Below, piece after piece: positions 1 through 64,000 of a DNA stretch of 64,000 nucleotides. The notes under the pieces are model-generated. The model made no database searches and was not told the DNA's origin. It saw only the letters and a program-made list of their open reading frames with translations. A program made the translations under genes and the position numbers. The DNA comes from a virus. The stretch spans positions 1 to 64,000 of the IMG/VR virus record IMGVR_UViG_3300025626_000013; one strand, 5' to 3'. Each line of letters starts with the position of its first letter. Position 1 is the first letter of the stretch.

Positions 1-1884
1 CCCCGCCGCAAGATCTGCAAAATCTGTTGTTGGTCTATTATCACTATCTAATTTCCGCAAGAATAGTTGTTCACCAGAATCAACTATGGCAAAATCTTTA
101 AGATAAATTGCGCCAGTTTCTTGTTTTAAAATAGTTGTTTCGGTACCAGCCGAATCTACGGATTTAACTATAAATTCGCCTGTAGCATCGGAAATTGACA
201 AATTACCAATATAAATTGTTTCACCAGCAACATATAAACCAGCAAATTTTCTATCGGGTGAACCCAAATTATATAAAGTATCGCCATCTGGGATAATATC
301 CCCAGTGACTGTTACCCCAGCACCACCAAAAGCATCCGCATTACGGTCAGCAATATTAGCTAATACTGCTTGTTGTGATTGAATATACGGTGCATCTACT
401 AATGATAAAATATCACTATCTACGCGCGCGCTAGTATAATAAAGATTGTTTCCTTCCGGAAGATTTTCTGTTGTAAACATTGCAGAAAATTCTGCACTAT
501 CAATACTTAAAGTATTATTAACAGTATTATAGGTTAGTCCAAGACCATCAATCGCCGCGGCATCAAGAGAAGTATTAAAATCACTATCAAAATTGGATTG
601 GGTATAAACATGTTCAACATCAAAAGAAAATTCGCCGGATGCAGAATTATATGATAAATCACCAGCAGCCGAAAAATAATTTCTAATTGTTTCTTGAGAT
701 ACTGTATCACCTAATGCAGAATCAAATCTGCTTCTTGTGTAATAAAGATTATCACCTTCAACAATATTAGTTGTTGTTTTAGTGGCTAGTCTTTCATCAA
801 AAGATGAATCAAATCTTGCATCAAAAGCACTATCTGCCCGAGCAGTTGTATAATAAAGATTATCGCCTTCAGCAAGATCTGCTGTAGTTTTTGTTAATAG
901 GCGCGCATCAAAATCACTATCAACTCGGGCCCGCGTATAGAATAAATTAAATTCTTCAATTAATTCTTTTGTTGTAGTGGCTGCCAATGATATAGCGGCT
1001 TTATTACCACTATTATCTTTAATAACAAGAGTACCACCAGAATCAGAAATTACTAGGCTTCCCATCATAATGGAATTGCCGCTTAAATATAAATCTCTGA
1101 ATCTTTGGGTATTGGTTCCAAGATCTACTGCTTCAGTAGTACGAGGAATAATATTAGTTGTAATATCTTGTATTGCTGAATCAAAATTAAATACCGGGGG
1201 CTGATCAACTCTCGCATTAATATATGCGCTATCAATCAAACCAATTGCATTACCAGAATCAAAAGTACTACCCGCAACAATTCTTGCGCTGACATATGCA
1301 CTATCAATAAGATTAATTGTTTGAGCAGTATCAAGTTTAGTATTAGTTAAATTTGTAATAGTAGTAACAAAATTGGCGTCATCACCAATTGCTTCTGCTA
1401 ATTCATTTAGGGTATTTAATTGGTCGGGAGCTAGCCCAATCACAGAATTAATAGCGCTGTCAATAGCAGCAGTTAATTCCGATTCCATTACTAATTCAAC
1501 CGGGATGTTTGTTAAATTAGCCCAATCTAAATAATATGAAGCAGATTCGCCATTAAATTCCGCAGCATTAATACCTAAACCATCAATATGGCTTTTGTTG
1601 ACAAATCGTAGAATTTGGTCATCTAATCGGATACCAACATAATTTGAATCAACCGTTGACGCAATTAAAGCTGCAATATCACTAGAATCAAAGCCGGATG
1701 GTGTTGATGAAATTAATGATACAATTGCATTTGAATCTAAAATTGTTGGAACATTATTTAAATTAGTAAAGTCGGTGTAATACCCACTAGATTCACCGCC
1801 CAAAGTTGAAGCATTGCCAGCAGCTGCAGCGGAAATATTACCAGATGGTACACCTACAATTATTTTTGTTATTTTAGTAACCAC
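1..1884 (-). CDS. Partial tail-fibre / adhesin-like virion protein
   Basis: Minus-strand frame from a GTG at 1884 through 628 codons to the window edge with no stop, so the C-terminus is missing. GTG is chosen because AAAGG lies 9 bases before it and there is no ATG in the short space after the preceding stop. The protein is rich in Asp, Ser and Asn. It carries several copies of a motif of the form LxEGxNLYYTxARxDSxFD and blocks such as DLGTNTQRFRDLYLSG and LGSPDRKFAGLYVAG, typical of long repetitive fibre proteins in marine T4-like phages. The same repeat occurs in the genes at 4517 and 9389. Role inferred: distal fibre or baseplate adhesin; the receptor is unknown. Confidence 0.75.
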   Translation of the reverse strand, partial: MVTKITKIIVGVPSGNISAAAAGNASTLGGESSGYYTDFTNLNNVPTILDSNAIVSLISSTPSGFDSSDIAALIASTVDSNYVGIRLDDQILRFVNKSHIDGLGINAAEFNGESASYYLDWANLTNIPVELVMESELTAAIDSAINSVIGLAPDQLNTLNELAEAIGDDANFVTTITNLTNTKLDTAQTINLIDSAYVSARIVAGSTFDSGNAIGLIDSAYINARVDQPPVFNFDSAIQDITTNIIPRTTEAVDLGTNTQRFRDLYLSGNSIMMGSLVISDSGGTLVIKDNSGNKAAISLAATTTKELIEEFNLFYTRARVDSDFDARLLTKTTADLAEGDNLYYTTARADSAFDARFDSSFDERLATKTTTNIVEGDNLYYTRSRFDSALGDTVSQETIRNYFSAAGDLSYNSASGEFSFDVEHVYTQSNFDSDFNTSLDAAAIDGLGLTYNTVNNTLSIDSAEFSAMFTTENLPEGNNLYYTSARVDSDILSLVDAPYIQSQQAVLANIADRNADAFGGAGVTVTGDIIPDGDTLYNLGSPDRKFAGLYVAGETIYIGNLSISDATGEFIVKSVDSAGTETTILKQETGAIYLKDFAIVDSGEQLFLRKLDSDNRPTTDFADLAAG

Positions 1885-1896
1885 GTGAATATACCT

Positions 1897-2244
1897 TTAT
1901 TTTGTAACTGATGGGTTTACAGTCATACGACCTTCAAGTATTCTTTCCACAATCTGTGTATTATCACTATCAAAATATGATAATTCAACATCATATACAT
2001 ATCTACCGGCTTTCAATCCATCGGATTGAGCATTTGAAAGCGACATAGTAATAATTCCAGCAGTAGCCGGTTCTTTTACAGCACAGGTCCAATCAGTAGA
2101 TGTTGAGCTGCGATGTGTTTTTTTCATTTTACATGCTATAGACACATTGGTAAGATTTTTAACAGAGCCATCTATATTATTAGTATGCAGCTCAATTGAA
2201 ATATCACTCCCTTGGTCAATTTCAATTTCTTCGTATCTAGCCAT
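1897..2244 (-). CDS. Small virion protein, BppU-N-like beta domain
   Basis: 115 residues. It opens with ARYEEIEIDQGSDISIEL and ends with an immunoglobulin-like beta pattern (GRYVYDVELSYFDSDNTQIVERILEGRMTVNP has the strand alternation). Such short proteins precede fibres in marine T4-like phages and resemble the N-terminal domain of siphophage upper baseplate proteins; that resemblance is from memory of the pattern, not a search. A TATAAATA late promoter lies 38 bases upstream. Its TAA is in the same frame as the fibre gene that starts 12 bases later. Probably structural; exact position in the virion unknown. Confidence 0.65.
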   Translation of the reverse strand: MARYEEIEIDQGSDISIELHTNNIDGSVKNLTNVSIACKMKKTHRSSTSTDWTCAVKEPATAGIITMSLSNAQSDGLKAGRYVYDVELSYFDSDNTQIVERILEGRMTVNPSVTK

Positions 2245-2281
2245 GTATAGCTCTCCACATTTTTAATTGCGCATTTGATAT

Positions 2282-2289
2282 TATTTATA
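2282..2289 (-). promoter_or_regulatory. T4-type late promoter octamer TATAAATA
   Basis: Exact TATAAATA on the minus strand in the 79-base gap between 2244 and 2324. Predicted start at about 2276 gives a leader of about 30 bases to the 115-residue protein, then the large fibre. In T4 this octamer is read by gp55 with gp33 and gp45. Confidence 0.7.
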
Positions 2290-2323
2290 TCTTTTGCTAT
2301 CAGTAAATATATAAAATATCAGT

Positions 2324-4513
2324 TTAAGATAAATCAGTTGTAGTTCCATCCGCATTATAACGTGTAATTGTCGTTGAGTCTGCTGCTGCCACATTAGTTG
2401 ATGGGAAAGATCTACTACCGGGCCAAATTATTCTAACTGTACCATCTCCACCAGGCAATCCTGGCTTGGTGGGGCTATCATCTTCTGGCGCGCCCCCGCC
2501 ACCGCCATATTCTCCGCCACCGGCCGAAGAACCGTTAGTACCGCCTGACCCACCATTTCCAGGAATGGCAACGCCTCCACCGCTGCCATTAGCGCCAGAG
2601 CCAAATATACCTACACCGCCACCAGCGTTATCTGGTTGTGTATCGGTTCCAGTACCACCACCGCCTCCGCCACCGCCTCCAGCGCCTGCTTGCCCACCAT
2701 AACTATTCCCAGTACCACCAGCGCCGCCAGTACCGGTGTATCCACCAGCGCCACCGCCACCGCCACCGCCAGCATTGTATTGGCCTGCACCGCCATTGCC
2801 GCCATTACCACCAGCTTGTCCGGAAATACTACGATATGAAGCGCCAGCCCCACCGTTACCGCCTGTTCCGGCCGGCGAGCTATTTGCGCCAGTACCCCGT
2901 AAACCACCTTGCGCCGCTAAAATATATTCAAGCGGGGAGTCTATCCGAATATAAGATTCTACTCCGTATCCACCATTACCTCCATTAGCTGTTCCACCTA
3001 CCCCACCAAGGCCAGAAAGAACCCGATATGTGGTGCCCGCTGTGACAGCATAATTGTTTACATATGATAACCCGCCACCGCCACCGCCGCCGCCAGAATA
3101 ATTGCTGCCAGAACCACCGGCGCCACCGCCACCGCCAACAGCAATCATACTAATAGATGTAACACCCTCCGGAACTGTCCAAATATATGAGGTACTTCTT
3201 GCTACAAACCGAGCTTCACCAGTAGAAGATTCTCCTTGACCAGGATCGCCACTACCGCCGCCACCACCTGCTGCTGGAGGAGTATACGTTGTTGATGTTG
3301 AAGCAGAGGTTGAATAGGTTTCAGTAGTAAAATCATTACTAGTAGAAATATTAGTAGCTGGCCACGAACGAGACATATTACCATCATCATCAGTCCAATA
3401 TATTCTTACAACACCGCCGCCGCCGCTGCCTTCATAATAATTATATGTACTATTAACTGATGGAACATCATCATCGTCTAAACCACCGCCACCGCCGCCA
3501 TATAAACCGCCTCTACCATAACTTCGGGAGGGGCCGCCGCCAGATCCGCCGCCGGCTCTTCCTGCATCAGTGTTAACACCAGTTTGGCCAAGACCAGTTA
3601 TATATGAACCATTCCTACCAGTAGCGGCAAGACCCTCAGTACCATTAACACCGGCACCACCACCACCATTATGCATAAAAGTAAAAGATGAACCATTATA
3701 TGGATCATATTGTCCTCCACCTCCGCCGCCTCGAGTGCCATCACCACCATTTTGATTGGCGGAATTATTTCCGTTACCACCATAGCCAATTGTATTACTA
3801 ACAATTGCTGCTCCACCAGCGCCACCGCCACCGCCGCCATAGCCATAATTTGCATCAAGGCGCCCAGTGCCGCCATCGCCACCGTAACCCCTAAAATCAG
3901 CATTCGCAAATGTAATAGGATTGCCGCCAGCTCCTCCGGAACTACCACCAGATCCACCACCAGCCCCACCACCAACTTTGCGAATTATTGTAGTAGCATC
4001 AGTAACAGCATTAACAGAAGAAATAATGCTGTCTCCACCATTTTCGCCTGTTGTTGCTGAGCTAATATCTAATCCAGCGCCATTTCCACCAGCACCAACT
4101 TCTATTTTTAAAACATCTCCGGGTGTCACACTTATATAAGACATATCCGGGGTAGCTATAAATGCGCCACCGCCTCCGCCGCCGCCGCCCCAAAAATCAT
4201 TTTTATTGGAACCAGCGCCACCACCACCGCCAACTAATATAACACCAATATTAGTTACGCCAGCTGGCACATCCCAATAATGATCGGAATCCGTATAAGT
4301 AAAAATTACACTACCAGGATTTACTCCACTACCCGAACCACGGAAATCACCAAAGTCTATTGTACCTGAGGTGGGAATAGCCGCATTATTTGATTGTGTG
4401 GCATCTACCTCGCCCCCACCTTTGTAATATTCAGAAAGAGAAATCGGGGCAGTGCCGCCATGTTCTGCCTGTATAGCTTGTAAACTAATTGGTCCGGTGA
4501 GTGGAAGTACCAT
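2324..4513 (-). CDS. Glycine-rich tail-tip adhesin with two tandem polyglycine domains
   Basis: 729 residues. The first about 60 residues carry PISLQAIQAEHGG and ISLSEYYKGG, the short start typical of phage tail-tip and fibre-tip proteins. Two copies of one domain follow, beginning with YWDVPAGVTNIGVILVGG and YIWTVPEGVTSISMIAVGG, running through long (G)n, GGxGG and NGG tracts and ending in GVVRIYW and GTVRIIW. Polyglycine blocks of this kind can pack as polyglycine-II helices, as in the gp38 receptor-binding tips of T-even relatives; that structural analogy is inference. Downstream of the S74 fibre gene by 3 bases, so probably its tip or partner. GC content is raised locally by Gly codons. 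Confidence 0.7.
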   Translation of the reverse strand: MVLPLTGPISLQAIQAEHGGTAPISLSEYYKGGGEVDATQSNNAAIPTSGTIDFGDFRGSGSGVNPGSVIFTYTDSDHYWDVPAGVTNIGVILVGGGGGAGSNKNDFWGGGGGGGGAFIATPDMSYISVTPGDVLKIEVGAGGNGAGLDISSATTGENGGDSIISSVNAVTDATTIIRKVGGGAGGGSGGSSGGAGGNPITFANADFRGYGGDGGTGRLDANYGYGGGGGGAGGAAIVSNTIGYGGNGNNSANQNGGDGTRGGGGGGQYDPYNGSSFTFMHNGGGGAGVNGTEGLAATGRNGSYITGLGQTGVNTDAGRAGGGSGGGPSRSYGRGGLYGGGGGGLDDDDVPSVNSTYNYYEGSGGGGVVRIYWTDDDGNMSRSWPATNISTSNDFTTETYSTSASTSTTYTPPAAGGGGGSGDPGQGESSTGEARFVARSTSYIWTVPEGVTSISMIAVGGGGGAGGSGSNYSGGGGGGGGLSYVNNYAVTAGTTYRVLSGLGGVGGTANGGNGGYGVESYIRIDSPLEYILAAQGGLRGTGANSSPAGTGGNGGAGASYRSISGQAGGNGGNGGAGQYNAGGGGGGGAGGYTGTGGAGGTGNSYGGQAGAGGGGGGGGGTGTDTQPDNAGGGVGIFGSGANGSGGGVAIPGNGGSGGTNGSSAGGGEYGGGGGAPEDDSPTKPGLPGGDGTVRIIWPGSRSFPSTNVAAADSTTITRYNADGTTTDLS

Positions 4514-4516
4514 TGT

Positions 4517-7500
4517 TTAATTCTTATTTTTTAATTGAATTTCAAGAGCTTCAACTTTTTGGGTTAGCTCTTTAATAGCTTCAATGTATATAGAATGGAG
4601 TGCATCATAATTAACGGTTTTATATTCTGCGCCGGTATTTTTATTAATATTTTCAAAAACTGCCTCGGGTAATACTGTTTCAACATCTTGCGCAATAACT
4701 CCAGCCGATTTAATTCCGCTCGATATCCATTCAAAATTAACACCATTTAAGTGTTTAATTTTTTCAAGTGGAGCTTCAATATTAATTATATTTTGTTTTA
4801 GCCTTTGATCCGATACAAATGTTGCTTGATAGGCAGTAATATCACCATCTGCTTGAAAATGGCCAGATGAAATGTCAAAAGCAAATCTTACTGTATTGGC
4901 ATTATTTCCATCTCTAATAAAGAAATCGCCAGAGTTAACATCCATAACTAAATTTGAAGCTGAAAGTAATTCTACATTGCCCAAATTTAATGTTTGATTA
5001 GTTGGAATTGTTGCGCCAGCATTAAATGTTTGTAAACCAGTCCAGGTATTCGCCCCAAGTGTTATATTAGACGTACCAGCGCCGATGAGTGATCGTATTT
5101 CCGATGCAGTCACGCCAGTAGCTAAAGTAGGAGTTCCACTATTTCTATTAATAGCCGGTTCATTTGGAATTGTTGGCAGATTACTTAAATCATTATAATT
5201 TCCGCTAAAGCCTAATGGGGCAGCCGTAAATGTGAAATTGCCACTACCATCAGTTGTTAATATTTGTCCATTAGAACCATCAGAAATACCCAAATCGGTT
5301 AAATCTGATGGAATTGTTGGTAAATTACTTAAATCATTATAACTAATTATTCCAACCGAAGTAATGTAGCCAGCATCATTTGTGAAGTCCGATACATTAG
5401 TCGGTGCATCGGTTAGGCTGGAGTAAGCAAAGTCTTGAGCTGTCTGATTTGTTTGAATATATGTAGCATCAACAATGTTAGTTATATTTGCTGAATCTAG
5501 TATATTTGGCAATTCGCTTAATGAAGAATATGCACCATCAAACAATGTTGGCAATCCACTCAATGAAGAATATGTACCATCAAACAATGTTGGTAAATTA
5601 CTTAAATCATTATAATTTCCGCTAAAGCCTTGAATTGCATTTATAGCAGAAAGTAAATCGGCATCTCCGCTTTCTAAAGCTACTGCTAATTCGTTTAATG
5701 TATCAAATGCTGGGCCGGCCCCATTAATTAAATTCGCAATTTGAGTATCGACATAAGATACTCGAGCAATAGTATTTGGAATAGAACTAGAATCTAGACT
5801 TAATGCGCCGCCATTTATATCAGCAAACCCAAAATTACTAGCAGCTGCATTATAACTTAATGTTGCAACGGTGGTTCGATTGGCACCTTCGCCAGAAGTA
5901 AAGTTAATAGTTTGTGAATTAATAAACAAATCTGCAGCATGTATTGCATTAAATCTATGTGAGGAATCTCCTAGCGAAATACCTTTATCTACTGACGGAA
6001 TAATATTAGATGTTAAATTACCATTAAGAAGAGCCGCAACATTATTATCACCATAACCAGCTGGTAATGTCGAATTTGTCCAATATTGCTCAGCATTATT
6101 CCATGTAAGAACTTGGCCATCACTTGGGGTTAATGCATCATTTACATCACCAATATCTGATAAAGACGCACTATCAAGAGCGTTTCTGGCCGCTGTTGTA
6201 AGATCTAATCTACGCGGAGCATTTGGACTATCTTGCTCAAAAATATCACCAAGTGATAAAACAAGAGATCCGCTAAATGCATCAAGAAAATCCGAATCAA
6301 ATCGCGATCTATTATAATAAAGTCTAGCACGGCTACCTTCATTTAAATCATTTGTGCTTTTTGTATTAAAGTCTGAATCAAATCTAATACTTTTATAATA
6401 AAAATTATCATCTGTTTCGGCTAGATTGTCAGTAGTCTTAAGATTAAAATATGCATTAAATCCAGTTTGAGTGAGATATCTATTAACAGATCCTTCAGCT
6501 AAATCATCTGTAGTAACAAGTTCTAATGCGCTATTAAAAGCGGAATCAAAGCCAGAATCAAAAGCGGTATTAAACGAAGTGGCAAAACTAGCGTTAAATC
6601 CAGAATCAAATAAAACCGGAAAGTCGCTATCAATTGCAGATTTAAAGGCAGTGTCAAATACTGGCTGGAAATCTGCATTAAATGCTGAATCAAAATGACT
6701 TTGAAACTCACCTTCCCGAATATAATCTGCTTGACTTTGGCTATAAGCAGTATTCCAATTAGTAACATCGTCGTCAGTAGCAGAGATAATAGTTGGGGCA
6801 ATATTATCGGTCATCCAGCTATCAATTTCGGTATTAATTGACACAGCACTAAGATAGCCAGCAGTAGAATGATCACCCCATCCATATGCAGTATTCCAAT
6901 TAGTAACATTGGCATTAGTAGCAGATATGATATTAGCTGCAAGCGCGGAGGATAACCAACTATCTGCTAATTCATCAGTATGTAAATTATCAATTGATGC
7001 ACTGGTTAAATATCCGGCAGAAGCATGGTCTCCCCATCCAAAAGCGGTATCCCAACTAGTACCATCAGCTGTTACTAATTGTTGTACAAATGTTAAATCC
7101 GAAAATTCAGATAATGTTGCTAAATTATCAATATCTCCTGATGTTATATTAGCGGCAGCATGCGCCGAAAATATTGGATCAGTTTCGGTAGTAATAAAAT
7201 CAGCAATATCCGCAGCGGTAAGGAAGGTATCAGTATCAGCTGAAGGTGAAAATGTAAATATTCCATTAGAATAAGTTAACTTCCCACCCGGATATCCTGC
7301 TGCACTGGAATCTTCTTGAACAACCGAAAGATAATTATTAACTCGAGCATTGGTATAATATAAATTATTAGGACCTTCTGCTATTGAGTCGCTAGTAAAC
7401 GCTAGTTGTAAGCCTTCTTCAGAATCAAAATTAAATCCTTGAAGAACAATATTAGCAGAAATTTCATATTGAAAAGCCGGTAGGCTTTGTCTAAAGGCAG

Positions 7501-9064
7501 AATCAAATCTTTCATCTGACCAATAATAATTTAAATTGCCTTCCCTTAAATCATCAGTGTGTCTATGATGCTCCGATATAAGTTGCGGCTGCGGAAGATA
7601 TCTATCAATATACCAAGTTTTTCTTAAAACCGGATTATGATAAAATCTACCGGCTTGATATTCGGAATCACCGCCAAAATATTCACTATTATAGGTATTA
7701 TCAATTAAATACGGATCCGGATCATTTGCGGCATTTTTATAATATGCTATTCCAGGATGATTATCAATTTCTGTAAAATAAATAATTCTATTTAAACTGT
7801 CGTATTGTTCAAATAATGTTGCGCCAGGATCATAATCGGTATTAAAATCATTAGCATAATTGGCTTCAGCAATGCCCAGATCATTTGCAGTATGGGCATA
7901 TCGACCAATTCTCATTAAATTTAATTCTAATTTTCTATCAGTAGAATTAAATTTAATATCTTGATATAAATTTATTGCTGTACTTAAAGAAGAATCCCAA
8001 TCAGAATCAAATTGAATATAATTACCGCTATAACCTAATTCTGTTATTGAATTTGTTTTAATGCCAGCGCTATCATATAGATATAATCCAGTTTGCGTTA
8101 ATAATACAATAGTATCGCCATCGCTATCTTGAATAGTAAATCCAGCATCATCAACTCGAGTATGGCCAGCATCACCTGCTTTTACTGTCTCAATAGTAAG
8201 CCCAGTATCATCAAGTTGAATATTATCGCCCAAATCAATACCAGCATTACCAGTTAATGTGAGTCCAACCGAATCAATAAGAACATTACCCACCAAAACC
8301 GAACCAGCAGTGATACCGCCCGTAACATCAAGGCTATTTGTATCAATACCAGTTGAATCAACAGATGTGTTTTCAATAGTTAATACATTCGAAGTTATTC
8401 CTGTTGAATCAACAGACGTGTTTTCAATAGTTAATGCATTGGAAGTTATTCCCATTGCATTTATTGTAGTATCAGTTAAAATATTTAATTGTTTATTTAC
8501 TTCCCATGCATCTGGAAGTGAAGCATAAATTATATGCGGTTTAATTAAATTTGCACTATCATAAAAAGAACCACCAATAGTAAGCCCCGCGCCATTTGCA
8601 GAAAAATAATCTACGGCAGAATCAGCCAATACAATATTTTTATCATTAATAGTAACTGTTTGGCTATTGATAGTTGTTTCTGTTCCCTGAATTTGCAAAT
8701 TGCCATAAATTTGAACATTACCACTAACATCTAAATTATCATTGATAATTAAAGGGTTGCCACCAATAGGAGATCTTAAGTCCCCAGCTATAATAACATC
8801 ACTATTAAATGTTGCAGAATCCTGAACCGCTAATGGGCCAACAATTGTAACATCACTATTAAATGTTGCAGAATCCTGAACCGCTAATGGACCAACAATT
8901 GTAACATCACTATTAAATGTGGCAGAATTGCTAGTAATTAAATTTCCATTAATGGTAACAATACCGCCAAGCGGATTTAATTCTATATTTTCATTTTGAG
9001 TTATAATAACCGTAGTATCGGAATAATTACGATTATCTAAGCTTATTGTTTTAATAAATGCCAT
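4517..9064 (-). CDS. Large tail fibre with C-terminal S74 intramolecular chaperone
   Basis: 1515 residues. The N-terminal part has tandem 18-residue repeats (SATFNSDVTIVGPLAVQD). The middle holds many (N/D)LAEGxxxxYYT and AYGWGDHxxAGYL blocks. The last 98 residues form a peptidase S74 chaperone starting at SDQRLKQNI (Ser about 1418), with GVIAQDVETVLPEAV and a coiled-coil end. In S74 fibres this domain helps trimer folding and is cut off at that Ser. The ATG overlaps the upstream stop as TAATG, so it is translationally coupled to the 104-residue protein. Probably the main long fibre; receptor unknown. Confidence 0.88.
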   Translation of the reverse strand: MAFIKTISLDNRNYSDTTVIITQNENIELNPLGGIVTINGNLITSNSATFNSDVTIVGPLAVQDSATFNSDVTIVGPLAVQDSATFNSDVIIAGDLRSPIGGNPLIINDNLDVSGNVQIYGNLQIQGTETTINSQTVTINDKNIVLADSAVDYFSANGAGLTIGGSFYDSANLIKPHIIYASLPDAWEVNKQLNILTDTTINAMGITSNALTIENTSVDSTGITSNVLTIENTSVDSTGIDTNSLDVTGGITAGSVLVGNVLIDSVGLTLTGNAGIDLGDNIQLDDTGLTIETVKAGDAGHTRVDDAGFTIQDSDGDTIVLLTQTGLYLYDSAGIKTNSITELGYSGNYIQFDSDWDSSLSTAINLYQDIKFNSTDRKLELNLMRIGRYAHTANDLGIAEANYANDFNTDYDPGATLFEQYDSLNRIIYFTEIDNHPGIAYYKNAANDPDPYLIDNTYNSEYFGGDSEYQAGRFYHNPVLRKTWYIDRYLPQPQLISEHHRHTDDLREGNLNYYWSDERFDSAFRQSLPAFQYEISANIVLQGFNFDSEEGLQLAFTSDSIAEGPNNLYYTNARVNNYLSVVQEDSSAAGYPGGKLTYSNGIFTFSPSADTDTFLTAADIADFITTETDPIFSAHAAANITSGDIDNLATLSEFSDLTFVQQLVTADGTSWDTAFGWGDHASAGYLTSASIDNLHTDELADSWLSSALAANIISATNANVTNWNTAYGWGDHSTAGYLSAVSINTEIDSWMTDNIAPTIISATDDDVTNWNTAYSQSQADYIREGEFQSHFDSAFNADFQPVFDTAFKSAIDSDFPVLFDSGFNASFATSFNTAFDSGFDSAFNSALELVTTDDLAEGSVNRYLTQTGFNAYFNLKTTDNLAETDDNFYYKSIRFDSDFNTKSTNDLNEGSRARLYYNRSRFDSDFLDAFSGSLVLSLGDIFEQDSPNAPRRLDLTTAARNALDSASLSDIGDVNDALTPSDGQVLTWNNAEQYWTNSTLPAGYGDNNVAALLNGNLTSNIIPSVDKGISLGDSSHRFNAIHAADLFINSQTINFTSGEGANRTTVATLSYNAAASNFGFADINGGALSLDSSSIPNTIARVSYVDTQIANLINGAGPAFDTLNELAVALESGDADLLSAINAIQGFSGNYNDLSNLPTLFDGTYSSLSGLPTLFDGAYSSLSELPNILDSANITNIVDATYIQTNQTAQDFAYSSLTDAPTNVSDFTNDAGYITSVGIISYNDLSNLPTIPSDLTDLGISDGSNGQILTTDGSGNFTFTAAPLGFSGNYNDLSNLPTIPNEPAINRNSGTPTLATGVTASEIRSLIGAGTSNITLGANTWTGLQTFNAGATIPTNQTLNLGNVELLSASNLVMDVNSGDFFIRDGNNANTVRFAFDISSGHFQADGDITAYQATFVSDQRLKQNIINIEAPLEKIKHLNGVNFEWISSGIKSAGVIAQDVETVLPEAVFENINKNTGAEYKTVNYDALHSIYIEAIKELTQKVEALEIQLKNKN
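8794..8928 (-). repeat. 54-bp tandem coding repeat, about 2.5 copies
   Basis: Two near-identical 54-base units plus a partial third encode the SATFNSDVTIVGPLAVQD repeat of the S74 fibre. The units differ by only a few bases, which suggests recent duplication or ongoing length variation. Confidence 0.85.
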
Positions 9065-9378
9065 TATACTTCCAAATAACTAATTGTAAGATTTAAAGCA
9101 GGATCAGCCGATGCAACAGCTACAATAGAATCTCCGGCGTCTAATACAATCCGTTCAGCATTAAGAGTAAATGTATCGCTTGCCTGAATATTTACAGCCT
9201 TTAATATTAAATTTCTATTCGATGCAGATTGACCAGATGGTATTATATAAAGTGTTAATGAAGCAGTAGAAACCGATATATTACAAGAAATAATTGAAAT
9301 AATTGCATATCGTGTGGCAGCAGGAACAGTTAGCATAGTAGTATTAGAGGTGCTAAGATTATTATTGATAATAGACAT
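9064..9378 (-). CDS. Small virion-associated protein
   Basis: 104 residues, no cysteine apart from one, beta-rich pattern (TLYIIPSGQSASNRNLILKAVNIQASDTF is strand-like). AAGGA lies 6-8 bases before the ATG. It sits inside the fibre operon, with a TAATG overlap to the S74 fibre. Small proteins of this type occur next to fibre genes in marine T4-like phages, but I cannot name a T4 homologue. Structural role inferred from context only. Confidence 0.6.
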   Translation of the reverse strand: MSIINNNLSTSNTTMLTVPAATRYAIISIISCNISVSTASLTLYIIPSGQSASNRNLILKAVNIQASDTFTLNAERIVLDAGDSIVAVASADPALNLTISYLEV

Positions 9379-9388
9379 TTTTTGTTCC

Positions 9389-10054
9389 TTAAAAAATTAG
9401 ACTGTATAGTATGGCACGATTTTTACTAATTAATTCATCTTTTTGGCCATTAGCATGGGAAAAATATAATGATGTGTCGCCATCTCCAATAGAATCCATA
9501 TACAACCAAGTACCAACATCCGGAATAGGTTTACTTTCATAAGTCTGAAAATGAATTCCCGATCCAATATATTCTTGTACCCGATTATCAGTATAATATA
9601 AATTATTACCTTCAACAAGATTAGTAGTAGATTTTGTAGTAAACCTTACATCAAAAGCACTATCTGATCGTGCAGTAGTATAATATAAATTATTACCTTC
9701 AGCAAGATCTGTTGTAGTATGATTTGCTAAATCAGTAACTTGACCTTGCACAATAATATTATTTATTATTCCACTTGAGTCGGTTGGTATAAAAAAAGTA
9801 ACTTGACCATTACTGTCTTTTAAAGTTGGGGAATTGTCACCAATATTAAAATTAAGATTGGCAGAATCTGTTTGTATAACTGGGTCAGCTTCTGTGGCTA
9901 TTAATGTAACGGCATAAGTAGCAAAATCTATTGCGGAAAGCTTTTTAAACGCAGAAGAATCATTTCCTTCTACGCTAATATCATTAATTAAAATCTCATC
10001 GGTAGGTGATAAGTCGACTAAACTTAATTGGGATAAATTTGAAAACCGTGCCAT
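9389..10054 (-). CDS. Virion protein with fibre-type LxEGxNLYYT repeats
   Basis: 221 residues. The start ARFSNLSQLSLVDLSPTDEILIND resembles a short attachment segment. The middle has two copies of the LxEGNNLYYTxxRxDS motif seen in the large fibres at 1 and 4517. The C-terminus is a compact region (GIHFQTYESKPIPDVGTWLYM). First gene after a TATAAATA late promoter 26 bases upstream. Possibly a fibre hinge or attachment protein; the repeat is clear, the role is inference. Confidence 0.65.
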   Translation of the reverse strand: MARFSNLSQLSLVDLSPTDEILINDISVEGNDSSAFKKLSAIDFATYAVTLIATEADPVIQTDSANLNFNIGDNSPTLKDSNGQVTFFIPTDSSGIINNIIVQGQVTDLANHTTTDLAEGNNLYYTTARSDSAFDVRFTTKSTTNLVEGNNLYYTDNRVQEYIGSGIHFQTYESKPIPDVGTWLYMDSIGDGDTSLYFSHANGQKDELISKNRAILYSLIF

Positions 10055-10079
10055 AAAGAACCCTTAGCTTGCTTCAATA

Positions 10080-10087
10080 TATTTATA
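10080..10087 (-). promoter_or_regulatory. T4-type late promoter octamer TATAAATA
   Basis: Exact octamer on the minus strand between the fibre operon (start 10054) and the glycan cassette (stop 10099). Predicted start about 10074. It would drive the 221-residue protein, the 104-residue protein, the S74 fibre and the Gly-rich adhesin. Confidence 0.72.
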
Positions 10088-10098
10088 TGTTTTAAGGG

Positions 10099-10755
10099 CT
10101 AAATATATAAATGTTTGAACATCTCTGAGTCATGGGGCTTATTTAATGATGTTGTAAAATGAATTAATTTAATATCTTCATTAAAATTACCGTCTTTTAT
10201 TAAAGTGCCCGGATACTTTTGGCTAATATATTCATTTTTAGTTGAGTTTTGAGTCCACCGAGTAACCCATGATTTTGGTATAAGTTTAAGATTTAAACGT
10301 TCTTTTAATGTATCCTCAACAAAAAACTGTTCACCATTTACCGGGCCAATAGTTGTACCATTTTCAATATAATGTCTTTGCCATTTTTTAGGATCTGCAA
10401 TAAACTTATCAAAAATAAATTTACATTCTTTAGGATAATATTTATAAAATCCACCATTTAATTGATAATTAGTTTTCTTTGACCACCATGCCGGAATTCC
10501 TAAAAATTCGCCAGGTTGAATAGGGTAATCAAATAGTTGAGTATAATCATTTAAAAGAATAGTATCTATATCCATAACAACTATTGGATCATTAGAATTA
10601 TATGCCATTAAAAACATCTTATTCCATTGCAGTGCAACAGCAGATGATAATGGTTGATGTATCCACTCTACATCATAGTGTTTTAGTTTTTTGTTCAAAT
10701 ATGTTTCATATTCCGGGCCATATTTATTTCCTATTCTAAAAAGGAAAATTTTCAC
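10099..10755 (-). CDS. GT-A type glycosyltransferase-like protein
   Basis: 218 residues. A DxD-type metal/nucleotide-sugar site is seen as VVMDIDTI (Asp62, Asp64), preceded by an N-terminal beta-alpha region and followed by a QLNGGFYKY segment of the kind that contacts donor sugar in GT8-like enzymes. Last gene of the first glycan cassette; overlaps the previous gene by 4 bases. Substrate cannot be read from the sequence. Confidence 0.72.
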   Translation of the reverse strand: MKIFLFRIGNKYGPEYETYLNKKLKHYDVEWIHQPLSSAVALQWNKMFLMAYNSNDPIVVMDIDTILLNDYTQLFDYPIQPGEFLGIPAWWSKKTNYQLNGGFYKYYPKECKFIFDKFIADPKKWQRHYIENGTTIGPVNGEQFFVEDTLKERLNLKLIPKSWVTRWTQNSTKNEYISQKYPGTLIKDGNFNEDIKLIHFTTSLNKPHDSEMFKHLYI

Positions 10756-11642
10756 AGGTTTCTACCTTCATATTTTATATCTGGCCAAATTAAATCAAAT
10801 CGTTTATTAATAGCATGAATCATTTTATATTCTGGATTTATTGCATCATCATCAAGTCTTCCATGCCAAGCGTCAGTAAAAGAAGCATAATCAATAGGCT
10901 GAGTTTCTACTAAGTAACTAAATATAGTTTCATTATCAAATGCAAATCTATCATGTAAAGCCTTAGGGAACATTGTAGCGGTATCATCTTGTAATGCTTT
11001 CATACAGTCTACCGCGTATTCAAATTGCCCATCCCAATCAAGCTTTTTAATAGCTTCACTACCACCTAACATTGTACCGGTATTAATAGCATTATTTTCC
11101 GGGTCAAAGCCTTGAGATAATAATAAAGCATAACAATTCCAATATTTGATAACCGGATTTCGATCACAACTATTATATTTTGTTAAATCGGCATGTTTAC
11201 CCCACTCGGCCAATTCATTATTGTTTTTAGCATAAATTTTATTTAAATCGTGAGCATCAAAAACACTTTCTTTAGTCCATGGAATAACATCTAAATCAGC
11301 ATAAAAAACAGCATCATATTGATCTGCAAGTTTACGCATTAAATGATGTTTATAATAATTCACAATATGGTACATTGGCAAATTATGATAAACTTTTTTA
11401 CAATAAAGATAATAGTCAATCCATTCTTTATTGTAAGTGTATATAATATAATCGGCATCAATATGATCGGCATATGCCTTCATAGTCCAAATTAAACGAT
11501 TATTATAAGCATTTAATTTGTCTTTAGTCTCTCCGGCACGATTAACTCTGTGTTTATTTTTTCCAGAATGAACAGAATATCCGGTTTCATCTAATAATTG
11601 TTCTGGAATATCAACATGAATTGAATAAATAACTTTTTTCAT
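10752..11642 (-). CDS. GT-A type glycosyltransferase-like protein
   Basis: 296 residues. Residues 60-120 run from an IDADYIIYTYN strand to FYADLDVIP, with the DxD at 116-118, followed by an INTGTMLGG acceptor/donor loop. This layout is typical of phage GT-A enzymes acting on nucleotide sugars. It overlaps both neighbours by 4 bases, so the cassette is translationally coupled. Donor and acceptor unknown. Confidence 0.75.
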   Translation of the reverse strand: MKKVIYSIHVDIPEQLLDETGYSVHSGKNKHRVNRAGETKDKLNAYNNRLIWTMKAYADHIDADYIIYTYNKEWIDYYLYCKKVYHNLPMYHIVNYYKHHLMRKLADQYDAVFYADLDVIPWTKESVFDAHDLNKIYAKNNNELAEWGKHADLTKYNSCDRNPVIKYWNCYALLLSQGFDPENNAINTGTMLGGSEAIKKLDWDGQFEYAVDCMKALQDDTATMFPKALHDRFAFDNETIFSYLVETQPIDYASFTDAWHGRLDDDAINPEYKMIHAINKRFDLIWPDIKYEGRNL

Positions 11643-12256
11643 TCCTTAATTCCTATTGCAAAATACTGATTATACTCTTGCTTACCCATATCATCTTCAA
11701 AATTAAATTGCATTGTATCAGTAAAAAGTATAGAAGATAATCCGGTCTGGTTAATTAATTGATCAACTGAATTAATTAAATTGATATGACCACGTTTTGA
11801 ACAATCATTACCAGATAAAACACATAGCTTACCAGTCGGAATAATATCTTTCATATAATAACTATGTTCACAACTGGTATTAATCCAAATATCTGCAGAT
11901 ACATCTAATAATTCTCTATCAAAAATAATATTATTCTGGTGATGTTCAAAAATTGGAAAATAAAATCTATTAATATCTCTGGAAAGAATATCGGTGGTAG
12001 GATCCATATCATAGGCATTAATATGTTTAGCACATTTTTCATAGCAAAACGGTACTGAATAAAATCCAATGCCCGAGGAAAGAATATTAACTTTTTTATC
12101 AATGAGATCTATTCGATTAGCCCACCATTTTTGAATTTGAAATTCAGTATCACTTATTTGATCCTTTACTTGATCAAAAAACCAAGGGAATTCCCATTTA
12201 ATACGGTTAAATAATTTACTGTATCTTATAGCATCAGTGGGTTCAATATTATACAT
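11639..12256 (-). CDS. Rossmann-type methyltransferase-like protein, copy A
   Basis: 205 residues from the ATG at 12256. That start gives an 8-base overlap with the upstream stop and matches the length of its paralogue at 15267; a longer in-frame start at 12322 would need a 74-base overlap. Visible elements: VNILSSGIGF (motif I-like), INAYDMDP (acidic motif II-like) and INTSCEHSYYMKD followed by SGNDCSKRGHINL. The SCE-YMK and S-(F/C)KRG-IN elements are shared with the 15267 gene. A SAM-dependent methyltransferase role is inferred from the fold pattern. Confidence 0.6.
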   Translation of the reverse strand: MYNIEPTDAIRYSKLFNRIKWEFPWFFDQVKDQISDTEFQIQKWWANRIDLIDKKVNILSSGIGFYSVPFCYEKCAKHINAYDMDPTTDILSRDINRFYFPIFEHHQNNIIFDRELLDVSADIWINTSCEHSYYMKDIIPTGKLCVLSGNDCSKRGHINLINSVDQLINQTGLSSILFTDTMQFNFEDDMGKQEYNQYFAIGIKE

Positions 12257-13004
12257 ACTTAGACTTTTCTTCATTAGATAATCCTTCCAACATATGAATA
12301 ATTCCGGCTTCTCCGTCTTCAATAGAATTAATTCTTTCGGACGTTATAATACCTTCATCAAAATATTGAAAGTGGTTTTTATTTTTGCTGCTGTTACAAG
12401 GACCAAAGTTATGAAACATAAAAGTATCCATTGATGGATAAGTAAAAAATACTTCGTCAGTGTATTGCGCTATATGATTATATATTGGTTTATTTTGGCC
12501 GGGTTTCCATAGCATAGTTGAACTATTAAATAATGGGCAACGGGTAATAGAATATTGTCTTTTCCATTCTGAGCCGCTTTCAAAATAAGGATGGTCCCAC
12601 CAATAATTCCAAACTATATATGGCTTATCAATATTTAAATCTTCAAAAAAATACGCCAAATCGCCAGTGATAAGTGTATCTAAATCTAAATACAAAATTT
12701 TGTCATTAGGATTAAATTTTTTATCTAATTCAAAAAGAAGAATTTTCCTATAGTGAGGAATTCCGCCAAAATCATCTCTATGATAATTATTTTGAACCAT
12801 ATCTTTTCGATAATCTGGTTCATTCGATGCTCTATAATGTTTCCATTTATAATCTTCCCAATCGGATTCTAAATTTTCAAAGCACTCAAATTCAATGTCA
12901 ACAGAACAATTTTTTTGTACAGAATTATACAAATTTACAATATCTTTATCTCCATATCCACTACCCCATTTAGTGCATATAATTCTATTTTTTTGGTTTT
13001 GCAT
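12249..13004 (-). CDS. GT-A glycosyltransferase-like protein, pair A
   Basis: 251 residues from the ATG at 13004, which has GAAAAG 9-14 bases upstream in the same arrangement as the next gene; an ORF start at 13022 is possible. Motifs: TKWGSGYG at the N-terminus, GGIPHYRK, ILYLDLDTLITGDL (DxD 107-109), SSTMLWKPGQ. Clear paralogue of the genes at 13176 and 15869, closest to 15869 (CPxFNSS-M-WKPGQ). It is followed by a methyltransferase-like gene exactly as its paralogue is. Donor sugar unknown. Confidence 0.75.
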   Translation of the reverse strand: MQNQKNRIICTKWGSGYGDKDIVNLYNSVQKNCSVDIEFECFENLESDWEDYKWKHYRASNEPDYRKDMVQNNYHRDDFGGIPHYRKILLFELDKKFNPNDKILYLDLDTLITGDLAYFFEDLNIDKPYIVWNYWWDHPYFESGSEWKRQYSITRCPLFNSSTMLWKPGQNKPIYNHIAQYTDEVFFTYPSMDTFMFHNFGPCNSSKNKNHFQYFDEGIITSERINSIEDGEAGIIHMLEGLSNEEKSKYV

Positions 13005-13179
13005 ACTTAGATTTCTTTTCAATAAATGGTGGACAAACTTGCCATCGGTTCAATGATAACTGAACATAATCCCAACTAGCATCGGGATTCTGATAATGAC
13101 ATATTTTTATTAAAGTCATTGCCCCACCAGCCCAGACCATACTATATGTTATAATTGCAAGCGTCCATACTTTAATCAT
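12985..13179 (-). CDS. Small membrane-anchored hypothetical protein
   Basis: 64 residues: one N-terminal hydrophobic segment (VWTLAIITYSMVWAGGAM) and a charged C-terminal tail ending KKSKYAKPKK. Overlaps its neighbours at both ends. It sits between two GT genes and could tether the cassette products to the membrane, but nothing in the sequence proves that. No family recognised. Confidence 0.55.
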   Translation of the reverse strand: MIKVWTLAIITYSMVWAGGAMTLIKICHYQNPDASWDYVQLSLNRWQVCPPFIEKKSKYAKPKK

Positions 13180-13883
13180 GTTAAAATAATTTTATTCTTT
13201 AATTTAATAGGTTCACCTGCCATATTTTTTATAATGGCATTACTATTATTAGAATACCAATCAACAGCTAAAGGGGGCAAAAAATTAAAAAATTCTTTTA
13301 CTCCGAATCTATACCATACATAAGCATCAACTCTGCGATAAGTAAAAAATATTTCATCTTTATACTGATTAACTAAATCATATACTGGTTTTAATTGACC
13401 CTTTTTCCAGACAGTAACAGATGTATTGATCGGAGTAATATTCTGATTAATAAAATCTTTTATTAATCTATTTTTATCTGTTTTTTCCATATTATAATCA
13501 TATTGTACCCAAGGTTTATCAAAATTTAAAGTTGTAAAATATTTTAAATCCGCGGTGATTAACATATCTATATCCATCATAATGATAGTATCATTATCAT
13601 CTGCGAAATCATCTAAACCAAAGGGATACATTTTTCTATAAAGAGGAATACCTCCTAAATTATAATGGTGATAACCATTTTGAAAACCTTCACCTTGTAC
13701 AACAGATGGATTACCCTCTCCTCGAAACCATTTCTTGCTATAATGCTCCCAATCGGTATGGCAATCTCTAATAACTGTTAAGTCCCAATCAACAGTAGTG
13801 TATTTTGCAATACTTTCTTTAAGTTTGTCTATGTATTCCTCTCCATACATATCCCCCCATTTAGAAACAATAATTCGCAACAT
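13176..13883 (-). CDS. GT-A glycosyltransferase-like protein
   Basis: 235 residues, the third member of the cassette paralogue family. VSKWGDMYGEEY at the N-terminus, GGIPLYRKM, then IIMMDIDMLITADL with DxD at 104-106 and TSVTVWKKGQ. Lengths and motif order match the genes at 12249 and 15869. Shares one base with the methyltransferase gene upstream. Sugar specificity unknown. Confidence 0.75.
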   Translation of the reverse strand: MLRIIVSKWGDMYGEEYIDKLKESIAKYTTVDWDLTVIRDCHTDWEHYSKKWFRGEGNPSVVQGEGFQNGYHHYNLGGIPLYRKMYPFGLDDFADDNDTIIMMDIDMLITADLKYFTTLNFDKPWVQYDYNMEKTDKNRLIKDFINQNITPINTSVTVWKKGQLKPVYDLVNQYKDEIFFTYRRVDAYVWYRFGVKEFFNFLPPLAVDWYSNNSNAIIKNMAGEPIKLKNKIILT

Positions 13884-14446
13884 TACCAGGCTACAATATA
13901 GTAATTATTATTTAATTTACGAACATCTGGATTAAACTGCTCAAATGCTTTTTCTAATTGTTCTTTAGTATACCTATAATAAGTGTCAATAATACCATCA
14001 ACATAATTTTCATCATAAAAAACAAAAAAAGCATGCTTACAATTCATATGGTTGTAATGTTGCAAAAGTGTATCAATACCTAAATAATTAGCTGTTCCAA
14101 ATATACTTACCAAAATATCAGCATTAGTATCGATCATCTTATTACAATCATGATGAGTAAAGCTATAATCTGGAAATTTTATTTTTGCATTATCTAGCAT
14201 ACCTTGGGATATATCATACCCCTCAAAATTATTTGGATTTGGCATATCAAGGATAGGAATGTCTTGACCAGATCCACATCCCAAAGATACTATTTTTCCA
14301 GACAAATTTAACATTGACCAATACTGCCATGCGTCTTTTTCGTCTTTCATGTAAATATTATTTTCCCAACCGCCATTAACATATTTTTCTTCGTACCAAA
14401 CTGCAGCATCATCATATGCTTTGTCTATATTAATTATATTTACCAT
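13883..14446 (-). CDS. Class I SAM-dependent methyltransferase
   Basis: 187 residues. Motif I is IVSLGCGSGQD (53-62), the following acidic strand is FEGYDIS, and the post-II region DCNKMIDTNADILVSIFG fits a small-molecule methyltransferase fold. Overlaps the PP-loop gene by 7 bases, so likely co-translated. In this cassette a methyl group could be placed on a sugar or lipid; substrate is inference. Confidence 0.78.
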   Translation of the reverse strand: MVNIINIDKAYDDAAVWYEEKYVNGGWENNIYMKDEKDAWQYWSMLNLSGKIVSLGCGSGQDIPILDMPNPNNFEGYDISQGMLDNAKIKFPDYSFTHHDCNKMIDTNADILVSIFGTANYLGIDTLLQHYNHMNCKHAFFVFYDENYVDGIIDTYYRYTKEQLEKAFEQFNPDVRKLNNNYYIVAW

Positions 14447-15120
14447 CCTATATTCCCATATTTTATCATTGCGTCTTTTGTCATTTCATCAAGAGTAGTA
14501 CCAACCTTTGGTGAAAGTTGTTCCCACCCCCATTTTAATTCACAGCACCCCATACAATCATTACACGGGATTTCTGCATGAATATTACATGAAATTGTTT
14601 GTTGATAAATTTGTTCAAAATTATTTCTTACTCCTATATCCAGTACATGATATTTTTCTAAATGTTCAAATGGATTTTTTAAAAATTTATCGTTGGTCAC
14701 CCAAGGTCTTTTAGCTATTCCTTTTTGTTTCACATCCCATCTAGGAAACCATTGTGGATGAGGTGGAAGAATATTTCCGCAATAAAGTTCTTCGCAATCA
14801 GTAGTATCTCGTATTTCTTGAAATGCTTTACATAATCTAGGATAATGGGCATGCATAGGCCAATTCCATCTAGACTTGCCAACAATTTCAAGTTCTAGTG
14901 GAATTTCAAGTTGATCTAAAATTTTTTGTATTGTGGGTTTTGCTGGGTTTTCACTTGTTTGAACATTAAAAAGTCTTATATTAATATCTTTAAAGTTATC
15001 CCAAATAAGTTTTAAAAGGGTAGTACTATCCACACCAGATGAAACTAAAATTCCTATCTTAGAAGCAGGATTTAAATCAATTACTCTTTCATCCCATGTA
15101 GGGCCAGTTAAAAATTTCAT
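14440..15120 (-). CDS. PP-loop ATPase with QueC-like zinc cluster
   Basis: 226 residues. The N-type ATP pyrophosphatase PP-loop is VSSGVDST (26-33). Near the C-terminus there is a Cys cluster C178-x7-C186-x2-C189-x2-C192, close in spacing to the zinc site of QueC (7-cyano-7-deazaguanine synthase). QueC and amide/amidine-forming PP-loop enzymes adenylate a carboxylate or carbonyl and add nitrogen. No QueD, QueE or QueF is visible in the window, and the neighbours are glycosyltransferases, so a sugar-modifying amidotransferase-like role is an alternative. First gene behind the sigma70-like promoter at 15145-15173. Confidence 0.7.
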   Translation of the reverse strand: MKFLTGPTWDERVIDLNPASKIGILVSSGVDSTTLLKLIWDNFKDINIRLFNVQTSENPAKPTIQKILDQLEIPLELEIVGKSRWNWPMHAHYPRLCKAFQEIRDTTDCEELYCGNILPPHPQWFPRWDVKQKGIAKRPWVTNDKFLKNPFEHLEKYHVLDIGVRNNFEQIYQQTISCNIHAEIPCNDCMGCCELKWGWEQLSPKVGTTLDEMTKDAMIKYGNIGW

Positions 15121-15144
15121 AATTCTTCTTTCATTATATAACTT

Positions 15145-15173
15145 ATTATATCATAAGAAAGTACAATAGTAAA
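15145..15173 (-). promoter_or_regulatory. Early-type sigma70-like promoter heading the glycan cassette
   Basis: Minus strand: TTTACT (15173-15168), 17 bases, TATAAT (15150-15145). Predicted start about 15138, 18 bases before the PP-loop gene, with GAAAGAAGAA as the ribosome site. It belongs to the promoter family listed at 42552, 43972, 46650, 47612, 49885, 57470, 58521 and 61006. Confidence 0.75.
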
Positions 15174-15206
15174 TGCTAAAATGTTAATTTTTTTATATTT
15201 AAGGGG

Positions 15207-15235
15207 TTGACAAATTGTCAAAACGAGTGTATAAT
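15207..15235 (+). promoter_or_regulatory. Perfect-consensus sigma70 promoter on the plus strand
   Basis: TTGACA (15207-15212), exactly 17 bases, TATAAT (15230-15235). It points into the 3' end of the minus-strand gene at 15267. The -35 is half of an inverted repeat TTGACA-AAT-TGTCAA, so the minus strand also has a TTGACA (15221-15216) with TATAAA 18 bases on. Downstream on the plus strand are a 25-codon ORF (ATG 15250) and, after GGGGAGA, an ATG directly followed by TAG (15269-15274). Confidence 0.65.
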
Positions 15236-15266
15236 AAAGAGTAGCTTTTATGAAAGGGGAGATACA

Positions 15267-15881
15267 TTATGTAGTACCAATTACCAAATATTTTGTTTCA
15301 TCTCCAAAAGATTTTTCCCCAGAATAATTAATATTAATTAACCCGCTTTTTTCTATGAAATCTTCCAGGCTATTCGATACATTAATATTTCCTCTTTTAA
15401 AGGAAGAAGATCCCATAAAACAGTATACGGTATTAGCTGGATAATTTGTAATATCTATATAATTTTTCATATAAAACATAGATTCACAGGAATAATTTAT
15501 AACAACTCCATTATATAAATCATTGCGCACATATTCATAATCTAAAAATACATCTAAACATTTTTGTGAAATTAATTTTTCTTCACGTATTTTTTTTAAT
15601 GCATGCCAATTCAACGATAATGCTTCTTTATCTAAATCATAATATACAATATTATCTATATTCATTATCTTTAAAAAATAATCATTAAACATTACAAAGC
15701 CTGCACCAATAATATTTGCGGTGCGCTGTTCTTTATAAATTTTATTATATTCTTCAGCTAACCAAAACTTTGCTTGTAATGCTTGGGGCTTAATTGAATC
15801 ATAAAAATCTTTTTTTCTATAAGGCATGTTAGAATCAATATATGCTAAACATGATATTAAGCTATCATTTAATTCAAACAT
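15267..15881 (-). CDS. Rossmann-type methyltransferase-like protein, copy B
   Basis: 204 residues, paralogue of the gene at 11639. Motif I-like ANIIGAGFVMF, acidic strand IVYYDLDKEA, then VVINYSCESMFYMKN and GSSSFKRGNINVSNS, aligned with copy A over the whole length. It overlaps the upstream GT gene by 13 bases, the same pairing as copy A. Function inferred as SAM-dependent transfer; not a family I can name precisely. Its 3' end faces the plus-strand promoter at 15207. Confidence 0.6.
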   Translation of the reverse strand: MFELNDSLISCLAYIDSNMPYRKKDFYDSIKPQALQAKFWLAEEYNKIYKEQRTANIIGAGFVMFNDYFLKIMNIDNIVYYDLDKEALSLNWHALKKIREEKLISQKCLDVFLDYEYVRNDLYNGVVINYSCESMFYMKNYIDITNYPANTVYCFMGSSSFKRGNINVSNSLEDFIEKSGLININYSGEKSFGDETKYLVIGTT

Positions 15882-16633
15882 ATTTTATTCTTTTCATTCA
15901 TAGAAAGGCCTGCTAATGTATGGATTTTAGTATTATTTGTCATATAACTTGGGTCTGACACTACAATGTCTTTATCAAAATGATTAAAAAAATTTCTATC
16001 ATCTTTACTATATGCCATTGGACCAAATCTATGAAATAACCAATTATCATTTACTCCGTATTGAAAAAATGATGCTTCTATTTTGACTGGATTTGTAAGC
16101 TGATTAAATATTTTTCTACATTGCCCGGGTTTCCATACCATAACAGAACTATTGAAATATGGACAACTTCTTAAATTATATAATCTTTTCCATTTACTAT
16201 CTTTATTAAACTGCCAGCTGCGTGCAATCCAAGGTTTAGAATTATCTAAATCGAAAAAATATGATAGATCGTTTGTAATAAGTGTATCTAAATCAACATA
16301 TAATATAGTGTCATCTTTATCAAAATATCTATCATCGTCGTCTCGCATGAATAAAATAAATTTACGAAAGTGTGCAAGACCACCGGCATCTTCACGAACA
16401 TATGTATCGGATGAATTTTCGGTTATAGATGAGTCTACGTCCAAATCACCTCTATAATATTTTTTTTGTAAAGATTGCATTTGATCAAAGGCAGCGCCTT
16501 CATGACAGCCTTGTACCGTCATAAAGTCAAAATCTACTGAACAATTTTTATTGATTTGATCATATAATCGATCTACATGCTCTTGAGTATATCTATCACC
16601 CCATTGCAAGTAAACAATTTTATTTTTACTCAT
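15869..16633 (-). CDS. GT-A glycosyltransferase-like protein, pair B
   Basis: 254 residues, paralogue of 12249. YLQWGDRYTQEHVDRLY, GGLAHFRKF, ILYVDLDTLITNDL (DxD 114-116), CPYFNSSVMVWKPGQC and a C-terminal LAGLSMNEKNK that matches LEGLSNEEKSK of pair A. Upstream of and overlapping the copy-B methyltransferase-like gene. Probably transcribed from further upstream, since no promoter lies in the 3-base gap to 16637. Confidence 0.75.
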   Translation of the reverse strand: MSKNKIVYLQWGDRYTQEHVDRLYDQINKNCSVDFDFMTVQGCHEGAAFDQMQSLQKKYYRGDLDVDSSITENSSDTYVREDAGGLAHFRKFILFMRDDDDRYFDKDDTILYVDLDTLITNDLSYFFDLDNSKPWIARSWQFNKDSKWKRLYNLRSCPYFNSSVMVWKPGQCRKIFNQLTNPVKIEASFFQYGVNDNWLFHRFGPMAYSKDDRNFFNHFDKDIVVSDPSYMTNNTKIHTLAGLSMNEKNKICLN

Positions 16634-16636
16634 AAT

Positions 16637-17182
16637 TTAATCCAAGTATTGCATAATTGATACAAGATGCATCAAATCTTTACTTTCTTCAATATCTCTT
16701 TTTAATCCAGAATTAATTATTTTTTCATTTTTAAATAATTTTACTTTTAATGGAAAAATAATACCTTCATCATATCGATTATCCATTAGCATTTGTATGG
16801 CATCATTTACTGCTTGTACTTCAACTTGCCTGTTCTTTTTTTGTCTTGGAATATAAGCAGGTTTAACCGGTGCCTCATCTGGAACTATCTCAATAATTTC
16901 AGCTGTATTATTAATAATTTCAATATTTTTAATTGATTCTTTACTAATTTTTGCAATAGGAATAGATTCTGAAATATGCACAGTTGGCTTATTATATGTG
17001 GCCTTTTCAATATCTTCAAGAGATACTAATTCCATTAAAGCTTTAAAATCTGGATGCTCATGATCCACATCAATAAGATATGATGAATCTTTATTGTTTG
17101 ATTCATATATAATTTCTATTAAAGTATTTTTTGGAGGATTAATAAATTTCGCGGTTTTAAAACCATTAACAAATGTCGTCAT
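16637..17182 (-). CDS. Conserved hypothetical protein, likely virion-associated
   Basis: 181 residues. N-terminal beta-rich part (NTLIEIIYESNNKDSSYLI), a central Pro/Ile linker and a C-terminal helical region. No enzyme motif. It sits between the GT cassette and the structural run; related short proteins lie next to structural genes in marine T4-like phages, but I cannot assign a T4 counterpart. Role unknown. Confidence 0.55.
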   Translation of the reverse strand: MTTFVNGFKTAKFINPPKNTLIEIIYESNNKDSSYLIDVDHEHPDFKALMELVSLEDIEKATYNKPTVHISESIPIAKISKESIKNIEIINNTAEIIEIVPDEAPVKPAYIPRQKKNRQVEVQAVNDAIQMLMDNRYDEGIIFPLKVKLFKNEKIINSGLKRDIEESKDLMHLVSIMQYLD

Positions 17183-17190
17183 ATTTCATT

Positions 17191-18168
17191 CTATCCTTTT
17201 TTGATCCTTAAATTATATATGTTCGCTGTTGTGACAGGTCCAGCCGGAACTTGCTGAACAATATCATAATCGTAATCTCCGGGAATGCAGAGATCAGCAA
17301 TTGCCCAATCTTTAAACCCAGAACCCGAATACACTGTATTTGACATAGCACTACCTCTTGTATTGCCATCTGTATATGAATATCTAATTAATCCGGCTGA
17401 ATTTGCAGAAGCAGTATATCTAATACTTTTTTCTAATAGTGTATTTAATTCGTTAGCTCCATAAATTTTTAAATTATTATTATCAGTAATATAAAGCGGA
17501 TAAGAAATTGGTGCTAAAATTCCAGCATTTGCATCTATTCGGTGCAAATAAAATTGTTGAATTTGAATTGGTCTATCGTTTTCATATGGCCCACAATATT
17601 CATAATCGTATTCATAATCATAATCATAATCGTCATTTCGGAAATAATTAAGGTCAGCTCGAGTATCTATGTAAATAGGTAGAGGGTCAACTAAAGTTGC
17701 ATTAGCAACATTATTAGTAGCTGAAATAAAATATGTGCCAGGCTGTTGAGAAGTTGTATTTCCACTTGTTAAAATATCAATTGCTGGTAAAATAATTGTA
17801 TCATAAAAATCAATATCTGTCATTGCAACAATATCACCACTATTATTTAAATAGACTGGATATTCTTTAAGTGACGCGTTATTAACTGCTAATTCACTTT
17901 GTACTGTTTGATTAATATTAGAAAATTCTATGGTTTTTATTGTAACCGGTGGTGCACCATCAGAATCTGCAGCATACCCATTTACTATTGATCTTGTATC
18001 GTATATTGAACCTAAATTACCACCTGTACCTACACGAGAAAGAACAACTGATGGATTTAAACCATATGTATAGATAGCTTTTAGACGTAAAGCTGTTAAC
18101 TCTGCATCAGTCATCTGGCGCAGCACGCCACCAGTATTATCATAAGTTAATGGTCTATGTATAGCCAC
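17191..18168 (-). CDS. Virion structural protein (unassigned)
   Basis: 325 residues. Begins AIHRPLTYDNTGGVLRQMT and has an N-terminal helix ADxELTALRLKAIYTYG, then beta-rich sequence and an unusual acidic tyrosine run (DYDYDYEYDYEY) near residue 185 and a short second one (GDYDYD) near the end. Composition and neighbours (structural genes on the downstream run) indicate a virion part. The Asp/Tyr tract may bind calcium or act as a flexible linker; this is speculation. Confidence 0.6.
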   Translation of the reverse strand: MAIHRPLTYDNTGGVLRQMTDAELTALRLKAIYTYGLNPSVVLSRVGTGGNLGSIYDTRSIVNGYAADSDGAPPVTIKTIEFSNINQTVQSELAVNNASLKEYPVYLNNSGDIVAMTDIDFYDTIILPAIDILTSGNTTSQQPGTYFISATNNVANATLVDPLPIYIDTRADLNYFRNDDYDYDYEYDYEYCGPYENDRPIQIQQFYLHRIDANAGILAPISYPLYITDNNNLKIYGANELNTLLEKSIRYTASANSAGLIRYSYTDGNTRGSAMSNTVYSGSGFKDWAIADLCIPGDYDYDIVQQVPAGPVTTANIYNLRIKKG

Positions 18169-18170
18169 GA

Positions 18171-18416
18171 TCAGCTAACTCCAGAATCAGCATAACCATA
18201 TATGGATTTAACAACTGTCCCACTTGCATCTAAAATTAATAACCTTTCGGTTCTAGGACCACTCAATGCATAGAGACTATTCAGTGCCGCAACAACATCG
18301 CTATCATCACTCCAGGTAAGATTATCTAAATCACCAATATTTTCAGAAATTAAATTAGTTTTACCACGCCATGCAGCAATGGTATCACTTAAATCTACGT
18401 AATATTTTCTAGCCAT
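18171..18416 (-). CDS. Small virion protein
   Basis: 81 residues. KYYVDLSDTIAAWRGKTNLISENIGDLDNL followed by SDVVAALNSLYAL, a pattern common at the start of phage fibre and baseplate-associated proteins. It overlaps the upstream small gene by one base and is 2 bases from the 325-residue protein. Structural by context. Confidence 0.55.
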   Translation of the reverse strand: MARKYYVDLSDTIAAWRGKTNLISENIGDLDNLTWSDDSDVVAALNSLYALSGPRTERLLILDASGTVVKSIYGYADSGVS

Positions 18417-18622
18417 TAGTCAATCTTTCTTATTAGCATAGCAAGTAATTCTTTAATTTCGCTTACTTCTGCTCTTAAATCGGTTATTTCATTCTCTTGC
18501 ATTTTTTTTAATGCTTTAGCTTTTTTAATTTTAGCTATTTCATCATGATAATTTAAATTTAGGATCGCGCCAGTTTTAATATCTTTTACTAATTTTGGTT
18601 CGCCTTCTATTTTCAAATACAT
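18416..18622 (-). CDS. Small coiled-coil protein, conserved in T4-like phages
   Basis: 68 residues from the ATG at 18622, one base after the stop of the large protein; an alternative start at 18640 lies inside that gene. MYLKIEGEPKLVKDIKTGAI is followed by a helical coiled-coil half (ENEITDLRAEVSEIKELLAML). Short proteins opening with this motif accompany baseplate genes in marine T4-like phages. Function unknown; possibly an assembly factor. Confidence 0.6.
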   Translation of the reverse strand: MYLKIEGEPKLVKDIKTGAILNLNYHDEIAKIKKAKALKKMQENEITDLRAEVSEIKELLAMLIRKID

Positions 18623-18623
18623 C

Positions 18624-21600
18624 TTAAATACCCAATGCAATAAGTCGTAGATCTTTAATAGTTGGCACTTTTGAACTATTATTTGATGTAAATACTATTT
18701 TGACTTGAAATTTTGTAAACGCATCCATAGTACCACCATCGCCACCTACAAGATATCTATAATCTCTAAATACCTCTGGATTTTCATCTGAAGCCTGTGG
18801 TCCCTCAGGTGTTACTAATGTCCATGCAAAGTCATAAATGTTTTCACTTACTTCGCATGTTCTCCAATATACTTTAAAGTCTGCTCCTCGAGGTTTATTT
18901 GCCCCCAATAGGATTTTCAATCCAACAGCATCATTAATTAGTGTTACTGGTTTTGTAACATGTTTTGTTGGTGAACTACCTTCGTTGGGATCAGTTTCAT
19001 TAATATATTGATGTGGAATATTGAAACCCGCTGAAATAGCATTAGATTGATTTTCAATTCTATTTGAAATTCCTATTATTGAGGCGCGCTGTAAATCAAT
19101 AACTGGCGCTACAAAATTATTATCGGTAGTCATAGTTGATTGTAAAATTATAGAGCTAGTTCCTAATGTAGTTTCTTTTGCAGTATTGGCTACTACTTTT
19201 GGTACATTAAAATAAGTATTTTCTTTGAATTGCAATTGCTCAAATGTTGTATCTTGTTGATATGGGACTTCACTACCAGCAATAGATTTACCAGAAAGGA
19301 ATTTGCCCTTTAATGTTATATTTGTATATTGTGGCAATAATACTTCAATAGACGGATTAATAACATTAATAATCATATTCTTAGTAGCTTGTACAGTGGT
19401 ACCACCAGCTGATTTTGTTGATATAGAAGCTGTTGTTACTTGAATATAATATGAATCAATTGCTTCTTGATCGTTAAAATTACTTATAGTATGAGTAGTA
19501 TTTAATTCACTTGCTGGAATACCATTAATAGTCCCGGTAACTCCCGAAATTGTTACTTTATCCCCAATGGTAAATCCATGGTTTTTATGATGCACTAAAA
19601 TATAATTACTAGCAGCAGTCATTTCAAATGGATCTTTTTCTAATAATTCATTTGGTAAATTACTATTATATAATTGTGCAGTTCCTGTTGTGCCAGAAAA
19701 TGCGCATCTAAATAATTCCATTTTCAAATCTTGTAACTGTGCTGGTTCCCATGTAGAAGAGTTTTGAGATTTAAAGAACGATCCCAATGTTGGTTGGGTA
19801 ACAATTCTTCTTGCTGTTGACCCTAATTCAAAATCACCCATATATGATGTCCAAACATTATATTTGGTAGTATCACATATAACCACAATACAATATTCAC
19901 TATATGAATCTAAATATAACGGTTCATCAAATTCAAAATCTGTTGCAGCTGTTGCATTTGCTGAAATATTAACTTCGGTTGAATTTTTTGATACAATAGA
20001 ACCAGGAATAATAACATCAGAAGAGGGCGATCCATTTACCATTGGTCGAACTTGAATTTGAACTGGTAATGTTTCATCTTTGCTTTCAAAGAATAATCTT
20101 ACTTTCGAAATAAACAATCCTTCAGCATTTTCAATAAAGAATGATTGAGCAATTGGATCTCTTTGTCGAACAGTTTGACGCCCAGTAATTGTTCTATTGG
20201 TCTCAACATTTTCACGCTGGGTGATAATTTGTATACTGCGAGTAGATTTTACTGTTCTTTGTTTAGTTTCTAGTAAACCCTTAGCGTCATAATTTGCTAC
20301 AGCAACTGTTGATGAATTTTGGGGATCATACGAAGTAATATCTAAAAGAGTAAATTCGCGAGTACCTGATCTAAAACTAATGGTTGATGTATTAGGAATA
20401 AAGAATGAACCTTGGCATCTACCTTCAGCATCACTGAATAAATTTGACGCAGTCTCTGGATGACCAGTTAATGAATTTTGAGTATTACCATATTCGGTTT
20501 TATTTGTTGAAAAGTTTTTAAACGTCTCTTCTTTACACCAGGCACTGACATCAATTCCGTCAAAATATGGAATAATTTTAACATTAGGACGAAGACCTTC
20601 TCCCTTAAAGAATACTTTTCTTGATCTAATATATGGTAAAAGCGCAACATCTACCACACGATCCGCAACAACTTCACGAATAGTTTCTGATGATACTACT
20701 CTTTGTACTATTGCTGTTGCACTAGTAGTTCTAATTGTGAGTAATTCATTACCCGATCTTTGTGTGCTGGTGGATGATGATGTCGTTCTTGGACTTGTTT
20801 CTACAGTATCGCCTCTTTGCAATCCAGAAATTTGTGAACCGCCCCAGGCCCATTGCCATTCATTCCATTGGTCTAATTGTCTACCATTTAACAATGTACC
20901 ACCACTAATTACTTTATCCGCAAGTCTACGCACATCTTTCCATTCGTCCGAAGCCGGCGAAAGTTTTAAATTACCATTAAATTGGTATGCCGCAAATGGG
21001 TTAACGTTTTCTGTTCTTGATGCTTGAAGCTGCGATAAAAATGGTGTATGGGCATACTTGATATAAATGTTATCGCCTTTAAGGATTGTATTTGTTGAAT
21101 TATCAGAATCATATTGCAAACCAATATTATCGCTATAATATGCTGGCCGCAATTTATAATTTTGTGGATCAATAGATGCTTTAAATTCGGAGTATTTATC
21201 ATCGGTATGATAAAAGTCTGCAAAGTTATCTACCATATAACCAGATTTTGTTCTATCATTACCAGCAGAATCATAAACTGCCAAATTATTAGTATCTAAT
21301 TCAAGAAGGCTAAGCGCAGTTGTTTCCTCAAGTCTTTCAATTCTTTTTTCAATACCAGCAATCTCTGACATTGTATAACCCTTAGTGTCAATTTTTGTAA
21401 CACTAATATCAGTATTATCTAACGTATATGGGTTTAATTTAACTCTATAAAGTTCTAAGCAATTTTCCGGTGTTACTGGGAAATTTGGTGTTAATGATGG
21501 TTCACCACTTAAATTGGTAATTTGTCCATTTTCATTAATTACAATTTTATCCCATCTTGATTGATAATAATTAATATCAGCCAATATATTATCGGTATTT

Positions 21601-23720
21601 TGTGGTAATTCATTAATACGTGATGTATTAGTATTATAATTTCCGTTTATGTCAGCAACTGGTCTAAAATCTAATACATTTCTTAATTGCACTATTGTGC
21701 CATCGGCAGTAACATGAGAAGGAATATCAGCATAATCAATCCCGCTATATGAATTAATACTATAAAAGTCGCCATTGGTTGAGTGCTGAAAATATTTAAC
21801 TTTAACATAAACTGTAATTGGATTTGTTTTTCCAGTTTTTAACCGAATTCTACTTGTACCATAGTGAGTATCTCTTTGCCCATTATCGGTAATAAACGAT
21901 GAGCTAATATCTGGTCCGTCTGCACTATCTTGAGTTATGCTAGTAAATTCAAAAACGTCAGCTACGCCAACACTTCCATATACAATACCAGCAGAATCTG
22001 CAGCATTTAAAGTAATAGCTTGTGTTAAATTTGTTAAGCTTTTTGTTTTTGCGGTAGCTGATGATTTTGCTACATAGGCCAAAATATTAAAGGTTTGTGT
22101 TGCAGCTAATCCAGAAATTATAGCCTGTGAAGTATTACCGCCGCTAATTACTACACTTGTATCAATTACACCGTTTACAGAAATAATCCAATCATTTGCA
22201 TTTGTGAATGATTCATTAACATCACTCAAACTAATAATTGCTTGTCCAGTGGCGTCGGTTGTACCGGTAAATTTTCGCTGGACTTGCATAGAAATATCGG
22301 ATAATTCTTGCGGCCTTGTTCTAGGTAATGGAAATAATAAATTAGCAAGGTTAGTATTATTTCTTTTAGCAATACCCTCTGATAACTGTATAACACCAAG
22401 GAAAGATGCATCAGCTGAAGCAATAGATCTAACATTTCTAAAGCTCTGATTAGTATTCATTTTAAGATCAAAAATATAACATCTATATGTGCCATCACCA
22501 ACTTTATCAATAGATCTTACTCGAGCAGTACCAATTGCATTTGAAGCAAGCCCATCAACACTCGATACCAAGTTTATTTCTGAATAAAATTCAATATCTG
22601 GTACACCAGTTAATTGTGAAATAATTACAAAATCGCCGTATTCAACACCAATAGAGCTATTATTTAAAGTTTCGGCTGTTTGTGCCCTATTAACCGTAAT
22701 AAATGATGGAGTAGGATTTTCTGCTCTATAACCATTCACATAAGCAGTCCCGTTACTTACAGTAAGCTTTAATGTAGAAGATGTTGCTGAGTCATATGCC
22801 AAATTAAATGGAGTTACTAAATAATCGCCGGATTCTTCGTTTGTTCTTGTTGCTAATAAATCATTAATTTTATTATATTGGTTAGAGCCAGTATTTAAAT
22901 TAACAAGATTAGAATTAACAATTTTTCCAAGAGAAACAAATGTTTCTCCATTTACAATATTTGCTTTATCAATTAATATTAATCTAATTCTAAATCTATC
23001 AGCACCAGGCGCTGTTAGGTTTGGTACTGCTCCAGTATTATCGAAAAGAGAAGAATCATCATCAGCAGTTACAATATCTTCAATAACTTTATAACCAATT
23101 TCTAATGTGGCATTTCTATTATATTTTGAAACAATTAAAGTTTGTGCAGGTGCGTATACAAAAAATCCTTGTGTAAAAAAACTTCCGGCATTAGAAGAAA
23201 CTTTTACTCCAAGGCCAACAGCTGGATTAGCAATTGTATTTGTTGCTTGTACTGTTAAAATAGTACCAGATGTTTGGCCAACTAAAGTTTCACCTGCCAA
23301 AACAGTAATAGGCGAAGCCCCAGAAGTGCCAGATAAACTATTTGTATATCTAACATAAATTGTAGCAGGATCTGCGCCAGCAGCTGCTTCAGCAGAAATT
23401 AACTGAAATTCAATATTCGAAGTTTGACCTAAAAATTTTTCATTAAGCACAACTGCATCAGGAATGGTGTCTTCTTGTAATTTAATAAATTCTGATTTAT
23501 CATTAATAAATAAACCACCCGGGTTGACCGCTGCACCCTCTTTAAAAATATTTTGACCAAATTTTGTAATTTGATTTTGAAGAATGGTTTGTAACTGTGT
23601 TAATTCACGAGCTTGAAGACTTTTGCGCGGATTAAATAAAATTCTTTGAAAACCAGCACTATCACTAAAATCATCGTGATATAGATTTTCAAATGCATTT
23701 TCTGAATATGTTATTACCAT
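18624..23720 (-). CDS. Very large baseplate-associated structural protein (DUF4815-like)
   Basis: 1698 residues, the largest gene here. The start SENAFENLYHDDFSDSAGFQRILFNPRKSLQARELTQ is typical of the DUF4815 family (tail/baseplate proteins of marine myoviruses): a short acidic lead followed by QARELTQLQTILQNQI. Later parts are long beta-rich regions with QRDPIAQSFFIEN and YCIVVICDTTKYNVW, which recur in cyanophage baseplate proteins. Position between gp8 and small virion genes suggests a peripheral baseplate component, perhaps in place of T4 gp10; this placement is inference. Confidence 0.78.
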   Translation of the reverse strand: MVITYSENAFENLYHDDFSDSAGFQRILFNPRKSLQARELTQLQTILQNQITKFGQNIFKEGAAVNPGGLFINDKSEFIKLQEDTIPDAVVLNEKFLGQTSNIEFQLISAEAAAGADPATIYVRYTNSLSGTSGASPITVLAGETLVGQTSGTILTVQATNTIANPAVGLGVKVSSNAGSFFTQGFFVYAPAQTLIVSKYNRNATLEIGYKVIEDIVTADDDSSLFDNTGAVPNLTAPGADRFRIRLILIDKANIVNGETFVSLGKIVNSNLVNLNTGSNQYNKINDLLATRTNEESGDYLVTPFNLAYDSATSSTLKLTVSNGTAYVNGYRAENPTPSFITVNRAQTAETLNNSSIGVEYGDFVIISQLTGVPDIEFYSEINLVSSVDGLASNAIGTARVRSIDKVGDGTYRCYIFDLKMNTNQSFRNVRSIASADASFLGVIQLSEGIAKRNNTNLANLLFPLPRTRPQELSDISMQVQRKFTGTTDATGQAIISLSDVNESFTNANDWIISVNGVIDTSVVISGGNTSQAIISGLAATQTFNILAYVAKSSATAKTKSLTNLTQAITLNAADSAGIVYGSVGVADVFEFTSITQDSADGPDISSSFITDNGQRDTHYGTSRIRLKTGKTNPITVYVKVKYFQHSTNGDFYSINSYSGIDYADIPSHVTADGTIVQLRNVLDFRPVADINGNYNTNTSRINELPQNTDNILADINYYQSRWDKIVINENGQITNLSGEPSLTPNFPVTPENCLELYRVKLNPYTLDNTDISVTKIDTKGYTMSEIAGIEKRIERLEETTALSLLELDTNNLAVYDSAGNDRTKSGYMVDNFADFYHTDDKYSEFKASIDPQNYKLRPAYYSDNIGLQYDSDNSTNTILKGDNIYIKYAHTPFLSQLQASRTENVNPFAAYQFNGNLKLSPASDEWKDVRRLADKVISGGTLLNGRQLDQWNEWQWAWGGSQISGLQRGDTVETSPRTTSSSTSTQRSGNELLTIRTTSATAIVQRVVSSETIREVVADRVVDVALLPYIRSRKVFFKGEGLRPNVKIIPYFDGIDVSAWCKEETFKNFSTNKTEYGNTQNSLTGHPETASNLFSDAEGRCQGSFFIPNTSTISFRSGTREFTLLDITSYDPQNSSTVAVANYDAKGLLETKQRTVKSTRSIQIITQRENVETNRTITGRQTVRQRDPIAQSFFIENAEGLFISKVRLFFESKDETLPVQIQVRPMVNGSPSSDVIIPGSIVSKNSTEVNISANATAATDFEFDEPLYLDSYSEYCIVVICDTTKYNVWTSYMGDFELGSTARRIVTQPTLGSFFKSQNSSTWEPAQLQDLKMELFRCAFSGTTGTAQLYNSNLPNELLEKDPFEMTAASNYILVHHKNHGFTIGDKVTISGVTGTINGIPASELNTTHTISNFNDQEAIDSYYIQVTTASISTKSAGGTTVQATKNMIINVINPSIEVLLPQYTNITLKGKFLSGKSIAGSEVPYQQDTTFEQLQFKENTYFNVPKVVANTAKETTLGTSSIILQSTMTTDNNFVAPVIDLQRASIIGISNRIENQSNAISAGFNIPHQYINETDPNEGSSPTKHVTKPVTLINDAVGLKILLGANKPRGADFKVYWRTCEVSENIYDFAWTLVTPEGPQASDENPEVFRDYRYLVGGDGGTMDAFTKFQVKIVFTSNNSSKVPTIKDLRLIALGI

Positions 23721-23735
23721 GGTATCTTATATCTC

Positions 23736-25124
23736 TTACAATTGGATGATTACTTTAATGTCTTCTGATTGAGATGCACTTCTTTCTACTGCACCTCTAT
23801 TATCTATATACAAAATATCACCTGTTGTTGGATCAAATTCTCCATCAACCCTCCAGGCTCCCGATGATAACACCCCAACTCCTGGACCATTAATTTCTGT
23901 TATATTTTCACCGGCTGTAAATTGCTTAAATCCAGTTTCTTCATTTTGATGGAAATAAATTTTATGTGGAGGAGTATCTGATACTGCGCCATTAACAACC
24001 CTATCAATATATGCTTGAGCGCCTGATGTTGAGCCTTGTATAGTTTTATCTGGAGAAAAAGCCACAGAAATACTTTGCAATGTCATATGATCCAATGCAT
24101 TTCCAGTTTCATTAGTAAATAATGTGTTGCTATTTATTAATGTAGGATTTTTAATAAGTCCGACTTGTCTAAAATCTTGCATGGTAATAAAGTCTACATC
24201 ATCACCTTCAATTTTGCTATTAAACATTAAGCCAGATGCTTTTAAATCTTCTCTTGCGTCTGCTCCAAACCCGGCAGCAGATGAAATTACTGGACGCGCC
24301 GCAGCCCCAGATCCACCCCCACCAGTAAATTCTAATGATGTTCCTTCGAGATTCCACATATAATTTAATGTAGAACCCTCATTAACAATTTCTACTTTAG
24401 TTACAGTGCCTGCGCTATCAATAGTAGCCGCTAAATGATCACCAGCATCAATTTCATGCCCAGTACCTATAATACTAACAGTAGGGGCAGAAGTATAACC
24501 CGATCCACCAGCAGTTACTATTACTTGTGATAGCATATATGAATTTGCGGCTTGCTGAATTTCCCATTGTTTTAATGTTATTCCAGATGCGTCTGAGTCT
24601 GGTTGTAATTCTACATTTGACACTGGCATATAACCTGCCGATAAGAAATATTTTGCATTAATTTCTGAAATTGTATAAATAAACTTCCAAACATATCCGT
24701 CAGCAGTTTCGAATGGATCATTATTTGAGCCAGTAGGATTTATAACAGATGGTACTAAAGCTCCAGTATTATCACGGCCAGCCCGTAAGCATACGTACAC
24801 ATGATAATTGGCATTCATCACATAATAGGAGCGCGCCGGATATCCTTGCTGGCGGTCGTCCCATGCGGAATAAATTGTGCCGCTAGTCCAATTCTGTCTA
24901 GGTACAACGAAAGAAACACCTCTAACTTTTTTAATTGCTTGTAGCGAATTTCTGAATTTTCTTTGTTCATCCATATGATTTTGAGCCACCGGCGCAACGT
25001 CTCCGCTATCCCAGTACTCAGATCTACCCACCCCAATATAATAATTATTACTAGCATCAGTAAAATCATCAATAATAGCTTGAAGTATAGTTTTTTTCAA
25101 ATTGTCAGTAACTGTTGCTGCCAT
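23736..25124 (-). CDS. gp8: Baseplate wedge protein gp8
   Basis: 462 residues. The N-terminal block NNYYIGVGRSEYWDSGD, VVPRQNWTSGTIYSAWDD, YYVMNANYHVYVCL and FETADGYVWKFIYTI is the signature of gp8 in marine T4-like phages. T4 gp8 is 334 residues; the extra length is a middle beta domain (GGSGYTSAPTVSI) and a C-terminal region. gp8 is a wedge component that joins gp6, gp7 and gp10 in the star/hexagon transition. Order gp25-gp6-(gp7-like)-gp8 supports the call. Confidence 0.85.
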   Translation of the reverse strand: MAATVTDNLKKTILQAIIDDFTDASNNYYIGVGRSEYWDSGDVAPVAQNHMDEQRKFRNSLQAIKKVRGVSFVVPRQNWTSGTIYSAWDDRQQGYPARSYYVMNANYHVYVCLRAGRDNTGALVPSVINPTGSNNDPFETADGYVWKFIYTISEINAKYFLSAGYMPVSNVELQPDSDASGITLKQWEIQQAANSYMLSQVIVTAGGSGYTSAPTVSIIGTGHEIDAGDHLAATIDSAGTVTKVEIVNEGSTLNYMWNLEGTSLEFTGGGGSGAAARPVISSAAGFGADAREDLKASGLMFNSKIEGDDVDFITMQDFRQVGLIKNPTLINSNTLFTNETGNALDHMTLQSISVAFSPDKTIQGSTSGAQAYIDRVVNGAVSDTPPHKIYFHQNEETGFKQFTAGENITEINGPGVGVLSSGAWRVDGEFDPTTGDILYIDNRGAVERSASQSEDIKVIIQL

Positions 25125-25136
25125 TTTCGTATTTTC

Positions 25137-25400
25137 CTAAATATTTGATCCGAGGGAAATAATTTTCCAATTACTTCCATCATATACTGCAAGACATGGC
25201 AAACCGGTATCGCCATCTGAAACAAAAATTAATGACCCAGTTACGGGTGTACTTGGAAGAGTTGCTACTGTATATGATTCAAGTAATCCACCGCCAAATA
25301 ATGCAGTAAAATTATTATTACATTTTGACATTGCTGCTCTTAAAGTATCACCAGTTCCATCATTAGCAGATGAACCTATATTAATAATTTCTTGCGCCAT
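25137..25400 (-). CDS. Small virion protein with NIGSSANDGTGDTLR motif
   Basis: 87 residues. INIGSSANDGTGDTLRAAMSKCNNNFTALF is a repeat unit found at the N-termini of many fibre and whisker-like proteins of marine phages. The rest is a compact beta domain (GSLIFVSDGDTGLPCLAVYDGSNWKI). First gene behind a late promoter at 25432. Likely a structural adaptor. Confidence 0.65.
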   Translation of the reverse strand: MAQEIINIGSSANDGTGDTLRAAMSKCNNNFTALFGGGLLESYTVATLPSTPVTGSLIFVSDGDTGLPCLAVYDGSNWKIISLGSNI

Positions 25401-25431
25401 TAAAATATCTCTTTTTGAATCTATTTAATTG

Positions 25432-25439
25432 TATTTATA
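25432..25439 (-). promoter_or_regulatory. T4-type late promoter octamer TATAAATA
   Basis: Exact octamer in the 50-base gap before the 87-residue gene; predicted start about 25426, leader about 26 bases. Would drive the small protein, gp8 and the DUF4815-like giant. Confidence 0.7.
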
Positions 25440-25450
25440 TAAGTTTACAG

Positions 25451-26500
25451 TTAATTTGAATCATATCTTACGAATTCTTCTTGATCAACTGTTTCATAAG
25501 TATTTGATACATTAATACCAAAATTATTGTTTAAACTTTGATCTACTGTTGGTGAGCTTGCATTAGCCAAATCAGAAATTGTTTCATATTCTAATGCTAA
25601 TTCTGCAATTGTTGCTGCTGCATATTTGCGTACTGTTTCAGTAGAACTTAGCCTTGTGTGAATTATTGGTTTATCAGAATCATTAGCTTCTTTTAAATCA
25701 TACGATCCAGCATTTTCCAATATTCCGGTACGAACATTAAGTGATAATACATCACCCGTGTTTGGATCGGCAAGATAATCTGTTGCGCCCATTTTATCAA
25801 GCAATGAAATTGAGCTAAATGTAAGTGGCACAACCGATGCTACTTCTGTTATATCAACCACATTAGATGCGGAATCAAAAATTACCTCGATAGCATTAAG
25901 ATTAGCAACCGCAACATTTGATATTTGAACTTCGGCACCAAGATAAAATCCTGCTGGATGCACAAACTTTTTATATAACCCACCCCATGTTGATATAGAA
26001 ATAGGAGCTTTAATAAGATGTGATAAAACTTGATATAAACCACCATCTTGTAATACTTTTAATGATTCAATCCCAATTTCTGATTCGTTCAAAATAAACA
26101 AATTAGTTTTAGGATATTCAATTTCTACATCAATTCCAAAGAAAGCTCGGAAAAAACCTTCTGCTGAATATAATGATCCTTTAACTCTAAAGAATCTAGC
26201 AAAATTTCTAATCACCTCACGAGGATTTTGAAATAGTGTATGCGATACACCCATACCTATTTCATAAAATAAGTTATCAATATTTGCAAGACTAGCCGCT
26301 TCTATATCTCTAATAGTATATAGATCATCTATCAAATCACCAAAATTTTCAGCACTATCTAAAAAATCATAGTAAGTTTCTAAAAAAAGAATAAAATTTG
26401 GGTATTCTTCCGCAAAAAATTCTGGAAGAACCTCTTTTACTAAACTCTTTTTAAAACTAATCGGTAGACGATTAATATCTGATAATGTTTGCGATGGCAT
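25451..26500 (-). CDS. Probable baseplate wedge component in gp7 position
   Basis: 349 residues. FFAEEYPNFILFLETYYDFLD and NFARFFRVKGSLYSAEGFFRAFFGIDVEIEYPK are a domain found in baseplate proteins of marine T4-like phages. T4 gp7 is 1032 residues, so if this is the counterpart it is much shorter. The place between gp6 and gp8, with one-base overlap to gp6, matches T4 gene order 6-7-8. Assignment to gp7 is from position, not from a recognised motif. Confidence 0.6.
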   Translation of the reverse strand: MPSQTLSDINRLPISFKKSLVKEVLPEFFAEEYPNFILFLETYYDFLDSAENFGDLIDDLYTIRDIEAASLANIDNLFYEIGMGVSHTLFQNPREVIRNFARFFRVKGSLYSAEGFFRAFFGIDVEIEYPKTNLFILNESEIGIESLKVLQDGGLYQVLSHLIKAPISISTWGGLYKKFVHPAGFYLGAEVQISNVAVANLNAIEVIFDSASNVVDITEVASVVPLTFSSISLLDKMGATDYLADPNTGDVLSLNVRTGILENAGSYDLKEANDSDKPIIHTRLSSTETVRKYAAATIAELALEYETISDLANASSPTVDQSLNNNFGINVSNTYETVDQEEFVRYDSN

Positions 26501-28341
26501 TAAATTCTACTTAAAATTTGATTTTTATCTATATTTGAAGAAACTGTAGTTAGAGTATTATCTATTTTCATAGTATAGTTTCTCATTGGTCGTATAGTAT
26601 TTTGATCCGCCGGTATTACTATTAATTTCAAGTAATTAGTACCATCATATATTGTAGATGGATTGAATGAATATATTACGACTTTACCTGATATGGTATC
26701 AATAAATCCACAATTATCTACCAATACTTCACCATCAGTTGCTACTATTTGTAATGTTGAACTATTTAATTTATTTTGAAATCTAGCAAATTTTGCTGAT
26801 TCTTGTATTTTAAATTCTGTTGAAATAATAGAATAATAATCGTCATCTGGAAGTGCAACTGCAAATGGAAAATATATTTCGTAATTTGCTTTGATATTTA
26901 TATTGGGCACAAATCTTAATTGATTTTTAATGCGAATAGCTGTTGATAAAATAGCCGGACTTAAATTATCTATTTCAGTTAATAATGTAGATTTTCTAAA
27001 AGTTTTTTTAAACCCATTTAATTTTTCATTAAAATGTGAATTAATTTGGCTCAATACATTATTATTTATTGCTGCTGCTGTTGCCGCAGTTTTTTCTGGA
27101 TTAAATTGAACATCACATTCTATATTAAAATATAATTCTTGGGGATCAACAAATTCTGTTGTAATTGACATCACTGATAAATTCTTTGCAAAATTTTCAG
27201 TAATAGAATTTTTTAATGAAATTTTGGTATTCTCGGATGTATTATCTTCAAAATCTATTGACACAAAAACTTTACCATAGTCTATTGGAAAATTATCTTG
27301 ACCACCCCATGCAGATACATCATCAATCTGAGAAAAATTTGTACGAATTAATGCTTCATAGTCAGAAGCAGTAACAAGTCTTTGCTGAGTTGCAAATGCG
27401 ATTGGAGCATTTTGTCGTATTGATTCTATGGATTGCTTTTCTCCACCGGAGTGTGATCTAGAACTTAATACTAACGCAAGTGGATAATCAACACCATCAA
27501 TATTAATCTCATTTGCGGTTGTAAATGTTTTTAATCCATTTGCAACTGCTCCATTTGGCACCATATATGTAATAACTATTTTAGATCCGGCTTCAGGCCT
27601 TTTACCAAAGGTAATACCATCCCCAAAATTAATTTCAAAATAGCCATTCGGAGTTTCACGAAGAGTATAATATGTTGATGTAGAATTTACTGTTATTGCT
27701 TTATATAGCGGAGTATATGTAGTATATTCTGCGCTTGTTGGCGAGTCAAATACTTTGACTACTGCCGTTGTTGTATCTAAATTTGCTTCAGGAATTACAT
27801 AAACCTGATTTTCTGCAACTTCGCCTACATAAAATGTTTTGCTATATTCTATTCCTTCAACTGCTTTAACAATCAAAGTTCCTTTTGAATCCGCAAAAGT
27901 AAATGTGCCACTTCCATCATCTGTTGCGGTATATTTTTCCAAAGTTTTAAATGTGTATGTTATATTGTCTGATACCGCGGTAAAGGTAGTACCAATTGGT
28001 AAAGTTATACTTGCAGGCCTAGGGTTTAATCCACCCAAATTCACTGAAACTACTAATTCACAAATTGATGCTGTTTTTGATCTAACATTTACACCCAAAG
28101 ATTCAGCATGAGAAATAACAGACGCTCTTAGTTGGGCAGAAGATAAAAATGATTCATTTGTAGCAAGGTTTGCAATAAGACCATTGTAATGAGTATTATA
28201 TGCCAACACATCTAATATATTAGATAGTCCAGCCGCATCAAAATTGTAGTCAGCAAATTCAGGTTTTTGGGCAAAATATGTTTTTAGATTATTGCGTATA
28301 TTTACAAAATCTAAAGATGTTGACGAAATATTTGTTGCCAT
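26500..28341 (-). CDS. gp6: Baseplate wedge protein gp6
   Basis: 613 residues. The N-terminus DFVNIRNNLKTYFAQKPEFADYNFDAAGL followed by LAYNTHYNGLIANLATNESFL is characteristic of T4 gp6 (660 residues). gp6 forms the inner ring that clamps wedges around the hub. The C-terminal half contains FNIECDVQFNPEKTAA and long helices of the J-like fold. One-base overlaps with gp25 and the gp7-position gene show tight coupling. Confidence 0.9.
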   Translation of the reverse strand: MATNISSTSLDFVNIRNNLKTYFAQKPEFADYNFDAAGLSNILDVLAYNTHYNGLIANLATNESFLSSAQLRASVISHAESLGVNVRSKTASICELVVSVNLGGLNPRPASITLPIGTTFTAVSDNITYTFKTLEKYTATDDGSGTFTFADSKGTLIVKAVEGIEYSKTFYVGEVAENQVYVIPEANLDTTTAVVKVFDSPTSAEYTTYTPLYKAITVNSTSTYYTLRETPNGYFEINFGDGITFGKRPEAGSKIVITYMVPNGAVANGLKTFTTANEINIDGVDYPLALVLSSRSHSGGEKQSIESIRQNAPIAFATQQRLVTASDYEALIRTNFSQIDDVSAWGGQDNFPIDYGKVFVSIDFEDNTSENTKISLKNSITENFAKNLSVMSITTEFVDPQELYFNIECDVQFNPEKTAATAAAINNNVLSQINSHFNEKLNGFKKTFRKSTLLTEIDNLSPAILSTAIRIKNQLRFVPNINIKANYEIYFPFAVALPDDDYYSIISTEFKIQESAKFARFQNKLNSSTLQIVATDGEVLVDNCGFIDTISGKVVIYSFNPSTIYDGTNYLKLIVIPADQNTIRPMRNYTMKIDNTLTTVSSNIDKNQILSRI

Positions 28342-28784
28342 TATCTTAGCCTCGACATAGTTGTTTCTACAATTTCAATTTGTTGAGTATTTTTTACCAT
28401 AAATTCTACTCGTACTCTAACAGTATTTGGGGCAGCTCTGACCATGACATCAAGCAATTCCGCTCGGGGTTCAAAATTTTTAATTGCATCTACCACATAT
28501 TGATTAATATCATCTTCTAAATCGTCGTCATCTAATTCAAATAATAGGTCTACTAAATTTGCTCCAAAATAATAATTAAACGGACGATCGCCACGATTAG
28601 TCATCAATAAATTTTTTATTGATTGCTTCACTGCTGCAGCATCTATTTTTTTATAAACATCCCCGCTATTGGGTTTTGCAGAAAATGTTAAATCTAAATC
28701 GCTATTAGGTTTATCTACAGCAACAATAATAGAAGGCGTAGATAAATTTGCATCTTCAGTAGATAATATTTTGGTGGCTGCCAT
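28341..28784 (-). CDS. gp25: Baseplate wedge protein gp25
   Basis: 147 residues, close to T4 gp25 (132). Contains VKQSIKNLLMTNRGDRPFNYYFG and an LDVMVRAAPNTVRVRVEFMV end, typical of the gp25/GpW lysozyme-like fold family that nucleates sheath assembly on gp6. Shares one base with gp6; behind the late promoter at 28807. Confidence 0.9.
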   Translation of the reverse strand: MAATKILSTEDANLSTPSIIVAVDKPNSDLDLTFSAKPNSGDVYKKIDAAAVKQSIKNLLMTNRGDRPFNYYFGANLVDLLFELDDDDLEDDINQYVVDAIKNFEPRAELLDVMVRAAPNTVRVRVEFMVKNTQQIEIVETTMSRLR

Positions 28785-28806
28785 TTGTCTTAAAACCCTT
28801 TTCTTT

Positions 28807-28814
28807 TATTTATA
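28807..28814 (-). promoter_or_regulatory. T4-type late promoter octamer TATAAATA
   Basis: Exact octamer in the 34-base gap upstream of gp25 (start 28784). Predicted start about 28801, so the leader is about 17 bases. Drives gp25, gp6 and the gp7-position gene. Confidence 0.7.
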
Positions 28815-28818
28815 GCTA

Positions 28819-31356
28819 TTATCCAACTGATATTGGAATATTTCCATTTCTAGCTATGTTAAAATTGCCGCCTTCATTTTTTGCAGCACTAAAATGCATA
28901 GGATCTTTTTTACTATTCCAATCACCGCCCCAACCTAAACCATGTTTTGCAGCAAGTTCTCTAATATTATTAGGCATATCTGTAACCATCCCAGCGCCAA
29001 ATGAAACACCATACTGAACATAATTTTGGGCTGGGTTAATATCAATTGCTGCTCCATGCGCATGCCAGCTTTTTTTACTTGAATTGGCGATATTTCTATT
29101 GCTATAACCATGCAATACTTTAAACTCATAACCAGCTGCTTCTAAATCATTAATTAATCCTTGGAAGTTCGGAACAAATACTTTAGCAATAGATGTTGAT
29201 AACCCATTCTTTGTTGTAATTTTGCCGAGTGGTCCATTATAAGAATTATCTGCTTGTGTATTTGAATTATTTACCGGCACATTTGGATCAGCTGGGTCAT
29301 ATGACATATCTACTACGCCAACATTTGGGTTAGTGCTAAACTCATTAGTTTGATCAAATTCATCTGATGTTAATAGTATTAAATCGCTCGAGCTCTGTAA
29401 TATGTCATTGTAATAAGTAGCAACATTCATTTTATAGGTATTAGTATATGATGAATTAATTTCTGGAGTGATCACCGCAATCTGCATATTCATTATACCG
29501 CTAGGATCGTAATCATCATATCTTAATTCAAGGGAATCAAAATAGCAAAAATCTTTTATAGCTTCAGCCATTTCAAAAGTTTTTTCATAATTTATTTTAC
29601 CGGCGGTATCATATACTTCATAAGCAATGGCCCGACCTTCTGTTGATAAATCAATAAATCCATTAGGTGTTAATTTTTCGGATTGAATTGGAATATAAAC
29701 CCCTTCCGCAACAACAAAATTAATATCATTTAATTTTTTTAATGTTTTAAATGTATTAAATATTTTAGTATGGGGCACAAGATTCTGCGCAATTCTTATT
29801 CGTTTTCCCATATCATCAATTTTCTCAATTGATTTTCTATCTCCTAATGACCCCATAAATTTAGAAATAGGAATATTTGTATCTAATTCGGTTTTCTGGG
29901 TTATTTCTTTAAAATTTGTAGGATTGAATTCTGGGCTAGGTGCAATGTTTACGGTTCTTGCCACTGCTTTTTCCCGCGGTTGAACTCGACTATATGGGTC
30001 AGACATTCCATTAATAGGTTCTGATTCAATTCTTGGTATTGAAACGCTAGTTTGACTCGTACTTCCACTTGGGCTAGTCAATCTAGCAAATTGCGGCGAC
30101 AAAACACCAAATTCAAATTGTTCTTTTAAAAATTCATCATTAGCTTTATTTAATGGATCTTTTAATTTAGCTCTTACTTCAGAAGTTGTTAAAATCCTAT
30201 CTGTTACTCCACCAGTAGGTGCAGTTTTTTCAATTGAATTTTTTAATTCTTCTGTGGGGTCAATGCTGATTTTTTTATATCCAAGCGATGAATTTTCAAC
30301 ATATTGCTCCATATTAGTAGCTGTCGGTTTTGCTGATTGTGCATTGTTTCGTTGTACATTATTAATTCTAACCGATGCACCGCCGCCGCCTAAACCGGCC
30401 GATACATTTGCACTCACGGCTCTTAAAGCATCACCAGACAAGTCTCCAAAGAAAGTATCCGCAAACATTGCTTTAGCAGAAACTGTTTCGGCATGAACTG
30501 TTTTTTCTGTATAGGAATTAAAATTATACATGTAAATGCCTTGGCCGCCAATAGTTCCGGTGCTGCCAATAACAGACATGTCCTGCGCCGCAATATTCAT
30601 ATTTGGTGCAGTTTGAATAAATTCATTTGCGGCAGTAATATACAAATTATCACCAGCATGTACTTCTATTTTATCCTCCGATCTTAAAGTATATTTACCC
30701 TTTACCGAATCAATAACTGTACCAAGTGTTGTTGAAACATAATTTCCAATATTAGTAATGTTTTTACTTTTTTGAACGATCTCTTGCCAATGTCCAACAA
30801 TTTTTTTACGATAATCGCCTAAAACATTAATCATCCAGCTTCCACCAACTCTTAAATAAAAGTCGCCGCCAACATCCATATCTAAATCGCCGGAAACATT
30901 TAAGCTAAGGTTTCCATAATAAGTTAAATGACCATCACCTTCAACAGCCATATAATAATTATCATCTACTATTTCAACTCTATTGCCTTTAGAATTTATT
31001 AAAATTGTGCCATCTGGTTTAATATCAATACCGGCACCAATTGTATGTTTTAGCAATATTCTTTCATTGGCTAATGTGTCATTAAATTCAAAAACATGTC
31101 CTGCTGGCGTTTCATGAACATCATTTAAAGGATATTGAGCAGACAGCGGCGCATTTAAATCTAAATCTACAAATGGAATTCCATTTGATATATCTAATTT
31201 ATGGAATTTAGCATTTCTTGCAGCCAAATTAACAGAACTTTGATGCCAATATTCTGGTTTAGGGTATGTACCTGAACCTTCTACAAACCCATTAGAGTTT
31301 GACATTATTTGGCTTTCGCTTATAATTGCTTCTTCTTTTTCAAAATTTGTTGTCAT
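28819..31356 (-). CDS. Baseplate spike protein: gp5-type beta-helix plus M15 peptidase
   Basis: 845 residues. N-terminal half has the repetitive strands of the T4 gp5 C-terminal beta-helix (NVSGDLDMDVGGDFYLRVGG, NVLGDYRKKIVGHW). The C-terminus is a D-Ala-D-Ala carboxypeptidase/L-Ala-D-Glu endopeptidase domain of family M15: SWHAHGAAIDI with zinc ligands His765 and Asp772 and DPMHF with His821. In T4 gp5 the enzymatic domain is a lysozyme; here the needle carries a peptidase. Immediately downstream of an amidase and a lysozyme gene. Expected to cut cell-wall peptides on entry. Confidence 0.85.
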   Translation of the reverse strand: MTTNFEKEEAIISESQIMSNSNGFVEGSGTYPKPEYWHQSSVNLAARNAKFHKLDISNGIPFVDLDLNAPLSAQYPLNDVHETPAGHVFEFNDTLANERILLKHTIGAGIDIKPDGTILINSKGNRVEIVDDNYYMAVEGDGHLTYYGNLSLNVSGDLDMDVGGDFYLRVGGSWMINVLGDYRKKIVGHWQEIVQKSKNITNIGNYVSTTLGTVIDSVKGKYTLRSEDKIEVHAGDNLYITAANEFIQTAPNMNIAAQDMSVIGSTGTIGGQGIYMYNFNSYTEKTVHAETVSAKAMFADTFFGDLSGDALRAVSANVSAGLGGGGASVRINNVQRNNAQSAKPTATNMEQYVENSSLGYKKISIDPTEELKNSIEKTAPTGGVTDRILTTSEVRAKLKDPLNKANDEFLKEQFEFGVLSPQFARLTSPSGSTSQTSVSIPRIESEPINGMSDPYSRVQPREKAVARTVNIAPSPEFNPTNFKEITQKTELDTNIPISKFMGSLGDRKSIEKIDDMGKRIRIAQNLVPHTKIFNTFKTLKKLNDINFVVAEGVYIPIQSEKLTPNGFIDLSTEGRAIAYEVYDTAGKINYEKTFEMAEAIKDFCYFDSLELRYDDYDPSGIMNMQIAVITPEINSSYTNTYKMNVATYYNDILQSSSDLILLTSDEFDQTNEFSTNPNVGVVDMSYDPADPNVPVNNSNTQADNSYNGPLGKITTKNGLSTSIAKVFVPNFQGLINDLEAAGYEFKVLHGYSNRNIANSSKKSWHAHGAAIDINPAQNYVQYGVSFGAGMVTDMPNNIRELAAKHGLGWGGDWNSKKDPMHFSAAKNEGGNFNIARNGNIPISVG

Positions 31357-32888
31357 GATATATCTCCCAAAATTTGAGCTGTTGTAGGAGCACCTTTTGT
31401 TGGATCAAATTTATTTTTTCTTTTAAACATTGAAGGCAACCATTCTTCTGGCCAATCGGGATCTTGTTGGGTGCTTGGTTTCATATCCATATGTCCATAA
31501 ATTTCTCCGGCGTCCCATACACTATAAAAGCATTCAGCAATTAATTTAAAAGTTTTTGCTTGAGCATCACTATACCACCGTCCGCCGTATGGATAGCCCT
31601 GCGTACTAAATTTTTCGCCTAATTCGCTTTGCCAATATTCTCGAGTAAGTCCTATGCCCCCGACGCCAGCAACGCCTATTGTTCGCTGATCCATATCTTT
31701 CACATGATTGCCTACTATATTTACTGGTCGACCTCTTTGAATTCTACCATCAGATAAAATAATATAATGATATCCAATACCAGAATAATTATATGGCGGA
31801 TCCATATGCATATCATGTATATGTTGGGCAGTAATCACAGAATCATTTTTAAAATGACCTGTCCAATGATTTACCAATGTTGTAATTTCACGATTCTCTT
31901 TTGCAAAATTAAAATCTGCTATAAGTTCTTCTTTACCAGCAACAATAGGAAATCTATATGGCATATTGGCAGACTTAGTACTAGTTTGATATCCAGCAAA
32001 TTTTTGCGAGGTGGTAATCGGTGCTGTACTTATTGCTGGATTCGGAATTGAATTGCCATTTGTAGTATTAGCAGTAATACTAGTATCTATTCCAGCAACA
32101 GCTTCTTCAATTTCTTTAATTTTTGCGTCACTGCGTTCATTTAATGGTAATGCTTCTATAATTTTATTAATAGCCGTATTCTTATCGCCATTTATAACTA
32201 GCGGAATAATTTTAGATTTTACTTCATCATTTAAGTTTAAAAAAGATATAGCATTTTCAATTTCATTATTTTTTGATGATGAATAAGTTGCTAAGAATCC
32301 AGCACTTTCTGTTAAATTTTTATAATTGTTATTAACTGATCCTAAAATAGAATTAAGTATGGCTAAGCGAGACTGAGTTAACGCATTAGTAGCACCGGGC
32401 ATAGCAGCATTATAATTAGAAGTAATAAATGTTTCGCTTGCTTGTGCATTTGTTTCAATTGGAATAAACGGAGAAATTATATTAAACGGTGCCTTTGTAT
32501 TTGTCACTTGACTTAGTGCATTAGCCATTGCAAAGGGTTTACCTAAAGTAAGAATGAAATTATTTTCGCCATCTCCTACCAGGGAAGATGAGGTCATTTT
32601 AGTAATATCTTGTTTTTCACTTGTTGCACTTCTTAATATATTTTCATAGCCAGGTACAGCTGGGGTAAATTCTACAACTTTTGCATCCGGTATACTTATA
32701 TTTTTTGATTTAATTTCTGGTAAGGATTGAGTATAGTTTAAGATACCGTTTACCACTAATCCTATTTCATTAAAAACTTCGTCTTCTAAATTTTTTAATC
32801 CATAAACACCCTTTGCTACATTAATAATAGGGGTATCGCCTGGAAATCTTGCTGCCAAATTTCCAAGTAATTGTGAAATAGTACTCAT
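31353..32888 (-). CDS. Virion N-acetylmuramoyl-L-alanine amidase
   Basis: 511 residues. The C-terminal about 170 residues are an Amidase_2 domain: LVNHWTGHF (zinc His341), GIGYHYIILSDGRIQRGRP and GHMDMKPSTQQDP (zinc His466). The N-terminal 330 residues are helical and Asn/Thr-rich, with no motif I recognise, and may anchor the enzyme in the hub. Overlaps its neighbours by 4 and 1 bases between the gp5 OB/lysozyme protein and the spike protein. Cuts the lactyl-amide bond of peptidoglycan if active. Confidence 0.85.
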   Translation of the reverse strand: MSTISQLLGNLAARFPGDTPIINVAKGVYGLKNLEDEVFNEIGLVVNGILNYTQSLPEIKSKNISIPDAKVVEFTPAVPGYENILRSATSEKQDITKMTSSSLVGDGENNFILTLGKPFAMANALSQVTNTKAPFNIISPFIPIETNAQASETFITSNYNAAMPGATNALTQSRLAILNSILGSVNNNYKNLTESAGFLATYSSSKNNEIENAISFLNLNDEVKSKIIPLVINGDKNTAINKIIEALPLNERSDAKIKEIEEAVAGIDTSITANTTNGNSIPNPAISTAPITTSQKFAGYQTSTKSANMPYRFPIVAGKEELIADFNFAKENREITTLVNHWTGHFKNDSVITAQHIHDMHMDPPYNYSGIGYHYIILSDGRIQRGRPVNIVGNHVKDMDQRTIGVAGVGGIGLTREYWQSELGEKFSTQGYPYGGRWYSDAQAKTFKLIAECFYSVWDAGEIYGHMDMKPSTQQDPDWPEEWLPSMFKRKNKFDPTKGAPTTAQILGDIS

Positions 32889-33793
32889 TATCCGTAACTC
32901 CTCAATGTCTCTTCAGCAAAATTAATTCTTTTTTGCAATGATGGCGAGGTATACACTCCATTAACTATCGTATTTTCAGGCCTCTCATAATATCTCGAGA
33001 CAGTATATGCCGCTTCTTTTGCCGTTTTAGCATTTAACAGACGATTATTTGCGCTTCTTTCTTTTCCCCGCAATTCATGCAAAGTAAATGCTAATTGCGT
33101 ATTAAGGGCTCTATGATCACTACCTTTTTGTCGAGCAAATTCTTTTAAGTCTGTAAGTCTTCCTGCTCGCCATTGAGCCAATCCTTCGGCCTCCATCCCT
33201 ACATCATCAGGATTATATGCTTTAGGATTTAAAGCCGATTCTGCATAAAAGTTACCAACTATACCGGCAGACTGTGCTGGTGAATAACCGGCGTTAACAA
33301 AGTAATTAAATATTTTTTCTGAATTATTATTACCAACTAAATTTTCATCTATTTCGGTATCTGATTGTGTTGTTTGGTTGCCAAGTGGAGATGGTGAACT
33401 AGCTGGTGAGCTAATCGGAGAACTTGTTTGGGTTTGAGCCGGCAACGCTGCTTCGGCAGCTGCTTGTATTTCGGAAGGAGATTCTATTGTTAGCACCGGC
33501 CCCAATATAAGAGGAATTTGCGATGCTTCTCCATCTAAAAAGAAACCAAATACTTGAGCGCCAGGCAGCATTCTTGGCATATCGCCTAAACCAGAAATAC
33601 CGCTTGAGTTTGCTGGCATTACACACTGTGCCCATGGCAAATACTCATTCGGAACTTCAGCCGAATTATTAGTATGCAATCCATGAATTCTAACTTTAAA
33701 TCGGCCAATTTCAAGAGGATCATCGTTATCGACAATTTTCCCAAAAAACCAATTTGCACTTGCTCCACCAAGCTGATCAGATATAGTTTTCAA
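32888..33793 (-). CDS. gp5: Hub protein: gp5-type OB-fold plus tail lysozyme
   Basis: 301 residues. Residues 14-103 are a gp5 OB-fold (NWFFGKIVDNDDPLEIGRFK, PWAQCVMP, AQVFGFFLDGE, IPLILGPV). A Ser/Pro/Gln linker (116-150) leads to a phage tail lysozyme domain: SEKIFNYFVNAGYSPAQSAG, then NFYAESALNP with Glu185 as likely catalytic acid and EGLAQWRAGR. In T4 these two domains and the beta-helix are one chain; here the helix is in the gene at 28819. Equivalent to the N-terminal two thirds of gp5. Confidence 0.87.
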   Translation of the reverse strand: MKTISDQLGGASANWFFGKIVDNDDPLEIGRFKVRIHGLHTNNSAEVPNEYLPWAQCVMPANSSGISGLGDMPRMLPGAQVFGFFLDGEASQIPLILGPVLTIESPSEIQAAAEAALPAQTQTSSPISSPASSPSPLGNQTTQSDTEIDENLVGNNNSEKIFNYFVNAGYSPAQSAGIVGNFYAESALNPKAYNPDDVGMEAEGLAQWRAGRLTDLKEFARQKGSDHRALNTQLAFTLHELRGKERSANNRLLNAKTAKEAAYTVSRYYERPENTIVNGVYTSPSLQKRINFAEETLRSYG

Positions 33794-35196
33794 AATTCCA
33801 CCGTTTGACTTAGAATGTTTCCGTAAGTGCTTAATTTGCCTAATGTATGATTGACCCTGTACTCTTCATCTGAAAAAGTATGCCGTGTAGCGTATATTAA
33901 ATATTCGCCGGATCGCTTAGTATCAAAAAGCTGATAATTTTTATTAATATATTCTCTATCATCATTATTTCGCAAAAATTTAATAACAATTTTATTCCCA
34001 ATTGTTAAATTCACGCCTTTTCGTAAAAAATGTAAACCAGCAATGGTTACTGACATTTGAGGTTTTAAAATCCATTCTCTTAAAGCTTTTCCTATTACTT
34101 TTAATTTATGCATTGTTGGGTTAGGCTCTTCATAATAATTTACCCGAAATGGTGAATTTTTTTCAAAATGCATTTGAGACGGTGCAAGTTGAAAAAAATC
34201 CGTAGCTGCATGATCACTAATAATTTTATTATTAATTTTTGTTTCATTATCTAACAAAAAAGTTGACTCTGCCTCGGGTAAAATATTTCGAGAAAGTAAA
34301 TCTTGGTATTTTTCTTTCATTTTAAAATCTATAGGAGTATTTTTTCCGGTAAGTGGATCATAAAAATCCCATTGAGAATTAACTAACCCCTTAATTGCAA
34401 AATACAAATGATTTTCACTATTCAAGGTTTCATAACTTGTAATCGCCCTCCCCTGCTCAAAAATATCTTTATTTTGAGTAGCGTCAGTAATCATTGCCTG
34501 AGAATACCAATATTCATTCCCAGGGCCTGCATTTTGCGCGGGGGTATTTAATAAATTTTCCAAATCAACAAATCGTATAATATCATCGGCAAGACTCGAC
34601 CACATATAAAAGGGAGAACCCGTTTCAGTATTACATCTATCTTTTATCCAATTACAAACTTTTAATGCCGGTGTTCCGGGCGCAACAATTTTCATTTTTT
34701 CTGCAATAAACGGCTCAGCATTTTTGCCAATTTTTATTTCTCGATTAAGCTCATTATTCATTATTTTTTCAATAATTTTAAATGGTTCATCTTCATAACC
34801 ACCGTCAATACTATTTATGGACGACAAATATGCATGCTCTTCAACCAAATGTATTGCATGTAGCTCGGTTTCATCATTCGATTTTTTTGAAAGAGTAATT
34901 TCACTGATTCTAAACACTTTTGTAATTGCATTTGCGTCTGCATTTTCTGTTGTACTAACTGTAACTGTAACTCTTTCAGTACCAAGTAAATTCATTTCGC
35001 TACTAAGATTGCTATTATCCATAAACAATAATGAAGCGGTTAAATATGGCTTATCAATATGTTCAAAAATATCCAATTGCAACGTCATATATGTAATGTC
35101 CCAAGCTTCCATTGAGGCCGCAACACCAGTATCAAATCTTTCAGATTGAATTTCTATTTTTTTAAAATAATAATCATGTGGATTTTTTGCCGACAT
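33790..35196 (-). CDS. gp27: Baseplate hub subunit, gp27-like
   Basis: 468 residues (T4 gp27 is 391). Two tube-like domains are suggested by WDITYMTLQLDIFEHIDKPY and VNLTIGNKIVIKF with FDTKRSGEYLIYATRHTF near the C-terminus, a pattern typical of hub proteins that bridge tail tube and spike. It overlaps the OB/lysozyme gene by 4 bases, which is the neighbour expected of a gp27 that binds gp5. Assignment rests on motif pattern and position. Confidence 0.82.
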   Translation of the reverse strand: MSAKNPHDYYFKKIEIQSERFDTGVAASMEAWDITYMTLQLDIFEHIDKPYLTASLLFMDNSNLSSEMNLLGTERVTVTVSTTENADANAITKVFRISEITLSKKSNDETELHAIHLVEEHAYLSSINSIDGGYEDEPFKIIEKIMNNELNREIKIGKNAEPFIAEKMKIVAPGTPALKVCNWIKDRCNTETGSPFYMWSSLADDIIRFVDLENLLNTPAQNAGPGNEYWYSQAMITDATQNKDIFEQGRAITSYETLNSENHLYFAIKGLVNSQWDFYDPLTGKNTPIDFKMKEKYQDLLSRNILPEAESTFLLDNETKINNKIISDHAATDFFQLAPSQMHFEKNSPFRVNYYEEPNPTMHKLKVIGKALREWILKPQMSVTIAGLHFLRKGVNLTIGNKIVIKFLRNNDDREYINKNYQLFDTKRSGEYLIYATRHTFSDEEYRVNHTLGKLSTYGNILSQTVEF

Positions 35197-35197
35197 A

Positions 35198-35932
35198 TTA
35201 ACGGCCCGCCATCGAAGTTTTAAATATAGAATCTACAAATTGAATAGTATCTGGTTTAATCACTTTAATTATTTTTAATTTTTCATTTTCTGTATTAAGA
35301 CGATCAAAATGTGTTATTTCTGTTAACAATGCACCTGGGCCGATTGCTGGATCTATATCCACTGTACTATTATTATATTCATAATGATGCGCACTTAAAT
35401 GTTCTCTTGCAAATGAATCTATTGCAATAGATTTCGTAATACCATTATAAACATATGACAACAATTCTCCTTGAGAAAATGCTTTTTCACCGCCAATAAC
35501 AAGCTGATTCAAATCTAAATTTCTTTTTATAATTTGCCCAGAAACTCCGGACGTCATACCTCGAATTGTTGTTCCAACGGTTAATTGCTCATTCATTCCA
35601 GCTATTAATACATCTCGTATTACTACCGTTGTATTTGGATATATATCTTTAGCTTTTTTTAAAAGCTCTGCATTAGTAAGTGGCCAACCTTGTCGTCTTA
35701 AATGATCATTAAGCAAAAAAAACGTCCAATAAAAATTATCATTATTATATAATTTTTGCGAAACATTATCTGGTCTATCACCTTCTAAAATAGTATATTT
35801 TATATATGAACCCGCTGCATCTTTTAATTTATCAACCACATCAGTATATGCAGACAAATTTTGTATACTTGATGGAGTAATCTCATCACCAAAATAATAT
35901 GGAACCCGCGGAAAAGTAGAAAAATATGACAT
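35198..35932 (-). CDS. gp53: Baseplate wedge protein gp53
   Basis: 244 residues (T4 gp53 is 196). Starts YFSTFPRVPYYFGDE and contains the typical YTILEGDRPDNVSQKLY and FYWTFFLLN with RQGWPLTNAELL. gp53 joins wedges into the hexagonal baseplate. The middle insertion (TVGTTIRGMTSGVSGQIIKR) is a small beta domain often found in marine versions. One-base overlap with gp48. Confidence 0.88.
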   Translation of the reverse strand: MSYFSTFPRVPYYFGDEITPSSIQNLSAYTDVVDKLKDAAGSYIKYTILEGDRPDNVSQKLYNNDNFYWTFFLLNDHLRRQGWPLTNAELLKKAKDIYPNTTVVIRDVLIAGMNEQLTVGTTIRGMTSGVSGQIIKRNLDLNQLVIGGEKAFSQGELLSYVYNGITKSIAIDSFAREHLSAHHYEYNNSTVDIDPAIGPGALLTEITHFDRLNTENEKLKIIKVIKPDTIQFVDSIFKTSMAGR

Positions 35933-36858
35933 TAGTAACCTCCCAAAATATCGTCTTTAGTGAGTGTGGCTTCTTCCATAAATGTCATAGAAATATCTAC
36001 TTCCGAAAATTTGCCCCCGTCTAAAAAGGACATGCTGCTAGGATTATATGTTGCACTAAAGCTTTTTAAATGAGATTTTTTAATCTTAGTTGCTAAGCGG
36101 TTTTCGCTAGAGCCATATACCAACTTAATATCAAATTTATTTGGGAATCTATATGCGACAGGTAGTCCTGTCGATGCTTCTTTTATAGTCTCTGGATAAA
36201 GCTCTGTTCTAAAAAACTTTATAATATTTGTAATCGCATCGCTTTCATCTTGTGTTGTTGGTTGCAATTTAAAAATAAAGCTAAATTCCCGCATATTTAC
36301 AGATCTAAAAATTGCTCTAGTATTTGGATTTGGAGTAGTTTGTAATGCTGATGTGACAGCGCCAGCAACTCCTTCACTTAAAAATTTGGTAGAGTACCGG
36401 GCAATTAACGCCCTCGCCATATCTTGAGAAGCATTACCACTGATAGCAGTAAGCATATCACTTGCTTCTTGTTTACCAGCATCAAATAATGCCGCCAAAG
36501 TACTGGCCCCACCCACTGCTCCTAACGCTTTATTAATTCCAGCACCAAATGCCATAAGATCAACTGGACCAATATCTACTCCATCATTAATTTGTAAAGA
36601 AGGTGGCATATATAATACTACCTTTTTTCCAACATTGATACTTTGATTTCCATTTGTATTTTGTGACACAGCACTACCGGATTCTTGCGAACCACCAATT
36701 CCAAGTTGTGTTATATCTACTTGCCCATCTAAGTTTCGGCCGCGCGGATCACCATTGCTTACGCTAGGTGGATTAGTTACTGAGACTGAAAAAATAATCT
36801 TTGCTTTATACTTATCCGTGCGCTCTAGAGGAAACTGTAATTTTTGAGATTCGGCCAT
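35932..36858 (-). CDS. gp48: Baseplate/tail-tube cap protein gp48
   Basis: 308 residues. KKVVLYMPPSLQINDGVD, then NPNTRAIFRSVNMREFSFIFKL and FFRTELYP are signatures of gp48, which caps the hub and starts tail-tube growth together with gp54. The middle is Ala/Gly-rich. First gene behind the late promoter at 36911. gp54 shares the fold; gp48 is preferred because of its place next to gp53 and the length. Confidence 0.83.
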   Translation of the reverse strand: MAESQKLQFPLERTDKYKAKIIFSVSVTNPPSVSNGDPRGRNLDGQVDITQLGIGGSQESGSAVSQNTNGNQSINVGKKVVLYMPPSLQINDGVDIGPVDLMAFGAGINKALGAVGGASTLAALFDAGKQEASDMLTAISGNASQDMARALIARYSTKFLSEGVAGAVTSALQTTPNPNTRAIFRSVNMREFSFIFKLQPTTQDESDAITNIIKFFRTELYPETIKEASTGLPVAYRFPNKFDIKLVYGSSENRLATKIKKSHLKSFSATYNPSSMSFLDGGKFSEVDISMTFMEEATLTKDDILGGY

Positions 36859-36868
36859 TTAATTATCC

Positions 36869-36876
36869 AATAAATA
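36869..36876 (+). promoter_or_regulatory. Possible plus-strand late promoter (AATAAATA)
   Basis: Seven of eight bases match TATAAATA on the plus strand in the 65-base divergent gap between gp48 and gp4. Predicted start about 36882, leader about 42 bases to the gp4 ATG. Weaker than the other octamers. Confidence 0.35.
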
Positions 36877-36910
36877 GAGGTAGAGTCAATGAAAACATCT
36901 TACTAGTATT

Positions 36911-36918
36911 TATTTATA
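36911..36918 (-). promoter_or_regulatory. T4-type late promoter octamer TATAAATA
   Basis: Exact octamer on the minus strand in the divergent gap. Predicted start about 36905, 46 bases before the gp48 ATG. Would drive gp48, gp53, gp27-like and the three hub hydrolase genes, all linked by overlaps. Confidence 0.7.
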
Positions 36919-36923
36919 TAAAA

Positions 36924-37421
36924 ATGAAAAAAACATATTCGGGCAAATTTGTTCCAAAAAATCCTAATAAATATGGCGGTGATTATACTGCTATAGTGTA
37001 TCGGTCCTTATGGGAGCGCCATTGCTTCAAATGGTGCGATCAAAATAGTAATGTCAAATCTTGGAGCTCAGAAGAAGTTGTAGTGCCATATTTTTATGAT
37101 GTTGATAAAAAATATCATAGATATTATGTTGATTTAAAAATAACCTTTGTGGACAACAAAACTTTATTAGTAGAAATTAAACCAGAAAAAGAAACCCACC
37201 CACCAAAAAATCCTGGACGTAAAACTAAACAATATTTGCAAGAGGGGCTAACCTATGTTAAGAATGTTAACAAATGGAAAGCTGCAAATAATTATGCTAA
37301 AGATAGGGGTTGGAATTTTGTTATTTGGACAGAAAATACATTAAATGAAATGGGTATTATGCCTAAAATGAAACCACTAAAACCTTTGAAACCTATGACA
37401 AAAAAGAAAAAAAAGCTATAA
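36924..37421 (+). CDS. gp4: Head completion protein gp4
   Basis: 165 residues from the ATG at 36924; the longer frame from 36801 runs back through the promoters and into gp48 and is not used. MKKTYSGKFVPKNPNKYGGD, VYRSLWERHCFKWCDQN, SEEVVVPYFYD, HRYYVDLKITF and LLVEIKPEKE match T4 gp4 (150 residues), whose fold is TnsA/restriction-endonuclease-like. It joins heads to tails and may trim DNA ends. The basic tail KPMTKKKKKL fits DNA contact. Opens the only plus-strand block. Confidence 0.88.
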   Translation: MKKTYSGKFVPKNPNKYGGDYTAIVYRSLWERHCFKWCDQNSNVKSWSSEEVVVPYFYDVDKKYHRYYVDLKITFVDNKTLLVEIKPEKETHPPKNPGRKTKQYLQEGLTYVKNVNKWKAANNYAKDRGWNFVIWTENTLNEMGIMPKMKPLKPLKPMTKKKKKL

Positions 37422-37460
37422 TTCTTAAGCAAAATTTTCAAAATAAATTTAAAATATTAT

Positions 37461-37468
37461 TATAAATA
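37461..37468 (+). promoter_or_regulatory. Late promoter octamer TATAAATA directly before an ATG
   Basis: Exact octamer; with T4 late-promoter spacing the predicted start is 37474, the A of the ATG of the next gene. There is no Shine-Dalgarno in the 53-base gap after gp4. This implies a leaderless late transcript. Confidence 0.65.
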
Positions 37469-37473
37469 GTATT

Positions 37474-38061
37474 ATGACAGATATATTTAATAAATTAGAG
37501 TTAGAAGCATTCAAAGCCGGGATAACTCCACGAACAAAAGAATCAATTGCGTGGTTTCGCAAAAAAGCGCAGAGCATGCGTAATATAAATCGTTCTGCTC
37601 TTTTGAAAGATGAAACCCTCGAATTAGGTAATAAACCTATTGTGGGTAATATGTTTATGTTCTTTTATGATCCTAAAACAAAAGATACTCTTCCATATTA
37701 TGATTCTTTCCCTTTAACTATTATTGTAGGAAAAGCTCCGGGCGGATTTACTGGGTTAAATTTACATTATCTTCCACCTGTACTTAGAGCCAAAATGCTT
37801 GATGGATTAGTAGAAATTACAAATAATTCAAAATATGACGAAACTACTAAATTTAAAGTAAAGTATGATATGCTGCAAAAAGCAACTTCTTTAAAATATT
37901 TTAAGCCATGCTTTAAAAGATATTTAACAGCACATACTCGTAGCCGCTTTGCTTATGTGCCACCACCCGAATGGGAAATTGCCACCTTTTTACCGACCGC
38001 GGATTTCCAAAAAGCAAGCAAATCTACTGTCTATGCGGAATCACGAAAGGCTATAAGCTAA
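37474..38061 (+). CDS. Conserved T4-like virion protein (possible gp2-position)
   Basis: 195 residues. NMFMFFYDPKTKDTLPYYDSFPL and GGFTGLNLHYLPPVLRAKMLDGL are strongly patterned elements I recognise as conserved in marine T4-like phages without a secure name. The Arg/Pro C-terminal part (TRSRFAYVPPPEW) is basic. In T4 gene 2 (DNA end protector) neighbours gene 4, so a DNA-end or neck role is possible but unproven. No Shine-Dalgarno; a late promoter octamer ends 5 bases before the ATG. Confidence 0.6.
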   Translation: MTDIFNKLELEAFKAGITPRTKESIAWFRKKAQSMRNINRSALLKDETLELGNKPIVGNMFMFFYDPKTKDTLPYYDSFPLTIIVGKAPGGFTGLNLHYLPPVLRAKMLDGLVEITNNSKYDETTKFKVKYDMLQKATSLKYFKPCFKRYLTAHTRSRFAYVPPPEWEIATFLPTADFQKASKSTVYAESRKAIS

Positions 38062-38591
38062 TGACTTTTAGAATAGATGATTTTTTATCTACTATTGGTG
38101 GCAGGGGCGGTTTAGCCATGCCCAATCTTTATTCAATTGAACTTCCGGCAATAGCTGGTTCCAATTTAACACTTAATGAAAAAAATATTACGTGTAAGGC
38201 TATGAATCTTCCGGGTAGACAAATTGCTACTGCTGAACGATATATTGGTCCTAAAGCAGAAAAAGTTCCATACACATTTATGCAAGATGATATATCTTTA
38301 TCGTTTAATATTACAAATGATTATGCAATACGAAAATATTTTGATCTTTGGATGAATTTAATTGTTAACCAAACGACCTACGAAATATCATATAAAACAA
38401 ATTATCAAAAAGATGTTATTTTACGCGCACAACAAAAAACCGAATCTAATGGAATGATAAGCCCTTATAGTGTGCGATTAGAAGGCGCATATCCTACAAC
38501 AATGAATGCTAATGAATTTAATAATGAAACGACTAACGGACTAGTAGAATTAAATGTCCAATTGTCTTACTATAACTGGAGCCCCTTATAA
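38061..38591 (+). CDS. Tail-tube family protein (gp19/gp54-like)
   Basis: 176 residues from the ATG at 38061, which overlaps the upstream stop as TAATG; the longer frame starting at 37971 is out of place inside the previous gene. PNLYSIELPAIAGSN, MNLPGRQIAT, YFDLWMN and an RLEGAYP...VELNVQLSYYNW end follow the tail-tube fold of gp19 (163 residues) and gp54. In T4 gp54 starts the tube; in this block it is followed by gp26 and a tape-measure-like gene, so it may be a tube initiator. Which of gp19 or gp54 it equals is not decided. Confidence 0.75.
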   Translation: MTFRIDDFLSTIGGRGGLAMPNLYSIELPAIAGSNLTLNEKNITCKAMNLPGRQIATAERYIGPKAEKVPYTFMQDDISLSFNITNDYAIRKYFDLWMNLIVNQTTYEISYKTNYQKDVILRAQQKTESNGMISPYSVRLEGAYPTTMNANEFNNETTNGLVELNVQLSYYNWSPL

Positions 38592-39301
38592 TGGCATTGC
38601 CTAAACTGAATGATATCCCAAAATATGAATTAACAATTCCGTCAACTAACCAAACAGTTAAATTTAGACCATATCTTGTAAAAGAAGAAAAAGTTCTAAT
38701 GTTGGCGTTTGAATCCCAAGATCAAAATGCGGCGTTGAATGCTGTTGTTGATACGTTACGTGCATGCATACAAGAAGATCTTGATATAGATAAATTAAAA
38801 TTATTTGATATTGAATATATTTTTACAAAAATTAGAGCCAAATCTGTTGGAGAATCAGTAGATATTATTGTAACATGCGTCGAATGCGAACACCAAAATG
38901 AAGTAAACATGACTATTGACGATGTAAATGTAACTATACCAGAAATATCAAATAAAATTAATATTACCAAAGATATTTGTGTTGAATTGCAATGGCCAAC
39001 ATATATTAAAACAATTGAAAATTCTTTACTTATGACAACCGAATCCGAAACTATTCAGACAATTGAATTAATGGCGGACTGTTTAGTCTCACTTGAAACA
39101 GAAGAAGAAAAAATATTATTTAAAGATGAGACTAGAGAAGAAATTATTAACTTTTTAGGATCTATGACTAGCACACAATTCGATCTTATAAAATCTTATA
39201 TTGAAAAAATGCCGGTTTTAGAAAAAAAGCATACCCACACATGTGAAAATTGTAAACATACTAGTGAAATACTTATCCGGAATCTTACCGATTTTTTTTA
39301 A
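38591..39301 (+). CDS. gp26: Baseplate hub assembly protein gp26 (zero-frame product)
   Basis: 236 residues. Belongs to the T4 gp26/gp51 type: KYELTIPSTNQTVKFRPYLVKEEK at the start and two Cys pairs, CVEC (96-99) and CENC (218-221), likely one zinc site. Ends TDFF in an eight-T run immediately before TAA. Homologues I recall continue in one frame with a segment that here lies in the -1 frame (see 39298-39480). In T4 the protein is needed to build the hub. One-base overlap with the tube-family gene. Confidence 0.85.
   Translation: MALPKLNDIPKYELTIPSTNQTVKFRPYLVKEEKVLMLAFESQDQNAALNAVVDTLRACIQEDLDIDKLKLFDIEYIFTKIRAKSVGESVDIIVTCVECEHQNEVNMTIDDVNVTIPEISNKINITKDICVELQWPTYIKTIENSLLMTTESETIQTIELMADCLVSLETEEEKILFKDETREEIINFLGSMTSTQFDLIKSYIEKMPVLEKKHTHTCENCKHTSEILIRNLTDFF
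39292..39299 (+). promoter_or_regulatory. Probable -1 ribosomal frameshift slippery site (T8)
   Basis: Eight T residues cover the last two sense codons of gp26 (TTT TTT) and the first base of TAA. Tandem tRNA slippage by one base on T-TTT-TTT leads into TTA ATA TGG and a 60-codon open frame. A homopolymer before a stop is a classic arrangement in tail assembly chaperone genes. Confidence 0.75.
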
Positions 39302-39480
39302 TATGGTCGAGTAATGATTCATTATATAATCATTATAAGACCAACTTTGGGTTAATGCAACATCATAATTATTCTCTACATGAGTTGGAGAATATGATGC
39401 CCTGGGAACGAGAAATTTATGTGGCTTTATTAATACAACACTTAGAAGAACAAGCAGAGAAAATTAAGAGGAAAATGTAA
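39298..39480 (+). CDS. -1 frame extension of gp26 (gp26 fusion product)
   Basis: Sixty codons in the -1 frame relative to gp26, no in-frame ATG until codon 20, ending TAA at 39478-39480. The TAA overlaps the ATG of the next gene (TAATG), as expected for a translated region. Sequence elements: NDSLYNHYKTNF, LMQHHNYSLHELENMMPWER and EIYVALLIQHLEE, a conserved C-terminal segment of gp26/gp51-type proteins. A fusion by frameshift would be 296 residues. Alternative: an ATG-started 41-residue peptide (ATG 39355) or a sequencing error in the T run. Confidence 0.78.
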   Translation, partial: LIWSSNDSLYNHYKTNFGLMQHHNYSLHELENMMPWEREIYVALLIQHLEEQAEKIKRKM

Positions 39481-41594
39481 TGGCTACGTTAGCAAATATT
39501 AATGCCCGGCTCTCAGCTGAGAATGGAGACTTGCAAATAGATCTTGCAAGCCTGGCCGAAAGCATTTCCATACTAGCCGCAAATACTTCACAAACTAATA
39601 ATAGTATTTCATCAAATCAATCTCTTTATTCTTTAACATCACAATTTGATTTATTCATAGATAAACAAGAAGAACTTATTAAAGCTGCCACTCTTTCGAA
39701 CGCACTTCTTACGGATATAAAAAAGAGTGGTATATCTGGCAAGATGTCTTTTGGTAATCGTATTAAAGAACAATTTGCAAATAACCCAATAACCAGAGGT
39801 GCTGCAGTAACTGCTAATATTTTAGGAGCTCCTCGTCGCGCATTGGGCGGCATTATTAATAGCGCTAAAAATATAGCAACTATTCCAGGGCAAATGCTAG
39901 GCGGTGGTCTTGATAAAGCTAAGACAGCAATAAAAGGTGCATTAAAAATGCCATTTACTGCTGTTGGCAATGCATTCCAATCAAAAAGTGTAAAAACTCT
40001 TGTTCTGTTAACAGAAAATAATATAGACATTCAAAAAGATATATTAAATGAATTAGTTACTTTAAATAAAACTATTGCCGATTATATTAAGGCCAAAAAA
40101 CTAAAGAATTTAGACAATCTCGAAGATCAGCGCGAAGCTAAAAAAATAGTCAATCGCGGTTTATTTGCTTCTGCCCTTGGTAATAGTAATAATCAAAATA
40201 ATGAAGACGAAAATGCTGGCAAGAGCGGAGAGGGATTATTTAGGAAGCTGGGTGGTTGGCTATTAAAAGGGGCCGGCTTAGGGGTTGGCTTAGGTGCACT
40301 TAATAAAATTAGAAAAATGTTTAAAAAACCTACTGCACCAAAAGCAAAGATTGGCTCAACCCCAAAAGTAAGACCCACTAGTATTCCAAATGTACCTAAA
40401 TCAGCGCCTACTGCACCGAAATTATCACCACCAGCTATACCGCCTAATTCATCCACTGCGCCTAATTCATCCACTGCGCCTAAATCAGCGCCTACTGCAC
40501 CGAAATCAGCACCTACAGCGCCTACTGCACCGAAATCAGCACCTACAGCGCCTACTGCACCGAAATCAGCACCTACAGCGCCTACTGCACCGAAATTATC
40601 ACCACCAGCGCCTACTGCACCGAAATTATCACCACCAGCTATACCGGCTAATTCATCTACTGCGCCTAAATCAGCGCCTACTGCGCCTACTGCGCCTAAA
40701 TCAAACCCGCCAGCTAATTTAAATGTAAAACCTACGCCTAAAGCGGCTTTAAATAAAGCAATAAGACAACAATTAATTAAAGAAGCGACTGAAAAAGCTG
40801 CAGCAACTGCCGCTCAAATAAATGCCGGAAAAACTGCAAAAGCATCTCTAGCAGCGGCTGAAAAAGCCGCATCAAAAGCCGCATCAAAAATAGCCGCAAA
40901 ACAAGTGGCAAAAGCAGCTGCAAAGTCCGCCGCTAAAAAATTGCCATTTGGCCTTGGCCTTATACCTGCTTTAGCTTTTGCAGTAAGTGAAGTTATGCAA
41001 GGAGATTTCACAGGCGCCGCAATGGAAATTGCATCTGGCACAGCGGCAATTTTGCCGGGACCAGGAACAGCTGCATCAGTCGGTATTGATGCGGCTATTT
41101 TAGCTAGGGATTTAAATAGCACAGACCCAAATGTTGAAAAAAATGAAAAAATAGAAAAGGCCAAAAAAGATTCGGTTCAAACCAAATTAAATGAATTTGA
41201 TGCCGACCAGGCTAAAAAGAAAACATTGTTAATACACGAAGCTTCTAAAGATGTTGCTAAAAGAGCTGACTATGAAAAGGCCGGCATTGCCGCAAAAGAA
41301 TTAGTAAAAAAAGTAACTATAACTAAACCTGTGATATCTTCTAATGAAATAATTATAAATGTAGCCCAGCAAAAAATATCGGCAAATCTTTCAAATGATC
41401 AAACCAATTTATCACAAAGGTTACAAGAAGCCCAGGGAACTTTTGATGAAGTAAAACAGCAGGCAAATACTACTGTAATAATGCCTGCTGTTCCAAATAA
41501 TATTGATAATAGTTCAACTAGTGTTAGTCATACAACACTTACTGCATCAGGGTCTAGCTCAATAGATAGATCCGATAAAGTAGTGCCCATTTAA
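39480..41594 (+). CDS. Putative tape-measure / hub protein (gp29-like by position)
   Basis: 704 residues, helical, with GAGG 8 bases before the ATG. N-terminal part is coiled-coil-like, then a Gly/Ala region (GGLDKAKTAIKGALKMPF). A central (A)PTAPKS repeat follows, then Ala/Lys helices (AAAEKAASKAASKIAAKQ), a hydrophobic stretch (LPFGLGLIPALAFAVSEVM) and PGPGTAASVGIDAAIL. Tape-measure proteins have such helical and hydrophobic segments, and the gene follows a tail assembly chaperone-type gene. T4 gp29 is 590 residues. Function is from position and composition; no signature motif found. Confidence 0.6.
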   Translation: MATLANINARLSAENGDLQIDLASLAESISILAANTSQTNNSISSNQSLYSLTSQFDLFIDKQEELIKAATLSNALLTDIKKSGISGKMSFGNRIKEQFANNPITRGAAVTANILGAPRRALGGIINSAKNIATIPGQMLGGGLDKAKTAIKGALKMPFTAVGNAFQSKSVKTLVLLTENNIDIQKDILNELVTLNKTIADYIKAKKLKNLDNLEDQREAKKIVNRGLFASALGNSNNQNNEDENAGKSGEGLFRKLGGWLLKGAGLGVGLGALNKIRKMFKKPTAPKAKIGSTPKVRPTSIPNVPKSAPTAPKLSPPAIPPNSSTAPNSSTAPKSAPTAPKSAPTAPTAPKSAPTAPTAPKSAPTAPTAPKLSPPAPTAPKLSPPAIPANSSTAPKSAPTAPTAPKSNPPANLNVKPTPKAALNKAIRQQLIKEATEKAAATAAQINAGKTAKASLAAAEKAASKAASKIAAKQVAKAAAKSAAKKLPFGLGLIPALAFAVSEVMQGDFTGAAMEIASGTAAILPGPGTAASVGIDAAILARDLNSTDPNVEKNEKIEKAKKDSVQTKLNEFDADQAKKKTLLIHEASKDVAKRADYEKAGIAAKELVKKVTITKPVISSNEIIINVAQQKISANLSNDQTNLSQRLQEAQGTFDEVKQQANTTVIMPAVPNNIDNSSTSVSHTTLTASGSSSIDRSDKVVPI
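40489..40600 (+). repeat. 30-bp tandem coding repeat in tape-measure-like gene
   Basis: About 3.5 copies of a 30-base unit encode SAPTAPTAPK; looser relatives extend from about 40395 to 40725. Only single-base differences between the tight copies, so length may vary between isolates. Confidence 0.85.
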
Positions 41595-42514
41595 TCACTC
41601 ATCAACTTTGAAAAATATGACATAGTGTCATCATCCTCTGTTGACGTTACTGTATCTAGTGAAATATCAGCTGCATTAATGGTTTCTTCTGCAGCAGCTT
41701 TATAAGTTGGCGCTGTTGCTTCTTCACCAAGACTTGCTTCTTGTGCTAAGCTCGGTGTACCCATTGTTGCATTAGCTTCTCCTAATACTGATGTAAGTTT
41801 AGCACTCAATTCATTATAAGTTTTATATGATGACGGATCAGTAAATTCAGCCAAGCCGTGAATCTTATTATAAATTGCCTCTAGCTCATCATCATCTTGG
41901 GACAATGGCTCTTGCCGTGAAAATTCGGATTTATCGTAATTACGATAACCTTCAACATCACGGATTTTAAGCTTGAAATTTGCGCCAGTCCAAAAATCAA
42001 ATGGATTAATTGGATCTTCATCATCAAATTCCGGTTGCATAGCATCCATCAATTTATCAAAGATTTTTTTACCATATTGATATAGAAATACTTTGCCTTC
42101 ATTGGCAGGATTGCCTGGATCACTTACAACATAGATGTTTGATACATAATGAAGCCGCCGCTTTTGTTTACGAGCAGTTTCTTTATCCGCTTCTAAACCA
42201 GTATTCCACAAACGCGAATTGAGTTCACCTACCGGATCGTTTTGGCCAATTGAAGTAAGAGATTTTTCAATATACCATTTACCTGTCGGGCCCTTGAATC
42301 CATGATCCCAATAGCGAACCCACGGAAGGTCTGTACCCTCAGCCGCCGGAAGAAAGCGGATAATAGCATATCCATTATTTGCTTTATCTACTGTTGGTTT
42401 CCAAATACGATCGTCTGTATATTTGTTATTTGATTGGCCACCACCAACAGCTTCGGCTGCCGCGACTAGTTTAGTGATATTTGAGGTATTACGTTTTAGT
42501 GATGCGAATGACAT
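41591..42514 (-). CDS. gp32: Single-stranded DNA-binding protein gp32
   Basis: 307 residues, matching T4 gp32 (301). Opens with the LKRNTSNI LAST-type motif, then NGYAIIRFLP, DLPWVRYWDHGFKG, KQKRRLHYVSNIYVV, GKVFLYQYGKKIFDKL and FDFWTGANFKLKI, and an acidic tail (TSTEDDDTMSYFSKLMSD). It has no cysteine, so the zinc site of T4 gp32 is absent, as in cyanophage versions. Behind both an early-type (42552-42580) and a late (42586-42593) promoter. Convergent with the tape-measure-like gene; the two stops share TTAA. Confidence 0.92.
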   Translation of the reverse strand: MSFASLKRNTSNITKLVAAAEAVGGGQSNNKYTDDRIWKPTVDKANNGYAIIRFLPAAEGTDLPWVRYWDHGFKGPTGKWYIEKSLTSIGQNDPVGELNSRLWNTGLEADKETARKQKRRLHYVSNIYVVSDPGNPANEGKVFLYQYGKKIFDKLMDAMQPEFDDEDPINPFDFWTGANFKLKIRDVEGYRNYDKSEFSRQEPLSQDDDELEAIYNKIHGLAEFTDPSSYKTYNELSAKLTSVLGEANATMGTPSLAQEASLGEEATAPTYKAAAEETINAADISLDTVTSTEDDDTMSYFSKLMSD

Positions 42515-42551
42515 TAATATTTCTCCATATGTCTGTAGTATTAACTGTATT

Positions 42552-42580
42552 ATTATAGTATGTTTGTGTCACAATGTACA
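42552..42580 (-). promoter_or_regulatory. Early-type promoter for gp32
   Basis: TGTACA (42580-42575), 17 bases, TATAAT (42557-42552). Predicted start about 42545, leader about 31 bases with GGAG before the ATG. Member of the shared promoter family. Confidence 0.75.
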
Positions 42581-42585
42581 CGCTT

Positions 42586-42593
42586 TATTTATA
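42586..42593 (-). promoter_or_regulatory. Late promoter octamer TATAAATA, upstream of gp32
   Basis: Exact octamer just upstream of the early-type promoter, in the gap between gp33 and gp32. Predicted start about 42580, leader about 66 bases. gp32 thus has two promoter types in series. Confidence 0.6.
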
Positions 42594-42594
42594 A

Positions 42595-42840
42595 TTATTC
42601 AAAGATAAGTGCGTTTTGTTTTGGTAAAAAGTTTAAAGATTGTGCTTCAGCTTCTACTTTTTCTTTAATAACCGGTGAGATATATTTTTTTACATCTTCT
42701 GGGTCAATGCCTGTTTCTTTACAAGCTTCTACAATAGCATCAATCCAAGTTAATTTTTTTTGAATTGCATGCTTTTCAATAATTTTAGTAAATTTAGATT
42801 TATTCATAAATTCTTTATCAATAATTGGTTTATCAATCAT
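42595..42840 (-). CDS. gp33: Late transcription co-activator gp33
   Basis: 81 residues (T4 gp33 is 112). DKPIIDKEFMNKSKFTKIIEK, LTWIDAIVEACKETGID and a VKEKVEAEAQSLNFL end match gp33 of marine T4-like phages. gp33 binds RNA polymerase and the sliding clamp to activate late promoters read by gp55. The presence of TATAAATA octamers in the window fits. Overlaps the upstream gene by 4 bases. Confidence 0.82.
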   Translation of the reverse strand: MIDKPIIDKEFMNKSKFTKIIEKHAIQKKLTWIDAIVEACKETGIDPEDVKKYISPVIKEKVEAEAQSLNFLPKQNALIFE

Positions 42841-43940
42841 TTATCTAAAGCCCTCAATATAAGTGTTGCATTATTCATACGGCCATTTGCCGCACTATTT
42901 TTGGTAGTTAAATTAGACCATTCTTTATTAATCTGATTAATAGTTTTCTTTAAAACAATATTTAAGAATTCGGCTGGTTTACGCAATGTTGTACAGCGTG
43001 AAAGCTCAACATCAATTCCACGGATTGTAGAACCAGATACTTCAAATCCATTAGGTCTATCTGAAACTAATTCGGTTAGTTTTTTATATTTAGTATTAAA
43101 TACATATATGCGTCTTGCCCCAACTATCATTGAAGGATTAATTGAAGATATTTTAAAGGTAGTATCTTCTTTTTGATAGGTTAGTTTTTCTACTTGTTTA
43201 TATGCAGATTTTACTTTTGGCTTTCGGGCTTTACGTGTTGCTTTCTTTGAAGCTAAATACTTTTCTGCATCATCAACAAGAGTTGTAAAAAATTCTAAAT
43301 ATTTTTTCCGGGTTTTAACTGGCATATAAGAATAAGCCTCAACTAAATCTTCGCTTTTTTTATTAACAAGTTCAGCAATTTCTTCTTTTTGAGGAGTATA
43401 ATAATCTAATATATGTTTTGCAGTAATGCCTGCAGCATCAGCAGCTTTTAATTGAGTAAATAATGAATATTCGGATTGGGTTTCCCAATCATCAACCACT
43501 GCCTCAATATCTGCAATAAAGTCCGATGTTTTTTCTTTTAAAATCTCACTAATAGTTTTTTTAGTGATTGGTATTGAACCGCTATCTGATTCGTTAGATA
43601 TAGCTTTTGTGCCGCGATTTACATAGTCTGCCAAATATTTTTCAAATAGTTTAGTGGCATTCCATTTTAAAGGAAGCTCTCTATTAGCGGATTGCCAGGC
43701 GATAGTTGCAGCTAATGCAGTATTATTAAATGACCATTCTGGCGCTTTCATTGCGAGTTTATAATCTTCTTTAGACAAATTTTCTTTCAAATACCGTTTA
43801 ACTGTATAAATGATTTCTTTTTTATCTACTTCACAGCGAAGATATTCATTAAAATTATGAAAGGTGTCTACCGGTGCGGCTGCAATTCCAGTACTAGCTT
43901 TACGCGAATATACTTTTTTAACTTTTGCTTTTTTAGCCAT
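42837..43940 (-). CDS. Conserved hypothetical protein of T4-like phages
   Basis: 367 residues, basic at both ends (AKKAKVKKVYSRKAS, KKATRKARKPKVKSAYK), with DTFHNFNEYLRCEVDKKEII and MKAPEWSFNNTALAATIAWQ. Related proteins occur upstream of gp33/gp32 in marine T4-like phages. Because of the Lys/Arg clusters and replication context, a nucleic-acid-binding role is plausible but not shown. T4 gp59 is the positional neighbour of gp33/gp32, but I see no gp59 motif. Confidence 0.7.
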   Translation of the reverse strand: MAKKAKVKKVYSRKASTGIAAAPVDTFHNFNEYLRCEVDKKEIIYTVKRYLKENLSKEDYKLAMKAPEWSFNNTALAATIAWQSANRELPLKWNATKLFEKYLADYVNRGTKAISNESDSGSIPITKKTISEILKEKTSDFIADIEAVVDDWETQSEYSLFTQLKAADAAGITAKHILDYYTPQKEEIAELVNKKSEDLVEAYSYMPVKTRKKYLEFFTTLVDDAEKYLASKKATRKARKPKVKSAYKQVEKLTYQKEDTTFKISSINPSMIVGARRIYVFNTKYKKLTELVSDRPNGFEVSGSTIRGIDVELSRCTTLRKPAEFLNIVLKKTINQINKEWSNLTTKNSAANGRMNNATLILRALDK

Positions 43941-43971
43941 AATAAACCCTCATTTATTTTGTTCATAATAT

Positions 43972-44000
43972 ATAATAACATAATTTAAATAAAATGTAAA
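43972..44000 (-). promoter_or_regulatory. Early-type promoter
   Basis: TTTACA (44000-43995), 17 bases, TATTAT (43977-43972). Predicted start about 43965, 25 bases before the 367-residue gene. Family member with G before TTTACA. Confidence 0.72.
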
Positions 44001-44003
44001 CGT

Positions 44004-44246
44004 TTATTTTATTTTATTTTCATCATCATCTAACGCCATGATTTCATCAATCTCACCATAGGCATCACGGGTATATTTGATACAATTATTACTTGCTAAA
44101 TAAATAATTGTGTTATTAATAATTTCTTCAATATTATCGCTCTGATCTCTTTTGGCCCAAACATATCCAGTAAATGCTGCAAGACCTATAGTAATTAAAG
44201 CTAAGAAAAATACTGATATATCCATAGAAAAATTAATATCTAACAT
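44004..44246 (-). CDS. Small single-pass membrane protein
   Basis: 80 residues with one hydrophobic segment (VFFLALITIGLAAFTGYVW) and an acidic C-terminal tail ending DDDENKIK. AAGGAG sits 8 bases before the ATG. Overlaps the GT gene by 7 bases. No known family. Confidence 0.65.
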   Translation of the reverse strand: MLDINFSMDISVFFLALITIGLAAFTGYVWAKRDQSDNIEEIINNTIIYLASNNCIKYTRDAYGEIDEIMALDDDENKIK

Positions 44247-45091
44247 GTAGACTCCTTATTAAAAACTGTTTCAAATTTTTTATTAATTAAATGAATGAAG
44301 TTGCAATGGGATGGTATAGGGTTATTCATATTTCTATGATTATATGGATAATTCCATGTTTCTCCTATGAAAATAATATCTATAAAATATTTATGTAAAA
44401 GAAAAGAAAAAATTGACTCATTATTATAGCTATAATTTATTATGATATAATCCGCATAATGTTCCATCAAATTACTATTTTTTGATATGTCAATTAAACG
44501 TTTTGTTTCTTTTAAATTTTTCATATAATTTAGTTTTTGTATAGTTTTTTTATTTAAAAGTATAACCCCAGTATTAATTACATATTTTGGATATTGATCA
44601 TTACTTCTATGGAGAGTTTTACACAAAGTATTCATTAATGCTTTTTTAGTAGAAATACTTCTTTTATTTGGAATATATGAAAGTGTGCCAGTTTTAATTA
44701 ATGATTGTACATTTGATGCTAAATCATCTTCAAATCCATGCACATAAACAGTTTCGCTATTTTCATCTATAAAATCAAAAATATTTTTCTTATTTTGTAT
44801 AAAAATATCCAAATCTATGTATAAAATATAATCATAAATGGCACTAAAATCATATATTAGTTTGTGCTTATAATGCTGTAATGCTTGATATACATCTTCG
44901 TACATTCCAAGAAGGGTTAATTCATTACAAAATTCTTTGAAATCATCCCCGGGTATTACTGAAATGTATTCTGCATCAATGCAGTTAGCGTATTCTTTAT
45001 GATTATTTTGCAATAATTCGACATAATTATGCATGCGTCTATCTGGATTATTAGCATCATCATAATATATGCTAAAAATTAGTTTTTTCAT
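44240..45091 (-). CDS. GT-A glycosyltransferase-like protein
   Basis: 283 residues. YILYIDLDIFIQN has the DxD (93-95); the N-terminus begins KLIFSIYYDDANN and a NTGVILLNKKT loop follows, like the gene at 10752. Lies downstream of the radical SAM gene in an early-type unit rather than in a virion-linked cassette. Acceptor unknown. Confidence 0.73.
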   Translation of the reverse strand: MKKLIFSIYYDDANNPDRRMHNYVELLQNNHKEYANCIDAEYISVIPGDDFKEFCNELTLLGMYEDVYQALQHYKHKLIYDFSAIYDYILYIDLDIFIQNKKNIFDFIDENSETVYVHGFEDDLASNVQSLIKTGTLSYIPNKRSISTKKALMNTLCKTLHRSNDQYPKYVINTGVILLNKKTIQKLNYMKNLKETKRLIDISKNSNLMEHYADYIIINYSYNNESIFSFLLHKYFIDIIFIGETWNYPYNHRNMNNPIPSHCNFIHLINKKFETVFNKESTC

Positions 45092-45099
45092 ATTAATTG

Positions 45100-45927
45100 T
45101 TATTCCGCTGATACATCTATTTCAGAAATTTCTTGTCTAAGTTTTGCAAATCTATCTCGATTTTTCCAATCTCCGCCGGTTATACCGCGCACACCATGAA
45201 TACCAATTGTTGGCATAGCATAGTTCGAGGCTTGTTCTAATACGGCGGGATTGCCATGTTCATCAATAAAAGGATATTCTGTACCATTTTCAAAGCGGTT
45301 AGATTCAATATACGTATGGGTTGTAGCACCATACTCTTCAGACAATAATGCAATATCGTCAAGATGATCCTGGTTATGTTTGTGAATAACTGTTTTATGA
45401 TCAATTTCAACTGCTTTACCGCCAGCCTCAGCTAATGCTTGCATATTAGCTAAAATTTTGGATAAAATTGTTTTGCGTCTATACATATTTTGCATTTCTT
45501 GATTAACGCCCTCGATTGCAAAACTAATCCGCAATGGATGGCGACCAACATATTTTTTAGCTATAAGACCAAGTTCTTTCCACCATATAACACTTCTTAA
45601 ACTGCCATTGGTATCAATTCTAATATTAGCGTCAGTCTTACATTCATAAATATATTGTATTATTTTAGCAATGTCTTTTGCCATAAAGGGATCACCCCAT
45701 GTGCCACAAATTTCCCATACATTAATCATAGAAATAATATGCGGTGGATATGCAGCTTTAAATTCATCTAGCGTCCATTGTACAAGTGGTAGCCAATCAA
45801 TTTTACCTAATCCACCACTTTTATTATCAACTCTATGGCATTGCGGGCAACCCGCATTACAAAATGTAGAAATATCTAAAAATACCTGGAGTTTATTGTT
45901 TTTTAAAATATCGCTATATGTTGGCAT
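45100..45927 (-). CDS. Radical SAM enzyme core without SPASM domain
   Basis: 275 residues. CNAGCPQC (Cys23, Cys27, Cys30) is the 4Fe-4S site, in the CxxxCxxC form. WEICGTWGDP, IRIDTNGS and ISFAIEGVNQEM are later strands of the TIM barrel. It ends shortly after the barrel with no auxiliary cluster Cys motif. A separate gene at 48667 encodes a SPASM-like cluster domain. Enzymes of this type modify peptides or sugars; substrate unknown. In an early-type unit from 46650. Confidence 0.85.
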   Translation of the reverse strand: MPTYSDILKNNKLQVFLDISTFCNAGCPQCHRVDNKSGGLGKIDWLPLVQWTLDEFKAAYPPHIISMINVWEICGTWGDPFMAKDIAKIIQYIYECKTDANIRIDTNGSLRSVIWWKELGLIAKKYVGRHPLRISFAIEGVNQEMQNMYRRKTILSKILANMQALAEAGGKAVEIDHKTVIHKHNQDHLDDIALLSEEYGATTHTYIESNRFENGTEYPFIDEHGNPAVLEQASNYAMPTIGIHGVRGITGGDWKNRDRFAKLRQEISEIDVSAE

Positions 45928-45958
45928 AATATTATTTCCTTATAATGCATCAATACTG

Positions 45959-46198
45959 TTATTTATTAACGTTTTTAGGTGATGTTAAATACAATCCTTC
46001 GGTATGATTCATCGAAACAAATAATTCATTAAACATATGCGGAGATATTTGGATTACTTCATGACGATTATAGATTTCATTCCATTGACGGAAAAAAACT
46101 ACATCATCACTAACTATAATTTGAAAATCTTCATATTTTGCATCATTATCAACAATAGTAATAACACTTGCATCAAATTCTTCTTCAATACTAAACAT
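45959..46198 (-). CDS. Small hypothetical protein
   Basis: 79 residues from the ATG at 46198, overlapping the upstream stop by 8 bases (an in-frame GTG at 46204 is possible). Beta-strand rich, acidic N-terminus (FSIEEEFDASVITIVDND). No motif recognised. Early-type unit. Confidence 0.6.
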   Translation of the reverse strand: MFSIEEEFDASVITIVDNDAKYEDFQIIVSDDVVFFRQWNEIYNRHEVIQISPHMFNELFVSMNHTEGLYLTSPKNVNK

Positions 46199-46337
46199 CG
46201 TCACGGTTTTCTTTAATTAATGTTTTTATTGTATTAATTTCGGCATTAAGTAAATCGACCTCGTGCCTTAGTGAAGACACAAGATCATTTATAGCATACA
46301 TTTTTATTTCAAGATGTTTTGGATTAATCCCAGTCAT
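46191..46337 (-). CDS. Small coiled-coil hypothetical protein
   Basis: 48 residues from ATG 46337 (MTGINPKHLEIKM), overlapping the upstream gene by 14 bases; a longer start at 46400 lies deep in that gene. The rest is one amphipathic helix (VSSLRHEVDLLNAEINTIK). No function inferred. Confidence 0.5.
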   Translation of the reverse strand: MTGINPKHLEIKMYAINDLVSSLRHEVDLLNAEINTIKTLIKENRDDV

Positions 46338-46614
46338 TGTCAAACCTTGTTGTTTCATACAAAACTTCACCATAATATTCTTTTGCATATTTCGGTGCAT
46401 CTGTATATTGATTAATATTAATAGTTGGTTTATTTATTTCTTTTTCAAGACTTGATTCTGTACGTACAGCCCGAGCATTTAGCATAGCACGACGAGCGGC
46501 CGCAGATTTTTTCTTAATAATTTCCATGCGAGCTGCGCGCGCAACGGCTTCTTTACGACGAGTAGCAATTTGCTTAATAAGGTCAATCCGCTCTGCTTGA
46601 GTTTTTGCGATCAT
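46324..46614 (-). CDS. Small Ala/Arg-rich basic protein
   Basis: 96 residues. The N-terminal 55 residues are a long basic helix (ATRRKEAVARAARMEIIKKK, AAARRAMLNARAVR), the C-terminus is acidic. First gene behind the early-type promoter at 46650. The basic helix could bind nucleic acid; no family recognised. Confidence 0.6.
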   Translation of the reverse strand: MIAKTQAERIDLIKQIATRRKEAVARAARMEIIKKKSAAARRAMLNARAVRTESSLEKEINKPTININQYTDAPKYAKEYYGEVLYETTRFDNDWD

Positions 46615-46649
46615 GTTATAAGTTCCTTAGTTAGTTTCATTTATACATC

Positions 46650-46678
46650 TTTATAGCATATAAGAAAGGGAATGTAAA
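46650..46678 (-). promoter_or_regulatory. Early-type promoter
   Basis: TTTACA (46678-46673), 17 bases starting TTCCC, TATAAA (46655-46650). Predicted start about 46643, leader 29 bases with AAGGAA. Nearly the same as the 58521 promoter over its 29 bases. Heads the small-gene/radical SAM/GT unit. Confidence 0.78.
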
Positions 46679-46692
46679 CCCCTAAAATGCAA

Positions 46693-46716
46693 TTAATCGA
46701 AATTAATTTCAATTAA
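46693..46716. promoter_or_regulatory. 24-bp palindrome at a stop codon, upstream of an early promoter
   Basis: A 12-base arm each side (TTAATTGAAATT / AATTTCGATTAA) with a single G-T wobble and no loop. It overlaps the TAA of the gene at 46713 and ends 15 bases before the -35 at 46678. With no loop and no T tract it looks more like a dimeric operator than a terminator. Confidence 0.5.
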
Positions 46717-46979
46717 CCCCAATCTTTTTTATCTCCGAGTTCTTCATTACGTTCATAACCAGCAGTATATTGTAAGATTTCGTCATTTGACATATTATGC
46801 CACGTAATACATTCACCATTATTAGTACCATATGGCCACCAATGTGGATTATATGCGCGATGATAATAACTATCAGCGCCACCCCGATCAAATGGGCCAC
46901 CATGACGAATCATCTCATTACTATCCGACCACGTAAGATCAAATTCAACACCATTATAAGTGTATAATTCTTTCTTCAT
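46713..46979 (-). CDS. Widespread phage hypothetical protein (HGGPFDRG family)
   Basis: 88 residues. YNGVEFDLTWSDSNEMIRHG, GGPFDRGGADSYYHR, MSNDEILQYTAGY and GDKKDWG at the C-terminus are strongly conserved in many phages and some bacteria. Function unknown. AAGGG 10 bases before the ATG. Probably in the unit from 47612. Confidence 0.8.
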   Translation of the reverse strand: MKKELYTYNGVEFDLTWSDSNEMIRHGGPFDRGGADSYYHRAYNPHWWPYGTNNGECITWHNMSNDEILQYTAGYERNEELGDKKDWG

Positions 46980-47023
46980 AATATATACCCTTTAACTATT
47001 TTCATTTATTGTAAAAAAGTTTT

Positions 47024-47245
47024 TCAAAAATTGCGCGCATAGACCTCCGTTTTGACCGCAATTGCATTCGCAGCAAAGCTTTTTTCTTCCATACGTATTA
47101 CATTAATCATTGAAAACTTTTCATTTGGGTTTTGCAACCTATTATAATAATGTTGAACTGAAGTGGCAGAAATTCCAGTTGCCCATTCAATCATTTCATA
47201 ATTACCGTTTTCTTTGGCATAAGCTTTAACTTCATACTTGGTCAT
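47024..47245 (-). CDS. Small hypothetical protein
   Basis: 73 residues, mixed alpha/beta, opening TKYEVKAYAKENGNYEMIEWA. Separated by 2 bases from the next upstream gene. No recognised motif. Confidence 0.55.
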   Translation of the reverse strand: MTKYEVKAYAKENGNYEMIEWATGISATSVQHYYNRLQNPNEKFSMINVIRMEEKSFAANAIAVKTEVYARNF

Positions 47246-47247
47246 AA

Positions 47248-47586
47248 TTATATTCCTTCAATTTTTTTAAATCCCATACCGGCACATAAGAAAAATTCTC
47301 CATTTAATTCAAAAATATCACCAACCGAAGAAGATGTTCCGTTATCACCTAAAACATCAACATACCGCTGATTGTTCCAAAGATTAGTCCATTCAAATGC
47401 TTCTTCAAGATTTTCTGTTTCAACTTCATATGCCGCAGTATAAAACTCTGAGAAATAATTAGCTTGAACCCGTTCGGCATCACCAAATTGCAACTGCATT
47501 TTGGCATCAAACTTTGGAACAGTCTCGTTGCGATTTATTGCATCAATTTCTGTTGGAGTGAGCTGTATTTGGTGAATAGTAATCAT
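47248..47586 (-). CDS. Small hypothetical protein
   Basis: 112 residues from ATG 47586, which has AGAGGAA at the right distance; a start at 47643 would run through the promoter. Ends with DVLGDNGTSSSVGDIFELNG and FLCAGMGFKKIE, a C-terminal pattern shared by many small phage proteins of unknown role. First gene behind the promoter at 47612. Confidence 0.65.
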   Translation of the reverse strand: MITIHQIQLTPTEIDAINRNETVPKFDAKMQLQFGDAERVQANYFSEFYTAAYEVETENLEEAFEWTNLWNNQRYVDVLGDNGTSSSVGDIFELNGEFFLCAGMGFKKIEGI

Positions 47587-47611
47587 AGTAATTCCTCTAT
47601 ATGTTACATAG

Positions 47612-47640
47612 AATATAACATGCAAAAACAGGAATGTAAA
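47612..47640 (-). promoter_or_regulatory. Early-type promoter
   Basis: TTTACA (47640-47635), 17 bases starting TTCC, TATATT (47617-47612). Predicted start about 47605, leader 19 bases. Confidence 0.72.
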
Positions 47641-47690
47641 CACTAAAATACATTTTATTTGTATTTTATTTTAACTGAGACATTTTTGTA

Positions 47691-47987
47691 TCAGTAATAT
47701 GTTTTATATAATTTTTTAATTTTATCTAGCTCGGGATGTTTATGAATCCATTGACCGGTACTAGCATTAAATTCTTTTTTAAAAAATGTATCTAATTTTT
47801 TATTAGTAGTTTTTATTGAAGTATCTACTTGTAAACATTTTTTATCAAATTCTGCATCTGACATAATTTCAGAATTTTTAAATTCATAAGCATATGCAGC
47901 AATGCTTAATTTAATACGCAACCAAGTTTGAAATTCAATTTCAGTTTTTTGTTTGGGAGTATTGTGCATAAATTGTTCAAGAGACAT
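47691..47987 (-). CDS. Conserved small phage protein
   Basis: 98 residues from ATG 47987, one base past the DHFR stop; the 48110 start lies inside DHFR. EFQTWLRIKLSIAAYAYEFK, SDAEFDKKCLQVD and TGQWIHKHPELDKI recall the SDAEFD pattern of short ligase-like (NAD ligase N-terminal) phage proteins; the match is partial and function is unknown. Confidence 0.65.
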   Translation of the reverse strand: MSLEQFMHNTPKQKTEIEFQTWLRIKLSIAAYAYEFKNSEIMSDAEFDKKCLQVDTSIKTTNKKLDTFFKKEFNASTGQWIHKHPELDKIKKLYKTYY

Positions 47988-47988
47988 A

Positions 47989-48462
47989 TTACTTTTTTGC
48001 CCATTTGGTAATTGTTCCGAATGGTGTAATACTGATTTTTCGAGGTTCAAATAATTTAAAAATTTCTGCTTTTGGTAAATGAACATCACAATTATAATTT
48101 TTGCCAACATTATTTAGCCATAACTCATCAATAATATCTAATGAACTATTTACTAGTTGTGATCCACCAATAATCCAAACATCTTCATATTGAGATATTG
48201 TATTCATTCTTGATTTGTAAATATCCGGGCGTATAATTTCTACACCGTACTGTATTTTCATTTTAGAGGACACTACTATGTTATGTCTATTAGATAGCGG
48301 TTTAAATGGTAAACTTTCCCAAGTAGACCTACCCATAACAACAGTAGAACCATTAGTGGATTCTTTAAACCATTTTAAATCTTCACTATTTTTAGGCCAC
48401 GGCAAATCATTATTTTTGCCAATTCCCCAATGTTTATCGTGGGCTAGAATTGCTCTAATCAT
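47989..48462 (-). CDS. frd: Dihydrofolate reductase
   Basis: 157 residues, close to standard bacterial DHFR (159). RAILAHDKHWGIGKNNDLPW is the folate/NADPH entrance, with the acidic position Glu in NSEDLKWF. VVMGRSTWESL, HNIVVSS and VWIIGGSQL bind NADPH. Regenerates tetrahydrofolate for dTMP synthesis. T-even phages carry frd together with td; no thymidylate synthase is seen in this window. Overlaps none; 1 base from the next gene. Confidence 0.92.
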   Translation of the reverse strand: MIRAILAHDKHWGIGKNNDLPWPKNSEDLKWFKESTNGSTVVMGRSTWESLPFKPLSNRHNIVVSSKMKIQYGVEIIRPDIYKSRMNTISQYEDVWIIGGSQLVNSSLDIIDELWLNNVGKNYNCDVHLPKAEIFKLFEPRKISITPFGTITKWAKK

Positions 48463-48464
48463 AA

Positions 48465-48665
48465 TTAAGTTAATCCATTAAGTAATTTTACTACTAATTC
48501 TTGGCTTTCGGCTATATGATATGTTGATCCATTTGAGGTAAAAATTCTGGTACATGACATATTTTCAACATTATCAGTATAAATTGCCATAATATGGTCA
48601 GAATTAAGATATATCTTATCTCCAACTCTACCTTCGGCCATATTTTCAAAACATATAAAACTCAT
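48465..48665 (-). CDS. Small FlbD-like hypothetical protein
   Basis: 66 residues from ATG 48665 directly after the upstream stop. YLNSDHIMAIYTDN, then TRIFTSNGSTYHIAESQELVVKLL follows the short beta fold of FlbD-like proteins; the similarity is a pattern only. Function in the phage unknown. Confidence 0.55.
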   Translation of the reverse strand: MSFICFENMAEGRVGDKIYLNSDHIMAIYTDNVENMSCTRIFTSNGSTYHIAESQELVVKLLNGLT

Positions 48666-48666
48666 A

Positions 48667-49032
48667 TTATTTTTCTTCGTCAAAAAGACAAAAGCGAATA
48701 CATTGCTCAGCAACGTTTTCACCATTTTTCCATGATTCTGGAAGTGTTTTAGTAAACCACTCATGTTCAACAATTTCTTCGAGTGGTTTGTTTTTAATAT
48801 TTAAATCATGAGCATTTTTTTTATACTCATTCATAAGATGCCCGACTTGCCAATCCGCAAATTGGGTACGGTATTCACTATTACCAAGATAACAACATGG
48901 CAATACTCCACCATCCGGATTAACTAAAATACGGTTATTTTCCATCCATTGGCATTTTACTTTAATTTCGCCACTTTCAAGCCGAGCACAGTTCTCATCG
49001 CTTATAATATAATCTCTATTATATTTTTTCAT
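48667..49032 (-). CDS. Stand-alone SPASM-like iron-sulfur domain protein
   Basis: 121 residues. RILVNPDGGVLPCCYLGNSE (Cys46, Cys47), then WFTKTLPESW and CIRFC (Cys111, Cys115), plus Cys15 and Cys27: the auxiliary cluster layout found at the C-terminus of radical SAM/SPASM proteins. No CxxxCxxC radical SAM motif is in this chain. The likely partner is the radical SAM core at 45100. Overlaps the neighbour by 4 bases; in the unit from 49885. Confidence 0.72.
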   Translation of the reverse strand: MKKYNRDYIISDENCARLESGEIKVKCQWMENNRILVNPDGGVLPCCYLGNSEYRTQFADWQVGHLMNEYKKNAHDLNIKNKPLEEIVEHEWFTKTLPESWKNGENVAEQCIRFCLFDEEK

Positions 49033-49289
49033 GCTTTATAAATTCCGGTTAATTTTGTTTCAAATGCTTCAACTTTTGCCAATCTATTAGGCCAAAGAAT
49101 ATATTCTTTTTCGGGATTTGCTTTTAAATTATTTAAAAGCGGAATAATTGCATTATATAATGCGTCTAATTTTTCTTGTGTACTTTGTGCGTTAGCTGAT
49201 ACTGATTGGGTGGTCGCCTGCAATTCTTGTACTGCCTGCAATTCGTCTTCGTCAACAGCAGTAAATCCGAAATCAAATAAATCATTCAT
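49029..49289 (-). CDS. Conserved small coiled-coil protein
   Basis: 86 residues from ATG 49289; AAAAGG lies 9 bases before it, and the longer start at 49307 would put the ribosome site inside the gene. NDLFDFGFTAVDEDELQAVQ, then a coiled coil and YILWPNRLAKVEAFETKL, a conserved C-terminal motif in marine T4-like phages. Role unknown. Confidence 0.68.
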   Translation of the reverse strand: MNDLFDFGFTAVDEDELQAVQELQATTQSVSANAQSTQEKLDALYNAIIPLLNNLKANPEKEYILWPNRLAKVEAFETKLTGIYKA

Positions 49290-49371
49290 TATTTTTAGCC
49301 TTTTCATCTTCTTCTCTGTATTTACGCATTATATACGCGTAATAAGATTCTCTGGGTTCTTTATTGACCAT
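49282..49371 (-). CDS. Tiny ORF (29 residues), coupled at both ends
   Basis: ATG 49371 overlaps the end of the glycine-zipper gene and the TGA overlaps the next ATG. The peptide is Arg/Glu/Tyr-rich (ESYYAYIMRKYREEDEKAK). It has no clear Shine-Dalgarno, so it would rely on coupling. Function unknown. Confidence 0.45.
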   Translation of the reverse strand: MVNKEPRESYYAYIMRKYREEDEKAKNNE

Positions 49372-49858
49372 ATGGAACGTCCACATAGACAGTATCACCA
49401 ACAGAATAAAAAGAATCTGAATAAATATAGCCACGCAAATTCTGGCGCTTCCAATGAATAATATATGTATATGATTGAGTTTCTACCGGAACATTAACTG
49501 TAGTACATACAGTTTCTGAACGATATCCAGATACAACCCGTTTATTACTGGTTTTATCTGCAGCAATAACAGCGCCAAAAATTGCTCCGGCCGCGGCACC
49601 TTTATCATTTCCGCTAACACCTTTACCAAGCAATCCACCAAGAATCATTCCAGCAAGAACATCTCCGCTATTAGATCCAGACTCAATATTGCGATAAACT
49701 GGAACATTTTGTAATGAGCATTGTTTTTGGTTTTGATATGATGTTTGCACTTGAGTAATTTTTTCAACATGCCAGACTTTAGCTGAACGTGTTACTGCAA
49801 ATGCCGCAGTACTTGCAAGACTGGCTATAACAGCCAATGGTATAAGTGATTTTTTCAT
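49361..49858 (-). CDS. Secreted glycine-zipper protein
   Basis: 165 residues. Cleavable Sec signal: KK start, hydrophobic LIPLAVIASLASTAAFA, probable cut after AFA. The mature part has a glycine-zipper block (AGMILGGLLGKGVSG ... GAAAGAIFGAVIAAD) as in the Rickettsia 17-kDa surface antigen family and other envelope proteins. Two lone Cys (QCSLQ, ETVCTT) could form a disulfide. Not a lipoprotein (no lipobox Cys). First gene after the promoter at 49885, so expressed early; it may alter the host outer membrane. Confidence 0.75.
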   Translation of the reverse strand: MKKSLIPLAVIASLASTAAFAVTRSAKVWHVEKITQVQTSYQNQKQCSLQNVPVYRNIESGSNSGDVLAGMILGGLLGKGVSGNDKGAAAGAIFGAVIAADKTSNKRVVSGYRSETVCTTVNVPVETQSYTYIIHWKRQNLRGYIYSDSFYSVGDTVYVDVPYGQ

Positions 49859-49884
49859 AGCAATTTCCTCATATGATTTAATTT

Positions 49885-49913
49885 ATTATAACAAATAAAA
49901 TACAGGATGTAAA
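49885..49913 (-). promoter_or_regulatory. Early-type promoter
   Basis: TTTACA (49913-49908), 17 bases, TATAAT (49890-49885). Predicted start about 49878, 20 bases before the glycine-zipper gene. Directly follows the lysis-unit terminator. Confidence 0.78.
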
Positions 49914-49929
49914 CAGTTAATTTCACTTT

Positions 49930-49969
49930 TATGAAAATAAAGTGACCCACAATTTCTGCAGGCCACTTT
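49930..49969 (-). terminator. Rho-independent terminator after the endolysin
   Basis: Nine-base stem (AAAGTGGCC with GGTCACTTT, one G-T pair) around a 13-base loop at 49969-49939, followed by TATTTTCAT. Lies 5 bases after the endolysin stop and before the early promoter at 49913. Confidence 0.72.
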
Positions 49970-49973
49970 ACTA

Positions 49974-50843
49974 TTATAAGAGTACTGCTAAAGTGGCTGG
50001 ACCAGCAATACCATCAGCAGTTAAGCCATTTGCGGCTTGCCATTCTTTTAATGCGCGCTCAGTGCCTGGACCAAATACGCCATCCGCACTAATACCCAAA
50101 GCTTCTTGCATCATTCCAACACCTGCGCCCTTGCAACCTTTACGTAGCACACCGATGTCATCTACATCAAAATCATCATCACCAGCATCTTCGCTAAGTG
50201 AAACCGGATTACCAAACACTTCCATTGCTTTTGAATATCTGCTTTGACGATCCGCAAGACCAATATTTCCGCCGTTAATTTTTTTTGTCATTTTCACAAC
50301 GTCATCAGTATCTGCAATAGCATTGAGGTTATTGGCATCCCAGAACCAGCACGCTGACTCTACAGCGCCCTTAGGTGTTGCTACATAGATTGCAGCTTCT
50401 TCTGCACTAATGCCAATGCTACGGCCAAATTTGGTATAATTTTCGCGACCAGTTAATTGCTTAAGCCCACGACCCCGAAATAACCAACCATCACCTTCAT
50501 TAACATTGCCCATTTTATATTTGCGGAATTCATCCATATAAACATAATTAGCAATTTTTTCGGGATTACGAGCATAATCAGCAGCATTGCGTTTATGTGG
50601 AGCTGAGCCAAAATAACGTCCAAACACTGCGTTGAGCGCTTTTTCACTATAGTTTAAATTTTCTGATAATGAGCGGAAATTATTAGATTCATGTGCACAC
50701 TGAGAAATAAAATGCGCAGCCCGTCGTTCAGTAGTAATATCATATTTGGGCATTATAGCAACTAACGCTTCATACCAAGAATCAATATCTTTATTACCGG
50801 GAATTAGCTGTGCAAGTTGTTCTTTTTGTAATTCAAAACTCAT
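49974..50843 (-). CDS. GH19-type endolysin with peptidoglycan-binding domain
   Basis: 289 residues. The catalytic domain (1-210) has CAHESNNF with Glu52, ENLNYS with Glu61, YVYMDEFRKYKMGN and GDGWLFRGRGLKQLTGRENY, the signature of phage GH19 (chitinase-like) endolysins. A PG_binding_1 domain follows an acidic linker (GADDDFDVDD-like): LRKGCKGAGVGMMQEALG, ADGVFGPGTERALKEWQ. No signal peptide, so it needs a holin-type partner. Last gene of the late unit 53417-49974, ahead of the terminator. Confidence 0.9.
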   Translation of the reverse strand: MSFELQKEQLAQLIPGNKDIDSWYEALVAIMPKYDITTERRAAHFISQCAHESNNFRSLSENLNYSEKALNAVFGRYFGSAPHKRNAADYARNPEKIANYVYMDEFRKYKMGNVNEGDGWLFRGRGLKQLTGRENYTKFGRSIGISAEEAAIYVATPKGAVESACWFWDANNLNAIADTDDVVKMTKKINGGNIGLADRQSRYSKAMEVFGNPVSLSEDAGDDDFDVDDIGVLRKGCKGAGVGMMQEALGISADGVFGPGTERALKEWQAANGLTADGIAGPATLAVLL

Positions 50844-50863
50844 GGTTTATATCCTTTTCAATT

Positions 50864-51622
50864 TTATAAATTGTTTTTCAAGTTAGCTTCTATATTACTT
50901 ATATATCCATCAATTGAATGATCAGTTAGTGGATCGGCTGCTCCGGATGTCCAAATACCATCCAAAAATTCTTTTAATTTAAATAAAAGATTGCTTTTAC
51001 GTTCAACGCCTTCGGCGTCAAAATAACATTCTGTGCCATGGTGCTTATATCCCATAATTGCTAATGGAACCCGGCAAACAATATCATTATTATTTACCCA
51101 TCTCATATGTGGGGTTTGCAGATTTTTAGTATAGCCCTTTAATCCAACTCGTGGGGAGCCAAAGGTAAAAATTGCCATAGGATCGGATAAGTGTGCTGCA
51201 TTAAAACATCTTGAAGCCATAATAGTAGTCATGCCAGCCCCTAAGCTATGCCCAGTAAACCAAAGATCTCTATTTTTAACCGCGCCCACTCTAAGTTTAG
51301 ATTCTAGTAATGGCCATAAATCATCTGCTTCCGATTTAAATCCAGCATGAACTCTACTTTTAGATTCCGATTTTACTGGCCATGCATTTAAATCTGCTTT
51401 TAAATCATTTAATTCAGTTGGTTCTGTGCCACGACAAGCAATAACAGTATCATCAGCACTTTGAAAACGATAAGCTTGTGCTCCATCAGCATTATAAAAT
51501 TCAGCAAAATAAAAGCCTAATTTTTTACTTTCAATCTTAGCTTTAGTGGGCTTCATATATGCAATTTTTGAAAGCTTTGCAAATAATAATGCTTGTTCAT
51601 ATTTTGACATATTTCTTATCAT
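50864..51622 (-). CDS. Class 3-type lipase
   Basis: 252 residues. The nucleophile elbow is FTGHSLGAGM with Ser126, preceded by VIACRGTE (oxyanion region) and followed by FTFGSPRVG and NNDIVCRVP with an acidic position expected near 180 and a C-terminal His (GYKHHGTE). This is the Lipase_3 alpha/beta hydrolase pattern. AAGGA lies 7 bases before the ATG at 51622. Between endolysin and membrane protein in the lysis unit, so it may break host membranes or the outer leaflet; that role is inference. Confidence 0.8.
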   Translation of the reverse strand: MIRNMSKYEQALLFAKLSKIAYMKPTKAKIESKKLGFYFAEFYNADGAQAYRFQSADDTVIACRGTEPTELNDLKADLNAWPVKSESKSRVHAGFKSEADDLWPLLESKLRVGAVKNRDLWFTGHSLGAGMTTIMASRCFNAAHLSDPMAIFTFGSPRVGLKGYTKNLQTPHMRWVNNNDIVCRVPLAIMGYKHHGTECYFDAEGVERKSNLLFKLKEFLDGIWTSGAADPLTDHSIDGYISNIEANLKNNL

Positions 51623-51632
51623 TTTTCTGTCC

Positions 51633-53417
51633 TTATAAAGTAAGTATTCTACTCTTATCTATTGTAACTTCATCAACATTTTCATAATAAACAGTTTCTT
51701 CTTTTTTTACAGTTTTTGGTTTAGTAGAATTTTTATATTTTTTGAATCCCATATTTGCAGCAATTAATAGTAAAACTGCAAGTGGATCAAATACAGAAAT
51801 AATAATAATTATTACCCATCTGACAGCTTCTTCTAATAAATCTTCGGTTGCATCTTCTCTATAAATGAATTCTGCAATATATTTTACTGGTCCAACTTCA
51901 GTTTCGTATTTACGGTATTCAGATTCTAAATTAAATTTTTCCACATATAAAGATTCTATTTCGGAATTTTTTGCGATAATAGCAGCTTCTTCAATTGTAA
52001 TTGCATTAGTATTATCAGTAGTAATTCCAATTGATAAACTATTTCTTAAGCTAACAATTAAATTTTGACTTGCTAATATTTGGGCATTTACAGTCTCTCG
52101 TATTTGGTCTATTTTAACACGGGCTTCATTAATTTTAGCACTTTCTGTGTTTTGTAATTCTTTAATTGTATTTTGAGCTATAACTCTTTTATCCCTATTC
52201 TGAATAACAAGCGTATTTTCAATATTATCAATTTTTGCTTGTATATCATTTTGAACATTATTTAATTCTTTACTAGAATCTTTTCTGATATTGCTAATAA
52301 TATCTAATGCTTCTTGTTTTGAGTTATTTATTGATATCGACTGATTTCCTCTCAAGTCATTAATCAAATTGGCTAGCCGCTGTTTTTCATTATCTAACGC
52401 TGTTTGTGCAATTGATCTTAAATCTAAAATTTGATTTTGTAATTCAATAATTCTTTCTCGCTGAGATTCTATCCAAACATTATAAGCATTTCTAGTATTA
52501 TTACCAAATAGCCCATCAGAGGTAACACCAATCACTGCTTGGCCTTGCTGTATTTTATCTATATCTTTACTCTGTAGATTATTTGTTACTATAATAATTT
52601 GATCTTCAATTTTTGCTATTTGAATTGCAATAAGTTCTGCTGAACTATTATCAATTTTTAATGTTGATAGTTTTTCTTCGTATGCAGCAGCAGTTTCGTT
52701 TATTGTTTTTAATTCATTATTAAGCAATTCTATTTGGCTTAAATATGGCGCAGTTTTTTCTTCAATGCTAGAAACATCAGCATTATTTAATTCTTTTCTA
52801 TACTGATTAGTTAATGCAACCAATCGAATTAATTCATTATCAAGACTTTCAATATCCGCTTCAAAAGATGCAATTCTCTTCTGGCGATTAGAATTTTCGG
52901 TTTCAATAATTGCTAATTGTTCATTAATTTGTGGTTCAACTCTGGCATATGCATTGTTGATACGAAGTTGTTCTTTATCTAGTTGTTCTTGTATAGCATC
53001 ATTATTAGCAAAAGCATTTTCTCCTATAGTTATAATCTTTTCTTCGGATCGTGCTATAGCAGTTTTTAATCTAGCAATATCTTCATCAATTCTTTCAATT
53101 TTAGCCAATCCATCTTTAGCGCCGGCAGTTTGCTCAATATGAGCTTTAGACAAGAAGCCAAAAATACCCATGCTTGTAATAAACATAAGCAGCACTACCG
53201 AAAGTGTTAAATAAGATTTTAAAAGAAATGGGGTATTTTTCCAATTATCATATAACCAAGTAGCAGTTATAAGTTTACCAGCCTCTAATACGCCACCCAT
53301 AATAGCAACAGGAATAATAGCCGCTGCAAATATTGAGGTTAACCCAATTATTGAATAATATGCTGCAACTGCAGCAATTGCTAATGAGCAAATAAATGCT
53401 AAAATATTAATAAACAT
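51633..53417 (-). CDS. Large membrane protein with long coiled coil
   Basis: 594 residues. Three N-terminal membrane segments (about 5-25, 28-48, 70-92: INILAFICSLAIAAVAAYY, FAAAIIPVAIMGGVLE, YLTLSVVLLMFITSMGIFG), then about 400 residues of coiled coil. A short SDGLFGNNTRNAYNVW segment inside resembles the PG_binding_1 core, and a last membrane helix (WVIIIIISVFDPLAVLLLIA) precedes a short charged tail. Related proteins are common in marine T4-like phages with no known role. Under a late promoter and with lipase and endolysin, a holin or spanin-like function is possible. Confidence 0.72.
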   Translation of the reverse strand: MFINILAFICSLAIAAVAAYYSIIGLTSIFAAAIIPVAIMGGVLEAGKLITATWLYDNWKNTPFLLKSYLTLSVVLLMFITSMGIFGFLSKAHIEQTAGAKDGLAKIERIDEDIARLKTAIARSEEKIITIGENAFANNDAIQEQLDKEQLRINNAYARVEPQINEQLAIIETENSNRQKRIASFEADIESLDNELIRLVALTNQYRKELNNADVSSIEEKTAPYLSQIELLNNELKTINETAAAYEEKLSTLKIDNSSAELIAIQIAKIEDQIIIVTNNLQSKDIDKIQQGQAVIGVTSDGLFGNNTRNAYNVWIESQRERIIELQNQILDLRSIAQTALDNEKQRLANLINDLRGNQSISINNSKQEALDIISNIRKDSSKELNNVQNDIQAKIDNIENTLVIQNRDKRVIAQNTIKELQNTESAKINEARVKIDQIRETVNAQILASQNLIVSLRNSLSIGITTDNTNAITIEEAAIIAKNSEIESLYVEKFNLESEYRKYETEVGPVKYIAEFIYREDATEDLLEEAVRWVIIIIISVFDPLAVLLLIAANMGFKKYKNSTKPKTVKKEETVYYENVDEVTIDKSRILTL

Positions 53418-53448
53418 TAATGACTTTCGTATATAAGTAATGTATACT

Positions 53449-53456
53449 TATTTATA
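53449..53456 (-). promoter_or_regulatory. Late promoter octamer TATAAATA, lysis unit
   Basis: Exact octamer, predicted start about 53443, 26 bases before the membrane protein ATG. With the terminator at 49930-49969 it delimits the lysis unit. Confidence 0.7.
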
Positions 53457-53473
53457 TATTAAAAGCTGTTAAA

Positions 53474-53662
53474 TTATGCTTTTTCGCCCAAAACAAATAC
53501 GCAACCAGCTTCGTAATTGGGCGGAAAAAATTTACCATCTCCGCCTAGCATTAAAGATAATACTGATCTATTGTATATACATTCATCAGGAGTAGCATAT
53601 AGACCAATAGTCGATGCGTCTAACTTACCGCTAACAAATACCACATAAACTAATGCCCACAT
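53474..53662 (-). CDS. Small hypothetical protein
   Basis: 62 residues, N-terminal hydrophobic (MWALVYVVFVSGKL), two Cys (ECIYN, AGCVFVLG). AAGGA before the ATG. Possibly exported or membrane-bound; unknown role. Confidence 0.55.
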   Translation of the reverse strand: MWALVYVVFVSGKLDASTIGLYATPDECIYNRSVLSLMLGGDGKFFPPNYEAGCVFVLGEKA

Positions 53663-53674
53663 TTATTTAATCCT

Positions 53675-54205
53675 TTAATCCCATAGATTTTCATAGAAAC
53701 GACCAAATAATTTAAATCCATCAGTCATTCTACCTTGATGCGCTATAGCATCTTCATTATCCCATTTATAGTCATATTCAGATATCCAACAATCTTTGCA
53801 TTTTTGTTCAAACGCCCAAATCATTTCGTCTAAAATATTGTCCCATTCTTCTTCACTTAATTCATGTGGATAACTATGCTTTGTTTCTTTTAGCTGTTTA
53901 AGCATTGGTAATATAATCAAAGCAAGCGTATTATCCATACTCCATGTATCCCATGGATCTATACGAACCTTAACTTTTTGTACTCTTTTGTCTAGCCACA
54001 ATCGATTAATTACATCGTATACTGACTGTACAGCATTTTCAATTTTTTCAAGAAGCATTTCTTTAAACGGTTCTTGAACTGGTAGTAGTCCCTTTTGTTT
54101 ATAATCAGGCCGTAACTTTTTCAGAGCATCATATTTTTTATCCATATAATTTGTATGAATATCACAAATCAATCTATCTGGATATTTTTTAATCCGTACT
54201 TTCAT
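53675..54205 (-). CDS. Widely conserved phage hypothetical protein
   Basis: 176 residues. KVRIDPWDTWSMDNTLALIILPMLKQLKETKHSYP is a strongly conserved block in many myoviruses, with an acidic C-terminal half (AFEQKCKDCWI, GFKLFGRFYENLWD). No function known. A late octamer lies only 16 bases upstream of the ATG, with AAGGAA between. Confidence 0.75.
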   Translation of the reverse strand: MKVRIKKYPDRLICDIHTNYMDKKYDALKKLRPDYKQKGLLPVQEPFKEMLLEKIENAVQSVYDVINRLWLDKRVQKVKVRIDPWDTWSMDNTLALIILPMLKQLKETKHSYPHELSEEEWDNILDEMIWAFEQKCKDCWISEYDYKWDNEDAIAHQGRMTDGFKLFGRFYENLWD

Positions 54206-54220
54206 AGCATATTCCTTAAA

Positions 54221-54228
54221 TATTTATA
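54221..54228 (-). promoter_or_regulatory. Late promoter octamer TATAAATA
   Basis: Exact octamer overlapping the stop of the RNase H-like gene. Predicted start about 54215, leader about 10 bases, which would cut into the AAGGAA ribosome site; either the start is elsewhere or the transcript is nearly leaderless. Confidence 0.5.
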
Positions 54229-54715
54229 TATTATTGAGTTCAGGCCAGCCGCGGCCATTTGCAATTTTATCTGCCCCGACAGAAGCGGCCCAACTATCGG
54301 GCTTAAGCTTAGGTTCAATACCGGTCATTCCTAGTACGTATCCAGCGGCTTCATTTGCAGCACAATTTGATCCGTGTTTTGGATCAGTATTAACATCAAG
54401 ATGAATTTCAATTTCAAACTCATCTATAAGAGGACCAATTTGATAATAAAGTTCACATACTTTTTGAACCTCTTTCATCATTCGCATTTTTGGCCTATTT
54501 GGTTTCATATCATAATTTGGCTCTTTACTGATATGAGAAAATATTTTGCAACCGTTATTTCCATTTTTATGTACAATTAAAACTGTTGCATATCGAGCCA
54601 TAGAAATATTATTTTTTGAATATCTAATAGAATCGCAGCCCAAATACACTTTTGTATCCGGGCTGCACTCCAGAAGGAGTTCTATAATATTATTAATTTG
54701 TATATCCGTAAACAT
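54224..54715 (-). CDS. RNase H-like protein (YkuK/DUF458 type)
   Basis: 163 residues. VYLGCDSIRY (Asp28), ARYATVLIVHKN, IEIHLDVNTDPKHGSNCAAN and EAAGYVLGMTGIEPKLKPDS give the RNase H fold order with acidic residues typical of the DUF458 family. The last part AASVGADK is also typical. Possible nuclease in RNA or primer processing; activity not shown. Confidence 0.72.
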   Translation of the reverse strand: MFTDIQINNIIELLLECSPDTKVYLGCDSIRYSKNNISMARYATVLIVHKNGNNGCKIFSHISKEPNYDMKPNRPKMRMMKEVQKVCELYYQIGPLIDEFEIEIHLDVNTDPKHGSNCAANEAAGYVLGMTGIEPKLKPDSWAASVGADKIANGRGWPELNNI

Positions 54716-54716
54716 C

Positions 54717-55013
54717 TTACATGATTAACTTACCCGCAGCAGGATCTGTAATAATTCCTGATGTGGCTTCTTGATATGGCGCTGTTAACTGTTCAGATGT
54801 TTTTGTCATGAGACAATAATTATAAATTGTAATTTCTGCAGGATTTTCTTCGCCGGACATAGCCATAGTTTGAGCAAAGCCAATTCCCTGTTCAGTCGGC
54901 ATAACCATAAATGGCTTGCCAAGTTTTACAAATCTGTCATCGAAATCTAAAAGCTTACCCAAATATTCTCGGCCATTATCTACAACAACAGTCACAACGT
55001 CATTCACATTCAT
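54717..55013 (-). CDS. Sm-like (LSm fold) phage protein
   Basis: 98 residues. NDVVTVVVDNGREYLGKLLDFDDRFVKLGKPF is the Sm1-like strand order (VxxxNGREYxGxLxxxDxxxxL). Sm-like proteins of putative cyanophage origin are known from marine metagenomes. May bind RNA and affect mRNA or tRNA handling; next to the tRNA cluster. Specific partner unknown. Confidence 0.65.
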   Translation of the reverse strand: MNVNDVVTVVVDNGREYLGKLLDFDDRFVKLGKPFMVMPTEQGIGFAQTMAMSGEENPAEITIYNYCLMTKTSEQLTAPYQEATSGIITDPAAGKLIM

Positions 55014-55126
55014 TTTATTTACCTATCCATAACTTATTTTATATAATAAGCAGTTTAGTGTCTTGCTTAGGACATTCTGGGCACCATTCATTTAATTATT
55101 TTAAAAGAGAAATGAAACTCTAAATA

Positions 55127-55203
55127 TGGTACTCCCCGAGGGACTCGAACCCCCAACCTAAGCGTTATGAGCACTCAGCTCTAACCAATTGAGCTAGAGG
55201 AGT
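55127..55203 (-). tRNA. tRNA with CAT anticodon (Met or Ile2)
   Basis: 77 bases. Acceptor ACTCCTC/GGGGAGT, D-arm GCTC...GAGC, loop CTCATAA, T-arm GGGGG-TTCGAGT-CCCTC, encoded CCA. The loop fits elongator Met or lysidine-modified Ile(CAT); initiator features are not seen. Confidence 0.88.
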
Positions 55204-55208
55204 ATATT

Positions 55209-55292
55209 TGGTGGGGGGTAATGGAATCGAACCATTCGTGAGTCACCTCGGCGGAGTTACAGTCCGCTGCCACACCTTGTAGCATACCCCCC
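55209..55292 (-). tRNA. tRNA-Tyr (GTA)
   Basis: 84 bases, class II with a long variable arm. Acceptor GGGGGGT/ACCCCCC, anticodon loop CTGTAAC, T-arm AATGG-TTCGATT-CCATT, encoded CCA. Confidence 0.88.
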
Positions 55293-55349
55293 GATTATAT
55301 AATTGGACCCTTATTCATTATCCGATTACCGGCAGTCTATATCAGGTCT

Positions 55350-55407
55350 CACCCGCTGGAGGGTGTAGTGTTTTGGTATGAGTGGTGTGATTCGAACCCA
55401 CATTATT
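55350..55407 (-). pseudogene. tRNA 3'-half remnant and adjoining hairpin
   Basis: A T-arm-like GTGGG-TTCGAAT-CACAC (one mismatch) runs into an acceptor strand CACTCAT-A and a CCA (3' end 55374). No matching 5' acceptor (ATGAGTG) or D-arm exists upstream, because the small ORF at 55412 takes that place. Just downstream, 55365-55350 forms CACCC-TCCAGC-GGGTG. A decayed tRNA is most likely; a structured RNA is the alternative. Confidence 0.6.
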
Positions 55408-55411
55408 CTTT

Positions 55412-55543
55412 TTAGCGATCTTTAATTTCATAAACTTCTTTATAGATATTACCAATATCTTTTGCCCCTTGATTATAACCAACAAGCCATCCAATTGCGC
55501 TGCCACAAATAACTAAACAACCAGCAATTAAAACCATTTCCAT
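55412..55543 (-). CDS. Small membrane protein (43 residues)
   Basis: ATG 55543 with GGAG 7 bases upstream, stop at 55412. One hydrophobic segment (VLIAGCLVICGSAIGWLVG) and a charged tail (YKEVYEIKDR). It occupies the place where the 5' half of the broken tRNA would be expected. Function unknown. Confidence 0.62.
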   Translation of the reverse strand: MEMVLIAGCLVICGSAIGWLVGYNQGAKDIGNIYKEVYEIKDR

Positions 55544-55569
55544 AGTAAACTCCATTATATATTTTTAAT

Positions 55570-55644
55570 TGGCTCCCCAACTTGGATTCGAACCAAGGAC
55601 ACACGGATTAACAGTCCGATGCTCTACCGCTGAGCTATTGGGGA
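55570..55644 (-). tRNA. tRNA-Asn (GTT)
   Basis: 75 bases. Acceptor TCCCCAA/TTGGGGA, D-arm GCTC AGCGGTA GAGC, anticodon loop CTGTTAA, T-arm CTTGG-TTCGAAT-CCAAG, discriminator G and encoded CCA. Confidence 0.9.
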
Positions 55645-55670
55645 ATATTATAATATTATATATCTTTTAA

Positions 55671-56291
55671 TTAAGATGATGTTTCGAGAGAATTGCCATT
55701 TTTATCACATTCAGTAATAACTGGATTACAACGCATTTCAAAATAATTTTCTACAAAAGTCCAACCCAATGCTTCAATACCTTCTTGATAGTCTTCATCG
55801 TACGTCGCTTCAATTTCGTCTATCATTTTATCAACATCTGAAAGCTTAGGTCCACTTGTTCTAATGTCCCAAATGTCTTCCCAAAAACAATCATCTACAC
55901 AAATCATTTCGGCATCTGGATAGTCTTCAGTAATATCAACATATTCCTCATCTATAGATGGTACTAACATTTTATGCATAATTTGAAATGGGGCCATATC
56001 CGGATCTACAATAATATTATTGGATTCATCAATAATATGAAACCCATGTTGATCAGCAACATCTTCAATATTATTATAATATTCAGAGGCATTAATCCAT
56101 TCAGCAATTTCGGCATCAGTTTCCGGCACTTCAATTAACCACTCACCCCAACGCCATCCCATTTCTTTTGAAAGATAGGCCCATTTACCAATATCTTTTT
56201 CATCGTTAGTTAATTCGTTAAGCGGGCGTTTAAAAGTATAAATTTCAGTAATAGCTTTTTTATAAGAAGATTCTAATTTATAATATTTCAT
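55671..56291 (-). CDS. Acidic hypothetical protein
   Basis: 206 residues, strongly acidic (EEYVDITEDYPDAEMI, DEIEATYDEDYQEG), Trp-rich block WGWRWGEWLIEVPETD near residue 46. No domain recognised. Sits between tRNA-Asn and tRNA-Gly in the tRNA cluster. DNA-mimic proteins can look like this, but that is speculation. Confidence 0.6.
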   Translation of the reverse strand: MKYYKLESSYKKAITEIYTFKRPLNELTNDEKDIGKWAYLSKEMGWRWGEWLIEVPETDAEIAEWINASEYYNNIEDVADQHGFHIIDESNNIIVDPDMAPFQIMHKMLVPSIDEEYVDITEDYPDAEMICVDDCFWEDIWDIRTSGPKLSDVDKMIDEIEATYDEDYQEGIEALGWTFVENYFEMRCNPVITECDKNGNSLETSS

Positions 56292-56316
56292 ACTGTTAAT
56301 CCTATAATTAATTTGG

Positions 56317-56390
56317 TGGAGCGGGTAAGGAGAATCGAACTCCTATCATCAGATTGGAAATCTGAGGTCTTACCATTACACAATACCCGC
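56317..56390 (-). tRNA. tRNA-Gly (TCC)
   Basis: 74 bases. Acceptor GCGGGTA/TACCCGC, anticodon loop TTTCCAA, T-arm AGGAG-TTCGATT-CTCCT, discriminator T, encoded CCA. Reads GGA. Confidence 0.9.
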
Positions 56391-56396
56391 TTAATA

Positions 56397-56529
56397 TTAT
56401 TCTTCCATCAACGATTTGAGTTTTTTAGCTTCTTGAGCTTGTTTTTCAATAGCTCTATTTACAATCCCAATATTCTACGAACAGCCACAGGATCATCGGT
56501 CATAATGCTGCCACCGTCATTCATCTGCT
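56397..56529 (-). pseudogene. Duplicated C-terminal gene fragment (copy B)
   Basis: Encodes NDGGSIMTDDPVAVRRILGL, the end of the gene at 56724, without its N-terminal half. In the -1 frame the reading runs on as IVNRAIEKQAQEAKKLK and then SLMEE to a stop at 56397-56399, which looks like the original C-terminus. This suggests a frameshift that happened before the duplication. Confidence 0.65.
56438..56529. repeat. 92-bp direct repeat, copy B
   Basis: Matches 56703-56794 in 90 of 92 bases (differences at 56498 and 56525). It flanks the gene at 56517 together with copy A. Confidence 0.9.
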
Positions 56530-56702
56530 TCCCAATACCTACAATAAAAGTGTTTGCCACACGCATCAATCTCTGCTTGTGGATAACCTTGTTCCAACAG
56601 CCAAGGAATAATACTTTCATCTTCGAGGAAGTCTGCTGGCAAGGGCTTAGGAAACCCATACTTCCATCCGCTGGGCGGATCACACATCAATAGTTTCGAC
56701 AT
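56517..56702 (-). CDS. Small conserved protein inserted between repeats
   Basis: 61 residues from ATG 56702, one base outside copy A of the repeat; an ORF start at 56714 would begin inside the repeat. LMCDPPSGWKYGFPKPLPAD, IIPWLLEQGYPQAEIDA and a Cys-rich CGKHFYCRYWEADE end. The 'P.GW.YGFPK' plus 'W...GYP' pattern is one I recall in other marine phages, function unknown. Its stop lies in copy B. Confidence 0.65.
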   Translation of the reverse strand: MSKLLMCDPPSGWKYGFPKPLPADFLEDESIIPWLLEQGYPQAEIDACGKHFYCRYWEADE

Positions 56703-56794
56703 CTTGTTTTTCAATAGCTCTATTTACAATCCCAATATTCTACGAACAGCCACAGGATCATCAGTCATAATGCTGCCACCGTCATTCATATGCT
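56703..56794. repeat. 92-bp direct repeat, copy A
   Basis: Covers the 3' end of the gene at 56724 and the 20 bases before the ATG at 56702. Partner of 56438-56529, offset 265 bases. Confidence 0.9.
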
Positions 56795-56939
56795 CTACAA
56801 TTTGTTCAAAATAAAAGCGAGCATCCGCATCTTCATCCAAAAGGCTAGCTGCAGTTCGAAAGAAGTTACGTAACTTCATATCACTTGTGCCATCATTGGC
56901 CGCCGCTTTATATGTTTTACCTGGACGCTGATTACCCAT
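56724..56939 (-). CDS. Small hypothetical protein (repeat donor)
   Basis: 71 residues: GNQRPGKTYKAAANDGTSDM, then a helical part (LRNFFRTAASLLDEDADARF) and NDGGSIMTDDPVAVRRILGL. The frame stops one codon after ILG; the -1 frame would extend it by about 12 codons here and by a longer tail in copy B, so the present stop may result from an old frameshift. GAGGAGA precedes the ATG. Function unknown. Confidence 0.62.
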   Translation of the reverse strand: MGNQRPGKTYKAAANDGTSDMKLRNFFRTAASLLDEDADARFYFEQIVEHMNDGGSIMTDDPVAVRRILGL

Positions 56940-56955
56940 TTTTATCTCCTCTTAT

Positions 56956-57039
56956 TGGTACCCGCGGCCGGACTCGAACCGGCACGCCTTACGGCCACAG
57001 ATTTTAAGTCTGTTATGTCTACCATTCCATCACGCGGGC
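56956..57039 (-). tRNA. tRNA-Leu (TAA)
   Basis: 84 bases, class II. Acceptor GCCCGCG/CGCGGGT, anticodon loop ACTTAAAAT with TAA, variable arm GGCCGTAAGGCGT, T-arm GCCGG-TTCGAGT-CCGGC, encoded CCA. Reads TTA. Confidence 0.9.
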
Positions 57040-57045
57040 TAACTC

Positions 57046-57273
57046 TTATTTGTCCATCAATTCAGCTTTACGCTTTTCAACAGCTGCAAGTCGCTGTGCT
57101 TCTAATTCGATACCAGCTTCTTTATCACGACCCATAACCAGCAAAATGATTGCCGAAATAAGAGGCGAAATCAATAGTGTGACTACAAACCAAAGCCATC
57201 CATTTCGGCCCCAATTGTTAGCCCAATAGCCAACTAGTGCTGAAAACACTACTGCAATTAAAATAATATCCAT
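57046..57273 (-). CDS. Small two-helix membrane protein
   Basis: 75 residues. Two hydrophobic segments (DIILIAVVFSALVGYWA and WFVVTLLISPLISAIILLVM) around an NNWGRNG loop, then a charged helix (RLAAVEKRKAELMDK). Topology suits a small holin-like or stress protein, but nothing decides. Between two tRNA genes. Confidence 0.62.
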   Translation of the reverse strand: MDIILIAVVFSALVGYWANNWGRNGWLWFVVTLLISPLISAIILLVMGRDKEAGIELEAQRLAAVEKRKAELMDK

Positions 57274-57302
57274 TTACTCTTCCTTAAACTTTTTTCGATG
57301 TT

Positions 57303-57347
57303 TGGAGTCAAGCCAGGGAATCGAACCCACTTACCCATTTTTATCTC
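57303..57347 (-). pseudogene. tRNA 3' remnant joined to a copied gene leader
   Basis: TGGG-TTCGATT-CCC is a shortened T-arm followed by GCTTGAC-T-CCA (3' end 57303). Where the anticodon arm should be there are 17 bases (57331-57347) identical to 56932-56948, the ribosome site and start of the gene at 56724. The 5' tRNA half is missing. Confidence 0.6.
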
Positions 57348-57362
57348 TTACACAATACTTTA

Positions 57363-57441
57363 TGGTGATCTCTGTAGGACTCGAACCTACGACCTAGTGC
57401 TTAGAAGGCACTTGCTCTAAATCCAGCTGAGCTAAGAGACC
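57363..57441 (-). tRNA. tRNA-Arg (TCT)
   Basis: 79 bases with a long D-loop. Acceptor GGTCTCT/AGAGATC, anticodon loop CTTCTAA, stem AGTGC/GCACT, T-arm GTAGG-TTCGAGT-CCTAC, encoded CCA. Reads AGA. Confidence 0.88.
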
Positions 57442-57469
57442 ATCAAAAAATATTTTATCTTATAATAAT

Positions 57470-57498
57470 ATAATAACACATTTAAAATGGAAAGTAAA
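57470..57498 (-). promoter_or_regulatory. Early-type promoter of the tRNA cluster
   Basis: TTTACT (57498-57493), 17 bases starting TTCC, TATTAT (57475-57470). Predicted start about 57463, 22 bases before tRNA-Arg. The remaining 57499-57610 is AT-rich with no gene I can support. Confidence 0.68.
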
Positions 57499-57610
57499 CT
57501 GTTATTTGCAATTTATTTAAATAAAAATTTTATAATATACACCCACAAATTAAACAATTTTGCGCTAGATTAATTTGCGGATGTACTCTATTATTTTAAT
57601 ATAGATGAAA

Positions 57611-57883
57611 TTATGCAATTGCTTCTTTATAAGAAACAAGATTTTCCCAGCGAAATGAACGCCATCCTTCAGCTTTAACATCATAAACAGCCAAAATATC
57701 TGGATTAGATTTTTTAGATTTCTTTTCAATATGCTCTTCAACATCAATTTGTTGTGGAAGCAAATCTTCTTTGAGCGTACAGGTCATTATACGCGTATCA
57801 CCATTTACTTTAGTAAATGTAATTTCAAACAAACCGCTGTGGAGCGCTTGTTTTAATTCATCTCTATTGATAGTGTCAATCAT
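57611..57883 (-). CDS. WYL_2-type Sm-like SH3-fold protein
   Basis: 90 residues. NRDELKQALHSGLFEITFTKVNGDTRIMTCTL then a DILAVYDVKAEGWRSFRWENL end is the short beta-barrel family (WYL_2, Sm-like SH3) frequent in phages. AAGGAGAG before the ATG. May bind nucleic acid or a regulator; role in phage unknown. Confidence 0.72.
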   Translation of the reverse strand: MIDTINRDELKQALHSGLFEITFTKVNGDTRIMTCTLKEDLLPQQIDVEEHIEKKSKKSNPDILAVYDVKAEGWRSFRWENLVSYKEAIA

Positions 57884-57898
57884 AATATAGTTCTCTCC

Positions 57899-58066
57899 TT
57901 AATTATCATGCATTTGTTCTAAAACAGAATCAATATTTTTATCTAAGTCTTCAACAAAGAAAACTAATTCATTTAAAAGATCTTCACGCGATTTACCGAA
58001 TGTTTCGGCCCTGCGCATAATAGATGTTATGCGCTCTTTTACCATCATGCTTGTCACGACGTCCAT
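57899..58066 (-). CDS. Small helical protein (55 residues)
   Basis: ATG 58066 with AGGAG 7 bases upstream, stop at 57899. One long helix (MVKERITSIMRRAETFGKSR, LLNELVFFVEDLDKNID). Fits tightly between its neighbours. No family recognised. Confidence 0.7.
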   Translation of the reverse strand: MDVVTSMMVKERITSIMRRAETFGKSREDLLNELVFFVEDLDKNIDSVLEQMHDN

Positions 58067-58075
58067 AATATACTC

Positions 58076-58477
58076 CTAATTATATACAATTGGCTTTAAA
58101 TGTGTAACAAATAAAGCTTCAGCAGTCAATCGATCATGTTTTGTATTAATACCTAAATCTTCTGCAGATATATATTTTAACATAAAACAATGATCTTGTA
58201 AACTATGTTTAGTAAATTTTATTCCAGATCTTTCTGCAATGTTTTCGGGATTATTCATTGACATTTTATGACGAGCAATGCGCGCCTTAATGCAATCGCC
58301 AGTTTCTCCAACATATGCCAATGTGCCATCTTCAAGATATATAAAATAAATACCAGCAATTTTGCTGCATATATTGTATCGAACATACTTTTCAAATCTA
58401 GAAAAGGTTGTTGGCATAGTTTTCATTTTGTGTATATTGGCATTGGTATATAATTCTGCAATTTCATTAATATGCAT
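58076..58477 (-). CDS. GIY-YIG nuclease-like protein
   Basis: 133 residues. AGIYFIYLEDGTLAYVGETGD gives GIY (42-44) and YVG (55-57), then IKARIARHK with the catalytic Arg (about 66) and a C-terminal Glu candidate (TAEALFVTHL). No separate DNA-binding domain, so it is a single-domain nuclease. Could cut host or competitor DNA, or be a homing remnant. First gene of the unit from 58521. Confidence 0.75.
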   Translation of the reverse strand: MHINEIAELYTNANIHKMKTMPTTFSRFEKYVRYNICSKIAGIYFIYLEDGTLAYVGETGDCIKARIARHKMSMNNPENIAERSGIKFTKHSLQDHCFMLKYISAEDLGINTKHDRLTAEALFVTHLKPIVYN

Positions 58478-58520
58478 GATGATAGTCCCTCAATTACGTA
58501 AACATTTTTACCATTACACC

Positions 58521-58549
58521 TTTATAACATATAAGAAAAGGAATGTACA
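58521..58549 (-). promoter_or_regulatory. Early-type promoter
   Basis: TGTACA (58549-58544), 17 bases starting TTCC, TATAAA (58526-58521). Very close to the promoter at 46650. Predicted start about 58514, 37 bases before the GIY-YIG gene. Confidence 0.75.
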
Positions 58550-58552
58550 CAG

Positions 58553-58735
58553 TTAATTTACAAATAACTGTATTTTTTTAGCATTTATTTGTAATTGAGA
58601 CATTTTTGTATCGGTAATATTTGGATCTTTTTTTACTGTAGTCCATCCAGTAAGTGCTGACATATCAGCGGCGGTACAATCATCACACGGGTCATCTAAT
58701 GGCATAGTATCATCTTTATTTTCTAAAGTATTCAT
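58553..58735 (-). CDS. Small hypothetical protein with CDDC motif
   Basis: 60 residues from ATG 58735 (AGGAAAA about 10 bases upstream); a TTG at 58741 is a weaker option. DDPCDDCTAADMSALTGWTTV has a CxxC. The C-terminal ITDTKMSQL is echoed downstream of 47691. Function unknown. Confidence 0.55.
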   Translation of the reverse strand: MNTLENKDDTMPLDDPCDDCTAADMSALTGWTTVKKDPNITDTKMSQLQINAKKIQLFVN

Positions 58736-59108
58736 CTGCAAGTTTTTCCTGTAAATAGAATGCTTCTATTTCCCAAGGTAATTCATTATAATTACAATCA
58801 TATACTATATTATTCCAAGTTTTTTTATCAACATTATATTGTTTAAAAGCAATTTGTTTAACATGTACCAATTCATGAAATAGTGTTTCAATCATATCAT
58901 TTATAGTTAAATCTTTATTTATCTCTATAACAAATTCTAAATTATTTGGTTCTTCTTGATCGCACGATCCCCAAAGATTGCTCTCACTATCGATATATTG
59001 TATATCTATTGAAATATTTTCGGGCAAGCCCAAATTATCTGAAGCAAAGCATATGGCGCTATCTAATTCAGAAATACTCAATACGCCTTCTTCGGCATAA
59101 TAAATCAC
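58716..59108 (-). CDS. Zincin-type metallopeptidase-like protein
   Basis: 130 residues. TLFHELVHVKQ is the HExxH (His78, Glu79, His82), with a Glu in LPWEIEAFYLQEKLADE as likely third ligand. This layout is typical of phage SprT/minimal gluzincin-like proteins. No signal peptide, so acts inside the cell or virion. Target unknown. Overlaps the neighbours. Confidence 0.72.
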   Translation of the reverse strand: MIYYAEEGVLSISELDSAICFASDNLGLPENISIDIQYIDSESNLWGSCDQEEPNNLEFVIEINKDLTINDMIETLFHELVHVKQIAFKQYNVDKKTWNNIVYDCNYNELPWEIEAFYLQEKLADEYFRK

Positions 59109-59710
59109 TTTTTAGTGCTTCTTACAATTTCAATATTTTTGGGCTGTTTAATAAAAAGCTCACCCTTCGGATGATAAAGTACAAATTTAGTTTGCTCTTT
59201 AAATTCGTCAAAAATGCCTTTAAAAATAGGGCGCCATTTAGCAGTTAGTCGTTGGGTGTTCATATTTTCACGATCCGATGGTAAAAACATATCAGATGTA
59301 CTAGTAATATCAAATCCAAAAAGAGAATCAAATCCATACATATGCACTTCAGTAGCTTTTAATTCATTGCAGATCCAATGCAAACCCATATGACCACAAT
59401 TAAAATCAGTGTGATTTGCGGCGTATTTTGGAAGATGCGTATAAAATTGTTTAATTTGGCCGCTTCTTTTCATATAAAAATTTGGTTTCATTTCCATAAA
59501 TTTCTTTGGGCGCGCCCCAAGAACCCAATCACCAGGCACATCAATCTCGCCTTGATAAATGGAATTCATCATTTTAAAATCTACAATAACACTAGTATAT
59601 ACATTTTCTACCGCAAAGGGTGGAATATTACATACTACTTTTAATCCAGTAGCAGGCACGTACATTGCGGACGATCTACCATTGCCAATTAAGTGAACTA
59701 CTTTAGCCAT
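59105..59710 (-). CDS. Conserved phage protein, GT29/DUF115-like pattern
   Basis: 201 residues. HLIGNGRSSAMYVP at the start, then VVCNIPPF and NCGHMGLHWICNELKATEVH, MYGFDSLFG. The GNG(R)S start followed by a strand and the 'GxxALxxA...G.D' end recall sialyltransferase-like or DUF115 sugar proteins; this is a loose pattern. Embedded in a GT cluster, so a sugar role is plausible. Confidence 0.6.
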   Translation of the reverse strand: MAKVVHLIGNGRSSAMYVPATGLKVVCNIPPFAVENVYTSVIVDFKMMNSIYQGEIDVPGDWVLGARPKKFMEMKPNFYMKRSGQIKQFYTHLPKYAANHTDFNCGHMGLHWICNELKATEVHMYGFDSLFGFDITSTSDMFLPSDRENMNTQRLTAKWRPIFKGIFDEFKEQTKFVLYHPKGELFIKQPKNIEIVRSTKK

Positions 59711-60365
59711 TTGTTTTTTCCATTTGTCGCATTATCTCTTTTTTTCCTTTTGGTCCAGTCCAATGGATAGCTCGTTTTTTATTGCTATCATGTCCATCAA
59801 CAAGTTGTAATCTAAGCCAATTATATTCATTTGGTAATGTATTAATATATATTATGCGATCTAAAGGAGATTTTAACATAGAATGCAATACCTCCTGATC
59901 CCCAACAATTGGCGAAGTCTTTACGGTTTCTACCCATTTGTTTAAAATTTTAGGATTACCGGATACGCCAACTAAACCAGAATTATGCCATGTTTCTCCG
60001 CGTCGTTTAGACCAAGGCAAATCTTCTACCATATTTAATTTACTTGGTTCAAAATAATTAAATACATCACCCATATCTTGCAAAATTTCAAAGTCAGTAT
60101 CAATCCAACAAGCAGAATTGGCCAATTTTGCCACTGTGGCGATTGTAGCAGGTTTTTTAAACCAACCAGCTTCAGATAAATGCGTCATATCTAAAATAGT
60201 ATCAACATTATTATTAGCATAGGTAAGAATATTGGAACTACATCCAAAGTCCGCAAAAACTAATGGTATGCTTATATGAGCGGTATAGTTTTTAATAAAC
60301 CATGGAAGCATCCATTCAGTTTTTGAATCGCATCCAGTAATAAAGCATTTATCAAATAAGTTCAT
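59703..60365 (-). CDS. Glycosyltransferase-like protein
   Basis: 220 residues from ATG 60365, which has AAGGA 8 bases upstream; the ATG at 60374 would overlap that site. SACWIDTDFEILQDM holds the DxD, then HNSGLVGVSG and NEYNWLRLQLVDGHDSNKKR with a final HWTGPKGKK. GT-A fold expected. Overlaps both neighbours. Confidence 0.72.
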   Translation of the reverse strand: MNLFDKCFITGCDSKTEWMLPWFIKNYTAHISIPLVFADFGCSSNILTYANNNVDTILDMTHLSEAGWFKKPATIATVAKLANSACWIDTDFEILQDMGDVFNYFEPSKLNMVEDLPWSKRRGETWHNSGLVGVSGNPKILNKWVETVKTSPIVGDQEVLHSMLKSPLDRIIYINTLPNEYNWLRLQLVDGHDSNKKRAIHWTGPKGKKEIMRQMEKTNG

Positions 60366-60999
60366 ATTGTCCATCCTTATACTGGTGTTTAGCCAAACAG
60401 CCAGGTGTTAGTTGAATAGTTGAAAATGAATCCTGAGCTTCTACCGGCCATGGATAAAATTCTTCTATCCACGGAAACCAACTGTTATTAATAAAAACAT
60501 CAGTTGGCTTGGCACTAATTTTAGCTTGTTTAATTAATGCTTCTGCACCCTTTGGTTTAATCTTATAGGCATGCGCGCCCGGTAAATAGTTTTTAGAAAC
60601 TAGGGGATTTACACCAATTTTCATTGGTATATTAAATTTCCCATATGAAGGGTGTCCATATGAAAGTAATTTATTATATGGTTGAAATTCATTAATAGGT
60701 GAATGTACTACAGCATCATGCTCAAAAATTAATATTTCTTCATTGTGTTCTACTGAATATTCCCATAGCGAATGATGCGAAAGAAATGCTGCTACACATC
60801 GGTCGAGTCTAGAATACACTTCTTGAAATCCGCTAATTGGTATATCTTTTGATTTTAAGATTTCAATTGGATTATCTGCTGGAGTAATAGCTTTCCAATT
60901 TTTTACTTCAATACCATATGAATTTGCAGAGTCAATACAATTTTGCGCTGCTTTCACCGATTGTGGTATATCCATTATAGTTATAACATATGATTTCAT
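60352..60999 (-). CDS. GT25-type (LPS) glycosyltransferase
   Basis: 215 residues. SYVITIMDIPQSVKAAQNC, GCxxSH-like RCVAAFLSHHSLWEYSV, ILIFEHDAVV and LPGAHAYKIKPKGAEALI follow glycosyltransferase family 25 (LPS core/outer glycan). The ATG is only 6 bases past the -10 of the promoter at 61006, so the transcript would be leaderless. Substrate unknown. Confidence 0.8.
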   Translation of the reverse strand: MKSYVITIMDIPQSVKAAQNCIDSANSYGIEVKNWKAITPADNPIEILKSKDIPISGFQEVYSRLDRCVAAFLSHHSLWEYSVEHNEEILIFEHDAVVHSPINEFQPYNKLLSYGHPSYGKFNIPMKIGVNPLVSKNYLPGAHAYKIKPKGAEALIKQAKISAKPTDVFINNSWFPWIEEFYPWPVEAQDSFSTIQLTPGCLAKHQYKDGQYELI

Positions 61000-61005
61000 T
61001 ATTTA

Positions 61006-61034
61006 ATTATACCCTATATTCAATAAAAAGTAAA
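61006..61034 (-). promoter_or_regulatory. Early-type promoter with predicted leaderless start
   Basis: TTTACT (61034-61029), 17 bases, TATAAT (61011-61006). With standard spacing the start is 60999, the A of the GT25 ATG. The -35 touches the stop of the upstream gene. Confidence 0.72.
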
Positions 61035-61736
61035 CTATAAAGTTGTAGTTGATGGGAGTCCTTGCACTTTAGTATAATGTTCTTTTGTCACCCCAAGAAA
61101 GTAAAAAAGTTGTCTACACATCAAAGCATCATTTGGCCATAGACCAATTTGTGGATTATGGACGGCATCAATAAGTTCACTTGCAGCCGTTGGTGTAATT
61201 ATATATGCAGAATTTCCGGCCAACCCCTGCGGAATTTTTTGATCATTATCAATCCAAGGGACGATTTGATATTTCGAACTATTAGCATTTATTGCATCGC
61301 GATATACTGATGCCCGTCTTGTTGCACCGATTGGATTATTAATACCTAATACCTGATAAATAGTAAAATTGATATCAAAGTCTATTTTTTTTGTAAATAC
61401 TGCATCATGTTCAAGAATTAAAATATTTTCATTAGTTTCTTTGCATTTTTTCCATAGTAAATAATGGCTCATTGAACAGGCCATTCTTTTATTTTTATTT
61501 GCAGTTGGATATGCTTTTTTTAATAATCCAGTACCAAAGTCAATGGTTTCACCAGACCAGGGATAATTCCATATAACATTATGATCTCTCATTTCTTTAT
61601 GTACCGTTTCGGGCGTTACGGCATTAAATTGCTCAAGTTGAAACTCATTGTATACCCGATATGAACTTTCAACAAGTGTTGCATAGCCCTTTTCAGAAAT
61701 TGTGTCTCCTTCAATTACAATAGCATATGCTTTCAT
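61035..61736 (-). CDS. GT25-like glycosyltransferase
   Basis: 233 residues. AYAIVIEGDTISEKGY, KRMACSMSHYLLWKKC, ILILEHDAVFTKK and GLAGNSAYIITPTAASELID are GT25-family elements, parallel to the neighbour at 60352 but diverged. Overlaps the sulfotransferase gene by 4 bases. Confidence 0.75.
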   Translation of the reverse strand: MKAYAIVIEGDTISEKGYATLVESSYRVYNEFQLEQFNAVTPETVHKEMRDHNVIWNYPWSGETIDFGTGLLKKAYPTANKNKRMACSMSHYLLWKKCKETNENILILEHDAVFTKKIDFDINFTIYQVLGINNPIGATRRASVYRDAINANSSKYQIVPWIDNDQKIPQGLAGNSAYIITPTAASELIDAVHNPQIGLWPNDALMCRQLFYFLGVTKEHYTKVQGLPSTTTL

Positions 61737-62251
61737 TTGTTCAACTTATTTTTGTGTGGAAATATTGGGTCAATTGGATTTACATCAAGGAAGTCTGTCA
61801 ATAGCTTTGTACTATCTCCACCAATAATATCAAGCACAAGCAAATCATTTGGTCGTTTCCAAAAATATTCGAGCACATCCTTATTATGAGAGTCATATGC
61901 TAAAGAAGCCTGTTCTCGATTAGGAAATGGTGAACCATAGACTCGAGTCCGAATGTCTACCTGACGTTGAGCCATGTTCCATCCACGCTTTCTTTCAAGG
62001 TAGGGTACAATTGAATCCAACCAGTCTTTCTTATTACGAATAGTAATGATAAACTTAGAGTTTGGAAACTTCTGGTCGAGCTCTTTATACACCGGAATCA
62101 CTGGAATGTCGGTGGCACCGTCTTTATGAAATCCCCAAAGTTCTTTTTCACTCGGATAGTGTACAACATCGTATCCAAGTTCAATCAACGTTTCATTAAG
62201 TGTGGTTGTACCTGTACGTGATAGTCCAAGTCCAAAAATTTTAGATCTCAT
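61733..62251 (-). CDS. Sulfotransferase-like protein
   Basis: 172 residues. GLGLSRTGTTTLNETL (7-22) is the 5'-PSB loop for PAPS and FIITIRNKKDWLDSIV matches the 3'-PB region of small cytoplasmic-type sulfotransferases. Size is shorter than typical (about 220-300), so part of the substrate lid may be absent. Next to GTs it may sulfate a sugar or lipid. A nucleotide kinase is the alternative reading of the loop, less likely. Confidence 0.72.
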   Translation of the reverse strand: MRSKIFGLGLSRTGTTTLNETLIELGYDVVHYPSEKELWGFHKDGATDIPVIPVYKELDQKFPNSKFIITIRNKKDWLDSIVPYLERKRGWNMAQRQVDIRTRVYGSPFPNREQASLAYDSHNKDVLEYFWKRPNDLLVLDIIGGDSTKLLTDFLDVNPIDPIFPHKNKLNK

Positions 62252-63050
62252 AATTCCATTCTTCTCTTGGTAAATTTACAACTCTTAGCAATTGCTCTTC
62301 GGTCATATTATCAGCACCAGGAAATTGGCAGTGTACAAATCGGGTGTTTTCATCTCGGTGATCTATAATCCGCCGCTTTGGATTTATTTTGTCTTTTGTT
62401 CCGTGCACATAGCTATTCCAACCATTATGCATTTCAAGCATATTCATATTAGTAGCAAATATCATAGCATGTAGATATGGTTGGTCACACGTATAAAATG
62501 AATTAAGACCGGATTTATTTATTAGCTTAACGTAATCATCAAACGCAACCCATTTTTCTCGGGCATGTTGCATTCCTTTATTAGAATACATTACAACACC
62601 GGTATTATAAACTTGTACTAGCCCATCTTCGGTACGCGGAACTTCTATACCATATTGCGCTTTTACTATCTGCGCCCATTTTTCATCTGTTTGACTTGTT
62701 ATACGGCCAAGAGTAATTGTTCTTTGTTGCGGTTGAAACGGTTCAGTACAAATACCAATGTCCGCATCAAAGCCTTCGAAAATATTTTCTTTTAATCCAT
62801 TAACCGGAAAAACATCAGTATCAGCAAATAAGACATTATCATATTCATTATATGGCGATTCAAACACGGGTTTAAAGGCACCGTAGTGTGGAGAATAGTT
62901 ACCGAATCGCCGATCGTGAATATATTTAGGATTGTCTTCAAATATATAATCAGCGCCAATACGACTAGCATAAGCTTTCATTGCGTTCACACCGGCATGT
63001 ACAGAGTTACGAACAGCGCCATCCCAGTATTGATAAATTAAATTTTTCAT
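62241..63050 (-). CDS. Glycosyltransferase-like protein
   Basis: 269 residues. NVLFADTDVFPVNGLKENIF has the DxD, then VQVYNTGVVMYSNKGM and YTCDQPYLHAMIF. N-terminal NSVHAGVNAMKAYASRIGAD resembles the gene at 10752. GT-A type. Overlaps the methyltransferase gene by 4 bases and the sulfotransferase gene by 11. Confidence 0.76.
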   Translation of the reverse strand: MKNLIYQYWDGAVRNSVHAGVNAMKAYASRIGADYIFEDNPKYIHDRRFGNYSPHYGAFKPVFESPYNEYDNVLFADTDVFPVNGLKENIFEGFDADIGICTEPFQPQQRTITLGRITSQTDEKWAQIVKAQYGIEVPRTEDGLVQVYNTGVVMYSNKGMQHAREKWVAFDDYVKLINKSGLNSFYTCDQPYLHAMIFATNMNMLEMHNGWNSYVHGTKDKINPKRRIIDHRDENTRFVHCQFPGADNMTEEQLLRVVNLPREEWNYEI

Positions 63051-63790
63051 TTGTGTCCTATAAAATATCGATGGGTCGGGTTAACTGGGCATGCAAATTG
63101 TGTAATTTTAAATGTATCGCTCAATTGCTTATTAAGATTTTCAAAATAAGCAATATTATCTATTCCATCAAAATTACGATTATGTGCAATAAAGATATAA
63201 TCGTAATTTCTGATTTGTTGTTCAATAATTGCACGGTCACGTATAGGCATTTCATTCATACTAAAAGTAGCAAGCAATAACGATTTTTCGCCGCCAGATA
63301 ACCCAGCTGCATCTAAACTCGAATATTTTACATTTTCAATTCCATTTTCAGATAAAAATTTCTTTTGGATGGTATGCATAAGAGGGAAATCAATAATATT
63401 GTATTGCCCGGTAAATCCAAGTTTCATAAACACCCGGCACATATTACCATATCCACCGCCAATGTCCGTCACCCGAGTTACTGTCTCAGGAGCATTTATA
63501 CCATAATAGTTTTTCATTTGGTGTAAATAATACGAATTTTGAATGGTCGTAAGACTCATTGTTTGGTTATTACAAATTTTAAATGGGGTGCCTACTTTAG
63601 AATCTGCAATAAATGGCAAAACAGCATCTTTAACCCAATTGTCATTCATAACATAATTATGGTATTTTTGAGCAAGGCCAGCCTGGTTAGGGTGAATGGT
63701 TCGGCTAATCATTCGTTGTTGTAAAAATTTTGTTGGCTGTGATTCATATTCTTTACGAATATCTTTAAGCATATTATCCCATTGAGTCAT
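63047..63790 (-). CDS. Putative sugar O-methyltransferase
   Basis: 247 residues. VTRVTDIGGGYGNMCRV (motif I 109-115), YNIIDFPLMHTIQKKF and YSSLDAAGLS resemble the putative sugar O-methyltransferase family found next to GT genes. The N-terminal helical part is the substrate lid. Would methylate the glycan built by the same cluster; specific sugar unknown. Confidence 0.74.
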   Translation of the reverse strand: MTQWDNMLKDIRKEYESQPTKFLQQRMISRTIHPNQAGLAQKYHNYVMNDNWVKDAVLPFIADSKVGTPFKICNNQTMSLTTIQNSYYLHQMKNYYGINAPETVTRVTDIGGGYGNMCRVFMKLGFTGQYNIIDFPLMHTIQKKFLSENGIENVKYSSLDAAGLSGGEKSLLLATFSMNEMPIRDRAIIEQQIRNYDYIFIAHNRNFDGIDNIAYFENLNKQLSDTFKITQFACPVNPTHRYFIGHK

Positions 63791-63987
63791 ATAATCCCTC
63801 TTTCTACTAAAGAGCGGTAGTTATCGATCTTTGGCGCTTTTTTACCACCAGGTTTTATTTTTGATCGAATATGAATAATTTCAGCTTGGTCAACCCCTTC
63901 ATCAAAGCTTGAATGATTCCATTGCTGCCGATCTAAATAGGCTTCTTGAGTATTTTTTATACCAGCTAAAAATGCCAATCTATGCAT
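63787..63987 (-). CDS. Small hypothetical protein
   Basis: 66 residues, ATG 63987 with GAAGG upstream. FLAGIKNTQEAYLDRQQWNH and a basic C-terminal half (SKIKPGGKKAPKI). Overlaps the methyltransferase gene by 4 bases. No family recognised. Confidence 0.5.
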   Translation of the reverse strand: MHRLAFLAGIKNTQEAYLDRQQWNHSSFDEGVDQAEIIHIRSKIKPGGKKAPKIDNYRSLVERGII

Positions 63988-64000
63988 TATACCTTCGTCA

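Follow-up and report, generated by a model that had tools for sequence, protein, structure and literature searches.

A predicted −1 ribosomal frameshift that would join gp26 to a gp51-type C-terminus in a tail assembly chaperone gene of a marine T4-like myovirus

The gp26-type gene of a marine T4-like myovirus was analyzed within the first 64,000 nucleotides (the window) of a virus record of 83,948 bases. With high probability, as judged from sequence comparisons, this gene specifies a tail assembly chaperone that is made in a short and a long form by −1 ribosomal slippage on a run of T. Four lines of evidence make this the best reading of the locus: the conservation of the slip heptamer and of the reading frame that follows it, the homology of the frameshifted extension to the C-terminus of gp51, the lack of a Shine-Dalgarno (SD) sequence at the first ATG of the extension, and the predicted chaperone fold of gp26. 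The same evidence bears out a preliminary description of this DNA, which had proposed a −1 frameshift with the layout of the G/GT chaperones. At the level of sequence, a short and a long frame are joined by a −1 shift at a conserved slip site near the end of the short gene. The locus is very probably a well-supported new example of a frameshifted tail assembly chaperone, a kind of gene that is already in print; because the general idea has been published, the surprise is limited.

Reading frames and family membership

In the T4-like hub region of the window, the minus strand encodes members of the tail tube cap, wedge, and hub-lysozyme families; the plus strand encodes head closure, DNA end protector, and tail tube proteins, gp26, and a 704-residue protein. 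The features of the locus are as follows.

38061-38591, plus strand: preceding tail tube related gene, 176 aa (start chosen here); phrog_45 tail tube, E 8.5e-30
38591-39301, plus strand: gp26-type gene, predicted short form of the tail assembly chaperone (TAC-N), 236 aa; stop TAA at 39299-39301
39278-39282, plus strand: weak SD-like stretch CGGAA, a candidate placed by eye, upstream of the heptamer
39292-39298, plus strand: slippery heptamer T TTT TTT, with 0-frame codons TTT at 39293-39295 and TTT at 39296-39298, directly 5′ of the stop
39298-39480, plus strand: −1 frame extension, C-terminal part of the predicted long form (TAC-NC), 60 codons plus stop TAA at 39478-39480
39304-39343, plus strand: predicted stem-loop, candidate frameshift stimulator; MFE −15.3 kcal/mol, z −3.52
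39480-41594, plus strand: next gene, possible tape measure protein, 704 aa; assigned by position only

The stop of the preceding gene overlaps the start of gp26; this upstream gene also gave weak matches to PF23849 and PF06841, below the cut-off. The gp26 gene ends with GAT TTT TTT TAA in a run of eight T (39292-39299), and its 0-frame heptamer has the X XXY YYZ form required of a canonical bacterial −1 cassette. The stop of the −1 frame overlaps the ATG of the 704-residue gene (TAATG; ATG at 39480), and the predicted products are 236 residues without the extension and 296 residues with it. In each of these respects (the end of gp26 in an eight-T run, the −1 frame open for 60 codons to TAATG, and the two product lengths) the preliminary description was reproduced exactly.

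The motif NNTTTTTTN, in frame and within the last 14 codons, occurs in only 1 of the 70 ORFs of at least 100 aa in the window, namely gp26; the count covered both strands of a purely mechanical ORF list. A −1 frame that stays open for 60 codons or more beyond the stop is not in itself unusual, being present in 26 of the 70 ORFs. Two other contigs carry the region, L001 with 100% identity to the window over 3890 bases (35591-39480) and L002 with 98.5% identity over 5302 bases, and both have the same eight T at the run. A megablast search of 38400-39700 against phages gave no match.

Two minor features of the surrounding hub region were seen. The minus-strand ORFs 28819-31356 and 32888-33793 both match phrog_430 (baseplate hub subunit and tail lysozyme), at profile positions 327-505 and 16-105, respectively, and are separated by an amidase/endolysin-like ORF (31353-32888). 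This arrangement may reflect a hub-lysozyme protein that is split and accompanied by other lysis domains. A plus-strand ORF called from TTG (36801-37421) overlaps a gene on the opposite strand, and its true start is probably a later ATG, since its head closure match begins at residue 44.

The gp26 protein matched PF12322 (T4_baseplate) with an E-value of 4.8e-51 and 174 bits, against a cut-off of 24.5, and matched positions 5-232 of 282 in phrog_150 (E 3e-53). The extension takes up the phrog_150 profile where gp26 stops (positions 236-279, E 3.4e-6). In addition, residues 6-59 of the extension matched positions 62-115 of 121 in phrog_634 (gp51, baseplate hub assembly catalyst; E 2.9e-25), and a tblastn search with the extension hit 788 phage records (E ≤ 1). 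A PDB sequence search returned nothing for the gp26 profile and two chance-level rows for the gp51 profile, and an NCBIfam search returned one row, below the cut-off.

In T4 (locus L082), gp26 is the equivalent of the short form and gp51 that of the long form. Both are PF12322 members, and they span phrog_150 positions 14-235 and 13-280, respectively. In a profile comparison (hhalign, 97.7%), the alignment of the short form to T4-type gp51 ends at residue 202 of 249. This end point and the phrog_150 junction at 235/236 indicate that the short and long forms part at the slip site. The preliminary description had taken the extension for the normal C-terminus of gp26/gp51-type proteins. That identification stands as far as the extension is homologous to the in-frame C-terminus of T4-type gp51, but T4 gp26 itself does not have the segment.

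By these sequence comparisons, the extension is the piece that is annotated as a separate gene, gp51, in many cyanophages. A passage of Sullivan et al. 2010 (PMC3037559) describes cyanophage gp51 as about 20% of the usual length and without the first ∼200 residues, and the word "frameshift" is absent from the main text of that paper. The shortness of cyanophage gp51 would be explained if gp26, read in the other frame, accounts for the 200 residues that gp51 lacks. We therefore suggest a single annotation for gp26 and gp51 of these phages, as one chaperone gene with a frameshift. In the cyanophage records S-WAM1, S-WAM2, S-CAM1, and ACG-2014b/d, no feature is listed under the extension match.

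Conservation of the slip site and alternative explanations

An in-frame NNT TTT TTN within 14 codons of the stop was found in 188/188 gp26-type loci, a figure that describes the frameshift type and not all T4-like phages, since most of the loci were retrieved with gp26 of the frameshift type or with the extension as query. The −1 frame holds the gp51 segment in 182/182 loci with enough downstream DNA to be testable; in the other 6, the contig runs out 13 to 56 bases from the stop. Included in the 188 are L001 and L002, which are near copies of the window, and left out are 14 of 202 loci (L082, L083, L084, L093, and L193-L202), which are the two-gene loci of T4 type plus the copy of the window itself. 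The hosts represented include Prochlorococcus, Synechococcus, Pelagibacter, Methylophilales, Cronobacter, Aeromonas, Vibrio, and Pseudomonas. Among the first 80 related viral contigs, gp26 ends with T TTT TTN near the stop, and the −1 frame was found for all 76 that have a detectable gp51 segment; none was detected in the remaining 4. Slip motif and frame also agree in 11 loci inspected around the window's clade, 7 of which were new. Nine named phages have the same slip site and −1 frame: P-SSM2, Cronobacter phage S13, Aeromonas phage Ah1, Pseudomonas phage pf16, Vibrio phage PVA23, Pelagibacter phage Mosig, Methylophilales phage Melnitz-3, S-CRM01, and BUCT-ZZ01. The conservation of the T run and the frame break in relatives, which the preliminary description had posed as a question, was seen in the frameshift-type relatives examined, and the pattern it had named as contrary evidence, a separate ATG-started gp51 segment with no slip sequence, was found in none of the 188 gp26-type loci.

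For comparison of codons, 59 representatives were taken from the gp26-type loci at <80% protein identity. The codon before TTT ends in T in 59/59 (69% expected from the same genes) and encodes Asp, Ser, Asn, Gly, Ala, or Thr, and the next codon is TTT in all of them (72% expected from the same genes); the representatives are related to one another, so these contrasts are not probabilities.

The T run itself is 6 nucleotides long in 147/188 loci, 7 in 1/188, and 8 in 40/188; among the representatives it is 6 nucleotides long in 39/59. Its shortness in most loci makes both an indel error and transcriptional slippage unlikely as the common mechanism. An artifactual frame break, arising from a sequencing or assembly indel in the homopolymer, or else a pseudogene, might be suspected because runs of T are error-prone and because the nearest contigs, L001 and L002, are likewise IMG/VR contigs. 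Against this, the break is present in every testable locus, including the nine named phages, and most of these loci have only 6 T; the extension also remains open and conserved. The probability of such an origin is negligible, and for the family as a whole it is refuted by the named phages. The long form could also arise by slippage of RNA polymerase instead of the ribosome. The eight T of the window might permit this, and a poly-T run alone fits both mechanisms, yet most loci have only 6 T and NNT TTT TTN is invariant in its phasing to the codons; we regard transcriptional slippage as most improbable.

A different possibility is that the T run is incidental and that gp51 is a separate small gene, translated from its own ATG (39355 in the window) or from an earlier GTG or TTG. 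Separate gp51 genes are indeed annotated in database records, for example at 7217-7390 in P-SSM2 and 3055-3189 in Mosig. Moreover, the P-SSM2 type has an ATG near the slip site, at codon index 5, and some start-type codon (ATG, GTG, or TTG) precedes index 20 of the extension in 32/57 representatives. Several observations nevertheless make a separate gp51 start very improbable. The first ATG of the extension lies at a codon index of at least 20 from the slip site in 44/57 representatives, and in these it is preceded by ∼18 conserved codons, with residues such as L-S-H-D-S-L-x-N-Y-Y-K-T-N-F. Pairwise mismatch in the codons before the first ATG of these 44 representatives was 0.36, 0.25, and 0.50 at positions 1, 2, and 3, respectively, which suggests that this stretch evolves as protein in the −1 frame. 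The first ATG also appears to have no ribosome-binding site: the mean anti-SD energy was −0.7 kcal/mol before the first ATG (57 representatives), compared with −1.0 at random sites within genes (57) and −4.5 at gp26 starts (52). Upstream of the slip site, the −1 frame is closed within 16 codons, with a start-type codon in 2/59 representatives. A heptamer with T before TTT is kept in 59/59 representatives, and the records of Cronobacter phage S13 (L085, ∼2987-3149) and Aeromonas phage Ah1 (L086, ∼2993-3158) have no gene annotated over the −1 extension.

Proposed mechanism and candidate stimulators

Under ribosomal −1 slippage, most ribosomes would halt at the TAA after the T run and release the 236-residue short form. 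On T TTT TTT a minority would move back by one base as both Phe tRNAs pair anew, probably aided by the hairpin 5 nt downstream, and would then read 60 codons in the −1 frame to give the 296-residue long form. The λ G/GT pair suggests, by analogy, a short form that coats the tape measure protein, which may be the product of the neighboring 704-residue gene, and a long form whose extra C-terminal helices recruit parts of the tail tube or hub. We infer the slippage itself, along with its rate, the effect of the hairpin, and the job of each form.

In −1 cassettes the downstream structure usually lies about 5-9 nt after the heptamer. The predicted stem of the window starts 5 nt 3′ of the heptamer and would supply the downstream structure required of a canonical −1 cassette; none of 200 shuffles was as stable. 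A similar stem was predicted in L003, L004, L006, L204, and L205 (−18.7 to −22.1 in 72-nt folds). Covariation gave no support to the stem of the window's clade, with 1 of 14 pairs changed on both sides and 114/500 shuffles as good. The P-SSM2 clade has a stem that differs from that of the window and says little about covariation because its arms are nearly invariant in 38 sequences. More broadly, the 60-nt segments 3′ of the slip site had a mean z of −1.3, with z < −2 in 22/57 representatives, compared with a mean of −0.2 and z < −2 in 2/59 for control segments inside the gene. RNAalifold, run on 57 representatives without gaps, found no common structure, and many relatives have little structure and no strong hairpin.

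An internal SD sequence was the second candidate stimulator. In L001, whose DNA is identical to that of the window, the best anti-SD energy near the heptamer was −3.5 kcal/mol (control, −0.6). The mean upstream of the slip site in the 59 representatives was −6.0, with a peak for segments starting at −18 to −12. This signal is modest when set against synonymous shuffles (−6.0 versus −4.5), of which a mean of 43% per locus were equal or better. Unlike the heptamer and the frame, which are conserved, the stimulators appear to differ from lineage to lineage.

Six tRNA genes (Met, Tyr, Asn, Gly, Leu-TAA, and Arg) are located at 55127-57441 on the minus strand. The tRNA-Leu(TAA) reads TTA, which is the first −1 frame codon after the slip; this may be a coincidence.

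Predicted fold, known systems, and ancestry

The AlphaFold model of gp26 had a pLDDT of 90.2. A structure search with this model gave 3fgx (Z 7.7) and 2ob9, the HK97 tail assembly chaperone (Z 6.9), ahead of a third row at 3.4; Z-scores below 8, as for 3fgx and 2ob9, may reflect a common arrangement only. We take 3fgx to be a chaperone relative. Residues 1-86 of the gp26 model align with 2ob9 with an rmsd of 3.9 over 83 residues and 8% identity, and the 150 residues of gp26 that follow contain two CxxC motifs. The modeled gp26 thus has a predicted chaperone fold that resembles the HK97 tail assembly chaperone. A model of the T4-type long form has three helices beyond the junction. It retrieved no chaperone among the PDB matches listed, and in BFVD the named rows near the top were gp51/gp26 family members. 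In T4, gp26 and gp51 are listed as hub assembly chaperones; gp51 is required for assembly and is absent from the final particle, and genetic studies put gp26 in the hub itself, as stated in an excerpt of a T4 review (PMC3004832).

The gene downstream of gp26 was scanned for tape measure similarity in the window and in relatives. Two of nine downstream genes had a tape measure match at E 1e-4 or better, in Vibrio phage PVA23 (phrog_58, E 2.8e-7) and in S-CRM01 (phrog_6090, E 1e-4, behind a much better endolysin family match), and pf16 gave a weak match (E 0.0085). No tape measure profile matched the 704-residue protein of the window or the downstream genes of S13, P-SSM2, Ah1, Mosig, and Melnitz-3 (6 of the 9 scanned), and phrog_1283, the family of T4 gp29, matched none of the nine. 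A tblastn search with the 704-residue gene found 37 phage records, all with partial matches and with no clear tape measure identity. In Mosig and Melnitz-3, one or two small genes intervene between gp26 with its extension and the next long gene; BUCT-ZZ01 lacks the next long gene and has a late sigma factor in its place. The 704-residue gene carries tandem repeats rich in Ala-Pro-Thr-Lys (40395-40720), the number of which probably varies among close relatives, since the alignment with L002 in this region is gapped and fits several registers.

Tail assembly chaperones of T4-like phages are reportedly the subject of a 2022 paper by Vladimirov, Gautam, and Davidson (Virology 566:9-15). According to excerpts of two papers that cite Vladimirov et al. 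2022, T4-like phages have short and long chaperone forms, in some cases encoded by two genes with no frameshift (the PRFect paper, PMC10885494), and poly-T is a known −1 signal in T4-like TAC-N genes (the Adele paper, PMC12846349). The gene studied here is like the chaperones of these accounts in its predicted short and long forms and in the poly-T slip site of its TAC-N gene. The preliminary description knew of no described frameshift in T4-type gp26. This holds for cyanophage gp26/gp51 as such, for which no description was found among the matches listed (Vladimirov et al. 2022 being known to us through citing papers only), but not for T4-like phages in general, whose TAC-N poly-T sites are in print, as an excerpt of PMC12846349 attests.

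The proposed chaperone is also like λ G/GT, in which, from an excerpt of PMC5009743, a −1 frameshift near the end of the chaperone gene yields a short major and a long minor product that serve as the tape measure chaperone; here, T TTT TTN lies right at the end of the gene. A further parallel comes from Pseudomonas phage Adele, the Vandenendeviridae, and the Andersonviridae, for which an excerpt of PMC12846349 reports a −1 frameshift inferred from conservation at a poly-T motif. The extension of the Adele-type chaperone carries its own gene annotation and lies immediately 5′ of the tape measure gene. Unlike the slip site of the window, the motif of Adele, the Vandenendeviridae, and the Andersonviridae is GTTTTT, and these are other phage families (same excerpt).

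T4, Aeromonas phage 25, and Klebsiella phage 05F have the short and long forms as separate genes 26 and 51, and no slip motif was seen at their gp26/gp51 junctions. In T4, unlike in the window, gp26 and gp51 are on opposite strands. In the T4-type loci examined, the long form is encoded at full length in one frame and not as a detached segment. Among ten contigs fetched with T4 gp51, the long form is in one frame with no slip motif at the junction in nine; four of these nine have a slip motif at codon 25, far from the junction.

Most simply, a single ancestral gene with the frameshift would have been duplicated, each copy then keeping one product. We lean, with some reserve, toward a frameshift that is ancestral to the T4 superfamily, with lineage-specific stimulators; T4 would have frozen the two products as genes 26 and 51, and cyanophage gp51 would be the tail of gp26. 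If ancestral, the frameshift would have persisted in the marine lineages as well as in a number of enterobacterial, Aeromonas, Vibrio, and Pseudomonas lineages. The stimulators would then be a hairpin in the clade of the window, another hairpin in that of P-SSM2, and an internal SD sequence elsewhere.

In the tenth contig fetched with T4 gp51 (L201), the gp51 frame is broken after 120 residues, though the match spans 247.
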